This document shows positions 1-64,000 of a DNA stretch of 64,000 nt, one piece after another. The notes beneath the pieces were generated by a model. That model did not search any database, was not told where the DNA came from, and saw only the letters and a list, made by a program, of their open reading frames with translations. The stretch's first letter is position 1; every line of letters begins with the position of its first letter. The stretch comes from Thelephora terrestris (taxonomy: Eukaryota; Basidiomycota; Agaricomycetes; Thelephorales; Thelephoraceae), in NCBI GenBank assembly GCA_015956445.1, contig WIUZ02000002.1:62001-126000 (forward strand), written 5' to 3'. Made by a program: the position numbers and the translations under genes.

Positions 1-1040
1 CACTCGTTGTGGTAGCGAGCGGTTTTGTGCTGGGTGAGGGTGTTGTTAGTATCATCACACTCGTTTTGCGAAGTTGTGGCATCGGTGTTTGGAGTTGTTG
101 GGGATGCGGTCACGAATTGTGCTCTGGGTGTCCTGGTAGTTAATCATGACACCAGCATTGAGTGTGCAAAACAGAGAATAATATTCAGATAATGTGCTAG
201 GAAACCTGAGGAAGCTCTATCGCTTAGTAGGTTGATCCATGGAATGAGATTTTGCGTCGCCCAGTTATGAATATTGCATACTTGAGTGGTTGCAGGAGCT
301 GGTGGCGGCCACGAATCGTTTATGTTGCTCCAATGTTGTCGCCACACAGAAATAGGGATGTTGTTAATGAATGAGGTTGGGCTGGGCCGAGCGATAGCTC
401 CGTTGGACGTGGGGGGGAGGAACCGCGGGGGTAGGACCTCTCACAATTTTTTCATATCATGCTCTGTTTACTCGAATCAACACACGTTTATTTTCCACCA
501 ACCCAGTCTGTCCATCCGGAGTGAGTGGGGCGGGATGGGAAGAACATGATGGTAGACTGATGAGGGTAGCTGACAGGTGCAGAGACGAGAAGCCTGAAAC
601 CTGGTCGCTCTCTTCTACTCTACATTCCACGTTCGGCGCGGCTTCGTGAGGGCCCGCCCTACCGATTACAGGGAATAAGTATCGGTCGATGGGTATCCAG
701 TCACGTTGTGTACGGTACGGGAACATATCCAGGCGCATTCTGTATATACTATGAGTATATCAGCTTCCGATTCTGATCAAATAAAGGGTAGAATAACCTG
801 TGCAAGGGCCATTAAAGGGGGAAGTTATGAGGAGGCAGGTAACTCGAGAGAAAGACGTTTCTTAAAGGGTATAGTTTCTGGCAAGTCTCATGGGCAATGG
901 TGTGCTGTATTTGGAACCGGGACTTGAACATTGGCACAATCAATATCTTCTAGTGGGCTGTACGCTCCGTGAATCTCATTTTCGGGTTCTTGATCCTCTC
1001 ATCGTTAACGGCCGGGCGATAGTCGAAATCTGGGAAGAAT
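1..1040. other. No supported gene; possible edge of a gene on the minus strand
   Basis: I see no recognisable protein, RNA gene or repeat here. On the minus strand a short open frame (about 347 to 194) followed by a plausible GT...AG intron and a second open stretch reaching position 1 could be part of a gene running off the left edge, but the frames do not join convincingly and the peptide matches no family I know. Confidence 0.3.
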
Positions 1041-1361
1041 CTATTGCGCGTTAAACAACGCTTCACGGAGGAGGTGCGCTGGGAAGCACCTCTCTGGCTC
1101 GGGAGCGGGGGGAGACTGTGAAGGGTTTACAGTGCGCAGCCTGAGGGCAAACCAGAAGAGACAGAAGACAAAGAAAAGCAATGCGGCCCGTTTCAAAGGA
1201 GATGGAGTCGGTGGGTTGAAGCGGGGATCATTTGCCTGCAGAGTGGTGGGACCAGAATCCCGTCGGTGAGGACCCGGCTTTGTACCACTCCGTGCCTCTA
1301 GTTCGACATCATGTTGAAGAGGTGACTCGAAGGGGAGCAGCGTGTAGTCGTTGTTGGTCAT
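1041..1361 (-). CDS. Small single-pass membrane protein, unknown function
   Basis: This is an uninterrupted 106-residue frame with its ATG at 1361, only 76 bases from the divergent POP5 start, so the two probably share a promoter region. The N-terminal 56 residues are polar and proline-rich. Residues about 59-74 (AALLFFVFCLFWFALR) form one strongly hydrophobic segment flanked by basic residues, and the rest is a short proline-rich tail. There is no cleavable signal peptide at the N-terminus, so a type II or internally anchored protein is the simplest reading. I do not recognise the family. The case for reality rests on the clear membrane segment, the good start and the placement next to a real gene. 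Confidence 0.5.
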   Translation of the reverse strand: MTNNDYTLLPFESPLQHDVELEARSGTKPGPHRRDSGPTTLQANDPRFNPPTPSPLKRAALLFFVFCLFWFALRLRTVNPSQSPPAPEPERCFPAHLLREALFNAQ

Positions 1362-1436
1362 CGCCGTCGGACTCAGGTATGTTGCGCAGAGTTGGATGCA
1401 AGAGACGGAGTTGATCAGTCGATCGCCGGATCAGCC

Positions 1437-1989
1437 ATGGTCCGCTTCAAGGTGAAGAGGAGGTCAGACACAACTCGAAAGCCTCACCGCTGACAGGTTT
1501 CTGTCGCAGAATCGGTGGATTTTGGTCGAGTTTCTACCCTTGCCTTTCCCCAACCAACAGTCGACCACCCTCAACTCCAAGCAGATATATGCCGCGTTGA
1601 AACAAAGCATCATAGTTAATTTTGGCGATGCAGGCTGGGGAGCCGTCGGCAGCTCACTGAACGGTGTGACACTCGCGTATGCTGGTGGACTTGCTAACGG
1701 GATGGATACAGTCAAGTACTTCTCTCCCGCCACGAATATCTGCATCGTACGTGTTGCGAGGGATCCCCATCGCATCGCCTGGGGTGCGGTGACCTATCTT
1801 TCTTCGATAGAAGGCCAGAAATACATCCCAAACGTCGTCCACGTTTCCGGTCAGTCCCACCCTCTCCCGCTCATCCACCATCTATTCATGCCAAAACTAG
1901 GGACAATCAAGCACGCTCAGCTTGCGGCCATCAAGCACAACAGGGAGGTCGTCGCTCGCTACAGAGCGCGTTCAAACGTTGGTTGTTAG
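1437..1989 (+). CDS. POP5: Ribonuclease P/MRP protein subunit POP5
   Basis: POP5 is a small protein subunit shared by RNase P (tRNA 5' maturation) and RNase MRP (rRNA processing) in the nucleus and nucleolus. Four exons fit: 1437-1451, 1510-1663, 1712-1849 and 1901-1989, which sum to 131 residues, close to other fungal POP5 proteins. The first exon is only five codons and gives the family start MVRFKNRW. The core shows LNSKQIYAALKQSI, the GDAGWGAVGSS block, VKYFSPATNICIVRVARD and the C-terminal IKHAQLAAIKHNREVV. The introns are 58, 48 and 51 bases with normal GT-AG ends. No lesion is seen. It is divergent from the small membrane protein on its left. Confidence 0.95.
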
Positions 1990-2138
1990 TCTTCTTCCCC
2001 TTTATCTTGAACGATTATCCTGATGAAAGCACACGTAGCGAATTCATACGAGGAATACTTAGCAAAGAGCACGGCAGAGATAGAATCCCTACAAGATTAG
2101 ACTGACTCCATGTCGATCGTTTTCAAATTTTGATCATC

Positions 2139-2870
2139 ATGAGCTCCACGAATATTGCGCCCAAGATCATCTCAGCTTTACCACCTTGCGTCTCCCCAGA
2201 AGAGCATAAAACTCTCACGTCCACAACCCCAGAATCCTTCGCTTCCATCCCGCCTGTATTACGCTTCGAAGAACCCAACGTCTCCGTATTTTTCGACCCC
2301 CCTCTTCAGGATCTTGGACCGGATGATTGCAAGCGTGGAAGGCTATACATCATAGAAAGGTGCACATAGCCGCGTCAGTCGTCCTTTTCCCATCTCACTC
2401 GGTTCTAGCGTCCTAGCGTTCATGTCAGTCACCGGACGTGGCTTTCAGATCGAATATCCTTCGATAACACTCCATGCCATCTCTCGCAACGAATCTGGGT
2501 CATCTATCTATTGTCAACTCGACGAAACGCCCGCCGGAGACCTGCCTGCCCATGAGGAAGATGACACTCCGATGAGAGAACTTAAAATCGTTCCCGAACG
2601 CGTGGAGGCTCGTGAGTTCACTCTCGTTTGCGCAGCCAGGTTATCCCGAAAGCTTCTTTGTTCACTTTCGTAGTCGAGCCAATATTTGAGTCGATGTCTA
2701 GCTGCGCGGCTTTGCATCCAGATCCTGAGGACGAGCTCGACATGAACGGTGACACTTTTGTCGATCCTTCCAACTTTGAAGTTTTCAACGGCGACGCTGA
2801 TCAGGAATTGAGCGAAGTCGGTAGGGTGCGCAGTGACTTTGTCAACGATAATCGTTACACGCCTTACTAG
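2139..2870 (+). CDS. pICln-like methylosome subunit (PH-fold)
   Basis: pICln (CLNS1A; the fungal relative includes Lot5) is a chaperone that holds Sm proteins during arginine methylation by PRMT5 and snRNP assembly. Exons 2139-2359, 2409-2611 and 2674-2870 give 206 residues. The diagnostic PH-like core is visible: GRLYIIES, VLAFMSVTGRGFQIEYPS and ITLHAISRNESGSSIYCQL. Downstream lies the acidic stretch HEEDDTPMRELKIVPE and a second acidic region with DPEDELDMNGD. The acceptor at 2408 is chosen because it rebuilds the ESVLAFMS junction typical of the family. It lies 149 bases after POP5 on the same strand. The assignment is firm at family level; the exact function in this fungus is inferred. 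Confidence 0.88.
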
Positions 2871-3051
2871 GAGAGATTGTTGATACAGGCGGCCCTCGAC
2901 CATCTTGAATCGATAATTTACCATCCGTTCGAAGGGGAAGGGGGAGGGAAACCGTAGTCCAGGAGTGGGTGAGAGAGAGAAATGTACTTAAGTCGAAATG
3001 CTAAAGTTGTCGATCACCCTTGTCGTCTTTGTCCACAGCTCTGCTTGACCA

Positions 3052-3912
3052 ATGTCAAACTCAGCCTTCGTTTCCCATGTTGTTTCACAGACTCAAGCAA
3101 ACATTGACTTTCTACAAGCTCAGGGATATCTTACCACCGAAGAAGTCACCATCATCCGATCCAAGCTGGCTGCGGCCACCGTCAAAGCATCTGACAAGTC
3201 GGCCGATTCACCGCTCTCTTTCCCCCAGCCTCATAACCAAGTTTCAACCTATCAACCACATCCTCCACACCTTCCACAGCCCCCGCAGCCTATCCCAAGC
3301 TATCCCAAAGCGAGAGCTTTATGGCCCTACAATGAGGATAAAAAGGTGTGCCTTCTTGCAAGGTCCTCTATCGCCTGGCTGCTCACGCTTACTCGCAAGG
3401 AACCAAACGATCTGACCATCTCTGTTGGAGACGTCATAGACATAGTCGAGGAGACAAACCCAGATTGGTGGACCGGTCGTAACAAAGGAAGTCAGGGACT
3501 CTTCCCCTCCACTTATGTCCAGAAAATCCCCCCGGAACCTTCACTGCAACATCAACAAGAGAAGATGTACGGTGCCCCAGGGTATACCAACTATGGAAAT
3601 CAACCCCCACCGCAGCAGCCGGTGTACCCGATCAACAATCCGCCTGTGGTCAACTCCGTTGGCTTGCAGCCCGACGAAGGGCAAGACAAAAAGAAGAAGA
3701 AATATGGTCAACTCAAAAATACTGTACGTTTCGTTCCCCTTCCTTCCTAATCGTCCTCACTGAGGTCTTTGTATGGCGATAGATGGCCCAATCAGCTGCT
3801 GGAGGATTAGGTGTGCCTTTTCTTCAACTTTCTCGTATTCCGCACGTTGACTCGCGAAGGTTTCGGCGCCGGTGCTGCTGTCGGCAGTGGCATCATCAAT
3901 GCCATATTCTGA
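3052..3912 (+). CDS. SH3-domain adaptor, Lsb1/Pin3/Csh3-like
   Basis: Four exons (3052-3345, 3400-3723, 3783-3810, 3860-3912) join in frame to 232 residues. An N-terminal helical region is followed by a proline-rich linker and one SH3 domain at about residues 86-142 (KARALWPYN, then NDLTISVGDVIDIVEE, NPDWWTGR, GSQGLFPSTYV). The tail is proline/glutamine-rich, then lysine-rich, and ends in a glycine/alanine peptide FGAGAAVGSGIINAIF. This layout matches fungal SH3 proteins that bind proline-rich actin-nucleation factors such as Las17/WASP, so a role in actin or endocytic assembly is likely. The partner is not shown by the sequence. The 28-base third exon is required to reach the conserved glycine-rich tail. 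Confidence 0.85.
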
Positions 3913-4037
3913 AAATCCTTCCCCCGACGCTCTACTGCATCTTCCCTAATTCAGGACACTGCACACTACTGTCTATATTCATCTTTCCAACTACAATATT
4001 AAACATTACATATCACACTAGCGGAGAACTCACGAAG

Positions 4038-6558
4038 TCAGCCATCTTGCTTGCGCTGCATGAGCATCTGCATCATCTCGAGATTGATTCCTTGAGGGAT
4101 CTGTTGGTGCTGCTGGGCTGGATTGGTGACCCCAGGCTGTGCCGTCGGTCCTGCGGGATTCCTCCCAGTTGCGCCCAGTCTAGCCTGCATGGCGCTGATC
4201 ATCTGTAGTCTGAGCTCTGGTGGGATAGATGTCGCGGATGGCTGTGTTGGTATCGTCTGTTGGCTCGGTTGTTGCAGCCCTGGCTGTTGAACCAGTTGAT
4301 GTGGAACAGGTCCTGCCTTGGGCATTTCAGAGAACCCCGTTAGAGGGAACACAGCACCCATGAGCATCCCCTTGATAGCAGTCATAATCATCGTCTTGCG
4401 CACCCCGGCCCCATTAGGAAGTGGCCAGCTGGCCACAGCATACTTTGGGGTAGGTTAGCATCGGATTTCGATCATTGACCTAAAATATGCTGACCATCGA
4501 TTTCTCAGCGAGCGAGCTAATGAGTCGACTCAGTATAATCTCGTTGCTGGGAGGTGTATCTGGTCGTCGCTGTGCTGTAACTTTGCAGAAGAATCCGTTG
4601 TTTCTATTGGTCCATTGGTGGAACTCATGTGGCGGAATTGCCTTCTCTTGTGCGGGAGAGATTTGTATCTTCTGCGGCCAGGTGGCGATGTGGCTATGGG
4701 CAACATTCAACTTTGAAGAGACTTATCCAGAAGAGTCGTATCACTCACGGTTCCGCGTTCGGCTGAAACTCGACAGAAACATGAATGAGTGCTTCTTGTG
4801 CACCATTTGCGGTCGCCGAAGAAAACACGCCGTGCCATTGCCGCCGTACGGGGATCACGTTTGGGCTATTCGCCACCGGTAATTGAGTGGTATCACCTGC
4901 GAATGGTGAAGGGGAGCATAAGTGAGATAATGGGGCGGAATACCTTGCTGGCCAATGGGTTGCTGATTCTGTTGCTGCATCAAACGGTGGATCTGGGCCA
5001 CGACTTCGGCGGGATACGATTCTTTGGTCGGGACCATGGAGGTAGGGACATTTGGGTTCTGCGGTTCTGCCAGGGTCGTAGAGGGAAGAGGAGGTTGAAT
5101 GGACTCTGGAGCAGGGGGGATGGGATTAGGAGGATTGGCGTCGGTAGATGGAGTAGTTGTAGGAAAGGATATGGCGGGCCCAGGGGGAGAGGGGTGAGAA
5201 GAGGGAGTGGGAACGGTTCCTACGGGTGCGGGGGTTTTCTTCTGACCGATGAGAGCAGAGAGCCGTTTAAATATTTCAAGTTTCTTGCTCAAGTCATTTT
5301 TCATGGGAAGGATGACTTCTGGAGGAGCAGAATCAGCCTGAGCCTTTTGTACGGCAGCCCACTCTTGCTTGATATCCGACTGGAGTTTGAGATATTTTCC
5401 AATGAACTCTTGTTGCTTAGCTGGAGGCATGGTGGTGAAGGAGAGGGGGTTGGTAGCGGTAGTAGGGATTGTCGTAGGAATTGCAGGTTCTGTATTTGGA
5501 GGTGGATCACTTGGGGATGTGTGGGAAGCAGGAGTTATGGCTGAATCCTGGCGAGGCCGTTTTGGGTCAGGGGTGGGGGTGGTGGGTTCGGTCTGACGCT
5601 TAAGGCCTAGGGTGATTGGTTTAGCGACCGCTGAGGGAGAATCACAGAGCCACAGACCTTTGGGAGGAAAGCCAGAAAGCATGATCGTGTGATTGGGCGC
5701 GACATCAAACCAGGGGGTGGTGGCGTCTGTGGAGTTTGTCTTGAGCAGGGTGAGTAAAGTGATTTGAGAGGGCACGAGAGGACACGAACTGAGAGGAAGA
5801 TTTCCTTGAAATGAGGAATGTGTCTTACGGTCACGATGCTGTAATTGATCTGCCGCTGTGGGGAGAGTGAGAGATTAGATAGGGTAAAGGACAGAAAGGC
5901 GTACACGTTTGAATTCTTCTGGCAGGGTGGTCCAAGCAAGCTGATCAAACTTGGGGTTTGCGTTCCAAAGTGGATGGGCTAACCCGTCAGGAGGGGCGGC
6001 GGCGAGATGTAGGATGTGTGAGACGAGAGTCACTGGCGGTTTATTCGGATGCTGTATCTGAGATTGACCGGGATTGACACCTATAGATTGGCGTAGCTTG
6101 TCAAACATCTACGAGGGTTAGGTTGAGGAAGAGGGGCGCTGGGGGATGGAAGCAGATACCTCGAGTGCAGCGACGATGCCTTCGAGAACGGCCATGCCGC
6201 CGGAGCTGGAACCGATACCGGTAGAGCCGATGGATAGTTTCAATGGGTCCTCCTTCATCTCCTTGCTCATGGGAAGAGAGGGCTGGAAGAAACGCTGACA
6301 CAAGAGGGGAGAAGGACGAGATGAAGCGAGACCATATGTTATGAAACCAATCCTGAACTGAGGAACGGTAAGTAAAGTGGCTGAGACAGAGAGAGGAGAT
6401 GTTACCTGATTAACGTTGGAGGTGAGTTCGGCGAGGCGTTGGATTATTGGGGTGAGGTAATCTGAGAAAATCTTTTGCCACTCGACTGCGAGTGCGAGTG
6501 AAGAATCGACGACGCATATGGTGGCGAGTATCGTGGTCGAGGTCGTAGTAGTGGACAT
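4038..6558 (-). CDS. MED25: Mediator subunit 25-like protein (VWA domain)
   Basis: The N-terminal part carries the Med25 von Willebrand A domain: ILATICVVDSSLALAVEWQKIF, RIGFITYGLA, then CQRFF and GGMAVLEGIVAALEMFDKL. A middle region (TTPWFDVAPNHTIMLSGFPP, KGLWLCDSPSAVAKP) leads to a proline-rich linker with a helical MPPAKQQEFIGKYLKLQ segment. A C-terminal folded region starts RQWHGVFSSATANGAQE and continues through YAVASWPLPNGAGVRKTM, resembling the activator-interaction/SPOC-like domain. The stop is at 4038-4040. Several introns are inferred from joins that restore frame. The start at 6558 is chosen because MSTTTTSTTIL directly precedes the domain; an in-frame start 27 codons upstream is possible. 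Med25 links activators to RNA polymerase II. It is divergent from the DDT/PHD gene. Confidence 0.85.
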
Positions 6559-6755
6559 ACTTACTGTAGTACTGATCGACACCGACTCTTCCTCCTCCTC
6601 CTCCCCCTCAACTCTTCCACTCATCCAACGTACACTCAACTTTCTTCTTATATTTCAGTTTTAATCTCTTGTTTTCCCAGCATCTCCTTCCTTTCTTTAA
6701 TTTCTTTCCACATTTTCTTCGTCTGTCTGGGCCAACGTTTGTCGGTCCAACGACC

Positions 6756-9700
6756 ATGCCTCGCCCGTCTACTCGGTCCATTCGTTCAACAAATAATCCT
6801 CCTCCGTCCCCCCAACCACCATCACCAGAAGATGATGCATATCTCGCAAACCTTACCCTTTTACGCCGTAACTGGAAATGGGCCGTCTTCTCCCAGTTCT
6901 ACTTTACATTCGCACCCCTCTTCGCAATGGACAATGTTCCCGTTTCTGTAAGCACACCCAGCGCGTATTCATCCCTCCTCGCAATTCAATAACCCCTCAT
7001 ATTCAATCCAGGCTATCGAAGACGACCTTGCTCACTCTACCCAAATACACACACCACGCGTCATGCACAGGCTACTCTATGCTCTCACCCAAGACAGGAA
7101 GATCACGTCCGTTGATCCTTCACTCTCTCTTACGACCATTCAACTCATACATTTCAGAATCGATAACTGGCAGTCCTCTCTTCGCAGACAATATGCCCGT
7201 CGTGACCCTGCCTCAAACCCAATAGGCTTCGAGCCCAAAAAGGTCAATCAAAAGTATATTATCGAGTCCGAGGATCCTCAGCAATCAACTTCCGCCTCTG
7301 TCGAACCGGAGCAGATTGGTTCTTGTGCCCCATCAGAAGAAAAGGCCCACCGACATCACAAGGACGAGCCAGACGACGACCCTCCTCCAGCAGCAGACCT
7401 TGCACCAGATTCGGATCCTCCGGAGCTCATTAATTGGCATGACCTTCCCATGCTCTCCAAACTTGACTCCATGAACCTTCTCGTCGAATGGATGTTCCAC
7501 AACCCTCATAGAATACGATCCATCATGAAAGACGACGACGAGTCCGCCCAGTGGGTCAGTTTCACGTTTCTAGCTCATACCCATTACAATCCCACTCAAC
7601 TTGTTCTAGCGCATAGAACCTATCGGTTACGACGTCATGAGGAACGCGTACTGGCTCATTTGTGGTAATCCAAAACTTTTCTAATATCAAACCCTCAATT
7701 CACCTCCATGTAGCCAACAGATTATGGGTACAACGTTCTACCCATAAGCCAAAGGACCTCAAGAGGAAGCGGTTGCCTGCCCTGAAGCAACCCATAATCA
7801 AAGAGGCTCGCAAGCCCACTGGAAAACGTCGAAAGGTCCTCCAAGACGACTCCTCTGACTCGTCCGGTAATCTTTCCGATCCACAACCCAGAGAGATCGT
7901 GGCTTCCGGTCCCCGAGCCGCTAAACTCAAAGCGAACAAGAAACTTGACGCTCAGGCCAGGGCTCTTGCCGAGTTTCAGCGTGAAAACACTCTCGCACTT
8001 AGGCCCACGCGCACAACACGACGAGGGAGACTCGATAGAGACTTTGGATCATCACCTCCTCGACCATCCCGTGCTACAAGGGTCAGTGGCCGGCTCAGAA
8101 GGGAAAACCCTAATTCTGACGAAGCATGGGAAGCAATACCCGACGAGTGGTTGACAGAGGACAACTCAGAACCTCCCCCCAGGAGGTCCGCAAGAGCCAC
8201 GAAACTCCGCAGGATATCTCCAGAAGTCACGGACTTAGAATCTGGCCCGGAAGACCCGACCCACATCAACACTGGGTTAGAAGCCGACAAAAGTGTCAGT
8301 GACCTTACAGACCTATCTTCTGATCACGAAGACCCTACGAGTGCAGAGAGCAACGAGGGAGACGTGGATAAGTGCAACGGTGACGCCTTTGTGGATGGGA
8401 AAGAAGATGACACCAAGGCAGATGGCGACCCTGAGGGGTTCATCGAATGGGAAATGGTCCGGCCGTTTTTTAGAGGCCTCTCTGCGTCAGAATTGTGCTC
8501 ACTCGAATCTGTAGATATGTTCGACCCTTCCAGAGTGGGAACACGTCGCCGACCGGTTTGAGAACGCCACCCACTATTCCGAGAAGGCCCTTTACAAGTT
8601 GCTCAAGAACCACATAGTACCTGCTGTTGTGGAAGATTTGCGGGTGGGTGAATACACTGGGTATGCTTCTTGATGTTGAATCAGCGACTAGGAACTTGAG
8701 CGGAGAAAGCAAGAGGCCGAGCGAAGGAAGCTCCTCGAGAAAGCTGTCACCCACCGCAAACGCTCGTCTCGAATTGCGATGAAGGAAAGCGAAAAAGAAG
8801 AGGCTAGAGTTTTGTCCCTGAGGAAGACCGAAGCAGCTGAAAAGGTTTCTCGCTCGAAACGTTTGGAGATGAGGCAACAGCGAGAAGATGCCGAAAGAGA
8901 GAAAAAGGAACGTGAGCAGCGGCGTAGAGACCAAGGCCCGAGAACTCGAGCCAACGCCGGCCGTCGGTAAGATCCAACAGGCTGATAGTGAGGTCCAACT
9001 GATGAGTTTATGTTGTAGCCACCATGAGTCGCGTGAAACATCCACGGCTAGCACCTCTCGGGTTTCCAGCGATCAACAGAGCGACTGGGAGCTGAACTGT
9101 GAGGTTTGCTCAAAACGCACACGCAACCAAGTCAGGACCACGTTTTCTCCGCTCCCCCTTCCAGACCTAACCTACCTTTCTCAGGACGATGGCGTCCCAA
9201 TAATGTGTTGTGGTTCATGTAATATTTGGCAACATATCCCATGTCACGAAGGGAGGGACCGCAGAGACGGCAGACCACCGCGTGATTGGGAGAGAGAAGA
9301 GTTTTATTGCTCTCGCTGTCGCTCAGAGCCCTCTGCGAACGGTCGTGGTACAAGCAGAACCCTCCCTCTCTACACTCCGCAACAGACAAAGTTGCAACTT
9401 CGATGGGATCACGGTAAATCCGGTGTCAGCCCCCCCGAACCAACGCAACCCCCTTATATGGGATCGCCTGTTGAACGGCGTGATTATTATCAAATGCCCC
9501 CGGCTTCGGCTGTGGTGAATGGAGGACACTCGTATCCCCATGCCATGTACAGCAGTCATCCGTTGGGTCTGCCGACCTCCGTGGATCAGTATTCGAACAT
9601 ATCGTTCTCTCATTATCAGCCTCATCAGCGAGGATTTACACCGAGGCACTCACAACCTCCTACATACAACTCAGCTCATTACCCAAACGGGCATCACCCG

Positions 9701-10102
9701 CACTCGCAATCTACACATAACATCAGTCCTATCTATCCAACCTATACCAACGGAGCGAGCAACCCCACCTTTCAGGCCTATAACGGCCAGCCGGGTTTTA
9801 GTGGACACTACCGGTCGTCGACTTTAGCGCTCCCCTTACAGGTCAGTCAAAGCCTCTGGCCCTTTTGCTCCGAAACCTGACAGGTCTGAACGTAGAATGG
9901 CACTCGCACCCCCCAGAACTGGAGCTTCTCCACTCCAAATATGACAGGTGGCGGTCAAGTCGCAACTCCCCCCGTGTATGAGGCGGGGTACGATCCGACA
10001 CTGCGCGAACACTCGCACCAAGCCTCCCAATCCCAGTACGCTCCCGTGATGGGCTCGGACCATCCAAGCACGGACGTGCCAGGTGGACCCCATGGCATGT
10101 GA
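6756..10102 (+). CDS. DDT/WHIM-type chromatin protein with PHD finger
   Basis: This long multi-exon gene has an N-terminal DDT-like segment (WAVFSQFYFTFAPLF, then AIEDDLAHSTQIHTPRVMHR), a WHIM-like pair (SMNLLVEWMFHNPHRIRSIM and RIEPIGYDVMRNAYWLIC-ANRLWVQR), and a long basic and acidic linker with several RSARATK/RVSGRLRR patches. A charged coiled coil follows at about 8690-8930. A C4HC3 PHD finger runs from CEVCSKRTRN, across an intron, to DDGVPIMCCGSCNIWQHIPCH and YCSRCRS. A tyrosine/proline/histidine-rich tail ends at 10102. DDT plus WHIM proteins are accessory subunits that bind ISWI-type remodellers, and PHD fingers read histone tails, so a remodelling subunit (CECR2/RSF1-like) is likely. 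Treating it as one gene rather than two rests on continuous splicable frames near 9000. Confidence 0.72.
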
Positions 10103-10207
10103 CGATTTAGCCTCGCTGTTTCTTTGTACTGCAGATCTCCGCTACAAGTAAATATTGTATATACTCCTTGGATATTGTGTTGTTCGATATTGTACACCTA
10201 ATCAAAC

Positions 10208-11090
10208 CTAACGAATCTGTCTGTACATCTTGAAAGGTGCTGTCGTCCATGGAAAAGGATCGTTGGTACCATAAAGATCCGGTTCCTTTCTGTGGGGGTG
10301 CGTGAGCTCGGGTGAGACAAGAAGGAACGTCAACCGACTCTTCCGGACCCAATATCCTCAAGCCGCGAATGTGGGTATCTTTTCCATTCATGTGGTTTGT
10401 GACGACGATGACTTGAAGGACATAGGCATGGACAGCCTTGCTGGTGCAGGCGACCTGGTTGAGTTTGTTATTGGGGCGGGGGAGATAACTCACAATCCTT
10501 CTCCGTCATCACGAGCCTCTGAAGAGATATCAAAGGTGATCCAACCATCCGGTTTTTCGAGCGTCACGACTCGGACGTCTTGAAGGTCTGCAGGCCCGGT
10601 CCCAGCCCGGATGCACATGGTCGAAGGGGTGTATGAATCATCTAGGGGGAAGCAGAGAAATATAGATAATTTTTGGATGGCAACCTTGGAGGGGAACTCG
10701 ATGGTGATGAAATGAGGCTGCGGGCCGTCCGAGCTATAGCTGTACTTAGCAGGGTATGATTGCAGGATCTACCCGGGGGCTCACTGCCAAAAGGTTTCTG
10801 GATCATCGTCGCTCAGGCATTCGGTGCCGAAACCGAACTTGTAGGACGAAACGGACCATTTTCCCAGAGGGCCTATGTCAGGCCAGGGTAACGAAGGGGC
10901 CTTGCGTTCTGAGATGAAGTATATTGTCAGGGTCGACAAGACGGAGAGAAGGAAGGAAAAGTATACCCATGTGCACAAGAGGGCCGTCGTTTATGCTGTT
11001 GGGGATGATACTGGCTCCCGGATTTGCTTGAGTGGTCTCCTCAGCTGTCCCTGCTCGAGTATCACCCTGCGTGGAAGAAGGTGTAGCCAT
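10208..11090 (-). CDS. APC10: Anaphase-promoting complex subunit 10 (DOC1)
   Basis: APC10/Doc1 is the DOC-domain subunit of the APC/C ubiquitin ligase that helps recognise D-box substrates. The N-terminal exon begins MATPSSTQGD at 11090. The DOC core is plain: DIGPLGKWSVSSYKFGFG, ECLSDDDPETFWQ, SDGPQPHFITIEFP, DDSYTPSTMCIRAGTGPADLQ, VHAYVLQVIVVTNHMNGKDTH and IRGLRILGPEE. The last exon ends YGTNDPFPWTTAPFKMYRQIR with the stop at 10208-10210, matching the conserved Ile-Arg C-terminus that docks on APC3. The exact donor and acceptor of the last intron are ambiguous by a few bases. It is convergent with the PHD gene, 105 bases away. Confidence 0.95.
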
Positions 11091-11254
11091 GCTGCTCGTT
11101 AGATGGTAAATCCACGAGCAGTGCCTGTGTCAGGTTGTGATTAGCCCGGGCGTCCGAAACCCATCAACGATCAGAAGCTCGCCGATTTACAACCCCGGCA
11201 ATGGAGAACGGAGGAAGCTGATCAGCTGAGCGAATCGATCGCCAGAACGCACAG

Positions 11255-12150
11255 ATGACCCACGACCATGGACACGGCGGATGTGGCGATCATGCCAACG
11301 AGCACGATTTACCGGGGAACGTGTTGGGTTATCAAGACAATCTGTATAACCAGATAGACCGCCCTCATGTCGTCGCCCTCAACGCAGTTGGACAAGGTCA
11401 GACGGTGATCAAATCTTGGTCAGAAAGGAACGACGAAGCTTTAGTACGCATTTCACCCATTGTCCCAATTGCATATTTATCGGGCTAACGGAGACTAACA
11501 GTACCTCGAGTCCGATGCAGATGATCAGCTGTACGCTTTGGACAATCCGCGCGAGGTCGCTGCTAATGGTAGATGAAGGATTCTGAGGGTCCCCTTCACG
11601 GGCTCTGTCAAACTCCGCGCGCTCTTACTCAAAGCAGGTCCTAGTGATAAGACACCTGCAAAGGTTTCTTTGGTATGTAGGAGCATTAATTATGCGAGGG
11701 TAGGGCGTGATGCAAAACCACAGTTTGCGAACGAAAATAACATCAACTTTGACGACATCGTGGACAAGACTCCGACTCAGGAGTTCGATGTGCCTCAGGG
11801 AAGAGAGGTCGGAGAGTATCAAGTCAGGTGCGTTCCCCACAGACCTTGATTCCTGACCCGGGTTTCACCAGGTTCCCAGGGCTGCGAAATTCACGAACAT
11901 TTCTTCCATCACCGTGTTTTTCCCGGCTTCACAAGGGGCAGAAGAGACACGCATATACTACCTTGGTTTCCTAGGTCAATGGAGTGAGGTGAGTGCAAAG
12001 TGATTGCAGTGGGCGATAGGGAGCGTAACGGTTGTCATTCCACAGCGAAAGGCAGACCCGATCATCACCGTCTATGAAGCACAGGCGAATCCAGCTGACC
12101 ATGAGAAGATACAGGGGATGATAGGAGGAGCGCAGTTGCCCCAGCAATAG
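11255..12150 (+). CDS. PITH domain-containing protein (PITHD1/TXNL1 C-terminal type)
   Basis: The first exon starts MTHDHGHGGCGDHANEHD, a histidine-rich leader typical of stand-alone PITH proteins. Following exons encode NLYNQIDRPHVVALNAV, YLESDADDQL, IIRVPFTGSVKLRALLLKAG, the FANENNINFDDIVDKTPTQEFD block, AAKFTNISSITVFFPASQG and the final YYLGFLGQWSE. The PITH domain binds the 26S proteasome in thioredoxin-like protein 1; the stand-alone form is less studied. At least five short introns are needed. There is no thioredoxin domain, so this is the short PITHD1-like form. It is divergent from APC10 with 164 bases between starts. Confidence 0.93.
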
Positions 12151-12251
12151 TCGATCAGAAATTCAAATTTTCTTATGTACATAATACGCGAAGCATGTCG
12201 GAAGCTTTAAACTCGGTCGATCCATCCTTCTTCTTGTTCGCCACGCGAGTG

Positions 12252-14485
12252 ATGCCCCCCTCAAAATCTTGCATCCCTTGCCGGTAATTTATCTCAACTT
12301 TACTCAGTAGCCATTCTCACTCACCTCTCTGAGCAGTGCCAGAAAAGTGGTCTGTCCCACTCGCAGGTGTATCTCCAGACCTGCGTTCGCTGATTTCCGC
12401 CCAGAAATGTGATACCGCGTCGCCAATCTGTGGTCCCTGTCGCAGGTCGAGAGCAAATCTGGAGTGCTTCTATGACCCAAATTCCCTTGGCTCGCATCCC
12501 TTGCCTTTGCGACGGGGCGAAGCGTGCCTCCCGTGTCGGTATGTCATCCCGTCCCGTGTTATATGAGCCCCATATATCGACCCTATTCCTCCAGCCGGAA
12601 GAAAAAGGTGAACACCCTGTTCATCACTAGCACCGCGCCTCCTATTTATGCAGCGTTCCTCGACAGCGATGCGATAGCACCCGACCTACATGTTCCACTT
12701 GCGCACGCTCCAGGATACATGCTGACTGTATCTATGAAGATGCGCCTGTTGACCCGCCACCCGCTGATTCTATCACTCCTGCGGACAATGAGAGCGAGAC
12801 ACTGGATACACCTTCCGAGGTCAGCGACCTAGGTCATACCGGAGAACTTAGCTCGCCCGCAACAGGCAATGCAACATTTCCCCCTCTCACCCCGCCGACG
12901 CCCCTGAAAAACTTCCGACCGTTATTGCTAACTGATCACGAGGATCCACTGCTCTATGCTCTCTCTGACATATCTCTGGAAGACTTGAATATGAGCTTGT
13001 GGGTCCCCACGTTCAATCATAGAAAACGCTCTAAACCATCCCCAGCCGTCTTTTGTTCTTTACTCACCGAACACAGTTTGGCCTCTACTTTCCCCAATCC
13101 AAACAACAAGCCATCATCATTGGAAACACCTCAGGCACTGTTGTTCACCCCTTCTTCATACATTTTGCCCAGTTAGCAGGTTGTCACTTCTATCAAGAAC
13201 GCAGGGGAGAATTCTTTCTCTTACACCTCGAAGCCATGTATCTGGACATGGTATGGGACTCGTTCAGAGATATGACCAAGGAAGACGATTCATTTGATGC
13301 AGCTCAAGCGTATCAGCTGATGGCTCTGGCGTACCTCTATTCCCAGGACTCGGACCGTGGTCGGAGGTTCTTCCAAAAATCCATCGCTTTATTTAGAATG
13401 CACTGGATCGATTTCTCGATCTCTCCTCCGCCAGACTTGACGGAATCTCTTTGGGAAAGGATAGCCTTCCTGGGCGAAGCAATCTGGACTGAAATCGATT
13501 GTGCCTTTATGTTTGGCATCGAACAAGAGTTTACATCGGACTTGGAGTTTGGACTCTGCAATGAACTTCCGGTACGTTCCCGGTTATCTCGGCGTTTCAA
13601 ATCTCTGACCTGGTTTTTCCCAAGACTGCCTACCCCCGGGTGTTTGAGAGGTGAGCGACCAGCGATCGCGTCTTATCTCTAGTACTCAACTCGTTACAGC
13701 TGTATATTGTGGTTGAAGCCCAAGACAATGATGCTCGCAAGAGATGTCAAGACGTTACTCGGGTCTCCCATAGTCTCTGGTCTGCCATGTCTCCCCCTCT
13801 CATCCTCCAACCCTGATTTCTTCTGCAGGTGATCGCGCTGCTAGGCTTCTTTCTTGTCAAACGCTGCTGTCCTCCTTGCAAGCTCACCTCCTCAGCTTAA
13901 ATTCTGGGCTCGAACAGCGTGTGCTAGTTAACGAAGACCGCGAGGCTCCCGCGTCCGTGCGACTGTGCATCATAATATCCTTGATCAAACAAGCGGAGCT
14001 GTACAACGACATATGCCGTAGTTCGCTCCCCTCGACCCCGGAAAGGGTTCAATATCGCTCGAGTTGTCGGGAGTGTTTGTCGGAAGCGGCGACCGTCACA
14101 GCCGAGTTATCGCCCGATGATTATTATTACCTTGACCCTTACCTCGGGGTAGGTTTCCGTTCCGCACCACCATTCAGAATCTATTGACATAGGGCTCGGC
14201 GTCAAGGTTTGCTGTAGTCGTGCAATCAACCTACTGAGTGAGGATTTGCCCGACGGGTTTCCACCCAGCTTGGACCCTCATACGTCCGTGGCCCTGTCAA
14301 CGCAGAGGAGTCCACCATTTACGGCGGAACTACTAGACGCCCAATTGAGTGCACTCCGCCTGGCAAGGGAGTCTGTGGCCATGAGCGTCTGTCTGATACC
14401 TGGTGGAAAGTCTTTGTGCGGCCAATTGGCAGAGTACAGACGAGCGAGTGGCTTCCATGACCTTGGGCGATTCACAGAGGTGTGA
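12252..14485 (+). CDS. Fungal transcription factor with two tandem Zn2Cys6 clusters
   Basis: The first tiny exon, 12252-12283, encodes MPPSKSCIPC. Splicing to the next exons gives CIPCRARKVVCPTRRK and then KCDTASPICGPCRRSRANLEC, a complete GAL4-type cluster. About 20 residues later a second cluster appears: CLPCRRKKKRCDSTRPTC then STCARSRIHADC, a textbook CX2CX6CX6CX2CX8C. A linker rich in Ser, Thr and Pro leads to a fungal_trans-like middle region (HPFFIHFAQLAGCHFYQERR, QAYQLMALAYLYSQ, RRFFQKSIALFRM). It ends GFHDLGRFTEV at 14485. At least eight introns are implied. Several splice choices around 12540-12700 are inferred from restoring the cysteines. The target genes are unknown; the nearest candidate is the convergent MFS exporter. 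Confidence 0.8.
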
Positions 14486-14586
14486 TTAAAGGGAGGTACG
14501 AGTCTATTGATAACTTAGGAGGGTAGAATGCATAACGCATGCTTAAGACTATGTGTATTTGTGACGAAGGACAGAAAGGAATGTAA

Positions 14587-16768
14587 TTAAATGGTTGGTG
14601 GGGTGGAGGAAGGGCTATCCGTCTTTCCTACCTCAAAGTCCCTGCTCTTCAGGGTAGCGGGTGAGCTGGGCTGGGAATCTTGAACCTCGTCCTCGTTGTC
14701 GCGTTGACCAACGATTCCAACTCCACGGAGGAAGAAACAAAGGATAGCCGCTGATAGGCCACAGAGGAATAAGAGGGTGTCAGAAAAAATTAGAGAGAGA
14801 AAACGGACCGGCGATGCCAAATCCAAAACCTCCCCACTCGGCTGCCCGATAGGCGAGAAGTTGTGCTCGAGGCGGCGCAAACGAATCAAAGCCATCTCCA
14901 GCCGTTACACCCAGTTTTGCTGACTCCATCCTCCGGACGTGGTCGAAAACCAAGGTGGTTATTGCGAGGCCGAAAGAGGTTCCCAACTGGACGTTGTATA
15001 ACGTAAGCGAATGGAATCGTAGGTGTCCTGATAGCTCACTTGGGTCATGGTCTGGAAAAGTGCGCCGGCTACGGATTGTTCGTGGGGCAAGGCCACCTTC
15101 GCGATGAACAGAGTACCTGCTGAAAAAACGAAGTCGGCTCCGAAGACGGAAAGGATGGCACTGGGTAATCCGTAAGCCCAGTAAGTCTCTGAAGGCTTAA
15201 CCACGGCAAAGAAAACGTTTGCGGAGGCAGTGAGACTGGTGCCAAGCACTGCAGGAAAGTAACAATCAGTGAGGGGCAGTTGAGGAGGAAAGCACAATGG
15301 GATATTACACATCAGGTACACCACGTCCACCCTGCCAACCACGAGTGCGACGATGAGGTTACTGATGATTATCGATTAATCGACGGGATACTGGAGTTAG
15401 ATAATGAGACGCACCATACGACACCAGTGACGAACATCGGTAAGAGCCTGAGCATCGTCTGCACGGGGCTGAGTTGGAGATAATCCTGGTAGAAGAGCTG
15501 AACCCAAAATTGTAGGACATGAAAGAACACCAGTTGAGGAAGGTGATCAGTTGCATCACCGCGAATCTGCCGTTAGCACGGGTCCAGAGAGAAAGACGCA
15601 TTATAGGCGGTGGGAACTTTCGACTGGTCGGGATATTTACATCGTCAAGGCGCTTCTCGAGGTAGTGTTGCCAGAAGATGAAAGCGACGATGGAAAGAAC
15701 GCCGAGGATAAGGAGGGCAATGATATCTTTTGGCGCTTATGAGTTCTGGGCATGATGCCGAGGTGATGTAGTAAATAACGTACAGGAAGTACCCCAGCCG
15801 CGAGGAGCGATGCTTCCGTCGCTGAGAACGAAAATGATCAAGGTGAGACCTGTGGTGACAAGAAAGGCGCCGATGTAGTCCACTCTTTTATCGGTTTCCG
15901 GTGACGGTTGGTCGGGGTCCATGGAGAATGCGCCTCCGATCATACATAGGGCATTAAGGCCAGTTGAAAGGAAGAAGACAGAGCGCCATGTGGGGCTTGC
16001 AGAGGGGGGGGCTTAGAACAAGACACGCGGGTGTTGAAAAGAAGCAACTGACTCGGAAAGCTGGGTGAGAATAGCACCAAGAGTGTTTCCCACAGCGGCG
16101 CCAAGAGGAGCACCAGCGGCAAAAGTAGCAAATGCAACGGACCTCATCTTGGAGGGAGGGAATGCGTGGGCCAGTATGCCGAGCTAAGGTTGGGAAGGTT
16201 GTTCATCATACAAACTGTGGCATGATGGCGAGGACGCACACAAGCTGGAATGGTTGCAGCTGCACCACAACCTTGAATCCCTCTCAGGACATTGATTGTT
16301 ATTTCGTCTGGCGGTGAGAGAATAAGAGGTAGAAAGGGGAGAGGTGGAAAGAGATACCTTTAGCAAAACCACATCCGAGAGAGAAGACGCCTTGGACTAT
16401 GGACCCAAGCATGAAGGCCTTCTTTCTACCATACAGATCTGCGAGACGACCAAAGAAGAGGAGGAGACAGCCAGAGCTGAGGGCAAAGCCCGAGACGAGC
16501 CATTGGAGCTGGTCGGGTGAGATTCGAAGGTCGCGACCGACAGAGGGAAGAGCAATAGCCGTAGAGGTGTTAGTTGCGCTCTGTATGTTCGCTTCCGTGA
16601 GATAACTGATTGGGCGGAGGCTAATGGAGATAGACGAACGTTTACGATCATTGCGCCTGTGCATGATGCAATGAGCGTCACAGAACGAAGGAGAGAGCGC
16701 CTGGGCTGCTGGGAGTGGACAGAGGCAGCACTGTCGTCGGTGACCTTCTCCACTGTAACCTGGGCCAT
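14587..16768 (-). CDS. MFS transporter, DHA2-like drug:H+ antiporter
   Basis: The start at 16768 gives MAQVTVEKVTDDSAAS, a cytosolic leader, then the first membrane helix around TLIASCTGAMIVN. Next comes ALPSVGRDLRISPDQLQWLVSGFAL and the MFS loop motif GRLADLYGRKKAF between helices 2 and 3. Later exons encode GILAHAFPPSKMRSVAFATF, a helix pair around SVFFLSTGLNALCMIGGAF, RVDYIGAFLVTTGLTLIIF and KDIIALLILGVLSIVAFIFW. The C-terminal helices are AAEWGGFGFGIA and LSAAILCFFLRG, ending in a serine-rich tail. This order matches 14-helix DHA2 exporters of the plasma membrane or vacuole. The substrate cannot be read from the sequence. It is convergent with the double zinc-cluster factor. Confidence 0.85.
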
Positions 16769-17287
16769 GATAGTTGGGGGGGTATAAGATGTGGAGGATG
16801 GGGAAAGGGGATCCGTTCTGGGTTCTTAAACCGTCGAATTGTTCTCAGGTCTTCGGCTTCTCAGTGTTTGTATATACTTGTTTCGCCCCGTTCGCGGATA
16901 TCCGAGGAGACCGGCGCGGGCATCCATCACCGTGCAAGCTCTCGTATGCTCCTCACCGGAGGCGCAATTGACCGAAATCGTTGGCAGTGTACTAGCGAAT
17001 GTACCCCGGGAAGTAAACTCAGTCCACTGCCGATGCTGCCATGGGTGAGCACAAACAAGACCAAACACATGCACTAAAAAGGATATCTTTTCCCATCCCT
17101 CTATGTTCCGTGTGGCAGCGATCGTTCGAGGCACGACCAACGGCGACGACCTACCCTTCGACCGACGACTACCGCCCGCCCGCCCGACCTCGCCTTGAAG
17201 ACTTCGTTTGTCACCGTCAAAGTCAGCGACATCGTCTCCTTTCTCTCACACTTTCAACTTTCCCCCTCCTCTTTCACCACCTTTCCA
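16769..17287. promoter_or_regulatory. Divergent intergenic region between the MFS and Mub1-like genes
   Basis: This 519-base gap between two divergent starts must hold both promoters. Pyrimidine-rich stretches occur just upstream of 17288, as is common before fungal starts. I see no repeat, RNA gene or convincing TATA box. Confidence 0.4.
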
Positions 17288-20095
17288 ATGCGCGAGTCAA
17301 ACTTCGCCTTCCCTGCCCAGAACAGGGCCTCGGTCTGCATATCCTCTCAACTGTACGACAGGCGAGGTATGTTTCCTTTTAATCTCTCATACTTTTGACC
17401 CGTATCAGCTCACTGATTCCCCTCCATCGACCAGCACTCGACACTAATTCGCCCCTGCCACTCTTCAACTCTCTCACACATCTCGCTTATTTGACTTCCA
17501 CCTCTCCAAGAATACGAGAAATCATGACCATGGACGGTGGCCTTGAGCGTCTCGTTCATATCCTTCACGATTACTGCATTTCTCCCACCCCTCCAGAGAA
17601 TCCTGCTTTCATCTACGGTCTATCCCCTCCCAATTCCCATCCTCCCAAACCATCACCTTGCCTCAATCCAAAATCTTTTGACAAACAGGCTGCCTACCGT
17701 TTCTCTCTAGCTTTCCAATGCGTCGTCAACATTGGCGTTAGGGGCAGCGAACCCATCCGGAGTCGTGTTGTTCAAGCCGGTACCTTGGATGTTGTCGGCT
17801 GCATTCTCGAGGCCTGGCTTGCAAGCAAAGGTTTCGCTATCGGTCCCAGTTCCAGCGCGAGTGGCATGCCTCGCGAGACCCGAGAGCAAAGACTCGCAAG
17901 ACGTCAAGCTCAGGCCGAACAACGGCAGAGGGATCAGGCTGCTCAGCTATCTCGTGCCCTCCAACGTCAGATCGTCAACGATGACTTCTCTCGCTACGAC
18001 CGTCCCACTCATGCTGTAATCGACACTTACGTCGCCCAAGTAAGCCCCCATCCTGTTCCACAAATCATCTACCAATCGTTACTCATCACCATACTTATCA
18101 AGGACGAGCCCATGACTGATGCTACTCATGATCCACCATCATCTGCTACCTCTATCGGCTCTACCACCTCCGCAGAAACCTCTTTCGGCGGCACACCCGT
18201 TCGTTCAGTCACCCCCGTCGGAACGGTCACCGTCTCCGCCCGCGAACGCAGCGGAACAATAATCGCCCGACCCCACTGGGATTCTACACTCGCCCCGCCC
18301 ACTCGCAGAGCCGGAGCCTCGGGATCCACCTCCACCGATAACTCGCGGCCGGAAACCGAGACTGAGGATGACGGAGACGTCGACATGGATCGGGATCGTG
18401 CAGATACCTCCCCCGAACGCACAGGAATTCCACAGACTTCCCCACACACAAGGCGTGCAGTCGGCATCGTTACGGATTCTCCTCCCACCACAGCCACTGG
18501 TGTATCCATCGAAGTCAACGCCGACGCCCACATCATTATCAATAACGGTCCCACTCATGGCCTCAATGAAGTCGGGGTAGAGGATGGCATTGTTTCCCTT
18601 GAACCTAACGATGATTTCGCCATGGGTGCCCCTCCTGGTGCCCCGGGCGCTATTGAGGGTCCTGCGCCCACGACAACACCGACCGATCTGGAGACCAGAC
18701 CAAGACCGGGTCAACCGGACATCACTCCCAGGGCTGGCACAACTGACTTGCCAGCGATGATACCGGTCACGACTGTCCCTCGGGGCACTTTGGATCTCCC
18801 TAGACACTTGAACACCGCCCAAGTGCCCGCGAGGTTCCGTACCCCCAGGACTACGCATGGACAAGCCGTACAACACGAGCGCCATCCCGAAGGCCCTTAC
18901 CGGGACGAGGATGTCCTTCTCAGTCTCCAACTCTTGGCTTACCTCAGTAAATACCCACACGTCCGTCAGCATTTCTACAAGACCCGACCCTCGTTCCACC
19001 CAGCGACCCAGATGTTGGCGAACAAAGCTGGCACCTCCATTACCGTGAATACTACAGTCACATCACCTTCGAGTACCAAGGAATCCAATCCCTTATTCAA
19101 AGCGTTTGCGTCCGCCACTGGTAGGGGAAAAGAGAAGGAAAAGGCCGCGGCAAGCGTCGGTCCTGTACAAGGATCCACGATGAGGGAAACAAACGTGTTT
19201 TCTCTCGTCGAAAGATTCACGTTCCGGCCTAGCTCTTCAGAGAGCGAGCTCCCAAACCCTCCGCCGACCTTACCCGCGGAGATCCAGTACTGGGCTGGAG
19301 TTATAATGAGGAATGCCTGCCGCAAGGATGAAAGTCGCGGAGGAATTAGACAATGTGCAAACAGTAAGCATCCTAGGCCCATCCTCTGATCAATTTCTCT
19401 AATTTCACTGTTCAGTGCTCTGTGGTCGTTGGGAAACTTTCCCACGTGAGTTTGCTAAATGCAGACGTTGTCGCAAAGCCAAGTACTGTGGAAAGGATTG
19501 TCAAAGTACCGCTTGGAGTGAAGGGCACAGGTTTTGGTGCAGCGCCAAGGACCCTGACGACGATGGAGACCATCACCATCACCACGGAGAGCGTAGGAAT
19601 GCTGCTGGGACGATCGGGGATGGTCGGGCACCTGCGATGACGACAACGACCTCTGGTGGCACGATCACGGGCAGGGCAGAGCGACGGACAGTCAGGGACA
19701 GGCAGGGAACGGTCGTCGGCGCAGTTACGAATGGAGATACTGTACAAGGGACTGGACCTTTTCGAAACAACGTCGGAATGGACGTGAACACCACACTTGC
19801 CGCCCTAAATTCACGATCGCCAACTCAAAACGGACAATCCGAATATCTACGCTTGCTCAACAACCCACGCCCACAACTCGGCGGCGAGTCCTCAACAGCC
19901 TCCACGAGTAGTCGCAGACGAGCAGAGACTCTTGCCGCTCCACAGCTTTCGCAAATAATGACAACGGTTCCCGGCACTGCGGATTCAACTGTCCAACAAC
20001 GACCTGATGGACAACCGGGGTCGCGTCCTGGGGCTGGACCGTCCAGACGGGGTCATTCGCCTGCGCCCTCCCCGGACGGTGACATTTTTGGATGA
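17288..20095 (+). CDS. Mub1/SamB-like MYND zinc-finger protein
   Basis: Mub1 partners the E3 ligase Ubr2 in yeast to degrade Rpn4, and SamB affects polarity and septation in Aspergillus. The N-terminus MRESNFAFPAQNRASVCISS and YDRRALDTNSPLPLFNSLTHLAYL is the conserved armadillo-like start of this family. The second exon starts at 17435; introns at 17367-17434, 18040-18102 and 19364-19415 are clear. A long low-complexity Ser/Thr/Pro region lies in the middle (about 18100-18850). Near the C-terminus the MYND finger is complete: MLCGRW, AKCRRCRKAKYCGKDCQ, then TAWSEGHRFWC. A further 170 disordered residues end at 20095. An in-frame ATG at 17195 exists, but homology favours 17288. Confidence 0.87.
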
Positions 20096-20459
20096 TTGTT
20101 GATTTTGGGCTGACATCGATACATCGAGGCCTCTTCCATGTACCCTGTGGCTCATACCACCCACGTTTATGATTAATTTTTCTTTCTCATCCAGTCATGA
20201 TATTCCTGCATTTCTAGGCCGTCGCATCACAGTCTTTTCATTTCTCTTTCTCCTCAACGATGTTCCGACCGTCACCCGCGGTACAGTAATATCTAGGTGC
20301 ATAATGTTTTCCAGTTTCGCAAATCAAGTCACGTGTTTCGGTTAGGATCCTCCGAAGTGTGATGCGTGCTTTAGTTTTAGCGTTTGCCAGCGTACCTCCA
20401 CCTCACTTCCCCCTACGTCCTCACCCTAAAAACTAATCTTATATTTCCCTTTCACTCTA
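20096..20459. other. Intergenic: terminator of Mub1-like gene and promoter of Hsp10
   Basis: This 364-base gap lies between two genes on the same strand. A pyrimidine-rich stretch precedes the Hsp10 start. Nothing else is recognisable. Confidence 0.35.
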
Positions 20460-20950
20460 ATGGTTCTGACACTCGTCTCCTCGCTGCGCGTACCCCATCG
20501 ACTGACCCCAACCTGCAGGCTGCTCAGGCAACTTTCAAAAGCATCAAGGCCGTCGTGCCGCTCCTCGACCGCGTCTTGGTTCAGAGGTTCAAGCCTGACA
20601 CGGTAAGACATTCCACTACGACGCGTATGGAGGGTGTTGACCGTTTTCGACGTTAGAAAACTGCTGCCGGCATCTTCCTTCCCCAATCGTCGACAGCTAC
20701 GCCCTTGCCCGAGGCTACTGTGATTGCTGTCGGTCCCGGTGCGCCAAACAAGGACGGGAAGATCGTTCCTACAACGGTTAAAGCGGGAGACAGGGTTCTC
20801 CTCCCAGGATGGGGTGGGAACTCGATCAAACTCGGCGAAGAGGTGAGTGTTCAGGATCAGTAAACACCGACTAGCCAGGCACTAACTTTTACGCTAAAGG
20901 AATACTTCCTCTTCCGGGACTCTGAAATTTTGGCCAAGATCAAGGAGTAG
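20460..20950 (+). CDS. HSP10: Mitochondrial 10 kDa chaperonin (Hsp10/GroES)
   Basis: Hsp10 caps Hsp60 in the mitochondrial matrix. The coding exons show SIKAVVPLLDRVLVQRFKPDT, KTAAGIFLPQSS, PEATVIAVGPGAPNKDGK, VKAGDRVLLPGWGGNSIKLGEE and EYFLFRDSEILAKIKE. Exon ends are 20602, 20657-20842 and 20900-20950. The start is the weak point: no ATG lies in frame directly before the first conserved exon. I infer a first exon of just ATG at 20460-20462, followed by a GT donor and an intron ending at 20518 (107 residues) or at 20527 (104 residues). Both lengths fit the family. The mobile loop and dome residues are intact. Confidence 0.9.
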
Positions 20951-21305
20951 GGCACTAGTACACTCGTCTAATTTACATGAGAATCGTGCACCACCACTCA
21001 GTCTACAAGTATAGCGAACCTAAACCGTAATGATATATACGTCCGTGGTTAGGGTACACGCAAGTTATGGGATACAATCTCGGTTCTAAGAGACAAAGCA
21101 AGGTTCTTGACCCAGCGGTCAATTTAAGGGCAAGTCAAAGAACAGATGTAAGGTAGAGAACAATTGGAATCGTAAATGGAGGAAAAGTAGAAAAGAAATA
21201 CTATACATGGCGAGGCTGGATATAACGACGAACTAGAGAAAAAGGGGTGGTAGGTTTAGGAAGGGTAACGTGGAAACATAGACACAAGGAACAAACTTTT
21301 TCCTG
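20951..21305. other. Convergent intergenic region, no feature seen
   Basis: This 355-base gap lies between the ends of Hsp10 and the C2H2/Zn2Cys6 factor. It is purine-rich on the + strand and presumably holds both polyadenylation regions. Nothing coding is visible. Confidence 0.35.
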
Positions 21306-23502
21306 TTACGTCAAACTCATCCTTCGGTGACGGTCTTGGGTGGTAGATGCACCTCGCGAGGGATACGCATCATTAGTGGATTGACCTTTATCAGCAGCGC
21401 TGTTATTGGACTCGGCATAATCTTCGCTGCCGTTTGGCATGGAGAGTAAGGTGCGCTTGCTGTACACCGGCTCCAGCGTGGTGGAAGGCAGTCGTTTGAA
21501 TGACGGGCGCGAACCACCGTCGCCTCCATCAGATTCGGAGGAAGTGGATGAGGCGCGCATCTGTGCGGCAGAGGAAGAGGGGCGGCGTTGGACCATGGGT
21601 GGAACAGAGGAGATTGGAGGCAACGATGGGTGGACGATGGAATCTTCAGCCCTCTCCCGGTAAAAGGTGTCTGAGGTGGTGCCGTGACGTTTTCTGGGAA
21701 GGTTCAGATTGAAGTTTGTCTTTCTAGCCAAAACGGCCCGTTCGTAGCTCTGAAGGTCGTCTAGACCCATGTGAGAATGGAGGTGGCTCCTATGGTTGTG
21801 GGCGACGGCAGGGTGGATACTGTTTCGAGGATCGTTGGGAGGGTAGCAATGATGACCGATGGGCCCGACATCCGAAGAAACGGGAGGGGTCTTGACGCTA
21901 GGAAGACTGGCCACGCGACTGAGCTTCTTTCCCGAGGGTTTTGGGGCTTCGAGCTGCCCGTGGACGTTATTCGGGGTAGGAGTGGCGAGCGGGAAAGAGT
22001 TGCTCGAGTTTGGCCCAGTCAACGGTGTGCGGATATACTGCTTCCAGAATTCGCGGAGGTCACGGATCTCGGCTTCTCTCGGGGTCATTCCAGCGGCAGA
22101 GATTCCCCCTGAAGTGGAAGAGAGTTGATCAGGTACATTGATCTTTCCGAGGTTCATGAGGACATCTTCGCCGACGATGCTCTCTCCGTTGTGGTCGGAG
22201 AAGAATGGAGTACCGTCCGAGGTGATGCCAGCGACGACGTTGGGGTCGTCGAGGCTCATGAGACCAAAGGCAGAGGAGAAACGCTCCTGATTGACCGATT
22301 TGCGGTTGTCCCCATGGGTAGATGGGTTGTCGGATAAGCCTTGGGGGATGGTGGGAGAATCGTAAAATGAATGATCGGAAGAGTGACCGAGCTCCGAGGT
22401 AGTGACGGAAGCAGAATCACTATCGTCTATGGAGTCGTGACGGTTGTACCGAAAGTCATAGAGGTCCGAAGAGTTTGGAAAGTTTTGTGGGATGGGGAGG
22501 GGATAGCCGTGCTGAGAGTGGGGCCGGTTGTCGTTATTAACGTGATAAGAAAAGCCGTTGTGATCGAGGCGATCCTGCCTTGGGTTAGAGGCGCCCCAGG
22601 TGGCAGTGGAGAGGGAGAAGCGGGTATGATCGTGGGAGGGGTTGGATGTAGGGACGGAATCGGTATCTGGGTTGTAACGGACAGCTTGTGCGTTGGTAGT
22701 GATTGGTGACTGTTGATTGTTGATTACGCCAGTACGGTAGAGGAGCTCAGCTTGTGCCCGATAACGAGCGGAATAGTCTGAATCGGAGGAATGAGGGTCG
22801 GAGGAGGGGTAGAGAGAGTCCGCGGAAAAGGAGAAGCCGGACTGGGGAGGGATGGCAGAGGAGGTGTGATGATAAATCTGAGCACCGCTGAGAGCTGGGA
22901 GGGTGATGGAGGGATTGTTTGGATTGTTGAGGAGATACTCCTCGGTAGGAAGGATATTGTTGAGGGAGAAGGTCGGATTGTTGTTCACCTGCCTATCGCT
23001 AGGGAGAGTAGGAGCGGGATGACCGGGTCCAATTGGGGCAGTCTGACGGTGGAACTTGATAAAAGTGCACCGACACTTGCGAGAGATGCATTTGGCTGTA
23101 ATATAGGTGGATTAGCAGAGTGTTCGAGGAATGGAAGAAAAGGACTGACAGCAAGGGTTTGAACCGTCGCAAGGAAGGTTAGTGATAACACACTGGTCGC
23201 AAGCCTGCTTTGAGGTGGTAGCACGGGTTGCAGAGGTGGAACCTTTGCGTCTATTGTTTGAAGCACTGGATGGCTTCTCTGCGGAGTGACACTTGTTCAC
23301 GTGCCTAGAGAGCAGATCACTCCTGGCAAACTGGTCTCCGCAGTGCTGACACTTGTAAGGTCTATCACCGGTGTCTGTGGTGAATTTAGAAAGCTGGAGA
23401 GAAGGAAAGTGGAAGAAACGGACGAGATCTCATGTGGCGTGCGACATGTTGAGGACGGGTGAAAGTAGCGCTGCAGACGGGGCATTTGTGGTCACCAGCC
23501 AT
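21306..23502 (-). CDS. Transcription factor with C2H2 fingers plus a Zn2Cys6 cluster
   Basis: The start at 23502 gives MAGDHKCPVCSATFTRPQHV, then ARHMRSHTGD across an intron, so the first C2H2 finger is complete. The second finger is YKCQHCGDQFARSDLLSRHV followed by NKCH. After a basic linker comes a GAL4-type cluster, ACDQCVITNLPCDGSNPC, spliced to SKCISRKCRC. The remaining 560-odd residues are one exon, disordered, with repeated Asn/Ser/His-rich blocks and a conserved-looking patch MTPREAEIRDLREFWKQYIRTPLT that is probably a short helical motif. The double architecture occurs in fungal regulators of development and metabolism. Targets are unknown; uricase ends 146 bases upstream on the same strand. 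Confidence 0.88.
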
Positions 23503-23647
23503 TTGGAAGGGAGAGAGAGAAAGAGGCGATGGTCGTCGGTTAGCTCGACTGATTTCACTTGTTCTTCTCTGTCCCTCAACGACGTTGTGGTGGAGCTGCC
23601 AGGTGTTTGGCTTTGTTGATATGACATCATTCCAATTACAATACATT

Positions 23648-24951
23648 TTAACAAGAAGCCCCGACACGTGCCACCGTCGCAGCGATCAATCCGCTAGTCA
23701 AATCGGGATAAAGAATGATGTCAGAATTTGCGTAGTTCCCGTTTTTTCGTCCTTTGCTGACCTTGGTGCCGAAACCGGCGCGAAGACTTCGGCGAGAGCC
23801 CTGGATCAGGATCACGTTAGCTAATTGGCGTTTTCCGAGAAAAGAAGCAGGGACTGAAACGGAGAAGTATTGTCGATTCCGATGAATTTCAAGTCGACCG
23901 GAATATAATGTTTGTTTGGCAGCGTGTATGTCGCTCGATTGACTGCCCCGTTCTGGCTGATTAATCGCTGTCCCATCTTGTACAACGTCGCCTGGTTTTC
24001 TTCTTCATCAGTTCCGTCCGCACCGGAATTGTTGGCTCACCTGGACGCTCGCGCTTTCGTCCGTGGCGAAAACGGAAAGAGTGATCTCTCTCGCAGACTC
24101 GCTGACCTTGAGTCCTTCCCACGCGCCAAGACGACCGGGAGCCTGGATCTGTTTCTCGTCGAATTCGAGCCTCTTTTCATCGCTGGGCGCGGTGATCTCA
24201 AACGGAGCGAACGTGTACAACACGTCCACCGAAGTGCTAAAGATCCGATCATCGACTTGCGGCAAGGTCGTATATTCATCTCGGATGAATCCCTCGAACG
24301 CAGACCCGGTCGTTTTCAAAACTGCGAGATTTTCAGTGCCGTCAACCGGAGAGACTGAGAGAGCGATTGACCCAAGAGGTCGTTGATCCCTGCTGAAACG
24401 CTCCCGACCAGTTGGTCCTTTCCCCGGCTGGCGTCCACCTGAACCTTGACCACTCTCTTCTCCTCCCCGTCCCTCAGGAAAGAATGGTCGTGCGGTTTCC
24501 CATCGACAGCTATCCTTGTCCATCGGAGCTGCTCGATTGTCACGAGAGCCTTGCGGATGTGAGCGTACTTGGAAACGAGATGAGTCGCGAGATGCAACCC
24601 GAATCGCTCTGCGCTTAGAACGTGCGGGGAAATCTTTGCAAGATCTGTACCCTCTTCTCTGTCAATCACGCTTCTCGTGTCGTAGACTCACGCACTCACA
24701 ATATGTGATGTTCTTTATGGAATCTGTCGCGACGACGACGCCGTTGTCCGCTTGCGTGTAACTATTCGTTCTCCCCCCTCAAAATCGACCCGAAAAAGAA
24801 GTGGAATCTCCGCTTGCCTCGTATCCAATTCTCCCTCCAACAAAACCTGTACGTTGTACTCCACGATGTGGTGCACCTTATCCTCCCTTACCACCCTGAA
24901 AACCCTCACCTTGTCCTTGCCATACGTAGACTCTGCGAGATAAGAAGCCAT
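23648..24951 (-). CDS. Uricase (urate oxidase)
   Basis: Uricase oxidises urate to 5-hydroxyisourate in purine breakdown, usually in peroxisomes. The start at 24951 gives [20 protein letters not shown]. Downstream blocks are [92 protein letters not shown] and [19 protein letters not shown]. The C-terminus is [18 protein letters not shown], then VARVGASC with the stop at 23648-23650. One intron (24762-24817) must begin with GC rather than GT: AG|gcaagc to aatag, which rebuilds [11 protein letters not shown]. Two short introns near the end restore the conserved AEVF...APSGLI tail. The last three residues, ASC, are not a clear PTS1 signal. Confidence 0.95.
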
Positions 24952-25156
24952 GTTCGTGATAGGAAGAACTAACTAAAACGGCAAATGCCGATCAGATATC
25001 TTCGTGGAATCTACTTTCAGCCGGGGCGGGCCCTGCCCCGTTTGTGCTTGACCCTTGTACAATCTCCGGGTGCGGTCCTCTGCCTTCTGGTGCCTTTTCC
25101 AGCTGACGCTTACTTGCCCGCCGGCCCATCTTCTTTTCGTCCTGTTCCCCGATCGA

Positions 25157-26862
25157 TCACAGAATTGATCTCGATAAAAAAGAGGTGCTCACCCCATAAC
25201 CTTGCATTGTTTCTTCGTGTCCATAGCTCGGCGGCTCCGCCACCCTTTCCTCATGAATCTCTCGCGCATCGTCATACAGTCCCTCGTCCTCTTCGTCGTC
25301 CTCTACGCTGCTTCCCTCATCCGTCTCCTCCTCTTCAGTTTCGTACCCGACAGATCGTACCGCCGCCTCAATCGGTCCTCCCCTGTCCATCGCCTCGCTC
25401 GCCACCAGATACCTGGCGCAAAGCATCCGGATGTCGTTCCACCATTCCATCATCTCTTCATGACTTTTAGACCTGAAACTCCACGCGTGTGCAGACCCCC
25501 CACTCAACGATAAGCTCCGTCGCATGCTTGCACCCATCTTGGTAGTCCCCGTCCCATCCTTCCTACCCTCGATATGAAACTTGTGTGCCTTTGATGTCGA
25601 CGTCGACGGTGGTCCCAACGTGCACATCGGCAGGAATAGACTGAACAGCGGCCCCTTTCCCCCGAGTGCATCAGAGTTCTCGTATTCGTGCAGGAAACCC
25701 GCAGGCGTCAGCACGTAATAGCTTTCCTTGAACGACCTAGTGAACCGTTGCTTTCTCTCCAACAACCCCATATGCACCGCCATAACGCTCGAGTCCTCTT
25801 TCGCAGGGTACGTGATGACGTCAGGGCTCCTCAACGGTGTTTCAGGGTCCAGCAGATGATCGGTTCGTGCTGCGAACGAAAGCCATTCCTTGTCTGCTTC
25901 CAACCCATTCATTTGGTCCGCTAGTCCTCTCCAGACTCCCTGAACCGTCACAGAAGACCGAGACAACCATTCGTCATACGTCGCCCATGCGGATTGGATC
26001 GACCTGATTAGCGATTCTTCAAAATGCGCAGAAGACTGCTGGATGATGATAATCGACTTTTGCAGCAGGTTTTCTTCGTGGACCTGCTTGCTCAGCTGCC
26101 TTAGAACCGCCTGATTGGCAACAAACGGATCCATCTTGGCCGTAATGTTCATCGGCGAATTCTTGAATATCGAAACGTTCGTCGCCAGATCGCCCACATA
26201 CCGGGCAGATAGTTCCCGTTCCTTCGCAACGCTTGTCGCCAGCTTTCCTGTGTCGTTTTGAATGTTCTGTGGAGATTCCTAAGTCACCCGTCGCGACTTC
26301 CGTACTTTCAGCATCTCTCACCTTGATATGCGCCTTGATTTCAGTCCGAAGTTTCTGGAGGTGCTGCACGATCGATCCGTCGACGGTTCGGCCCAGATTA
26401 GCGTGTTGGTCAGCGATGCTCCGAGTCTTCTCTCTTATCGCGTAGTAAATGTCCTGTTGTCCCAATGTCTGAGTACAACATTCCCACCGGAAGCTCATGT
26501 GCTCACCTGTAGACCACCTTCACCGAGGAACTGATTTCCCGCACGGAAGGGGACTTGGATCACCGCTCCGAGCTTAGTCAGCTCTTTCGCCGTGTTGTTC
26601 TCTATATCTGCGATACCCTACGAAAAAGCGTTTGTATCACTCTGGAATTGAACAAAACGATTACTCTCACCTCAAAGTACGCGATCAACTGCTTTACGAT
26701 TGCCTTCCAGGCGACGAACCGTTCGATAAGGAGGTCAGACGGGCGCAAATCCTGGGGTGAAGTATTCTTCTTGATAAGAGATTGAGAGCGAGAGACCGAA
26801 GACCTTCGACTAGCCCTCGAAACTGAGGTCGCTCTCGATATCGATGCGGTTTCGTGGTTCAT
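25157..26862 (-). CDS. Slm1/Slm2-like PH-domain protein
   Basis: Slm1 and Slm2 bind PtdIns(4,5)P2 at eisosomes and recruit TORC2 to Ypk kinases. The N-terminus is Ser/Arg-rich (SISRATSVSRASRRSSVSRS). It is followed by RPSDLLIERFVAWKAIVKQL, then GIADIENNTAKELTKLG and FLGEGGLQDIYYAIREKTRS, the F-BAR-like helical region. The helical part continues through QVHEENLLQKSIIIIQ. A PH domain covers SVMAVHMGLLERKQRFTRSF, YYVLTPAGFLHEYENSD and the closing tryptophan helix AHAWSFRSKSHEEMMEWWND. An acidic tail (EEEETDEGSSVEDDEEDEG) leads to the stop at 25157. Introns are short and regular. The start is divergent from SND3 with 145 bases between. Confidence 0.9.
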
Positions 26863-27007
26863 TCTTGGTCGTTTGGAGTGAGGGGTTGTTTCCCTGACGT
26901 CACCGCAATGCTCGTCTTAAGTGTTCGTGACTGTCACATTCAGAATGGATCGCACGTGACAACGACCACGTCTCTCCTTCTCCTCAACCGCACAAGACTT
27001 GTCAACC

Positions 27008-27893
27008 ATGAACGCTGCGACCTCGAATCTCGCTATCTCTCTCCTTGTTATGCAAAGTGAGAGGGCTGATATCTGCCCTCTGTTTATTTTTTGACCATTT
27101 TTTTACTCTGTAAGTCGCGAGGAAGATTCCTTTCGATGATCCCGAGGTCTTGCTCTATGCTCGGATTGGTTACGTGTCTGCGCAGGTCATCGTCCTCGTC
27201 GCTTACTTTGTATGTTCGAGCAAGGTAGCCGTCTGTTCTTCTTAACCTATAAACGAACTACCCTCACCCGACCTCAGATCAAGCAAAAGAACGACCTCAC
27301 CGTTCTCAAATATGGTGAGCATTCTACCTCGTCCCCAGTCCCACCGTTGACTCACCACCCTATACACAGTGGAACCCAAAAGCCCCTTGGTTGGTTTACA
27401 CTAAGTCTTGTGTACGCATCCATTCTCACCTGTTCCGCAGTCACAAGAGTCGGGCAATCTCGTCATAACCACCGTCAAGGACTATGACCTTGGGGAAGTG
27501 TCAAAAGGCGTAAAGGGCGTATACACCGGGTTGGCTATGATGTACGAGAGCACCGCTCACTGTTACGCCGTGACAACACACGACTTACTCCCCTCCAAGG
27601 ACCTTCCTCCACCTCTACCTGAATTATACCCAACCTCTCTTCATCCAGGCCATCATGGCTTTGAAGAACTTGTACGACTCCAAACCGGTCAAGATCCACA
27701 TCTTCGGGGAGCCCGCAGAAGGCGAGCTGAAGCGTCCTTTCAAGGCCGGTGGACTATTTGGTAAGTCTATTTCTGAATACGAGGACCATAGGAACGTTTT
27801 GAACGCATCACAGGAGCTGCGGGAAGCCCAGAGACAGACAAGGCAGCCGTCGACGAGGCTGAGAAGCGGATTGGGGCCAAGAAGGAGGACTGA
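27008..27893 (+). CDS. SND3/PHO88 family ER membrane protein
   Basis: Pho88/Snd3 is part of the SRP-independent targeting route into the ER membrane and was first linked to phosphate uptake. The start MNAATSNLAISLLVMQ leads across an intron to IARKIPFDDPEVLLYARIGY, then VSAQVIVLVAYFV, a membrane helix. Later exons give KIKQKNDLTVLKYVEPKSPL, SQESGNLVITTVKDYDLGEV, TFLHLYLNYTQPLFIQAIMA (second helix) and GEPAEGELKRPFKAGG. It ends in a lysine/aspartate tail AEKRIGAKKED. The length, about 185 residues, is normal. The next gene is convergent, 79 bases on. Confidence 0.93.
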
Positions 27894-27972
27894 TTTTGTA
27901 CAGACATGTACATTTGTACACCCTGCTCTTCATCCTATGTTACGCCACTACTGGTAATTTACACCCTCGGGC

Positions 27973-29408
27973 TTAATCTAACTCCCAGCAGAACCGCTGC
28001 TCGATTTCGATCAGACGTCGACAAACCTGAGTGATGGCATCATTATCGACATTGGCCACCGAGAATCTCACCCAGCGTTTGCTATCGCCTTCCTGAAGTG
28101 TGGCCTCGGTTGCAAAGAGTTCCGCGGGTAGTACGAGAACACCCCCTTCCGCTGACAACCTCTCGCAAACTTCCATCGCATGCCTTCCTTTGAAAGGGTG
28201 CCTTACAAAAGCGAAATATCCGCCCTGAGCGCCTATCCTCCACAAGGAAGGGAGATTGGCTTTAAAGTGCTCATGGCGGGAACGCACAGCCTCGGCTTTG
28301 TTACGAACGAAGGACCTTAACCTGGGAAGGGTCGAGGCAAGCGCCAGCTGGATCGGTCTCGGCGCACATATGAGCAAAGTGTCGAGGATTGTGATGATAT
28401 GGCTGAGAACCATTTTTGGCGCCACGATGGCCCCAAGCCTATGGCCAGGCACGCAGTAACTCTTGGAAAACGAGAAGAGATGAATGAGGGTAGAACGCCA
28501 GTCCCAGTCCTTCGAAGGTTCGAACAAATGATGAGGAACGTCGTTGGTGATGAAATCCCGGTATGTTTCATCGAGGATGAGGGCAATGTCTCGGGACTTT
28601 GCGAGAGCTGCGAATGCACGCAGGAGGTCTGGAGCATAGACAGCACCAGTCTGGGGATGGTCTCAGCAGATCCAGATTAGTTGGACCAGTCAGAAGACCT
28701 ACGGGGTTGTTTGGACTGACAAGGGCAATCGCCTTTGTTCTATCCGTCAAAAGCGACCTGCAGTCTTCAACCTTTGGCTGAAACCCCGTAGAAGGGTGCG
28801 TAGCCAATGGGATGGCTTCGACCCCTAACATCTCCAATGCCATCCTACCAAAGATTGGTGGGGGATCGCCGACACGGACCATGGAAGCACGCTCACTTGT
28901 GATTGAAATACCTAGGAGGCAAAGGACGATCGTGAACGGATATGCGTGGGTAGGAGAAGAAGATGGTAGGTTACCACGGAACGGGAAGTATGACCTGGTC
29001 GCCTGGGTCGGCCAAGGCCATTATAACAGCGACGAAGGCCATGTTACAGCCGGCAGTCAGGACGATATCATCTGACGTGAGATCAATGTGATCCCCATAG
29101 ACGACTCGCATTTCGTGAGCGAGAGTAGATCTCATGGAAGCTTCACCCGCAATATCCGTGTATGAGCATGTAGATTCTGATGATCCGTAAGAACCTATGG
29201 CATCTAGAAGGAGTTTGGGCGGGGGACTATCTGGAACGCCCTGGGACATGTCAATCAAGGGTTGGGTAGGAGTGGGCTGGTAACGACCACCCCACGCTTT
29301 GACGAGAGGGATGCTTTTAGAATGATTATGAGAAAACTTCAAAAAAAGGCAAGAGAGATATACCGACGGGGGCTTAGTCGTGTTGATTATGTTCAGGGAT
29401 ACTTTCAT
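27973..29408 (-). CDS. Class I/II PLP-dependent aminotransferase
   Basis: A fold-type I aminotransferase of the aspartate aminotransferase superfamily. Visible parts are MSQGVPDSPPPKLLLDAIGS, the cofactor-binding DIVLTAGCNMAFVAVIMAL, SPNNPTGAVYAP (substrate-side Asn and Gly, across an intron), ALILDETYRDF (Asp and Tyr that hold the PLP ring) and SFSKSYCVPGHRLGA with the Schiff-base Lys. The end RFCWELD is followed by the stop at 27973-27975. The start at 29408 (MKVSLNIINTT) is likely; another in-frame start is at 29438. The substrate is not determined. It resembles the kynurenine/aromatic aminotransferase and ACC synthase-like branch more than true AspAT. Confidence 0.87.
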
Positions 29409-29529
29409 GACGGTAAGTGGTGGAGAATGGACAGCCACGTGTGAAGGTGATCGGAGGACGGACCAAGCCGGGTTGGATCACGTTTGCCAACAAGCAACGG
29501 CTCCTCTTTCGCTTTCATCACCATCCCAA

Positions 29530-30127
29530 ATGGCGTCCAACACTCTTCGCCAAGTACCTCGCTCGTTTAGAACCAATGCGTGCAAGAGGTTTTACTCTAC
29601 GACTCCTCCCTCGACGCAGCAATCTGCGGAACAGCTGCAGAAGAAGGTGACGGAATTTGCAGCTTCGGCGCAAGAAAGTTTGAACAAGGTGTGGGGTGTA
29701 ACCAAAAAAAGCCTGGGGCCGTTTGGCGAACGTCTGACCGGAGCTTTGGGCTGTAAGTTTGGGATGGGGTTGCGGGATTGCAATGCCTGACGCGCCTTGG
29801 ACAGCATACAGAGCTCCCGTGACGTACAACCTACAGGTCACGCGTGAGCTACTGAAGCAGGTTTACGTTGCAGAAAGGCTTCGAATTCCGCACTGGACTA
29901 CGTTCGTGAGCGAGTATGGCTTGCTGTTGTCCCGGGCGAGGAACCCAGCTTTCTTGCGCGAGGTGGTCCGAAGTGGGGAATGGGTGAAGGTCGGAGTATA
30001 TGTTATTGAGGGCTACGGGATTTTCAAGGTGTGTTTACATATCTGTGCAAGAGTCTGCACTTACATGATTTGTAAGATTGGAGAGATCATTGGACGTAGG
30101 AATCTCGTAGGTTACAACATTCAATAA
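29530..30127 (+). CDS. ATP20: Mitochondrial ATP synthase subunit g
   Basis: Subunit g is a membrane subunit of F1FO-ATP synthase needed for dimers and cristae shape. The start gives MASNTLRQVPRSFRTNACKR, a plausible mitochondrial leader, then a helical region QLQKKVTEFAASAQESLNKV. Two introns connect to SYRAPVTYNLQVTRELLKQV, YVAERLRIPHW and the C-terminal membrane helix GEWVKVGVYVIEGYGIFK, which carries GXXXG-like spacing. It ends IGEIIGRRNLVGYNIQ at 30127. The length, about 150 residues, is slightly above yeast Atp20. It is divergent from the aminotransferase, with about 120 bases between starts. Confidence 0.92.
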
Positions 30128-30282
30128 ATAGACCGGCAAGTTGGGCGGCGACACACGACCGTTAATCGTTTCACGCATGCAATAGCCCATTGATTGTTTG
30201 AAGATGGGATTGATATTGATCGATAAAGTACAGATGAGGTGATACAACAAGGCAGGATAACGAGAGTAAAGTAAGAGAGCGT

Positions 30283-30732
30283 TCAGAGGTCCTTGGTGTC
30301 ATCAGAGTTGTCCCTGTATCTCTGATTCAACCTCTGGAGGGCCTCATTCCTGCTCTCCCAGCTGTCCGGGTCAGACCCTGGATCAGAAGACGGGGCAGTT
30401 GTGGGGATGGTTGGAACAGGGGTGCTTGGGGAGGTTATAGGAAGGCCGGAGGAGTTAAGTGGGCTATAGGGGCCTGGGGAATAGACGGCGATTGGAGAGT
30501 TTGGAGGAACACCGGTGAGGTGAGCGGGGAAATGCTTTCCTCTCTGGGCGGATTTAGACCAGGCATCCTCTGGGGAACCAGAACCACCTGAGGAAGTAGC
30601 TAGTGGACGGATTAGTTGCAAGTAGAGGTAGAAGAGAGACAGGTTACAATCGTGTTCCGATGGGTAGTTTGCAGTCTCGTAGTCAGTCCCCTCTGGCTTT
30701 GGAGAAGACTGGATCTCTTCAGAGTCGAACAT
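30283..30732 (-). CDS. Small unknown protein, Ser/Pro-rich
   Basis: Two exons (30732-30651 and 30600-30283, joined over an intron with gtaacc and cactag ends) give about 133 residues: MFDSEEIQSSPKPEGTDYET to DSTSSGGSGSPEDAWSKSAQ. A proline/serine stretch follows (PIAVYSPGPYSPLNSSG), then a short charged helix RNEALQRLNQRYRDNSDDT. There is no membrane segment or known domain. It is likely disordered. The evidence is one regular intron and clean placement between two genes; I do not recognise it. Confidence 0.5.
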   Translation of the reverse strand: MFDSEEIQSSPKPEGTDYETANYPSEHDCNLSLFYLYLQLIRPLATSSGGSGSPEDAWSKSAQRGKHFPAHLTGVPPNSPIAVYSPGPYSPLNSSGLPITSPSTPVPTIPTTAPSSDPGSDPDSWESRNEALQRLNQRYRDNSDDTKDL

Positions 30733-30936
30733 GGTCGTCGAGAATAGAGAGCAGGAGGAGTAGAGATTGGATTATGATCCGGGGAACTGAATTAGGTAAT
30801 GAATTGAAACTCCGAGTATTTCCTTTTTAGCAGAAGGCTTCTTTTCTTTTTTCTTTCCCCTCCCCCGACCCGTTCTCGCCCTGTTCACTCACAACACTCG
30901 AACATTTCCTGAATTCGCTGTCTGCCTTTCTGTCAA

Positions 30937-32250
30937 ATGCATCCGGTACTTCGGAGATCGTCCCGTCTTCAATCTAAACGAAAACGGTCTATTTCTCCAC
31001 CCCCCGCCCCCCTCCACGTCGTTCATAACGTCTCCCACGATGTCACCGTCGTCGCCGCTTCCACCCCGCCACCACTCCTCCTCGACGATCACGACGACCT
31101 CAAACCACCTCACCCTAAACGCCGCAAGGTTGACCCCGTGCCAAACCTCCCCGCCCTCCAACCTATATCCTACTCAAGATTCCCCAGGCGAGGCAGGTCT
31201 CCTCTCTCCACCGATCCATCCTTGCCCACTTCCCTCAACGTCCCTCAACCTTCTACCTCCGCTTCCCCTCCTCCCTCCTCCTTCCTCTCGATTCCCTTCC
31301 CTCGTAGGCGTCGCAACGTCTATGTAGAGAACAACGGCAGGATACCCAGTCTTTGGAAGTACATCTGTGTCGAACGAATAGAGACTTTGTATGTTTTTAC
31401 CTCTCTCCTTTCCTATTGTCTCTCAACTTCTCGCTGTAGATATCACAAGTATGGATACGCAAACGTTATGGCCGCAGAGAACAACACGTTTTCCTCTCCA
31501 ACACAGTTCAGCATCTCCACCCCCTCCACATACGATACAGATGCAGACATATCCTTTGCTCAAGAGGACGATGACGATGAAGATCTCACCAACCTCGATG
31601 ATATTGATAATCAACTCCTCCAAACCCTCCAAGACCCAGGTCTCCTCGATATCGACGCAATTGGCGAGATTGACCCAGAACTCGTTGACCAATTCCCTTC
31701 CTTGGATTCCCAAAAACCCCCACTTCCCATTCCATTCCCCCCTCTTTCATCAATACAAGTTCCCGGTCTCGACTGCACCGTCTCAGACGACGTCGTCATT
31801 GGGCCCATCAATCTCAAGCTCAGTCGTGGAACCAGGACCAGGTTCGTATCCTCCCTTAGAGGAAGTAGCGTCATCGAATATAAATCCCCCAATCAATACC
31901 CCTCCGATGACCCCATGGGGAGAGGCACCCCAATTGATCTCCAAAGACGTGCAGATTGGACTTATACCCCCACCTTTACTCTCGAGCAAAACTGGCCCAA
32001 TCAAGAGTGGAACCTTTTTCTCGACAGTATCGTTCGCATCGTCAATCCCTCATCTCCGCTCACTTCTTCTCCTGATATTTATCCTCTCTCTACTTCCTCA
32101 CCAAGCACTGTTTCCGAAGACAGACTCTTACCAACTAAACAGCAATTGGCTGGTCTCCTCAGAGGCCCTCTTTTCGACGACGCTCATTCCATCGTGGTCC
32201 CTGTCGTACCAGTTGGTCCCTCAAGTACCCTTAGCTGTGCTCTTGGGTAA
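30937..32250 (+). CDS. Unknown nuclear-type protein, 420 residues
   Basis: Exons 30937-31388 and 31440-32250 join in frame to 420 residues. The N-terminus is very basic and proline-rich (RRSSRLQSKRKRSISPPP; KPPHPKRRKVDP), with several nuclear-localisation-like patches. After the intron, YHKYGYANVMAAENN leads to an acidic block (FAQEDDDDEDLTNLDDID) and a leucine/aspartate-rich region. No domain is recognised. The basic start plus acidic centre suggests a chromatin or transcription role, but that is a guess from composition. The start ATG is well placed and the single intron is clean. Confidence 0.6.
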   Translation: MHPVLRRSSRLQSKRKRSISPPPAPLHVVHNVSHDVTVVAASTPPPLLLDDHDDLKPPHPKRRKVDPVPNLPALQPISYSRFPRRGRSPLSTDPSLPTSLNVPQPSTSASPPPSSFLSIPFPRRRRNVYVENNGRIPSLWKYICVERIETLYVFTSLLSYCLSTSRCRYHKYGYANVMAAENNTFSSPTQFSISTPSTYDTDADISFAQEDDDDEDLTNLDDIDNQLLQTLQDPGLLDIDAIGEIDPELVDQFPSLDSQKPPLPIPFPPLSSIQVPGLDCTVSDDVVIGPINLKLSRGTRTRFVSSLRGSSVIEYKSPNQYPSDDPMGRGTPIDLQRRADWTYTPTFTLEQNWPNQEWNLFLDSIVRIVNPSSPLTSSPDIYPLSTSSPSTVSEDRLLPTKQQLAGLLRGPLFDDAHSIVVPVVPVGPSSTLSCALG

Positions 32251-32396
32251 CATCCTATTTGGCATCCATCAGCACACCTGTCATTGCTTTCTCTCTCTCT
32301 CAAATGGTGCTCTTTTTGGGTCTATAGTTTCCTGTAATCATAAATGTATTTCATTGCGCGATTGTATAATACAACGTCTCTTTCCTGGCCATCTCT

Positions 32397-35300
32397 TCAC
32401 TTTGGCAATGGTTGAGAAGCGACCGTTCTCGCCTCGCTCACCATGGAACCCAAATTCCCTCCAAACACCCCTTGCCCAGACATCCGACCCATTTCGCTCT
32501 CCAGCAGTTCCCGAGGATCGTTGACATACCCCACTGGATCAATATTCACACTCTCTGATGCTGCAAGTCGGGAGTAGGCCGCCTGGTAACCCGCGTTCTG
32601 CTCCTCGTGGTCGATCGCCGTCAGGCCTGCATCCGCATCCTCTTCCCCGCCAGCCTCCTTCGTTAGGTGCTGGGGGTTGGCAAAAAGCCTATACAGCCCC
32701 GTGAGAACTTGCGTCCTGTCCCACGGAACATGACCAACTTGAGTCTTTTCCTCGCAAAGTAGCTCCTGAGTGTGCTCACCAGACGCTCGCAAATTCCGGT
32801 TTGCGCATTATCTCGCTTTGCACCAACATTCTGACGATTCCAACCGCCACCACTTTCTGATCCCTGGGAGCCGTAAGCGGAACTTGAGGAATGACAAAGT
32901 TCAGCAGAATTTGAGACCAAAGTCTAAGTGTCCGTTCTCAGTCATTAGTAAAATCGCAGCCGTCGAATCAGAGAACGCTGACTTACCCCCCTTGAATCTG
33001 CTCCACGATCTCGACCAAATAGTCCGGAGAAAGCCCTGGGACGTTGATTCCCATAACAAAAGTCAAAAAGTAGACGAGGTGGTAGACGTATTTATCTGTC
33101 TTGCTCGTTTGCATCCTGTTCAGTAAAGTTACGATAATCGCAGGGAAGTACTGGTGGAGCTTCTGTCTGCAGCCCTGTCTAGATCAAGAGTCAAAACAAC
33201 AAGAGAAACGCGTGGACCCACGGAGGTATGTTCTGAACAACGGCCTGCAGGAGTTCGAATCCCCATCCGTCGTTTATCTTTGACGGGATCAATCGTTGTT
33301 GGATGATGGCCAGAATGGCTGTGTACTGCCCAGTCTCTACCAGCTGTGCCGAGTCTTTGGCTAGGAACGCCTTCAACAGCTTGACTAAACCAGGCACGCT
33401 CCCCTTCTGCTGCCAGCCTGCAGGTGTCAACAGGAAGGGAAGGATCGAACGGTATTCGTTTGGGACCGACGAAGTGTGAAGCTCCAGCATTTGTCCCAGA
33501 ATTTGAAACACATAAGGAATATACTCTGGCGAGCGGTAAGGTAACTAACAGATCTGCACAAGAACTAGTCATCACTCACGGTCAACATCTTGTTGGAGTA
33601 TGAAGGTGAACGGCCCAAAGAGTTGTCCTTCAAAAATGGGGACCGTCGCTGGGTTCGCTGCAGCGACAAATCTGCACAAACGGGTAAGTTGTGAACGTGT
33701 GAACCCCTCTCCCGCCTCCAACTTGCCTCAAAAGACCTGACAGGCTTTCGAATAGATACTGATCGAAGTTCGGGTTACTCGGATTTTTAGAGGTGGCTCC
33801 AAGGATTCGAACCAATCGCTGCAATGTTTGGTCAAAATTGGTGGTGGCCAGCGACTGCCTGGTCGTGAAGATAATCCTCATGATACCTTGACCGCAAATC
33901 AACGTGGTCTCATGAGCGACAGTTCCGATGAAACAACCGGACTTTTCCTTACATTTCATCATAAAGTCATTTTCAGCCAGCTTTTCTGGACTACCGGCCG
34001 ACTCCAGTTTGGTTAATACCGTATCGATCAGTTCACCAGAGAACGGCTGGATGTCTTCGGGCTTGAAGCTGGAATGCAGGAAAGCGTCAGTAAGCAAAAT
34101 TCCAGAGTAAGAGTAGCTATCACGCCTACAGAACGACATTTCCCCTCCTGATAAAGAGAATACGTTCTATTGCTAATGCTGCGTACGTGCATACCACATA
34201 GTTGCTGGATTGCAGGTGCCGAGCCAAGTGCGGCAAGACCGTCAGCAATTGATCCTTTGTCAACTGTAACACAACGCGCCACAAGTGAGTTGGGGCCCTA
34301 ATCACCTGACTGACAAGCACCTTACCTGATTCCTGAATGTGTTCAAGAACCTGATGGCGTCGACCTGCAGGATTGGGTGTACAGTCCCTTCGAGGGCCTG
34401 TAGGTCTTGGAACACATTGTTCGAGAAAAATTCGACAACGTTTATGCGTGAGTTGGTAGATGTTACTCCTGACTGATGATAGGGGGTGTGGTGAATGAGC
34501 GGTCATAAGAAGAATAACAAGGAGAACGAACCGCGACAGTTGACCCTCGCGTTGCAATCGCCCCTAGTAAATACACCGCAACGTCCTTAAATCGCCAGTT
34601 TTCGCGAGGGTTAGAGGTGTATGTTTCCAACCCCTTCTGAATCAATGAGCCAACAACTTCAGTCGTTTCACCCTCCAGCCCGCCGGCGACGAGTGCTTTC
34701 AGCACATCGGCGGCGGCCTGCCTGCGGGTCACGGCCTCGCCGCTCGTTCCACCAACTGTACCTGCTGAAGGGATGGACAAATCCAACCGGATAAACTCCA
34801 AGGGGTCGTCTTCGAACTGTTCGATGTCGTGATCTACCGGCAAATGTGTCACTGTGCTGGGATATCACCGCAGTGTATAGTACTGACCCCGAAGACCAAT
34901 GTTAGGGACAACTACACCTTCGACGAGCACAGATATCATTTGTTTGTCCGAAAAGTATTGTTTGTAATGTCCTATCCTGATGGTTGTAGACAAGAACCGC
35001 AGGGCTTGTGCTACCAGCTAGGGGGAGGATTAACCGACAGAAATATGTGAGCCTTTCTGTAGGATTCAACGCACGTGGTCATCAGACACCCCAGGTAGCT
35101 TTCCACCGCTGAGTAACTCCCAGGTTGCCGTCACAAACAACTCAACAGAGCCAGAGCTTTGTAATACTTCTGGGTAAAGCTTCGTGTAGAGCTGTCCCAA
35201 CAATGAGTATCCGGTACGGAAGGTTCGTTGTGTGCCTACCTCCGCGATTTCGAATATCCTAGTCTTGATTTGGGAGGACAGGGAAGGTGTGGTGTCATCG

Positions 35301-36233
35301 GGCTGACAACGGTATATCATTAGACGAAAATTATGGACGTCAGCTCGATGCCCCTTACATCTGAAGCCAAGGATGGGGGATTCCAAGACAGGAACGTCAG
35401 AAACAAGCCCTGAGGTCCGAAGAACTGAATGTGAGATTCTTCAAAGTCTGGAGGTAGATCTTGGCAGGTGAGATCAAAGAATAGATCGATCAGGAATGTT
35501 TGGGTTTGAGCGACTAATCTGACATCCCCCTGGAAACTGGGTGAAAGAAGGACGCTCGCGGTGTGCGAGAGGAGCTGGAGGAAGGGCTTCGCAAATCTCT
35601 CGAGGACATAATTGATTGTTGAGAAAAGGTCATTGGACCGCGTTGCTGCACGCCACGGACGGAATATCGAATGGGCAGTCTCCAAAATGCTGAGATTGAC
35701 TTGATAGTCCTCGTTGGACAAGCGATCGACAAGTCTCTAAAATCATGGCGGATAAGGAGTACTAGTAAGCCCTTTACGAACGTAGCAGCAAAATAAGAGC
35801 GCTTACATCGATAAGATCTGGCCACCGTCTAGGAAAATCCGACCGTGCCATGATCGATATCGTTTCCGCTATCTGAGCTCTCAGCGATTTATCGGCAGCG
35901 GTCGACAGTGCGACCATCGCCGGCACAAGGTCAGCCCTCAATGTCGTTTTGTCGGCATCTTGGATAGCTGCTTCATCCTACACAGAGATCGGTAAAAGCT
36001 ACAGAAAGAGGGATCCCCTGGTCACTCACGTCCTCCCATCTCGATTTGATGGCGTTCTTTAGATACACTGATCCTGCGAGACGGACTGAGCGATCTTGAG
36101 AGGAATCAAGCACAATTTGAAGGAGGCTCGGGAGGAAAGAAGCGTGTGTACTACGCGTTGCGAGATTTTGTTCTGCTTGCTTTCTTGTGGACGGGTTCAA
36201 AGACGCTAACAATAGCTGAGGCACGTCCGACAT
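32397..36233 (-). CDS. CSE1: Exportin CSE1/CAS (importin-alpha re-exporter)
   Basis: CSE1 is the karyopherin-beta that returns importin-alpha to the cytoplasm. The start MSDVPQLLLASLNPSTRKQA leads to RLAGSVYLKNAIKSRWED, DEAAIQDADKTTLRADLVPA and RAQIAETISIMARSDFPRRW, the conserved importin-beta N-terminal part. Next come LSILETAHSIFRPWRAATRS, FAKPFLQLLSHTASVL, a long run of HEAT-type helices with DVVWAYA-like spacing, and the C-terminal CSE1 block ending NLGSMVSEARTVASQPLPK at 32397. More than ten introns are implied and I have not placed all of them. An upstream in-frame ATG at 36338 would add 35 unconserved residues. Length is about 960 residues, as expected. Confidence 0.93.
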
Positions 36234-36589
36234 GTTCGCTAGCAAGAGTCCCTGGAAGAATCTGAGTGATGGGCAGGGCGCGTCCGTCACGAGACTCGAA
36301 AGCTTAGTATGTAACCGAGTAATCGACGTCACGCGCATGAAATTATGGAAACGAATCGACCGAAGTTAAAGTGAAAGAAATGAATGTCTCATGCGGCTTA
36401 AGGGCGCGAAAACCGCCGTCGATGGTACATATAGGGGAATATATCGTATACAATGAATTATGAGATAACTATAGATACAGCTATATTTTCCGAAGGGTAT
36501 GCGCGCATCCTACTCTAGGTTTTGGAAAGCCCCAGGCGTAGAAACCATGACGAGTCGTAATGTTGACAATAGGTGAAGTCCATCTAGGG
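36234..36589. other. Intergenic, CSE1 promoter and G-alpha terminator
   Basis: This 356-base AT-rich gap lies between two genes on the minus strand. A run of TATA-like words (36425-36490) could belong to either the CSE1 promoter or the end of the G-alpha gene. No RNA gene or repeat is seen. Confidence 0.35.
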
Positions 36590-38042
36590 CTATAATATCC
36601 CGTAGTCTTTGAGGGCATTCTGAGTGATTGTCTCTTTAACAGCAGCAAATACCAGACGGATGTTGGAAGTATCGGTTGCCTGTGTCAAACTGGAATTCTT
36701 GAATTTACATTGGCGTAAAGGTTGACGCAAGGGAACGTACTGTGGGAAGACACTCAATCGTGCGCGATTGGCTTGCATAAATCTCCACAGGATGTACTTT
36801 GCCGCTTTATTGATGTCAGGGCCACCAGTGTACTCCGGAAAGTACCGTTCCAGCGGGACCTATGGGATTCTGTTAACTTGGGCTTAGAGAAGAGATAAGG
36901 CGGCGTGCCTTGGAAAGTTTGTTGCGGAACACATCAATCTTGTTCATAAACAAGATTATCGAGGTTCGCAGGAACCACCGTGAATTGATAATCGAATCAA
37001 ACAGCTCGAGGGATTCTGCCATGCGGTTCTGTGCGGGAATGGTGAGGACAGCCATGTGAGGTACCGGATACATATAGCGTACCTGACTTCGTTGCTCGAG
37101 TAACACCTCATCGTACTCGCTCAGCGCTGTACAAAATATAATGCTTGTTACACTCTCAAAACAGTGAATCCACTTCTTCCGTTCAGAACGTTGCCCTCCA
37201 ACGTCGAACATGTGGATTCTAAGAGGTGAATTAGCGTAGGTAGAAAGGCTGGTCGAGGCAGTACATACGACAGGGGCGGCACGTTGAACCTTGTTTCTGC
37301 AATCCCTGTGCTCTTCTGCCGGCACCTCAGGATATCCGTCTCATTGGGGATATAATCGACACTTCCGATTCGTTCAGCCTCGGTGAAGAAGCTAAGCCAT
37401 GAGGTTACAACAATAGGAGGAATGGGGGAGGGGATTGAACGCACTAGCTTGCATTGTCCATGAGGTAAAACTCGTTACTACGGTAATCCATGACCTGTGG
37501 GATTACTGGGTCGCGCCACAACCGATTGATGGATATAGCAAGTTGTTCAGGAAAGCGAAAGTTGGAATCAATGGTGGAGAGGTCTAGCTCGTAGTGTGCG
37601 ATTTGCTTAACGGTCTCCTGTTGTGTCGATTGCCGTGTCAGTGTGCGTGTGCAGCGTGATAAAGGAGACGACATGCGCGGTTCTGGGCATCCGAGGGCTC
37701 GATAGACAGTTTGAACATCGCGAAGATGATAGCCCGCGCGCTTTCCAACAAGTTCTGGTAGATTGCGGCCCGATAGGCAATGCGCTCCTCGGGTGAGAAA
37801 CCGTCCTGGTGGATGATTTTCATTTGCTTGACAATGGTCGACTTTCCCGACTCGCCCGACCCTACGTTGATCGTGGTTTATGTAAGGAGGGCCAATGAGA
37901 GCAGCCAACGCTTACCTAGGAGGAGAATTTTACATTCTCTCTTGAACTGCTTGGAATCCTCTTCAATAATCCGGTCGATTTCGGCAGAGCGCTGGCATGA
38001 TTCTCGATCTTGAGCTTGAGTGGCGGACGCACAGTTGCCCAT
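36590..38042 (-). CDS. Heterotrimeric G protein alpha subunit
   Basis: The start at 38042 gives [15 protein letters not shown]: Gly2 for myristoylation and Cys4 for palmitoylation, so the protein should sit at the plasma membrane. Walker A is [17 protein letters not shown]. The switch and base motifs are [19 protein letters not shown] and LFMNKIDVF, and the guanine-contacting TCAT box appears as [13 protein letters not shown]. The final residues are [10 protein letters not shown], with the stop at 36590-36592. The helical domain lies between ([16 protein letters not shown]). About eight short introns are present. It signals downstream of seven-helix receptors, probably pheromone or nutrient receptors, but the receptor class is not readable. 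The Cys-to-Gln change in TCAT is noted in the findings. Confidence 0.95.
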
Positions 38043-38351
38043 GACCACCCGGGTGTCTTAGGGTGTAGTGGTGTTACAGGGTATTGTTGTGGCGCAGCCG
38101 CAGAATTTGGTGCAGAAAAGAAAGGAATGGGAAATAGGATGGATGGAATGAACAACCTGCTTCAGGGGCGGCAATCTCTTGCGCCTTTGTCACGTTGCGC
38201 GGGTGGGCATCAATTCAAAGGCGGGCGGGATCCTGCGGGCACATTATGATTATGTAATACACAAGGACAACTACCGTTGATCAGTAATTTATGGATCGAG
38301 TCCGCTGTGCCATAACCCAGGTATATAAAATATGAGAAGTAAACGAATGCG

Positions 38352-40296
38352 TTACAATCCAATCTCCATTAACAACCAAGCGAAAGTGGCAAGCCCAACG
38401 ACCATCAAGGAGGACGTCGTAATCCCAGAGGCAGAGTTCCCAGTACCGAGTTTGCCAGTGCAGATGTTGCTCGAGCTCGGCAACGCGGAAACAGGGAGGT
38501 AAATCTGTGGTAAGCCATCGGTGGTGTTGGCAACAAGACTCCCATCGCTATTAGTAGTGACGACCGTGCAGGAGAGAACATCAATAAGCCGTGTATTCCC
38601 ATTGAAGCCTGACTTGGCGAGGTTCCAAGAAGCGGTACCGCTAACGCCAGCATTGGTAAACAAGGCCAACATTGGCGGTTTTGAGACCGCCAGAGTGGTT
38701 TCCGATGCAAGTGGGAAGGTCATCTTTACTCAACGACCATTAGTGCCCAAGAAGTCTAGGGAATCGTGTGGACGTACAGGAACAGAAAGAAAACGGCTGT
38801 TGGCGGCGATGGCGGCTTTGCGGGCTGCATTCATGGTCTTGATGTGTTGTACCAGATCTTTGTCCTGAGCATAACCGGAGAACCACAACCTGAGAGGAAG
38901 GGTCAATCAAAACCATCGATCAAGGCCGTCAGATCTAGCTTACGCTTCACGGTTCGCAGGGTCTGGACCCCCTGTGTAGCCCTGCTCCTGACCTAGGAAC
39001 CGATGAGTGATCTACAACGGTTACCCCACGAGGGGAAGGCATACCATAGTAGACGATGGGGATGCCATCGTGGATGAATGGGAAAGATATTGCGTTTTTC
39101 AGCCTCTGTAAATGCCTTTGAGTGCAACCCGTTAACACGGAGAGTTGGGCCATACTGCAGTGTCGTTGGATAAGGACGGGAAGCGGGGTTGGTCGTGATT
39201 TTCAAGGAATGACCCGGTACCGAAAAGTCCGTTCTTATAGGCACCCTGAGAGGCCGTGATGACCCTGGATAGGTCAGAGAGGTTACCGAACTGGGTCTGG
39301 AATCCTGCAACGAGCGGGAACCACGTTGGGTAGTCAAGAACGGCATCCAGAACATCTAATCGGGGGATTTTAGCGGAATGGGAAAGGCTGGGGAACTGAC
39401 TCACTAGTGTAGTCTGCGACATAGGATGTTTCGTTATGAAGGACCTCCCCGATCGTATAAACACCCGACGAGGAGGCAAAGCCTGGCCAAAAGTCCTTTC
39501 TAACGTGCTTCACAGTATCGATACGTATGCCGTCGACGCTGTAATTCCCAACGAGGGTTTTGATCCAGTCGTAATAAGTTTTGACGATCTCATCGTTCTC
39601 CGTATTCACATCTACCAAAGGGAGATTATCATCCCCAAGCCAGCATTGCTCCACCTCTGTTTGATTGTTATAGTCCGTGATCAAGCACTTCGTGTGGAAA
39701 TCTGATGCTTCGTTGAGAGGGTTGAAGGAGGAAAAGGTGGGAGGGGAAGCTTTTGAGACAAGGTGATTGACCACGACGTCAACCATCAGATACATATTCC
39801 GCTTATGCAGAGCATCGGCGAGAGCCTTCAAGTCCTGACCGGTGCCAAAATGAGTGTTGAGAGAATAGAGATCCTGTGGCCAATAACTAAATCAAGAACA
39901 ACCAACAATCCTTAAGCGGCTCTTCCAAAGCGAAGATAATGAAACAAACCCATGGTATGCTTCTCCGTATGCACTTGGCCCTTCGAAGGAAGAAACGACT
40001 GGAGAAATCCAGATAGCGTCGAACCCCATGTTCTGGATGTAGTCCAAATGATGGATGATGCCTTGGTAGGTGCCTCCGCAATACACGCGATCCCCTGTGC
40101 TACAGGCCGGCCCCGACCCATCCGTAAGTGCAAATCGGTCAGTGACAAGCTGGTGAGGATCGCATGAGTGCATGTGAAGGAGAGACGAGGAGGGGCTGAC
40201 CTGGTAAATGGAACGGCTGCGCCAATCATTGGAGGATGCTGCAAGAGATGACACAAAAAAGAAGGTGGAGATGGCAAGAGCCTTAAGGTTAACCAT
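38352..40296 (-). CDS. GPI-anchored GH13 alpha-amylase
   Basis: A secretory signal ([20 protein letters not shown]) is followed by [25 protein letters not shown] and [20 protein letters not shown]. All four classical GH13 regions are present: [17 protein letters not shown] with the nucleophile Asp; YTIGEVLHN with the acid/base Glu; and [10 protein letters not shown] with the transition-state Asp. A C-terminal domain ends [20 protein letters not shown] and [10 protein letters not shown], a hydrophobic tail with small residues before it and no charged end, which is a GPI-attachment signal. Such amylases act on alpha-glucan at the cell wall rather than on external starch. About eight introns are inferred. 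Confidence 0.93.
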
Positions 40297-40588
40297 GGTT
40301 AGGAAAAGAGAAAGGAATGAGAACGGGGATGGGACTGACGTGGTTTTGAAGGGCGCGGAAACAGCGCCAGGTGTGAAGTGGCTGTCAAACATGTCGGGGC
40401 TAGTAGAGCGGGCCGCCCAGATGCGCCTTGCCGACTCAACGCTTGGCAGGTCGCGGTTCGGCTTATATAATCGGTCGCCAGGGCTGTAAGAGGGTGCCGA
40501 ACATCGTTGTGAACAAAGGTTTATCCAAAAGAGAAAAGTGGTATATATCAATAGTCCCTTGCTGCAGTCCGAAAGGTATCTGAATTAT

Positions 40589-42198
40589 CTATGTCGTATC
40601 CCTGTGGAAGGCAGAGAGGGATCGGGTTCTCAGGTGCTGGCGGGGTTCGAACGGGTTTACCAGTTCCTCCCGTTGGTGCATGCGAGGTCCAGTCGAGCGT
40701 GATGTATGGTGGTATTTCCTTGTCGTAAAATTGCCTCCGTTACTCAGAGTATCTCGCCCTCCGCCCGCAGCTAGTTGAAAAGAATCTTCGGAGGCCTCGA
40801 AGGAAGGGTGCTCTGACCGTCCGACACCGACCCCGCGAGAGGGTACGTCATCGCTGTCATCGCCAAGCCCAATTGTTGTCACCTGTCTGGGATTCAGAGT
40901 CAATTGGCTGTTTTTAGAACCGGATGAGAGTGTCTGAACCTCGCTTTGCGCCTTTCGTAAATCACTTGAGCCTTAACCTTGGACATTTGCGCATATATAT
41001 ACCACATCGCCCACACGGTAATGATGAGTGTGACCACAATGATGCTATACTTGAGGACTTGGTCCCGGGTAGATGTTTTCTCGCCTTGTTACAACGTTGA
41101 GAGACACCTCCCGGGATGTGCAACTGACTCACCGTTTGCAGCTTGCTCTAGAGCTACTCCCAGGTACACGGTGACAAATTGCTTGGGGAGGGAAAGAAAA
41201 GCCGCAAGGGAAAATACGACAATGTCCATCCCGCATGTGCTGAACACGGCGGTGGTAACTAAGAATTGTGTCAAGTGATGCGCGAGAACGAGTTGCAAAG
41301 ACGCACAGTGACCAGGTATTGCACTCAACCGAGCAATTAGAGCAACGGTAAAGTCGCCATTCCGAACTACTTTTGCCAGGCAACCGTAGGCGATGTTCGT
41401 CTTTTCCAGTTTTTCGCCACGGGAGCGGCAGCAATACTTGAAGGCACTACAAAAAGTTAGCGAGCGAAAACCGCTGTGGAAATAACACAAACTAGAAGTT
41501 TCCGACTTCTCCAAGAAACGTCCCGGCACAAACGATAGCGAAGCCCAACCATAGCCCCCAAACCAACCCACACAAGATCGCAACGATTTCGTGACCAAAT
41601 AACTATCAGCAATGTCAGCCTCGTCACAGTAGATGAAACGCAGACGAAGAGCGAACCGGTGGAAATGATATGATAAACAGTATGGCTATAGGAATCACAA
41701 AACCTGCGGGAAACCTTCGAGGCCATCAGAATGATGGAACAGGGGGGGACAAATCAACGTGAAGCGTGCGCACTCATGCATCCAGTTCGCTGCTGGTCTC
41801 AAAAAGTCGACAATTTCTTGGTGGTAGAGGGTAACCAACGTGGCGACGATACAAATCAGGGCGAGCACAACATAGTACCCTAACAAAGAAAGGCGTCAGT
41901 GTTTTCATAGCCCGCGGGTCGTCAACTAACATAGCCATTCGCGTCGGAACCAGAATCTCCATTGAGAAAATCTCTGCCAGTCAAAAGCCCCTGCTCTCGA
42001 AAGTTCTGCGGCTTCGCTTGGTGTTGGGCTTGGTGTCCGCGTGCCAAGTGAACGACAAAGTTTCGTGTCTGTGTTCCATACAGTAGCAGCTTGAAGAGTG
42101 ACCGGTGATGTGGGAAGGGCTGAGCTACCAGGGTATGGGGAGAAAACTCGGTTTGAAGGGTATATCTGGGACGATGGGGGGTATCTCTCGTTGTTCAT
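40589..42198 (-). CDS. TVP38/TMEM64-like (SNARE-associated/VTT domain) membrane protein
   Basis: A polar N-terminus (MNNERYPPSSQIYPSNRVFS, later TRTPSPTPSEAAELSR) is followed by membrane helices: YYVVLALICIVATLVTLYHQ, FPAGFVIPIAILFIISFPPV, LCGLVWGLWLGFAIVC and GTFLGEVGNF. The conserved VTT core is RNGDFTVALIARLSAIPGH, FTTAVFSTCGMDIVVFSLA and LSLPKQFVTVYLGVALEQ. The last helix IIVVTLIITVWAMWYIYAQM leads to a basic KVKAQVIYERRKA and a long disordered tail with the stop at 40589-40591. Tvp38 proteins sit in Golgi and related membranes. The start at 42198 is the first ATG before the conserved part; an upstream extension by splicing cannot be excluded. Confidence 0.85.
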
Positions 42199-42469
42199 AT
42201 TCGTGAGATCCGGGGACTGACCCGGTCCCACAGCAACCTGAGCTACGGATGATCGTGTCAGATACAGGCTTTGACTCGGACTCTCATGCTTACGCCAACA
42301 ATAATCGCTTTCGAAAGCTGGACGACTTGACTACGCCAATGATCAACAAGGGATCCGAATGTGTTCAGAAGGGGCAGGATGATCACCAACCGGCCCAGAT
42401 CCGGCCCGGAGTTTACTTTGGATGGCCTGTTTGCGCAGCCGCATCCCACCCATCCAACACAAAAAGGTG

Positions 42470-43703
42470 ATGCACAAGGACCAGCCGCTAGTCCCGATAT
42501 TGGCGGACAGTCAGGCAGCCAAGACGGAGGCAAATCAGGATGAAGGCGTCTCACGACACCCTGACCTCTGGTTCTCCGATGGTTCTGTCGTTCTCAAAGC
42601 AGAAGGCACGCTGTTCCGTGTCCATATCTCCCAATTGGTGAGGAGGTCTCTGTTTTTTCGAGACCTCTTTTCGCTGCCTCAGCCAGGAAAGGATGCGGTC
42701 GAGCTGGACGGCACATTTGGTGGCTGCCCCCTCTTAGTGCTACATGATTCTGCAGAGGATCTCTCCAACCTACTTAAAGCGCTGTATGATGGCGGTCCGT
42801 ACGTGAATTTATGCCCGGTTTCCCATAAAGCCTGATTCTTTTCTCTTCAGTGCACTGGGGGATAATGGACGAGGGGATTTCCGCGTTGTGTCTGGCGTTT
42901 TGAGGCTATCGACAAAATACATCATCGACTCCCTGAGATCGAGGCTCATTGAACATCTCTCGGTAGCCTGGCCATCGAAGTTGCGCGACTGGGACGCGAG
43001 AGAAACCGCATGCCGGTCCTATGCGTCTGAAAATAGCCTCCCTGCGGGACATTTATACCCATCTCCAATCGTGCGTCTCTAGAACGGCAGCTCTGACTGT
43101 CATTCCGTTGTTTCCGTCGCTAAAATATACTCTTGCTAGTCTGTCATCAACCTCGCGAGAGAAGTTGATGCACCCTCATTGCTCCCGGCTGCCTTCTACG
43201 AGCTTTCAAAATACCATTTCGGTCAAATATTTGAGCCCAGTGCCGATAGCCCGTTGCACCCTGACCTCGCCGAGTCCTCGGTCTCCTCGACGCTCTCCAT
43301 CAGGGACCTCCAAATGTTGGCCATGGGTAAGGAATCCTCGCAGCAGGCAGTTGCCGCTCTTATAACCTCTATGAGCACGGAGTTGTACCGCGACTCTAAT
43401 CTGCATACCCACCCTAATTCACTTTATGGACACCAACGCAAGGCTTCAGATCGTATCTGCGTGTCTCATGCGGCATGCAGGAAGGATCTGGGGGAATTAG
43501 TTGATCTGGCAACGAACCACTACCTCTTCGATAGGGAGAAGGGATGCTCAAATCCCCTGTATGTAGCTGAAGAATTGGGCTCGCTCAAAAGTTCCGAGTA
43601 TTCAGAGTGCAGGGCCTGTGCGAAATCCCTGGAAGGTTGGGCGACGAAGGAGAGAGAGAAGATTTGGAAGTTAATCCCCCATTGGTTTAGGTTGGATATC
43701 TAA
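42470..43703 (+). CDS. BTB/POZ domain protein, agaricomycete type
   Basis: The BTB core is HPDLWFSDGSVVLKAEGTLF, RVHISQLVRRSLFFRDLFSL and LVLHDSAEDLSNLLKALYDG. An intron follows, then a second exon (ALGDNGRGDFRVVSGVLRLS, TKYIIDSLRSRLIEHLSVAW) and a third beginning near VINLAREVDAPSLLPAAFYE. The C-terminal half ends with a cysteine-containing CRACAKSLEGWATKEREKIW and stops at 43703. Agaricomycete genomes carry many proteins of this plan; BTB domains often recruit cullin-3, but no MATH or Kelch partner domain is present, so function is open. The start at 42470 is the ATG nearest the domain; an alternative is at 42422. Confidence 0.85.
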
Positions 43704-43877
43704 TGTGCTCAAATTCTCTGTTTATCCTCAAAACTGGGCATGATGGAGTCGAAAAACCGTCCTCTCCAGATTGTAAATCAGGAGTGATCTATGAACATCG
43801 CTCGTAGGGTAGAGCGAGGCGAAGGAGACACTACTGGCTGAGAACAGATCTGCACACGACAGGGTAGCTACGTCGGT

Positions 43878-44280
43878 CTATGACTTCCAGATGAGGATAG
43901 CGAGTGAGCCGATGTAGAAGTAAATGAAATGTTTTGTTTCTGTGGTTTGGATCACCTGTGTCAGAGAATCGAGCTTCGAGTAAAGGCGAATTCTAGTACG
44001 AACCATGTGTGACGTAGCTTCCAAAGTTCTTGCCAACAACAACGTGCCACGTCGGGCCATGTCGTCGGTCAAATTCCTTCTTGATCTGAGCGGCGATATC
44101 CTTTTCGATATTGTATTTTTCGAGGGCGGAGGTTGCGATGTCAACGCTCTCCTGTTGTAAATCCTCGCTCATATCGACAGATTTGATGATGGCTTTCGGG
44201 CATCCAACGCCGTTGTTTGAAATGTCCTTTGATGTAGCGCCACTATCGGCAGTGGAAACGGCATCTTGCTTGTCGGCCAT
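43878..44280 (-). CDS. Dynein light chain LC8 (DYNLL type)
   Basis: LC8 is a small dimeric hub that binds dynein intermediate chain and many other partners. The start [20 protein letters not shown] is a nonconserved leader. Then come [60 protein letters not shown] and GSYVTH, spliced to [20 protein letters not shown]. The last intron lies between the His and Glu codons and uses gttcgt and accacag. The core is at normal length. This is the last clearly host gene before the repeat island. Confidence 0.96.
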
Positions 44281-45159
44281 GATGAAGATGGGGGTATCGT
44301 GAGGGTCGCTGTTGGGCGGTGTGGATAGACCTCCACATAGTGACCTCGTAAATTGGGACTCCGATGGCATTTTCACACGCAGTGAAATCGCTCGCTGCCA
44401 CATCAGGTCAACTTATTTCCTCATTTTGCTTATTTTGTTTTATTCCCTGCCATTTAGGTGGTTTGAAAGTGGGTAACTATCCGTAGGATTTACACACTGT
44501 ACACTCGAATCAAGACAAACATTCATGGACTCACAGTGATCAAGTGGTCCTCGAACCAATTTTTCAACAACGGACTGCCCAGCCGGTGATTCGACAGCTT
44601 TTGAACCAGATTTTTTTCCAGCCCTTGTATTTGTATCTAGAAATAATCTCTATGCTACAGAATATTAGTCTATCACTTGATTACAACTTGGTGAGACATG
44701 TTCATGCTGGGCAAAAAATGAGTGACGTGAACTGCGCAGAGCTACCTTATTTGGAAGGTGTGTCACAAGAGTTTCCCACGCAAATGGCTGCAAATCTATT
44801 CATTGTGTGACGACAGACATCATGCTCAGTGCGTCACTCATCAACAACAAAGGTGAAAATGGCGGTAGAACAACAAGAGCTTGTTTTCAAGCGTCCGTAT
44901 TTTTTTGTAGTACATGTATAAATGAGTAGATTATGTCATAAAATTTTTCAGTCAGCTAGTGTATTCAGCTGCGCACAATAAAATCATGTGTAGTTCGGTG
45001 TTGTGCAATTTTGAAGGTAAATTGATGATATACTGGTAAGGTAATAATATTTTTCTGTATGTGGCATACTCTACTGTCTCAATATGCAAACTAAATTCGA
45101 GGTTGTTGTGACCTGGCGTTCAAATCATTCAAGGAACCTAACTCATTCAAGGACCACTT
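44281..45159. other. AT-rich transition from gene-dense DNA to the repeat island
   Basis: No supported gene is seen. The first 150 bases hold the LC8 promoter. From about 44440 the DNA becomes AT-rich and the open frames are short and without family likeness. The first recognisable repeat boundary is the hairpin at 45160. Confidence 0.45.
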
Positions 45160-45175
45160 GTCACGAACATGTGAC
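45160..45175. repeat. Terminal hairpin of the second module family (left copy)
   Basis: GTCACGAACATGTGAC is an imperfect short inverted repeat. It aligns with GTCACGAACACGTGAC, read on the minus strand, at 56805-56820. In both places it marks the point beyond the 3' end of the Cys/His-rich gene where similarity between the two copies stops. Confidence 0.6.
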
Positions 45176-45254
45176 ATGTTAAGGAAAATCACACAGGTCA
45201 TTCAAGAAATTCGTGTCATTCGCAATAATAATAGTACAAAGACAAATAATTGAA

Positions 45255-46394
45255 TCACACAAGGAGGAAGGGATCTACATCACAAGCACACTTCTGAGTC
45301 AAAAAACAACAATGAGCAAAGTGAAAGGGGTTATGTATGCTCTGAGGTCAGAAGGAGTAATCCTTTGTTACCGGATCCTGCCAACAGTCTCAACATCCCA
45401 GTACATTGTGCTGCAACCCCTCATACATCTCTCACCTCACTTCCGTTAAACCCTCACTCACTAAGTTGAACCCATACTCACTGGGAGCAAGGGGTCAAAT
45501 ACCCAGTGGGTACATTCTGAACACATTGTGCCTGCTGTGCACATTTTAATTTTTTTCACAATGTTTCCATCAATGTGTTCACAATGTACCCAGCTCATTA
45601 CATAATAGTTTCTTTCACAATGTTGTCCACTATGTGTCCAGCATGTGGCTGAGCCACTCATTCAAACTTCTTTCACAAAGTATCCAGTGATGTGTCTAGA
45701 ATGTGTACAGCCATACACATAGTGATTTCTTTGAAAGTTCATGGCGAAATTGAACAATATTGAGATTACATTGTGATTACTTCAAAAAGAACCCCCTGGG
45801 GACATTATGGACACACCACTGGGTAATCTTTGAAAGAATTTTGAATGAGTGGCTCAGCCACATGCTGGACACATTGTGGACAACATTGTGAAAGAAACTA
45901 TTATGTAATGAGCTGGGTACATTGTGAACACATTGATGGGAATATTGTGAAAGAAATTAACATGTGTACAGCAGGCACATTGTGATCACAATCAAAATGT
46001 GCCTACTGGGCACATTGGACTCACATGGCCAGGCACATTTTCAATGTATTCAAATTTCCCCCACTGAGCACATTGTGATCACTTGTTGACCGTGATCACA
46101 ATGTGTTCAGCATGTACCCACCAGGTATTTGACCCCTTGTCCCCAGTGACTTCTCCTGCAGACTCAGAAGAGGAGCACGTCCATTGTTCATGATGGTTCT
46201 GTTGGGATCATCATATCCAGCCTGCTCCCAAAAGTGGGGGGGAGCCTGATGCTGAGTAAGGAAGTTGATGGCGACCTCATTATCATGGGCAATGTTGGTG
46301 GGGGTGTTGTACAAGTGGTCGGCAACATCGTAGGGAGTAGTGGCCTCATAAGGGGAGGCAGAGACGAAAGGAGTAGCGGCAGTGTTAAGAGACA
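45255..46394 (-). pseudogene. Decayed copy of the Cys/His-rich coiled-coil module gene
   Basis: The start at 46394 gives MSLNTAATPFVSASPYEATT and then DVADHLYNTPTNIAHDNEVA, INFLTQHQAPPHFWEQAGYD. This matches the gene at 55807 (HLYDSPANIAHDNQVAIDFL; APAEFWEQAGYEDP). On the far side of the inserted foldback element (45479-46148), the minus strand carries a match to that gene's C-terminus (YGF.LVS, EMYE, CWQDPVT and a final KCACDVDPFLLV). The middle of the gene is shorter than in the other copy. It looks inactive, being both interrupted and degenerate. A TATA-like word (tatatac) lies near 46494 on the minus-strand side upstream of the start. Confidence 0.65.
45479..46148. mobile_element. Foldback CACTA-like element F1, ACT target duplication
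   Basis: The 670-bp element begins CACTGGGAGCAAGGGGTCAA and ends with the near-perfect reverse complement. ACT lies directly on both sides (45476-45478, 46149-46151). The two arms are inverted copies of each other, built of words such as ACATTGTG and CACAATGT, meeting near a GAGTGGCTCAGCCAC-type centre. It has no coding capacity, so it is non-autonomous. The 5'-CACTG end and 3-bp duplication fit the CACTA/EnSpm superfamily. It is inserted in the decayed gene at 45255-46394. Confidence 0.85.
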
Positions 46395-47358
46395 TAATAG
46401 CAAAAGTTGTTTGTGAGAGGGGGAAGTTGTTGTAGATTTGTGGGAGTGGAAAAGAGGTGATGAGGGGAAAAGACCAAGAAGACCCACAGAATATATACGC
46501 CCAGAACAATGGGACACCTAAAGGGGGAGAAATAATAAATCATTATTCATTATTATGCCAAAAGGGATAAATGAACCTTCAACCCCAATCACGATCCCAT
46601 CAACTAGGAAAAATCCCCACCGATCATGGGAAATCCCCATTGATCTCCTATTGCTACCATGTGTCAGGCCAATGCGACCTCTACAGTTCAATAGCACTCT
46701 TGCTATCCAAACCTATCATAGCCAGGGGTCAAACACACAGTAATAACCCTGTTACAAACCCAGGGATATCGGAAGTCTCTTCACAGACTTAGAGTAGAAG
46801 AGAGGAGAAAGAAGGAGACAAGGTTCTTCAGATACTCTTGCTCTTAGCACACAGCAGTGGAGGTCACAGAGAGTCTGATGATAACAAATCTAGGGAAGTA
46901 CAGGCTAAACTACTCTAAGTATATATACTTCCTAGATTTGTGACGTGACAGTGACTAGTAACTACACTAATGATACAAACACAGACAAACATGGTCCATG
47001 CACAGCACTGCATGGTCTGTGCGTTACGTGGTGACTAATGCTACAAATTATCAGCTGATAAACAAAAGTGTGGTGGCCAATAGCAATTTGAGAGCATTAC
47101 AAAGCAGTTACAAAGCATGACGTATCATGGGAATGTTCGGAAATGAATGTGGGTTGGCTGAGTAATAGCCAATAGCAAAAGGGGAGCATATGACTAAAGA
47201 TAGGGGCATATGATGTCATGTGGGTCATGTGCAGTAAACAATAGAAAAGATGACTCAACTCCTGAGTCGTGGAAGGGGCATGGTTTTTGGTATATAACCA
47301 AAGGGGGTTGGATGACTAGGTCTCCCAACAAATCCTCTTTTGTTACACACAGCCAACA
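46395..47358. promoter_or_regulatory. Control region between two divergent module genes
   Basis: This region contains the gaaatccccat-type words (46600-46650) seen also near 53390-53450 and 55450-55610, two copies of a GGTCCATG/GGTCTGTGCG word (46990-47022), a long AT-containing inverted repeat (46884-46941) and TATA-like words on both sides (near 46494 and 47291). It lies between the minus-strand gene at 46394 and the plus-strand frame starting 47359. No other coding signal is seen. Confidence 0.5.
46884..46941. repeat. Inverted repeat with a TATA-containing loop
   Basis: ACAAATCTAGGGAAGTA (46884-46900) and its reverse complement, one base shorter (46926-46941), flank a 25-base loop that ends in TATATA. 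It could form a hairpin or be a paired protein-binding site in the module control region. Confidence 0.55.
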
Positions 47359-47577
47359 TGCCACATGCCTCTACTTGTATCCCCACCTGTCACTCTACCT
47401 CCAACTCTCCTGTTCAGGAGACCAATTATAAAATTGACCGTTTCACTCATGCCTGTAATGATCGGTCCCATCCCTATCCTACCTTGGGGAGTATCTTGGA
47501 TCGTTCCGCCACCGCCGACCCTACGGAAGGGTTTTCTGACTTAGGTGGGGGGACCTGCTTATGCATTCTGGTTTAGG
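47359..47577 (+). CDS. Short unknown frame downstream of a TATA box
   Basis: The frame starts MPHASTCIPTCHSTSNSPVQ and continues ETNYKIDRFTHACND with several Cys and His, to about 72 residues. A TATA-like word (tatataa, 47291-47297) sits about 65 bases upstream, the same arrangement as in the other modules. It may continue by splicing near 47543. No family is recognised. Confidence 0.3.
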
Positions 47578-47595
47578 AATCTAAGCTAACTCCTT

Positions 47596-47802
47596 TTAGG
47601 TTTTTGGGATTTCATCCAGGCTTCTTGAAGGGTGTCTCGGCGCAAGTTGGCGCGGATCGAGACTAATCCCTATACGGCCGAACTCTTGGGTCATGGGGTC
47701 GAGTTCGTCACTGAGGTGAACGAAACTTTCAACTCGGTTCTTGATGCCAGCGTTGTTCACACGAGCAACGTCGGTGTTATGTTGATGGACTGTCGGGAAC
47801 AT
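47596..47802 (-). CDS. Short unknown module gene sharing its 5' flank with another module
   Basis: This 68-residue frame starts MFPTVHQHNTDVARVNNAGI and has fungal-looking codons. Its 5' flank and first codons (aataccATGTTCC.GACA) are nearly identical to those of the frame starting at 58308, whose coding part is otherwise a different family. A TATA-like word (tataaaaag on the minus strand) lies about 20 bases upstream. It could be the first exon of a longer gene, or a remnant. Confidence 0.3.
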   Translation of the reverse strand: MFPTVHQHNTDVARVNNAGIKNRVESFVHLSDELDPMTQEFGRIGISLDPRQLAPRHPSRSLDEIPKT

Positions 47803-47974
47803 GGTATTTTTAAACTTTTTATAACACTCTTTCTTCGAACTCTTCTTACCACTTCTTATGTTTTGAATGCTTCACACTCCTTATCCTTCACACCAATCAT
47901 TCCAACACACAAACGCGCGTACCATTCCCAGCAAATCGTAACAACATGGCTATATACGGTGCTATCCAAGTCCA

Positions 47975-49711
47975 TCAAAAGTCAACTCGATCTACGGCAG
48001 GCCTCATGGTCATCAACGTTCCGTCCCGGAGATCGAAGAGCCGGCCCCTCCTCGCAAGGATCTCTCCGAACATGGCGTCACCATCTTCGGCGCTCAGCTG
48101 AACCTCTAGTTCAAGCCGATAGGGAGAGATACCTTCGAGCGGGCCGATCAGCCTCCCAGATGTCACCGAACTGCTGAACACCTGGTCCCACATCTCCATC
48201 ACCAGGTGAGTGCTCGGCAGCGCTGTCGACGTAGTCGAAGAGCGACCCTCCGTCTCCCTCATCGGACCCCTGGGTGGGATCCTGTCTTGCGAGCCGAAGC
48301 TGGTGTCGAAGCTGGATCTCCGACTCGACCTGTTGGTTGGGGCGGTTGACCCGGTATCGGAAGGATCTTCCCTCATCTCGACCAGACTGGTCACCATCTG
48401 ACTCAACTGGACGCGGATAAGGATTAGCCGAGGGAGCCATGCGATGAGCAACATGGCGTTGAGAGCGTTTGCAACGCTGCCCTGTTGTCACCGGACGTAC
48501 CTCAATGGCCCTCGGAACATCTTCGGCCCGGTCAACCTCCATGACCTCATCCTCGATCTTGACCAGCTGACTGATCGGCTGCAATGGGCAGCGCCGACAG
48601 TTCTCCTTGTCGGACTTGGCCAACGTAGAAGCCGGAGCCGGAGTCGGAACGGGAACCACGTTCTCGATTGGAGGCGTCGCGTAGAACGACGGGTTAGGCG
48701 ACGGGAGTACCACCTCGTCGGCGTACTCCAGCTCAAATGGAACGTCGGCAGTCCCCTGACCAATCAGCACAGGACCTTCCTTGCAGTTGCAGGTCTTATC
48801 CTGCAAGGACGCGACCTGCGCAGTCAACATGGCCACCAAGTCTTCGAGCTGTTCCGTCTAAAAGAAGTCTCTCAGTCATTGCATAAACCTGCAAAGGCTG
48901 AAAGAACCTTTTCATCCCTCCTGGCCAAGGCCCCCTTGATGTTGTTGTTCCTGACCTTCAGTCCAGCAACCAACTCTTGATGGTTGGCGACCATCGCCTC
49001 CAACGCCTCATTCGTCCCCTGCTGGAAGGCGGCCAGAGTCTCCTTCATCAGAAGACCCTCCGCTGACAGACGAAGGACGTCTGCCTTCGCCTCCTTCACC
49101 TCACGCTCCAATCGTTCCACCTAGGCCATTTGGTTAATCGAGAGTCATACTCGAATATCCAAACTGAAAACCTACTCGGCTTTCCCCCTCTCGAACGAGC
49201 GACCACAACAACGTGGTGGAAGCAGTGGCATGGTGGACGGCCCGAGGAACGGTTGCCCTGTGCTCCAACAGGTCCTGATCGTAGATTCCCCTCTGCAGGG
49301 TATACCAGAGCTCCTTTTTGATGGGATGCTCCAGCTCCCCGAACCTACCCCTCATCTGGAAGTTCACCTTCTCGGCGATTATCGTATGGACCCAGAGCTC
49401 ATCGTCCCAGGTCAACCCCATCAAATGTGGGATCGTTTCCCGGAGACGTTCGGCGTCCACCTCTGTGACGACCTCCAAGATCTAGAAGCCGTTAGTTTGA
49501 TATCAACGCCGAAAGAACGTAACCTCTACCTAGAGGAAGGCGTTAGTGCAACACACGAAGCTCTAGGCCTCCCCCATACCTGGTCATCCGTGGTATAGGG
49601 AGTCCCCGCAGCAGTGGCGTAGGTCTTGCGAGCCGCGGCACGGCGGTCGATGTGAGAGATGGTGGAGATGCCGTTGGCGACTTTGTAGGTGTGGTTGTTT
49701 GGGAAGGACAT
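47975..49711 (-). pseudogene. Module family 1, copy A: coiled-coil protein gene
   Basis: The start at 49711 gives MSFPNNHTYKVANGISTISH. After introns follow EVVTEVDAERLRETIPHLMG, LTWDDELWVHTIIAEKV, GELEHPIKKELWYTLQRGIY and PRAVHHATASTTLLWSLVRE. A coiled coil follows (VERLEREVKEAKADVLRLSA), then SLQDKTCNCKEGPVL, a Pro-rich linker (PVPTPAPAST), ENCRRCPLQPISQ and an acidic end. A minus-strand TATA-like word and short leader precede the start. The whole region is about 85-90% identical by eye to copy B at 58411-60942. No known domain is found. The far C-terminal part looks decayed, so the copy may be inactive. Confidence 0.6.
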
Positions 49712-51086
49712 GTTGGTAAGATGATGGGGAAGTTGCTGGTGTTGCTGATCAAGGATGGCTCCAAGAAGATGTCCTTCTTATAGCCTAGATCGGTGATCCT
49801 TCACGTGACCTACCTCGATGAACCTCATTGGTCCAGGTCACATCAACTTCCACCCCTGTACCATCATCGTTGGCTTACTACATCAAGCTGACACCTCGGC
49901 CCGCGGGACAGCCTTGGAAGTACTTCGTTCCGGAACGCCTAGAACGCGCGCGCACTAAAAATAGGTCTCAAGACCCTGATGACCCCTTTATGACATCACG
50001 AACTCCTTTTTACGACCCCTCATGACTTTACGATTACGATCAACCCTGGACCCTGATCACACACGTGGACAGTCACATCACAGTCTCCTAACCGGAGGAA
50101 GGAATCGCCGTTATTCGGAAGGAGTGCCTTAGACTCCTTTTGTTTAGCCCAGCGAATGTGGAGTAGCCGTTAGCGTGAAACACCGGCGAATCTGTAATCC
50201 CTCATGTCCCATGAGTCTAGGCCTGCGCTCCTCATGTTTGGATGTACGTTGAGGTTGCCACTAGTCCGTGATGCTGTTACTGCCTACAGACAACAAGGGA
50301 TGCTGCATGGGCTCTATCTTTGGCCTCTCCAAAGGAAGCATCCAAGAAGATTCTCACCTAGCCCTTGGGTGTGATCCCCAGGTACGAACTTTCATGACCC
50401 CATGACCCTCTTTCTTTTAGGACTAGCGTTATCTTTACTCCTATGTTTCATGCGGACATTTCTTATCTTTTATGCAATCCTTCGCACGCTAGTAAGGCCC
50501 TTTGTCCTTTATTTCTCCCACGCGTCATACTTGTTCGCTTCCCTTACTTAGCGTTCTCACACTCCTTATCTCCCTTTGTTCGGACTTGATAAGGGTATAT
50601 TAGGGTATTGACGTCATGGCCACTCCTTTAGTATAAGTAGCAACTGTGGCTGTATCGTAGTACCTTAGTTTTGTTACCTCAGGAAATCCTCTGCCCTTCT
50701 CAGCCCAGTTGCAGTTAAGGACAAGTCAGAGTTTCTTGTTTGATCCAAGACACCCCCCCATCTGCTCTCCCTCCCGCTCTGCACGTCAACTGCGCCTCGT
50801 AACTATAGAACCCCAGCATTCATATTAGAACACCTCGAGCGTCCAGTCGATCACCTGGTGGAGTCATCAATCCTGTTGTAGGGATAAACCCTTGTCTGTT
50901 AAACCGAACGAAGTACGGTTTAGGTTGGGTTTCTCTTTAGGATTTCGACCTGACTTGTAGTGACCTCGGACAACCTACCGGAAGAATAGAGACGTGATCC
51001 TTCTCTCACAAGCTAGTTGGACTAGTGAGTACTCTGCGGAGTCGGCTCAGTGCACTGGTAGTTGTTGGGGTAGAGTGGCCCTGACA
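49712..51086. promoter_or_regulatory. Control region between divergent genes, copy A
   Basis: About 1.37 kb without a gene, closely similar to 60943-62210. It holds a minus-strand TATA-like word near 49779 (tatagcc on +) serving the gene at 49711, and a plus-strand one, agtataagta, at about 50630-50640 serving the gene at 51087. Blocks conserved between the copies include TCACGTGACCTACCTCGA, GAATCGCCGTTA, CCACTAGTCCGTGATGCTGT and CCTCTGCCCTTCTC. The conservation ends just before the plus-strand start codon. Confidence 0.55.
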
Positions 51087-52093
51087 TGGACGAGATAGCT
51101 CATGTAAATGAGCGAGTTGATGGTTGCTGTGAAGAGATCGAGAAGTTGGAGAAGGACTACCTCGGGTTCCAGGAATGAACATTGAAGACCGAGGATGAAC
51201 AAGAACAGCAGGGAATGGCCAATGATCGGTTGAAGGTAAGAAATGTGGGGTCAGGGGTAATTGACCTTTCTAATCCAACATTTCTTTAGGGAGAGATGAT
51301 CACGTTGAAGGACTTGATCCGGGGTCTGGTTGCCCAGATGAACTTGATCCCGAGTTTGGTTGATCAAGTCAGTCGTTTGGAAGATGACAGGGTAAGGGGT
51401 AGGGGTAGAAGATATCTCATCAGTGAATTTCGCGATCACTTTTTACTTTTTGCACTTATTTGCGCTTATTCCTGTGCTAATTTTTCGGGCGCTAAAATAC
51501 CCTGGCTTAAATAAGCGTCACTTATTCACTTATTGGCACTTATTTGCACTTATTTTCACTTATTTGATGAAATCCAGGTTGACTGATGCTGTCATCATTC
51601 TGACCCTTTCCCTTTTAGGTTCGTCTTACCCGTTGTGTCTCGGAGTTGACCGGGGAGGTCCGTGATCTTCAGAGGAGGCGTAACAAGCCAGAGGTTCGAG
51701 TTGAGGAAGAGGAGTTGATGATTCCGGAGCGGGCTGAGTCTCCACCTGCTCATTTTGGTGGTCCAGTATGAGAACCGGTTGATCCCGGTTGATGATGAGG
51801 TCATCAGGATTTGTGAGGAAGAGTTTTACAGGAACACCGGAGTTGTCTGCAGGGATACTCCGTGTCCTGAATCTTAATACCTTGGGTCAGTCTTGGAGTT
51901 CGATCCGTACACTGAGTTTGTTCCAGATTCGGAACCAAACTCTGATACAGAACTTCCAGATTACGACAACCTGTTGGATGTGGATCTGAACGAGATTTGG
52001 CAGAGGAACTGGGAGGATCTCCCGTTAGTGGAGAGGGCTTTGGAGTTGGTTCAGAGGATGAACCGGGATCTTCAGGATCTCGCTCCTGAGTAG
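51087..52093 (+). pseudogene. Acidic coiled-coil module gene, degenerate
   Basis: The start gives MDEIAHVNERVDGCCEEIEK and LEKDYLGFQE. Further exons give GEMITLKDLIRGLVAQMNLI, PSLVDQVSRLEDDR, then RLTRCVSELTGEVRDLQRRR and an acidic end (LEFDPYTEFVPDSEPNSDTE; WEDLPLVERALELVQRMN) with the stop at 52093. Two introns (about 51237-51290 and 51392-51617) have regular ends. The frame is interrupted, so the copy is probably inactive. It encodes helical, heptad-like segments of unknown function. Foldback element F2 begins 12 bases after the stop. Confidence 0.5.
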
Positions 52094-52104
52094 ATAGTTC
52101 CTCT

Positions 52105-52917
52105 CACTGGGGGCAAGGGGTCAAACACCTGGTGGGTACATGCTGAACACATTGTGATCACAGTCAACAAGTGATCACAATGTGCCCAGTGGGGGAAATT
52201 TGAATGCATTCAAAATGTGCCTGGCCATGTGAATCCAATGTGCCCAGTGGGCACATTTTGATTGCGATCACAATGCACCCATCAATTTTATCTCAATGGA
52301 CACATCAATGTGATCTCAATGTTCCCATCAAGGTGTTCAAAATGTACCCAGCTCATTACATAATGGTTTCTTTCACAATGTTGTCCACAATGTATCCGGC
52401 ATGTGGCTGAGCCACTCATTCAAACTTATTTTAAAGATTATCCAGTGATGTGTCCATAATGTCCCCAGGGGGTTCTTTTTGAAGTGATCACAATGGAATC
52501 TCAATATTGTTCAATTTTACCATGAACTCTCAAAGAAATCACCATGTATATGGATGTACACATTCTAGACACACCACTGAATACTTTGTGAAAGAAGTTT
52601 GAATGAGTGGCTCAGCCACATGCTGGACACATTGTGGACAACATTGTGAAAGAAACCATTATGTAATGAGCTGGGTACATTTTGAACACCTTGATGGGAA
52701 CATTGAGATCACATTGATGTGTCCATTGAGATCAAATTGATGGGTGCATTGTGATTGCAATCAAAATGTGCCCACTGGGCACATTGGATTCACATGGCCA
52801 GGCACATTTTGAATGCATTCAAATTTCCCCCACTGGGCACATTGTGATCACTTGTTGACCGTGATCACAATGTGTTCAGCATGCACCCACCAGGTATTTG
52901 ACCCCTTGCCCCCAGTG
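52105..52917. mobile_element. Foldback CACTA-like element F2, TCT target duplication
   Basis: The 813-bp element runs from CACTGGGGGCAAGGGGTCAA to its reverse complement, with TCT on both sides (52102-52104, 52918-52920). It belongs to the same interior family as F1 and F3 (ACATTGTGATCACAATGTG words; central GAGTGGCTCAGCCAC). Its arms are inverted over nearly the whole length. It is non-coding. Confidence 0.88.
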
Positions 52918-53024
52918 TCTTGTAACTCGTTGACTTCGGAATCGATCTTCTTTCTTGTTTTCTTGTGCATGATCCATGAGTTGTAAAGCATAATGATTTT
53001 CATAAGTCCAATCCAAGGGTCAGA

Positions 53025-53255
53025 TTAATAAGCCAGTTGACTTCTGCGAGTGGTCAACACACGACACTTATTAATACATCCCTTGTTGTCAGTAGCCTGA
53101 ATATCTACTAGTCGTCCAGGGGCAATGGAGGGCCAGGTAGGGGGGATCTTCATATGAAGGTCCGCCGGTACATGTTCACGTATTATACCTTGGGTCTTCT
53201 GGGGTATCTTGACTAGTAGCACGTTCCACGTATTGGACTTTGAGTCGTTAAACAT
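53025..53255 (-). pseudogene. Unknown coding remnant
   Basis: A 76-residue frame (MFNDSKSNTWNVLLVKIPQK; KIPPTWPSIAPGRLVDIQAT) with a plausible globular composition but no recognised family. It sits between F2 and a module promoter and has no obvious promoter of its own. It is likely the end of a larger decayed gene. Confidence 0.3.
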
Positions 53256-53379
53256 AGGGCATATTGCATAATAAACAGTTTACCGCCGTGTTTAGGGCAG
53301 GGCACCAACTGACTTAGTGGTAATGAGGCGTTAAATAAAGGGAATAAAAGGGGGTAAACAGCGAAATCATCACACCATG

Positions 53380-53735
53380 AAACTTGAGAAATCCCCATCT
53401 ATCTTCTATTGCCGCCATGAAACCTGAGAAATCCCCATTGACTCATCACCTATTGTTCCTCTGTTTGCATTTACCATCAGTTGTCCTAAGTTCCACTTTT
53501 CTGACTCATCTAGCCTACCCTAAGCTACACACAGACCATGTTGACACTTGTTTGGCTTGATGTATGATTACTAGGCATGTAGAGGATTGGGTATATAAGG
53601 AAGAGCATTTTCTCCTTTCTTTTCCCCATTCTCAATCTCTTCTGTACTCTCCTACCAACTGCTCAACAAACAAAGTAAGCTGCTACCAACTGCTCGATAA
53701 ACAAAGTAAGCTGAGGAATTCTCCTCACACCTTAC
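53380..53735 (+). promoter_or_regulatory. Module family 2 promoter joined to family 1 coding DNA
   Basis: This stretch matches the reverse complement of 55190-55620: two gaaatccccat repeats, CACACAGACCATGTTGAC, a TATA box (gtatataagg, 53591-53600), then the leader ctcctttcttttccccattc and GTAAGCTGAGGAATTCTCCT. In the other copy this leads into the minus-strand gene at 55144. Here, at about 53736, it runs directly into the tail of family 1 copy C. The leader segment ACCAACTGCTCRAYAAACAAAG is also duplicated in tandem at 53655-53706. Confidence 0.6.
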
Positions 53736-54691
53736 CATGTCAGAATCCTCCAAGATGGAAACAGGAGCAGGAGTAGGGAGTGGAACTTGGTTCCCCACTG
53801 GAGGCATAGCGTAAGACGGTGGGTTGGGAGAAGGAGTAGCATCTTCATTGGCATACTCCAATTTGAATGGCTCCTCTGGCAATCCTTGACCAACCAATCT
53901 GGGTGAACCCTGGTTGGAATGACAGATCTTGTCCTGGAGGGACTCGACCAGCACAGTCAAGACATCAACCCTATCCTCGAGTTGATCACCCTAGCGAACA
54001 TTAGTTTTTCTCTCAAAAAGAGCGTACTTTGCATCACTCACCCAGTTGCTTTCCTCCGCCAAGCCCCATTCGGCCTGTTTCAAGATCTTATCACGTTGAT
54101 CAAAGTCTTTCGCCACAATCCTATCCCGCTCGTGCAAGGCCTCTCACTGGGGGCAGGGGCACCTGGAATCAGTGATTACATCTTGATTACATGGTGAGTT
54201 CATGTGCACTTTCAATAATTGTAATTGCCGATTCCAGGTTGATTACATTTCAAATGTTACCTTGACATGCAATTCAACTGTTGCCACCAACTCCATTTGA
54301 AAATTTCTCAAGATGCTCCCAAGCAATGTTTCCTGAATTTGCCCAGTGGGTACATCATGGAAACATCTCATGTTTTTGAGCACATTTAGATTACATCTCG
54401 GACAATTGAAGAACACACTGATTACATTGCAGTATCATTTTTGCCAACAGGTCAAAAGCATCCCAGAAAAATATGTTGAGAACATTTCAAATGGAATTGG
54501 TGTCAGGGTTGTAGGCCTGCTTACTGTTTGTGGGGCGCTAGAGGATTAGCGGAGGGGTGAGGGGTGTCGGGTCTAGTTTTGAAGGGGGTCCCGGGTGTGG
54601 AAACGAGGGGAGGAGGGATATCGAGAGAGAGAGGTGACTCTGTCTGGTAAGGGTGCACGGGTGAGTGGTAGTCCTGGCAGAACTGGTTGAG

Positions 54692-55144
54692 TTACTGCAC
54701 GAAAGGTTCGAAGTCTTGGTCGCTAAGGCGTTCGAAGTTGACGAGATATTCTATAACCGAATAAGGTAATTCAGTTGGGATCTCCCACCAAAGAACGATG
54801 ATAGCGGGAGAATGAGTATGGATATTAGTGGTGAGATGAACACGTGGGGAGGGAAAGTAAAAGGCGGGACTGATACTGAAGTAGACAGTCGCAAGGACGC
54901 TCTCAGTAAGGTCTGAATTCGAAAGGAATTGATGATCGGCTCCTAAGAGAAAAGGGGGAGTAGTGACTCCGGCGTCGAGAGCTGCAAAGGGGCGGTAGTA
55001 AGGGAAATGGGTGAGTAAGCCGGTGGTTCGGTTTACTTGAAGACTTCTGATGAGTTTATACTCCCAGATAGATCTCCTAGCGTCAGGGACGACTGGTCGC
55101 TGGATTGGACTTGTAGAGGGGAAGGGATTAGGGGCACTGAACAT
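54692..55144 (-). CDS. Module family 2, minus-strand gene, unknown function
   Basis: A 150-residue intact frame: MFSAPNPFPSTSPIQRPVVP, ARRSIWEYKLIRSLQVNRTT, GLLTHFPYYRPFAALDAGVT, VLATVYFSISPAFYFPSP and a C-terminus ending LVNFERLSDQDFEPFVQ. It has alternating hydrophobic strands and looks like a small folded protein. Upstream, a TATA box (tatataag on the minus strand, 55288-55296), a pyrimidine-rich leader and a likely 5' intron (donor near 55212, acceptor near 55164) support transcription. No family is recognised. Confidence 0.5.
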   Translation of the reverse strand: MFSAPNPFPSTSPIQRPVVPDARRSIWEYKLIRSLQVNRTTGLLTHFPYYRPFAALDAGVTTPPFLLGADHQFLSNSDLTESVLATVYFSISPAFYFPSPRVHLTTNIHTHSPAIIVLWWEIPTELPYSVIEYLVNFERLSDQDFEPFVQ

Positions 55145-55449
55145 ACACTGGCAGGAGGATTCCTGCTGAAATGAGTCAGAAAGGGTAAGACGTGAGGAGA
55201 ATTCCTCAGCTTACTTGTATTCAGGTTGTGGGTAGGAGAGTACAGAAGAGATTGAGAATGGGGAAAAGAAAGGAGCGAACGCTCTTCCTTATATACCCAG
55301 CCCTCTACAGGAGTCATAATTCTACAAGGAACCAAACGTGTGTAAACATGGTCTGTGCGTACTTTAGGGTAGGTTGAATGAGTCAGGGAAAGGGGACTTA
55401 GGACAATGGACGGTAATGACTAATACTAAAACAAATAGGAGGAACGACT

Positions 55450-55613
55450 AGGGGGATTTCTTCTGATCGACGGGGATTTCTCTGGGTTTCGGAAGTAGTA
55501 GAAGTGTGGCGGGGATTTCCCTTGATCGATGGGGATTTCCCTGGGTTTCGGGAGTAGTAGAAGTGTGGAGGGGAAATCTCCTGATCGATGGGGATTTCTC
55601 AGGTTTTGATGGG
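55450..55613. repeat. Three tandem 60-bp repeats in the module promoter
   Basis: The unit starts GGGGATTTCYTCTGATCGA and contains a second GGGGATTTC and the word GTAGTAGAAGTGTGG. Copies begin at about 55452, 55511 and 55571 (the last partial). Related single or double copies occur at 53390-53450 and 46600-46650. They lie between two divergent start sites and look like iterated protein-binding sites. Confidence 0.75.
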
Positions 55614-55806
55614 ATCGCGATTTGGGGTTGAGGGTTTGTTTATCCTAATTGGGACTTTAATGGAAAATGATTATTGTTTTCCCCTTTTGGGATTCTGTTG
55701 AGTCAGGATGTATTTAAGTCAGGGGGATTAATGATCGTTTCCTCCATCGTCTCTTTTCCACTCCCACCAAACCAACCACCACTCTCCTAACCAACCTTTT
55801 GATATC

Positions 55807-56716
55807 ATGTCTTCTTCCATCGCCAACAACGCCGTACTCAACGCCGCTGCCACCCCCTTCGACTTCACTCTGTCCTTCGAGACGGATGCTCCCTACAACA
55901 TGGAACAACACCTATATGACTCTCCTGCCAACATCGCCCATGACAACCAGGTCGCCATTGACTTTCTTACTGCTCACAATGCTCCCGCTGAGTTCTGGGA
56001 ACAGGCTGGGTACGAAGACCCCAGGCTTCCCATGCCTCAGATGCAGGCTCAACACCCTGCGGCCGCTCGCTTGTTGGACGTCATGGAGAGGGATAGGGAG
56101 GATAGGATCGCGAAGTTGGAGAAGCGCGTGGACCTCATGTACGTCATCATGAACAGTTTGAATGATGACTTCTCTCACTTTGCTTTGGAACATTGGGGAC
56201 CTTTCCAGGCATCTCTCTTCCGATATTTCGGACACCAATGCCACGGGACTTATTGCACCGACCCCCCTTGCAAGTCCCCAGTCCTCCCTTCGCCACCGCC
56301 AGGATCAGGGCGTTCCTCTCCCTCCATCCCCTCCCTGGAGTCCTGCCCCAGTTCGTCAGATGGTGGAGAGGTCCCAGAAGAAGAAGACCCGCAAGAGTCC
56401 GATGACTCGTTCTGGTCAACGTTGTCGTCCCTCCGACAAGTCACGGCAGGTGAGGATGAAGTTGAAGGTGGAAGTGGCGGGTCTCCAAGACCGCTATGGG
56501 TTCTCCTTAGTGAGCGGGGCCTTGTTGGACGTGCGACGAGAGATGTATGAGAGTCTCTCTCATGATGTGTTGGGGTGTAGGGAATGTTGGCAGGATCCGG
56601 TGACGCGAGAGTGGTCTTATTGCCCTGAGAGTGTTTATAACCCTCACCACTTCGCTCACCGTTGCCCCCTTCCTCAGAAGTGTTCATGCGATGTTGACCT
56701 GTTTGTTCTTGTTTGA
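55807..56716 (+). CDS. Module family 2, Cys/His-rich coiled-coil protein gene
   Basis: The start gives MSSSIANNAVLNAAATPFDF, then HLYDSPANIAHDNQVAIDFL and APAEFWEQAGYEDP. A helical stretch follows (ARLLDVMERDREDRIAKLEK; MYVIMNSLNDDF), then FGHQCHGTYCTDPPC and a Ser/Pro/Glu-rich linker. A short intron near 56450-56481 is likely, because similarity to the copy at 45.3 kb continues in another frame: GLQDRYGFSLVSGALLDVRR, then GCRECWQDPVTREWSYCPES and HHFAHRCPLPQKCSCDV. The end thus holds a cluster of Cys and His residues that could bind zinc. It stops at 56716. No known family. Confidence 0.55.
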
Positions 56717-56960
56717 GTCGGTAGTTCCTTTCTCTCATTTTTGTACTATTACTACTGCGAATAAGACCAATGTCTTGAATTACTTGTGTGATCTTGGTTA
56801 CTATGTCACGTGTTCGTGACAATTGGTGGACATTGGCTCGATTACATGTCAAGGTAACATTTGAAATGTAATCAACCTGGAATCAGCAATCACAATCATT
56901 GAAAAGTGCACATGAACTCACCATGTAATCAAGATGTAATCACCGATTCCAGGTGCCCCT

Positions 56961-57625
56961 CACTGGGGGCATGGGGGTACTTACCCAGTGGGTACATGGT
57001 GATTTCATTGTGAGTTTTGAAACCATTCGCCCAGTTGTTACCCACCAGGTACTTTTTGGGTACTTTTTGAAAGATACCCATCAATTTGCCCACATTTTAC
57101 CCACTGGGTACATGGTGGGTACTTTTACAATTTACTTTCCAATGTGCCCATCACAAACTTGAGCCACTCGTTGGGAGTTCTTTCATAAAGTACCCACTGA
57201 TCTGATCACAATGTACTCAACCAGATACTCAATGGGTTCTTTGAGAGTTCATGGTAAAACTGAGCCACACTGTTAGTTCTTTGTGAGTTCTTTGAAAAAA
57301 ACCTACTGGGTACATTTTGATCAGATCGGTGGGTATTTTGTGAAAGAACTCTCAACAAGTGGCTCAAGTTTGTGATGGGCACATTGGAAAGTAAATTGTG
57401 AAAGAACCCAGGGGTTTCGCTCAAAAAATACCCACTGGGTTCCTGAGTGGGTACTTTTACAAAGTACCCACCATGTACCCAGTGGGTAAAATGTGGGCAA
57501 ATTGATGGGTATCTTTCAAAAAGTACCCAAAAAGTACCTGGTGGGTAACAACTGGGCGAATGGTTTCAAAACCCACAATGAACTCACAATGTACCCACTG
57601 GGTAAGTACCCCCTTGTCCCCAGTG
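56961..57625. mobile_element. Foldback CACTA-like element F4, CCT target duplication
   Basis: The 665-bp element begins CACTGGGGGCATGGGGGTAC and ends with the reverse complement, with CCT on both sides (56958-56960, 57626-57628). Arms are built of TACCCACTGGGTA and GGGTACTTT words, unrelated to F1-F3. It is inserted 10 bases inside the right terminus of F5. It is non-coding. Confidence 0.88.
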
Positions 57626-58410
57626 CCTGCCCCCAGTGCCTAGGAGTTCACAGGACTTAGCCACTTCCTGAGCCATGTACTCCCTCATGTTCTCCTTGCA
57701 CTCCTCCAATAGAGTCGCAACCCGAAGAGCATCAACCTTCGCCTCTTTCACCTCACGCTCTAAACATTCAACCTAATGGAACCTTGGTTAAAGAGAGTCA
57801 TACTCTAAACACCAAGGCAACCCACCTTGCTGTCCCCTTCTCGAACTAGAGACCAGAGCAGAGTGGTGGATGTGGTGGCATGGTGGATCGCCCAAGGAAT
57901 GGTAGCTCCGTGCTTCAACCAATGCTGATCGTAGACCCCTCACTGCAAGGTGTACCACAGCTCCTTCTTGATGGGATGCTCCAACTCTCCAAAACAACCC
58001 CTCATTTGATGAATCGTGATTACCTTCTCGGCAATTAGGGTTTGGAACCAGAGCTTGTCGTCCCAGGTCAAGGCTGGAGGATGCTGGATTGTCTCCATGA
58101 GACGTCCAGCATCCACCTTCTTAATGGCTGTGAGGAGCTAGAAGACATTAGATCTGTCTTTTGACAAACTGTCAAAAGATGACCTACATTGTCATCCGAA
58201 ATGTAGTGACTGCCCTCATCGCAAATGTACTCCTTGGCTCTGCGAGCATGACAATCAATGCAGGACATAGTGGTGATCCCCTGGGAGACTTGGTAGTGTC
58301 AGGAACATGGTATTTTTTAACACTCCATCATTCCAAAAAAAAACACAACATGCATACATTCATGGCAATCGGAACCACAAGGCTATACTACACAGCTTAT
58401 AAATGTCCTA

Positions 58411-60942
58411 TCAAAAGTCGATTGTATCTTCAGCAGGCACCCAACGCATCAGCAGTCCATCCCGGTCAAAGAACTGGCCTCTCCTAGCAAGGATCTCACC
58501 GAACATGGCGTCCCCATCCTCCACGCTCAACTGAACATCTAGTTCAAGTCAATATGAAGAGACTCCTTCATAGGGACCCACCAGCCACCCAGATGTCACT
58601 GAACTTTGGAACACTTGGTTCCACATCTCCATCACCGGGTGACTGCTCAGCAGCGCTGTCGACATAGTCGAAGAGAGACCCTCCATCTCCCTCATCGGAG
58701 GCCTGGGCGGGATCCTGTCACTGGGGGCAAGGGGTCAAATACCCAGTGGGTACATGCTGAATACATTGTGATCACAGTCAACAAGTGATCACAATGTGCC
58801 CAGTGGGGAAAATTTGAATACATTCAAAATGTGCCTGGCCATGTGAATCCAATGTACCCATCAATGTGATCTCAATGTGCCCAGTGGGGACATTTTGATT
58901 GCAATCACAATGTACCCATCAATGTGTTCACAATGTGCCCAGCTCATTACATAATGGTTTCTTTCACAATGTTGTCCACAATGTGTCCAGCATGTGGCTG
59001 AGCCACTCATTCAAACTTCTTTCACAAAGTATCCAGTGATGTGTCCATACTGTCCCCAGGGAGTTCTTTTTGAAGTAATCACAATGTAATCACAATATTG
59101 ATCAATTTCACCATGTATTCTCAAAGAAATCACTATGTATATGGCTGTACACATTCTAGACACATCACTGGATACTTTGTGAAAGAAGTTTGAATGAGTG
59201 GCTCAGCCACATGCTGGACACATTGTGGACAACATTGTGAAAGAAACTATTATGTAATGAGCTGGGTACATTGAGAACACATTGATGGGAACATTGTGAA
59301 AGAAATTAAAATGTGCACAGCAGGCACATTGAGTTCACATTGATGTGTACATTGTGATTGCAATCAAAATGTCCCCACTGGGCACATTGAGATCACATTG
59401 ATGGGTACATTGGATTCACATGGCCAGGCACATTTTGAATGTATTCAAATTTTCCCCACTGGGCACATTGTGATCACTTGTTGACTGTGATCACAATGTA
59501 TTCAGCATGTACCCACTGGGTATTTGACCCCTTGCCCCCAGTGTGTATTGCGAGTCGAGTGAGGTGCCTACGCTGGACCTCCGACTTGACCTGGCGGTGG
59601 AGACGGTTGACCTGGTATCAGAACCATTGTCTCTCACCTCAACCAGACTGGTCACCATCCAACTCAACTGGACACGGGTAAGGGTAAGACAAGGGTGCCA
59701 TGCAATGCGTGATACGGCGTTGGGAGCATTTGAATGCTGCCCCTTAGTCACCAGACGTACCTCAGCAACCCTCGGAGTATTTTCGGCCCTGTCCACGACC
59801 ATCTCCTCAATCGGCACCAACTGACTGATCAGCTGCATCGGGCAGCGCTCACAGTTCTCCTTGTCGGAATCGGCCAGAGTGGAAGCCGGAGCCGGAGTAG
59901 GAATGGGAGCCTCGTTCTCTACTGGAGGTGTGGTGTAGGATGATGGATTAGGCAATTGGAGTACCACCTCATCGGCGTACTCCAACTCGAAGGGAACATC
60001 GACAGGACCCTCCTTGCAGTTACAGGTCTTATCCTGAAGGGATTCGACCTGCGCGGTCAACACGGACACTATATCCTCGAGTTCATCGACCTAAGAGAAC
60101 GTTAGTCCCTCTCACAAAAGAGAGTGTACTTCGCATCTCTCACCCAAGTGCTCTCTATGTTGATCTTCTTTGAGCGCCTATCCAGGCGATCGTCCCTCCT
60201 ATCCAAGGCATCCCTCAGGTTGTCATCCCATATGCCCAAACCTGCGACCAGGTCCTGATGGTTAGTCACCATCGCCTCCAACGCCTCGTTCGTCTTCCTC
60301 TGGAACTCGGCCATGGTCTCCTTCATCAAGAGACCCTCGGTGGACAAACAAAGGACATCTGCCTTCACCTCCTCCACCTCACGCTCCAACCGTTCAACCT
60401 AGGCAGTTTGGTTAACGAGAGTCATACTCGTATACCCAAATGGAAAATCTACCCGGCTTTCCCCCTCTCGAACAAGCGACCACAACAGCGTGGTGGAAGT
60501 GGTGGCATGGCGGACCGCCCGAGGAACAGTTGCCCCATGCTCCAACAGGTCCTGATCGTAGATCCCTCGCACGAGGGTGTACCAGAGCTCCTTCTTGATA
60601 GGATGCTCCAACTCCCCGAACCTACCCCTCATTTGATGGATCGTCTTCTCAGTGATCATGGACCGGACCCAGAGCTCATCGTCCCAGGTCAACCCCATCA
60701 AATGTGGGATCGACTCCCTGAGACGTTCGGCGTCCACCTGCCGAACGACCTTCAAGATCTAGGGAAAGAGTTAGAACTAACACAAAAGAAGTTCAAACTC
60801 TCCCCCATACCTCTTCATCAGTAGTGTATGGAACCCCCGCCTCACAGGCATAGGTCTTGCAAGCGGCGGCACGGTGGTCGATACAGGAGATGGTGGAGAT
60901 CCCATTGGCGACTTTGTAGGTGTGGTTGTTGGGGAAAGACAT
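58411..60942 (-). pseudogene. Module family 1, copy B, split by foldback element F3
   Basis: The start at 60942 gives MSFPNNHTYKVANGISTISC, and then the same order as copy A: VDAERLRESIPHLMGLTWDD, GELEHPIKKELWYTLVRGIY, RAVRHATTSTTLLWSLVREG, a coiled coil, SLQDKTCNCKEGPVDVPFEL, IPTPAPASTLADSDKENCER and RVQLSWMVTSLVEVRDNGSD. F3 is inserted at 58719-59543. Beyond it the C-terminal part continues to a stop at 58411-58413. The reading frame before F3 appears better preserved than in copy A. Function unknown. Confidence 0.62.
58719..59543. mobile_element. Foldback CACTA-like element F3, TGT target duplication
   Basis: The 825-bp element begins CACTGGGGGCAAGGGGTCAA, with TGT on both sides (58716-58718, 59544-59546). 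It has the same interior family as F1 and F2. The flanks read ...GATCCTGT and TGTATTGCGAG...; copy A reads GATCCTGTCTTGCGAG at about 48279-48294 without the element, which confirms the insertion and its 3-bp duplication. Confidence 0.92.
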
Positions 60943-62210
60943 GATGGTAAGATGATGGGGAAGTTGCTGGTGTTGCTGATAAAGGATGGCTCCAAGAAGA
61001 CATCCTTCTTATAGCCTAGATCGGTGATCCTTCACGTGACCTACCTCGACGCACCTCATTGGTCCGGGTCATATCAACTTCCGCCACTGTACCATCATCG
61101 TCGGCTTACTATATCAAGCTGACACCTCGGCCCACAGGATGGCCTTGGAAGAACTTTGTTCCGGAACGCCTAGAACATGTGCACACCAAAAATAGGTCTC
61201 ATGACCTTGACAACCCCCTTTACGACCCTGATGACTCATTTATGACATCACGATAACGACCAACCCTGGACCCTGATCACACACGTGGACAGTCACATCA
61301 CAGCCTTCCTAACAGAAGGAAGGAATCGCCGTTAATCGATAGGAGTGCCTTTAGGCTCCTTTTGGTTAGCCAAGTGAATGTGGAAGTAGCCGTTAGCGTG
61401 AAACACTGGCGAAGCATGTAATCCCTCATGTCCCATGGGTCTAGGCCTACCTCCCCATGTTCGGACGTACGTTGAGGTTGCCACTAGTCCGTGATGCTGT
61501 CACTGCCTACCGACAACAAGGGATATGTAGAGTTCCAATCACAAATCCACTCGACACGAAGTAAAGCGATGTTGCTCACCTGACCCTTGGGTGTGATCAC
61601 AGGTACAAATTTTTGTGATCATATCCCCCTATTTCTTTTAAGATTAGTGTTATCTTTTATCCCTATGTTCCATGTAGACCATTGTTCTCTTATGCATTCC
61701 TTCACACACTAGTAAGGCCCTGTGTCCTTTACCTTCCCACACGTCATACTTGCTTGCTTCCCTTACTCAGCGTTCACACACTCCTTATCTCCCTTTGTTC
61801 ATTCCTGTTAAGGGTAAATTAGTTTCTCATGCTGTCAGGCCACTCCTTAATGGTTTAAATAGCCAGTCTTTCAGTTGAGTAATTCCCTAGCTTTGAAACC
61901 ACAGGAATTCCTCTGCCCTTCTCTGCCTCAGTGTAGGTAAGGTCAAGTCAGAGATTCTTTTGAAACACCCTCAGCATGATCATATTTCCTCCCACTCTAG
62001 GCATTCAAAGACCCTTCAGACCTCTCTCCTCATCGGAGTCTGCAAATACTTGAAGTAACTCTTAGTCATTGGGTTGCGGCACTCATCGGCAAAGACCTTT
62101 CAACTTGACCAACGTGATAAAGGACAACCTACCAGGAGCTGCTAGTCGGACTAGCTAGGTTCAGGGAACCTCAGTGGACACTGGGAGCTAAAGGGTAGAG
62201 TGGCCCTGAC
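60943..62210. promoter_or_regulatory. Control region between divergent genes, copy B
   Basis: About 1.27 kb without a gene, similar along its length to 49712-51086, including TCACGTGACCTACCTCGA, the CCACTAGTCCGTGATGCTGT block and the CCTCTGCCCTTCTC block near 61910. The similarity ends at GTGGCCCTGAC (62200-62210), just before the expected start of the plus-strand gene, where F6 is inserted. Confidence 0.55.
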
Positions 62211-62881
62211 ACAGTGCCCCAGTATGTTCCCATTAGGTAATCCATGGGTACATTCCCAAAGAATGTAACCTCAATGTCACCGATCAGCACATTTACAATG
62301 TTGCTGGCCAGTAAAATTCAAAATGCACCCAAACAGTGTTTTTGCAGTGTTCTGGGTTGGTAAATCCAGAATGTACTGGTGGCGTCGACCACAATGTACT
62401 GAGTCCGGCAAACATCAGGAACACTGCAGGAAAACTGGGAACATTTTAAATGAACTTGTGATGTCCCCAGTTTTTCCAGTTTCCTTGCAGTGTTCTTACA
62501 GTGTCCCTGATGTTTGCTGAACTCAGTACATTGCGCTCGATGGCACCAGTACATTCTGGATGTACCACCCCGGAACACTGCAAATACACTGTTTGGGTGA
62601 ATTTTGAATTTTCCTGACCAGGAAAATTGTAAATGTGCCAATCGTCAATGTTGAGGTTACATTCTTTGGGAATGTACCCATGGATTACCTAATGGGAATA
62701 TCACTGGAACATTGTGAATGTACTGACCATCTTCTGTCCCGGAACACTGCAAGGAAATTGGTCTGGAAAATTCAGAATGTGTTTGCGATGTACTGGGTCG
62801 GTTTTTGCCAGGTACATCGTCCATTTCCTTGCAATGAACTTGCAATTTTCTGGACTGGAACACCACCCCTTGCCCCCAGTG
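62211..62881. mobile_element. Foldback CACTA-like element F6, left end truncated
   Basis: The right end is the CACTGGGGGCAAGGGGTGGT terminus in reverse. The interior is an inverted repeat (about 62222-62706) of GGAACACTGCA, GAATGTACC and CCATGGGTACATTCCC words. About 170 bp of the left arm expected from the right arm are missing, so no target duplication can be read. It is non-coding and is a fourth interior family. Confidence 0.7.
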
Positions 62882-62892
62882 ATTCCGGACAG

Positions 62893-63124
62893 GATGGCGT
62901 CGCCAGCTTTGGAGGGATCATACTATACTCCTGTGCGCACTGAGGATGGTGAGGAATTCATTCGTGAGACATCCGAGGAGATCGCTGTCAATCCGACTAG
63001 CAGTTCTTCGGAGTTGGAGTACAAGGAAGGGAACGAGGTAGCCATCTCCACCCCGCCTCCATTGGTCTCTCCGGTGTGTGGTCAACGCTCCATCTGTGCT
63101 CGTCGATGGGCTCCTTGTAATGGT
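62893..63124 (+). pseudogene. 5' part of an unknown acidic module gene, cut by F7
   Basis: The frame starts MASPALEGSYYTPVRTEDGE and continues EFIRETSEEIAVNPTSSSSE and PPPLVSPVCGQRSICARRWA until element F7 begins at 63125. It takes the position, relative to the control region, that the gene at 51087 has in copy A, but the protein differs. No family is recognised. Confidence 0.4.
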
Positions 63125-64000
63125 CACCGGGGGCAAGGGTTGGTTTACTGAGTCAGTAAACTGTGGGTAAATCACAAGTAAATGGAAAAAGAACCTAGTG
63201 AAATACTTGCCTGGCAAGCGCAAAGCAAATTCACAATTTACTGAGCCAATTTACCTGCAATTTACTGAGTTTAGTATGCGCTCAGTATGTTTGCAGTTCA
63301 CTGGGTCATGTGACCACAGTTTTCCCATTAGGTAAACCTTGGAAATTTTCACAATTTACTGAACAAATTTACCAGCAATTTACTGAGTTTAATTACAGTT
63401 TACATGTGTTTTCTGGTTTACTTTACGTGTATTTGCAATTTACTGAAAGAAAACTTGCAGTTTACTCATAAAGACACGTCCTGGTAAAATTTCAAGTATT
63501 TTTCAAATTAGCCAATCAGGTATGTTGTCAGTAAACCAATTAGATTTTTTTCTGATTTACTGAGTCCAGTAAACCATGATCAAATCATCACGTGTTTTCC
63601 CAGTTGACCTGATGTGTATTTGCAATTTACCAAAGAAAACTTGTAGTTTACTAAAAATGACACGTCCAGGTAAATTTTCGGTTATTTTTCAAATTTACCA
63701 ATCAGGGATGTTGTCAATAAACCAGTTTACTGAGTCCAGTAAATTGCAATCAAACCACTCAGCAAATTGAAAACATACTGATTGGGCAAGTGGCTCAGTG
63801 AATTGCTAGTAAATTTGTTCAGTAAATTGTGAAAATTTCCAAGGTTTACCTAATGGGAAAACTGTGGTCACATGACCCAGTAAATTGCAGGTAAATTGGC
63901 TCAATAAATTGTGAATTTGCTTTGCGCTTGCCAGGCAAGTATTTCACTAGGTTCTTTTTCCATTTACTTGCAATTTACTCACAGTTTACTGACTCAGTAA
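63125..64000. mobile_element. Foldback CACTA-like element F7, runs off the right edge
   Basis: It begins CACCGGGGGCAAGGGTTGGT, one base different from the other termini, and consists of an inverted repeat of GTAAATTG, CAATTTACTGAG and AGTAAACTG words. The right arm repeats the left in reverse (e.g. CTTGCCTGGCAAGCGCAAAG at 63207-63226 and its complement near 63917-63936) and is cut off by the window end about 15-20 bases short of the terminus. A fifth interior family, much more AT-rich than the others. Confidence 0.8.

What the first reader, a model, noticed from the sequence alone, without database searches (positions are those of the whole stretch)
45479..64000. One set of transposon ends, five unrelated foldback interiors
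Seven elements share the terminus CACTGGGGGCAAGGGG with few changes. Their interiors fall into five groups with no visible similarity: ACATTGTG words (F1-F3), TACCCACTGGGTA words (F4), TGATTACAT words (F5), GGAACACTGC/GAATGTACC words (F6) and GTAAATTG words (F7). Each is a near full-length palindrome made of many copies of its own short word. CACTA elements are known to carry subterminal repeats bound by their own protein, but several different word sets behind the same ends in one island is unusual. It suggests one transposase recognises only about 16 bp, or that the interiors are generated by replication slippage.
Basis: partly seen in the sequence, partly recalled or inferred. Interest (0 to 1): 0.8.

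Follow-up and report, generated by a model that had tools for sequence, protein, structure and literature searches.

The report
Related foldback transposons with swapped words
A genome that looks fungal carries hundreds of short, nearly palindromic jumping genes with the same 15-letter ends; most of the families examined prove to be relatives in which the short word that fills the element has been exchanged for another version at many places at once, a natural series for asking how a DNA-binding protein and its sites could change together.

Summary
The elements are real: the terminus occurs 444 + 433 times in the 40.6-Mb genome against 1 + 2 for the reversed pattern, and 32 of 36 facing end pairs in the DNA held have an exact 3-bp duplication. 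They are non-coding foldback MITEs with EnSpm/CACTA-like ends, eight families by the bases behind the ends. 'Five unrelated interiors' does not hold: arms of 26 of 28 pairs of family representatives align better than all 60 shuffles, and interiors share a word step of about 11-12 bp and a unit of about 58 bp (weak in two). In several families the words look like versions of one ~10-bp site, changed alike at many places; for the F5 word this is unproven. Indels of 23, 35 or 58 bp are mirrored in both arms in 4 of 13 family-A copies, and one nested insertion shows in both arms, so one arm can be copied onto the other. Best reading: a transposase cuts the ends, a second protein binds the words. 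Neither was found: 73 Transposase_21 matches exist, none shown inside such ends. New variant of a known kind.

The parts
45479..46148 (.). F1, family A element (670 bp), TSD ACT; asymmetric arms
52105..52917 (.). F2, family A element (813 bp), TSD TCT; arms 96% identical over 358 bp; two 35-bp deletions mirrored in both arms relative to a 953-bp copy
54145..57635 (.). F5, family E element (501-bp type) split by an insertion of about 2.3 kb and by F4; terminus CACTGGGGGCAGGGGC; flanks tct/cct
54501..56820 (.). insertion in F5 with TGTCA...TGACA ends and a 5-bp direct repeat ATTGG, read by eye (approximate borders); holds a 271-aa open frame without a Pfam match; looks like a non-autonomous LTR-type element
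56961..57625 (.). F4, family C element (665 bp), TSD CCT, inserted in the right end of F5
58719..59543 (.). F3, family A element (825 bp), TSD TGT; one mirrored 35-bp indel and one 58-bp indel in one arm only
62210..62881 (.). F6, family F fragment: matches positions 165-871 of a complete 871-bp copy; left end missing
63125..64000 (.). F7, family G element, first 876 of 896 bp; the rest lies beyond the window (to C12:126020)

Best explanation
One lineage of non-autonomous EnSpm/CACTA-like foldback elements has split into about eight families in this genome. Shown here: common 15-bp ends, 3-bp target duplications, no long open frames, arms that align between most families read, a common repeat architecture (word step about 11-12 bp, unit about 58 bp), family-specific versions of the word, and signs that one arm was copied onto the other in some copies. 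Inferred: the ends are cut by an EnSpm-type (Transposase_21) transposase supplied by another element; the word array is a dense row of sites for a second, TNPA-like DNA-binding protein; units are gained and lost by slippage or unequal exchange and spread to the other arm by template switching or conversion in the hairpin; the word changes throughout an element because the sites must keep matching a changing binding protein, with unit turnover as the means.
For: Terminus 444/433 vs 1/2. TSD exact in 32 of 36, offset control 2 of 36. Longest ATG frame 129 aa, median 57, in 35 elements. Lag 11 z 2.4-17.3 and best of lags 57-60 z 3.1-62.6 in 13 of 13 elements tested. 26 of 28 pairs of 8 representatives above all 60 shuffles, 28 of 28 above the reversed-sequence control; long alignments from the outer end. 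Same word substitution at several places: D to A position 8 T>C 6 of 8 (left) and 6 of 10 (right) against 0.10-0.12 outside words; D to C T>C 4 of 4 in each arm; G to F A>T 4 of 4 and 4 of 5. Five mirrored indel pairs in 4 of 13 family-A copies. Nested A insertion seen in both arms of an F element, 634-bp alignment at 97.95%. 73 Transposase_21 matches in the genome. Mixed nesting: C in E (window), A in F, E within the span of an A element. CACTA precedent: conserved ends, subterminal repeats diverging within one species (PMC2613891, passages including the abstract).
Against: No transposase or word-binding protein was shown between such ends. C-E and E-F2 do not exceed the shuffles, and the E word does not map significantly on A. 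Three pairs (C-E, C-F2, E-F) score higher with one arm reverse-complemented, so part of the similarity is word content, not colinearity. Identity inside words is about that outside them (e.g. F-G 0.67/0.64 vs 0.62/0.66; D-F2 0.57/0.56 vs 0.62/0.63), so words are not faster-changing overall; some checked substitutions were not significant (F2 to D left arm, G to F2 T>G left 0 of 2). The substitutions were chosen after seeing them, and left and right arms are not independent. Periodicity is weak in D (lag 11, z 2.4) and F (lag 57, z 3.1), and two of six control stretches show lag 12 at z 5.2 and 4.6. Arm homogenisation by tree exceeds permutation clearly in A only: own partner nearest in A 15 of 28 (permuted maximum 9), C 4 of 10 (8), F 4 of 4 with two copies (4), B 1 of 8 (4), E 0 of 16 (7).
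Confidence: 0.55

Rival explanations
1. Each family has its own autonomous partner and its own transposase; the 15-bp end is merely inherited and conserved in all of them.
For: 73 Transposase_21 matches and 132 Plavaka matches (123 of 261 candidates scored) show several transposase copies. Families have modal lengths, e.g. 30 of 34 family-C pairs under 1.1 kb are 723-726 bp (counted by eye; my notebook had said 29), so each seems to have amplified from its own master.
Against: By eye, no + and - pair up to 15 kb apart in the printed lists encloses a place; the lists are capped at 100 rows for A, B, E and G, and ends with more mismatches are not listed. Families sit in one another in mixed order, so their activity overlapped.
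Confidence: 0.3
2. The words have no bound protein: the interiors are neutral satellite-like arrays whose word changes by slippage and conversion alone (molecular drive), and the elements are carried only by their ends.
For: Recurring 23/35/58-bp indels, mirrored indels and a copied arm show turnover; words are not more diverged than the rest of the arm.
Against: Word step and unit length stay similar in families whose words differ, and stretches between words stay alignable, which unconstrained drive would not be expected to preserve.
Confidence: 0.25
3. The palindrome itself is the functional part, for instance as a source of double-stranded RNA or as a hairpin in replication; the words are a by-product.
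For: Long arms of high identity, up to 451 bp at 1.00 after rounding.
Against: Does not explain the 11-12-bp step or family-wide words; F1 and L021:1331 persist with unequal arms.
Confidence: 0.1
4. One reading: unrelated interiors arose independently behind the same ends.
For: Top words are nearly absent from other families, e.g. AGTGTTC 10 and 13 copies in two F elements and 0 in the six other representatives; C-E and E-F2 are not above shuffles.
Against: Alignment of arms between most representatives.
Confidence: 0.05

Closest known systems
EnSpm/CACTA elements of plants (soybean Tgmt*/Tgm, PMC2613891, passages including abstract)
   Same: 3-bp target duplication, conserved short terminal repeat, repeated subterminal motif that differs between families of one genome; that paper expects more such diversification.
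   Different: Ends are CACTG, not CACTA; the whole element is a foldback of word units; about eight families; no coding copy found.
Fungal EnSpm and Plavaka (PMC12730594, passages)
   Same: Fungal EnSpm: CAC..GTG ends and 3-bp duplications, as here.
   Different: PlavakaA ends TGT..ACA and PlavakaB ends CATCA..TGATG are not these ends.
Galileo foldback elements of Drosophila (PMC3573991 and PMC4168063, passages)
   Same: Long inverted repeats with inner tandem repeats, ends more conserved than the rest, several subfamilies per genome, changing TIR length.
   Different: P superfamily, 7-bp duplications; repeat numbers of the two TIRs are reported as independent in one subfamily, while here several length changes are mirrored.
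Drosophila FB elements (recalled, not read)
   Same: Inverted repeats made of nested short tandem units.
   Different: Other superfamily and other target duplication length (recalled).

Membership tests
EnSpm/CACTA superfamily | 3-bp target site duplication without fixed target | tested here: met
   32 of 36 adjacent facing pairs exact, 18 different triplets; offset control 2 of 36
EnSpm/CACTA superfamily | terminal inverted repeat CAC..GTG (CACTA in plants) | tested here: met
   CACTGGGGRCARGGG; fits CAC..GTG of fungal EnSpm but not the plant CACTA pentamer
EnSpm/CACTA superfamily | subterminal repeated motif | tested here: met
EnSpm/CACTA superfamily | Transposase_21-coding element with the same ends | tested here: inconclusive
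MITE | short, non-coding, many copies of fixed length | tested here: met
   longest ATG frame 129 aa in 35 elements; common lengths read by eye from printed lists: 725 (C), 840 (B), 953 (A), 501 (E)
Plavaka (A and B) | TGT..ACA or CATCA..TGATG termini | tested here: not met
   ends are CACTG..CAGTG; definition
PIF/Harbinger | 3-bp duplication restricted to TTA/TAA-like targets (recalled) | tested here: not met
   targets vary: TCT, TGT, AGA, TCA, ACT and others
Galileo/FB foldback families (P or Mutator superfamily) | 7-bp (Galileo) or longer (FB, recalled) target duplication | tested here: not met
   3-bp duplications; it works like a foldback element but is not a member

The most novel reading that the evidence does not exclude
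The families are a record of repeated co-evolution between a word-binding protein (of the element or of the host) and an array of dozens of sites: each time the protein's taste changed, the whole array was rewritten, first by unit turnover inside one arm and then by copying that arm onto the other through the hairpin, while the cleavage ends stayed fixed. The foldback shape would thus be a device for rewriting all sites of an element quickly and in both halves alike.
Probability: 0.25. Interest if true: 0.75.

Novelty: new variant of a known kind. Interest (0 to 1): 0.55.

Why it matters
How a transposon can change dozens of binding sites together without losing mobility is a question that the soybean CACTA work raises (PMC2613891, passages). 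Here one genome holds about eight families with fixed ends, one architecture and different words, plus copies caught with a length change in one arm only or in both. That makes the question testable with family-by-family binding and excision assays.

Tried and rejected
Plavaka as the source: its published ends do not fit. Of 30 Plavaka loci of 3.5-4 kb, 24 have no such terminus and in the other 6 none is placed so as to enclose the Plavaka domain, but these loci reach only 1.5 kb beyond the domain; five longer ones were looked at without finding their ends. Long copies as autonomous elements: C2:570188, C3:404248, C12:126140 and C3:1069546 (3.1-4.7 kb) look by eye like MITEs with a nested insertion and have no Transposase_21 or Plavaka match; C1:136681-140192 is two elements; C2:1210684-1219905 holds a reverse-transcriptase frame. 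C1:255398 beside a Transposase_21 match looked like an autonomous element, but an end at C1:256237 makes it most likely an 840-bp MITE (not read). C3:985719-996621 is an F element with a nested A element. Closeness of MITEs to Transposase_21 matches was looked at by eye only; Plavaka matches seemed similarly close, so it was not used. The indel-size test on 9 distinct sizes was not significant. Literature: the ten searches listed no paper that I recognised as describing these elements or their terminus; only open-licence papers are held and I read passages of seven, so this is no proof of absence. Of these, PMC9674265, PMC1636069 and PMC10051438 are not used in the argument.
Full report
What is there. 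The window lies in a 40.6-Mb, 60-contig genome. I take it to be a basidiomycete fungus from its Plavaka matches (132; 123 of 261 candidates scored) and Transposase_21 matches (73); the species was not determined. The terminus CACTGGGGGCAAGGGG occurs 444 + 433 times with at most one mismatch, against 1 + 2 for the reversed pattern. From 63 fetched loci and the window I took 39 elements whose ends face each other with at most one mismatch in the 3-bp flank. That pairing favours matching flanks, so I recounted without it: of 36 adjacent facing pairs 250-1150 bp apart, 32 have exact 3-bp duplications, 3 have one mismatch and 1 does not match; 3-mers taken farther out match in 2 of 36. The 35 elements of at most 1.1 kb were used for the comparisons; the 4 longer ones were left out there.

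Families. By the bases behind the shared 15 bp CACTGGGGRCARGGG, the 35 elements are A 14 (F1-F3), B 4, C 5 (F4), E 8 (F5 type), F 2 (F6 type) and two others, which I call D (L023:4907) and G (F7). Genome-wide counts of family termini (forward/reverse, at most 1 mismatch): A 157/157, B 88/86, C 46/45, E 168/169; G 75/72 at up to 2 mismatches; the F pattern 46/47, which includes G-type ends; the D pattern 25/30, of which 5 rows are exact D and 45 of the 55 a further family H, CACTGGGGGCAAGGGCCCAA, whose interior was not read. Reversed controls were 0 in each of these seven searches.

Common architecture. Four-mer autocorrelation of 13 interiors (16-bp ends removed; nine representatives and F1-F4) against 100 dinucleotide shuffles gave lag-11 z of 2.4 (D) to 17.3 (C) and a best z at lags 57-60 of 3.1 (F) to 62.6 (A), with other peaks near 23, 35, 46-47 and 69-70 in several. 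In six control stretches of the window lag 11 reached at most 2.1, and lags 57-60 at most 2.3 where listed among the ten highest; two of them had lag 12 at 5.2 and 4.6. In a family-A copy the words follow each other 12, 11 and 17 bp apart within a 58-bp repeat.

The interiors are related. Local alignment of one arm for each of 8 representatives (F twice), ends excluded, beat all 60 shuffles in 26 of 28 pairs, not in C-E and E-F2, and the reversed-sequence control in 28 of 28. The highest z values were B-C, F-F2, A-B, A-C, B-D, F-G and F2-G (44 to 11.6), and alignments of F-G, D-F2, D-G, A-D and B-C run over most of the arm from its outer end, A-E over about 215 bp. In C-E, C-F2 and E-F the score is higher with one arm reverse-complemented, so there the evidence is word content rather than colinearity. 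Top words are nevertheless nearly private to families.

The words as versions of one site. In alignments the D word AAAGTACTGA mostly stands opposite AAAGTACCCA-like strings in C and AATGTACCCA-like strings in A; the G word AATTTACTG opposite AATTTTCC- or AGTGTTCTG-like strings in F. The repeated substitutions exceed the background outside words: D to A position 8 T>C 6 of 8 (left) and 6 of 10 (right) against 0.10 and 0.12; D to C T>C 4 of 4 in each arm; G to F A>T 4 of 4 and 4 of 5. Against this: the substitutions were chosen after inspection, the two arms are not independent, E to A and part of the F2 to D and G to F2 checks were not significant, and overall identity within words is close to that outside them.

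How they change. Against a 953-bp copy, 9 of 13 other A copies have indels of 5 bp or more. Five pairs of equal indels (35, 35, 35, 58, 23 bp) lie at mirrored places of both arms, within 11 bp, in 4 copies (F2 twice, F3, L012, L015:4971); one-sided indels occur in F1, F3, L015:3828, L021, L024 and L026. Mean identity of the two arms of one copy against arms of other copies: A 0.977 vs 0.924 (6 copies), C 0.964 vs 0.906 (2), F 0.978 vs 0.826 (2), B 0.951 vs 0.941 (3), E 0.928 vs 0.947 (8). In arm trees the own partner is the nearest arm in A 15 of 28 (permuted maximum 9), C 4 of 10 (8), F 4 of 4 (4), B 1 of 8 (4), E 0 of 16 (7), so the effect is clear in A only. At C3:985719-996621 an A element inserted in an F element shows its end in both arms at the mirrored place, flanked by TCA on one side and its complement on the other, a 634-bp alignment at 97.95%. 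This fits copying of one arm onto the other; an assembly error is not excluded.

Mechanism. Shown are the ends, the duplications, the architecture, the relatedness and signs of arm copying. That an EnSpm-type transposase cuts the ends and a second protein binds the words is inferred from CACTA biology (PMC2613891 passages; PMC12730594 passages). The long copies read look like MITEs with nested insertions, and by eye no listed end pair encloses a Transposase_21 match, with lists capped at 100 rows for A, B, E and G. Families sit in one another in mixed order (C in E in the window; A in F; E within the span of an A element), so their activity overlapped, which favours shared machinery without proving it.

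Verdict. It is a new variant of a known kind, EnSpm/CACTA-like ends joined to a foldback structure of phased site units.

Noticed in passing
G000:C3:422661-427015: An H-type end (C3:426996-427015, minus) lies about 0.7 kb from a Transposase_21 match that is split into two pieces; the best lead to a coding copy, not read.
   Followed up: no
G000:C1:3984732-3994726: Two Transposase_21 matches in opposite orientation (948-aa open frames) lie symmetrically about the centre of a 725-bp family-C MITE, which suggests a palindrome of about 10 kb around it.
   Followed up: no
L016:5836-8647 (C12:130335-133146): Another palindromic element with CAGTAG..CTACTG ends and words such as TTGCAATGC, flanked by what looks by eye like GTCTTTT on both sides (7-8 bp), i.e. 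probably a different superfamily.
   Followed up: partly
window 54501-56820; L016:1641-4796: Insertions of about 2.3 kb in two MITEs carry similar open frames (271 and 275 aa, alike at their start); the window one has no Pfam match.
   Followed up: partly
L020 (C2:1210000-1219900): A 1735-aa open frame with reverse transcriptase, RNase H and endonuclease matches between two family-B ends.
   Followed up: partly
window 25160-26278 (minus): Open frame with BAR-like and PH domains, an ordinary host gene candidate.
   Followed up: no
G000, genome-wide: Several family-G pairs are near 1366 bp although F7 is 896 bp; the difference is about 8 units of 58 bp. Family H (often about 497-527 bp in the list) is not in the window.
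   Followed up: no
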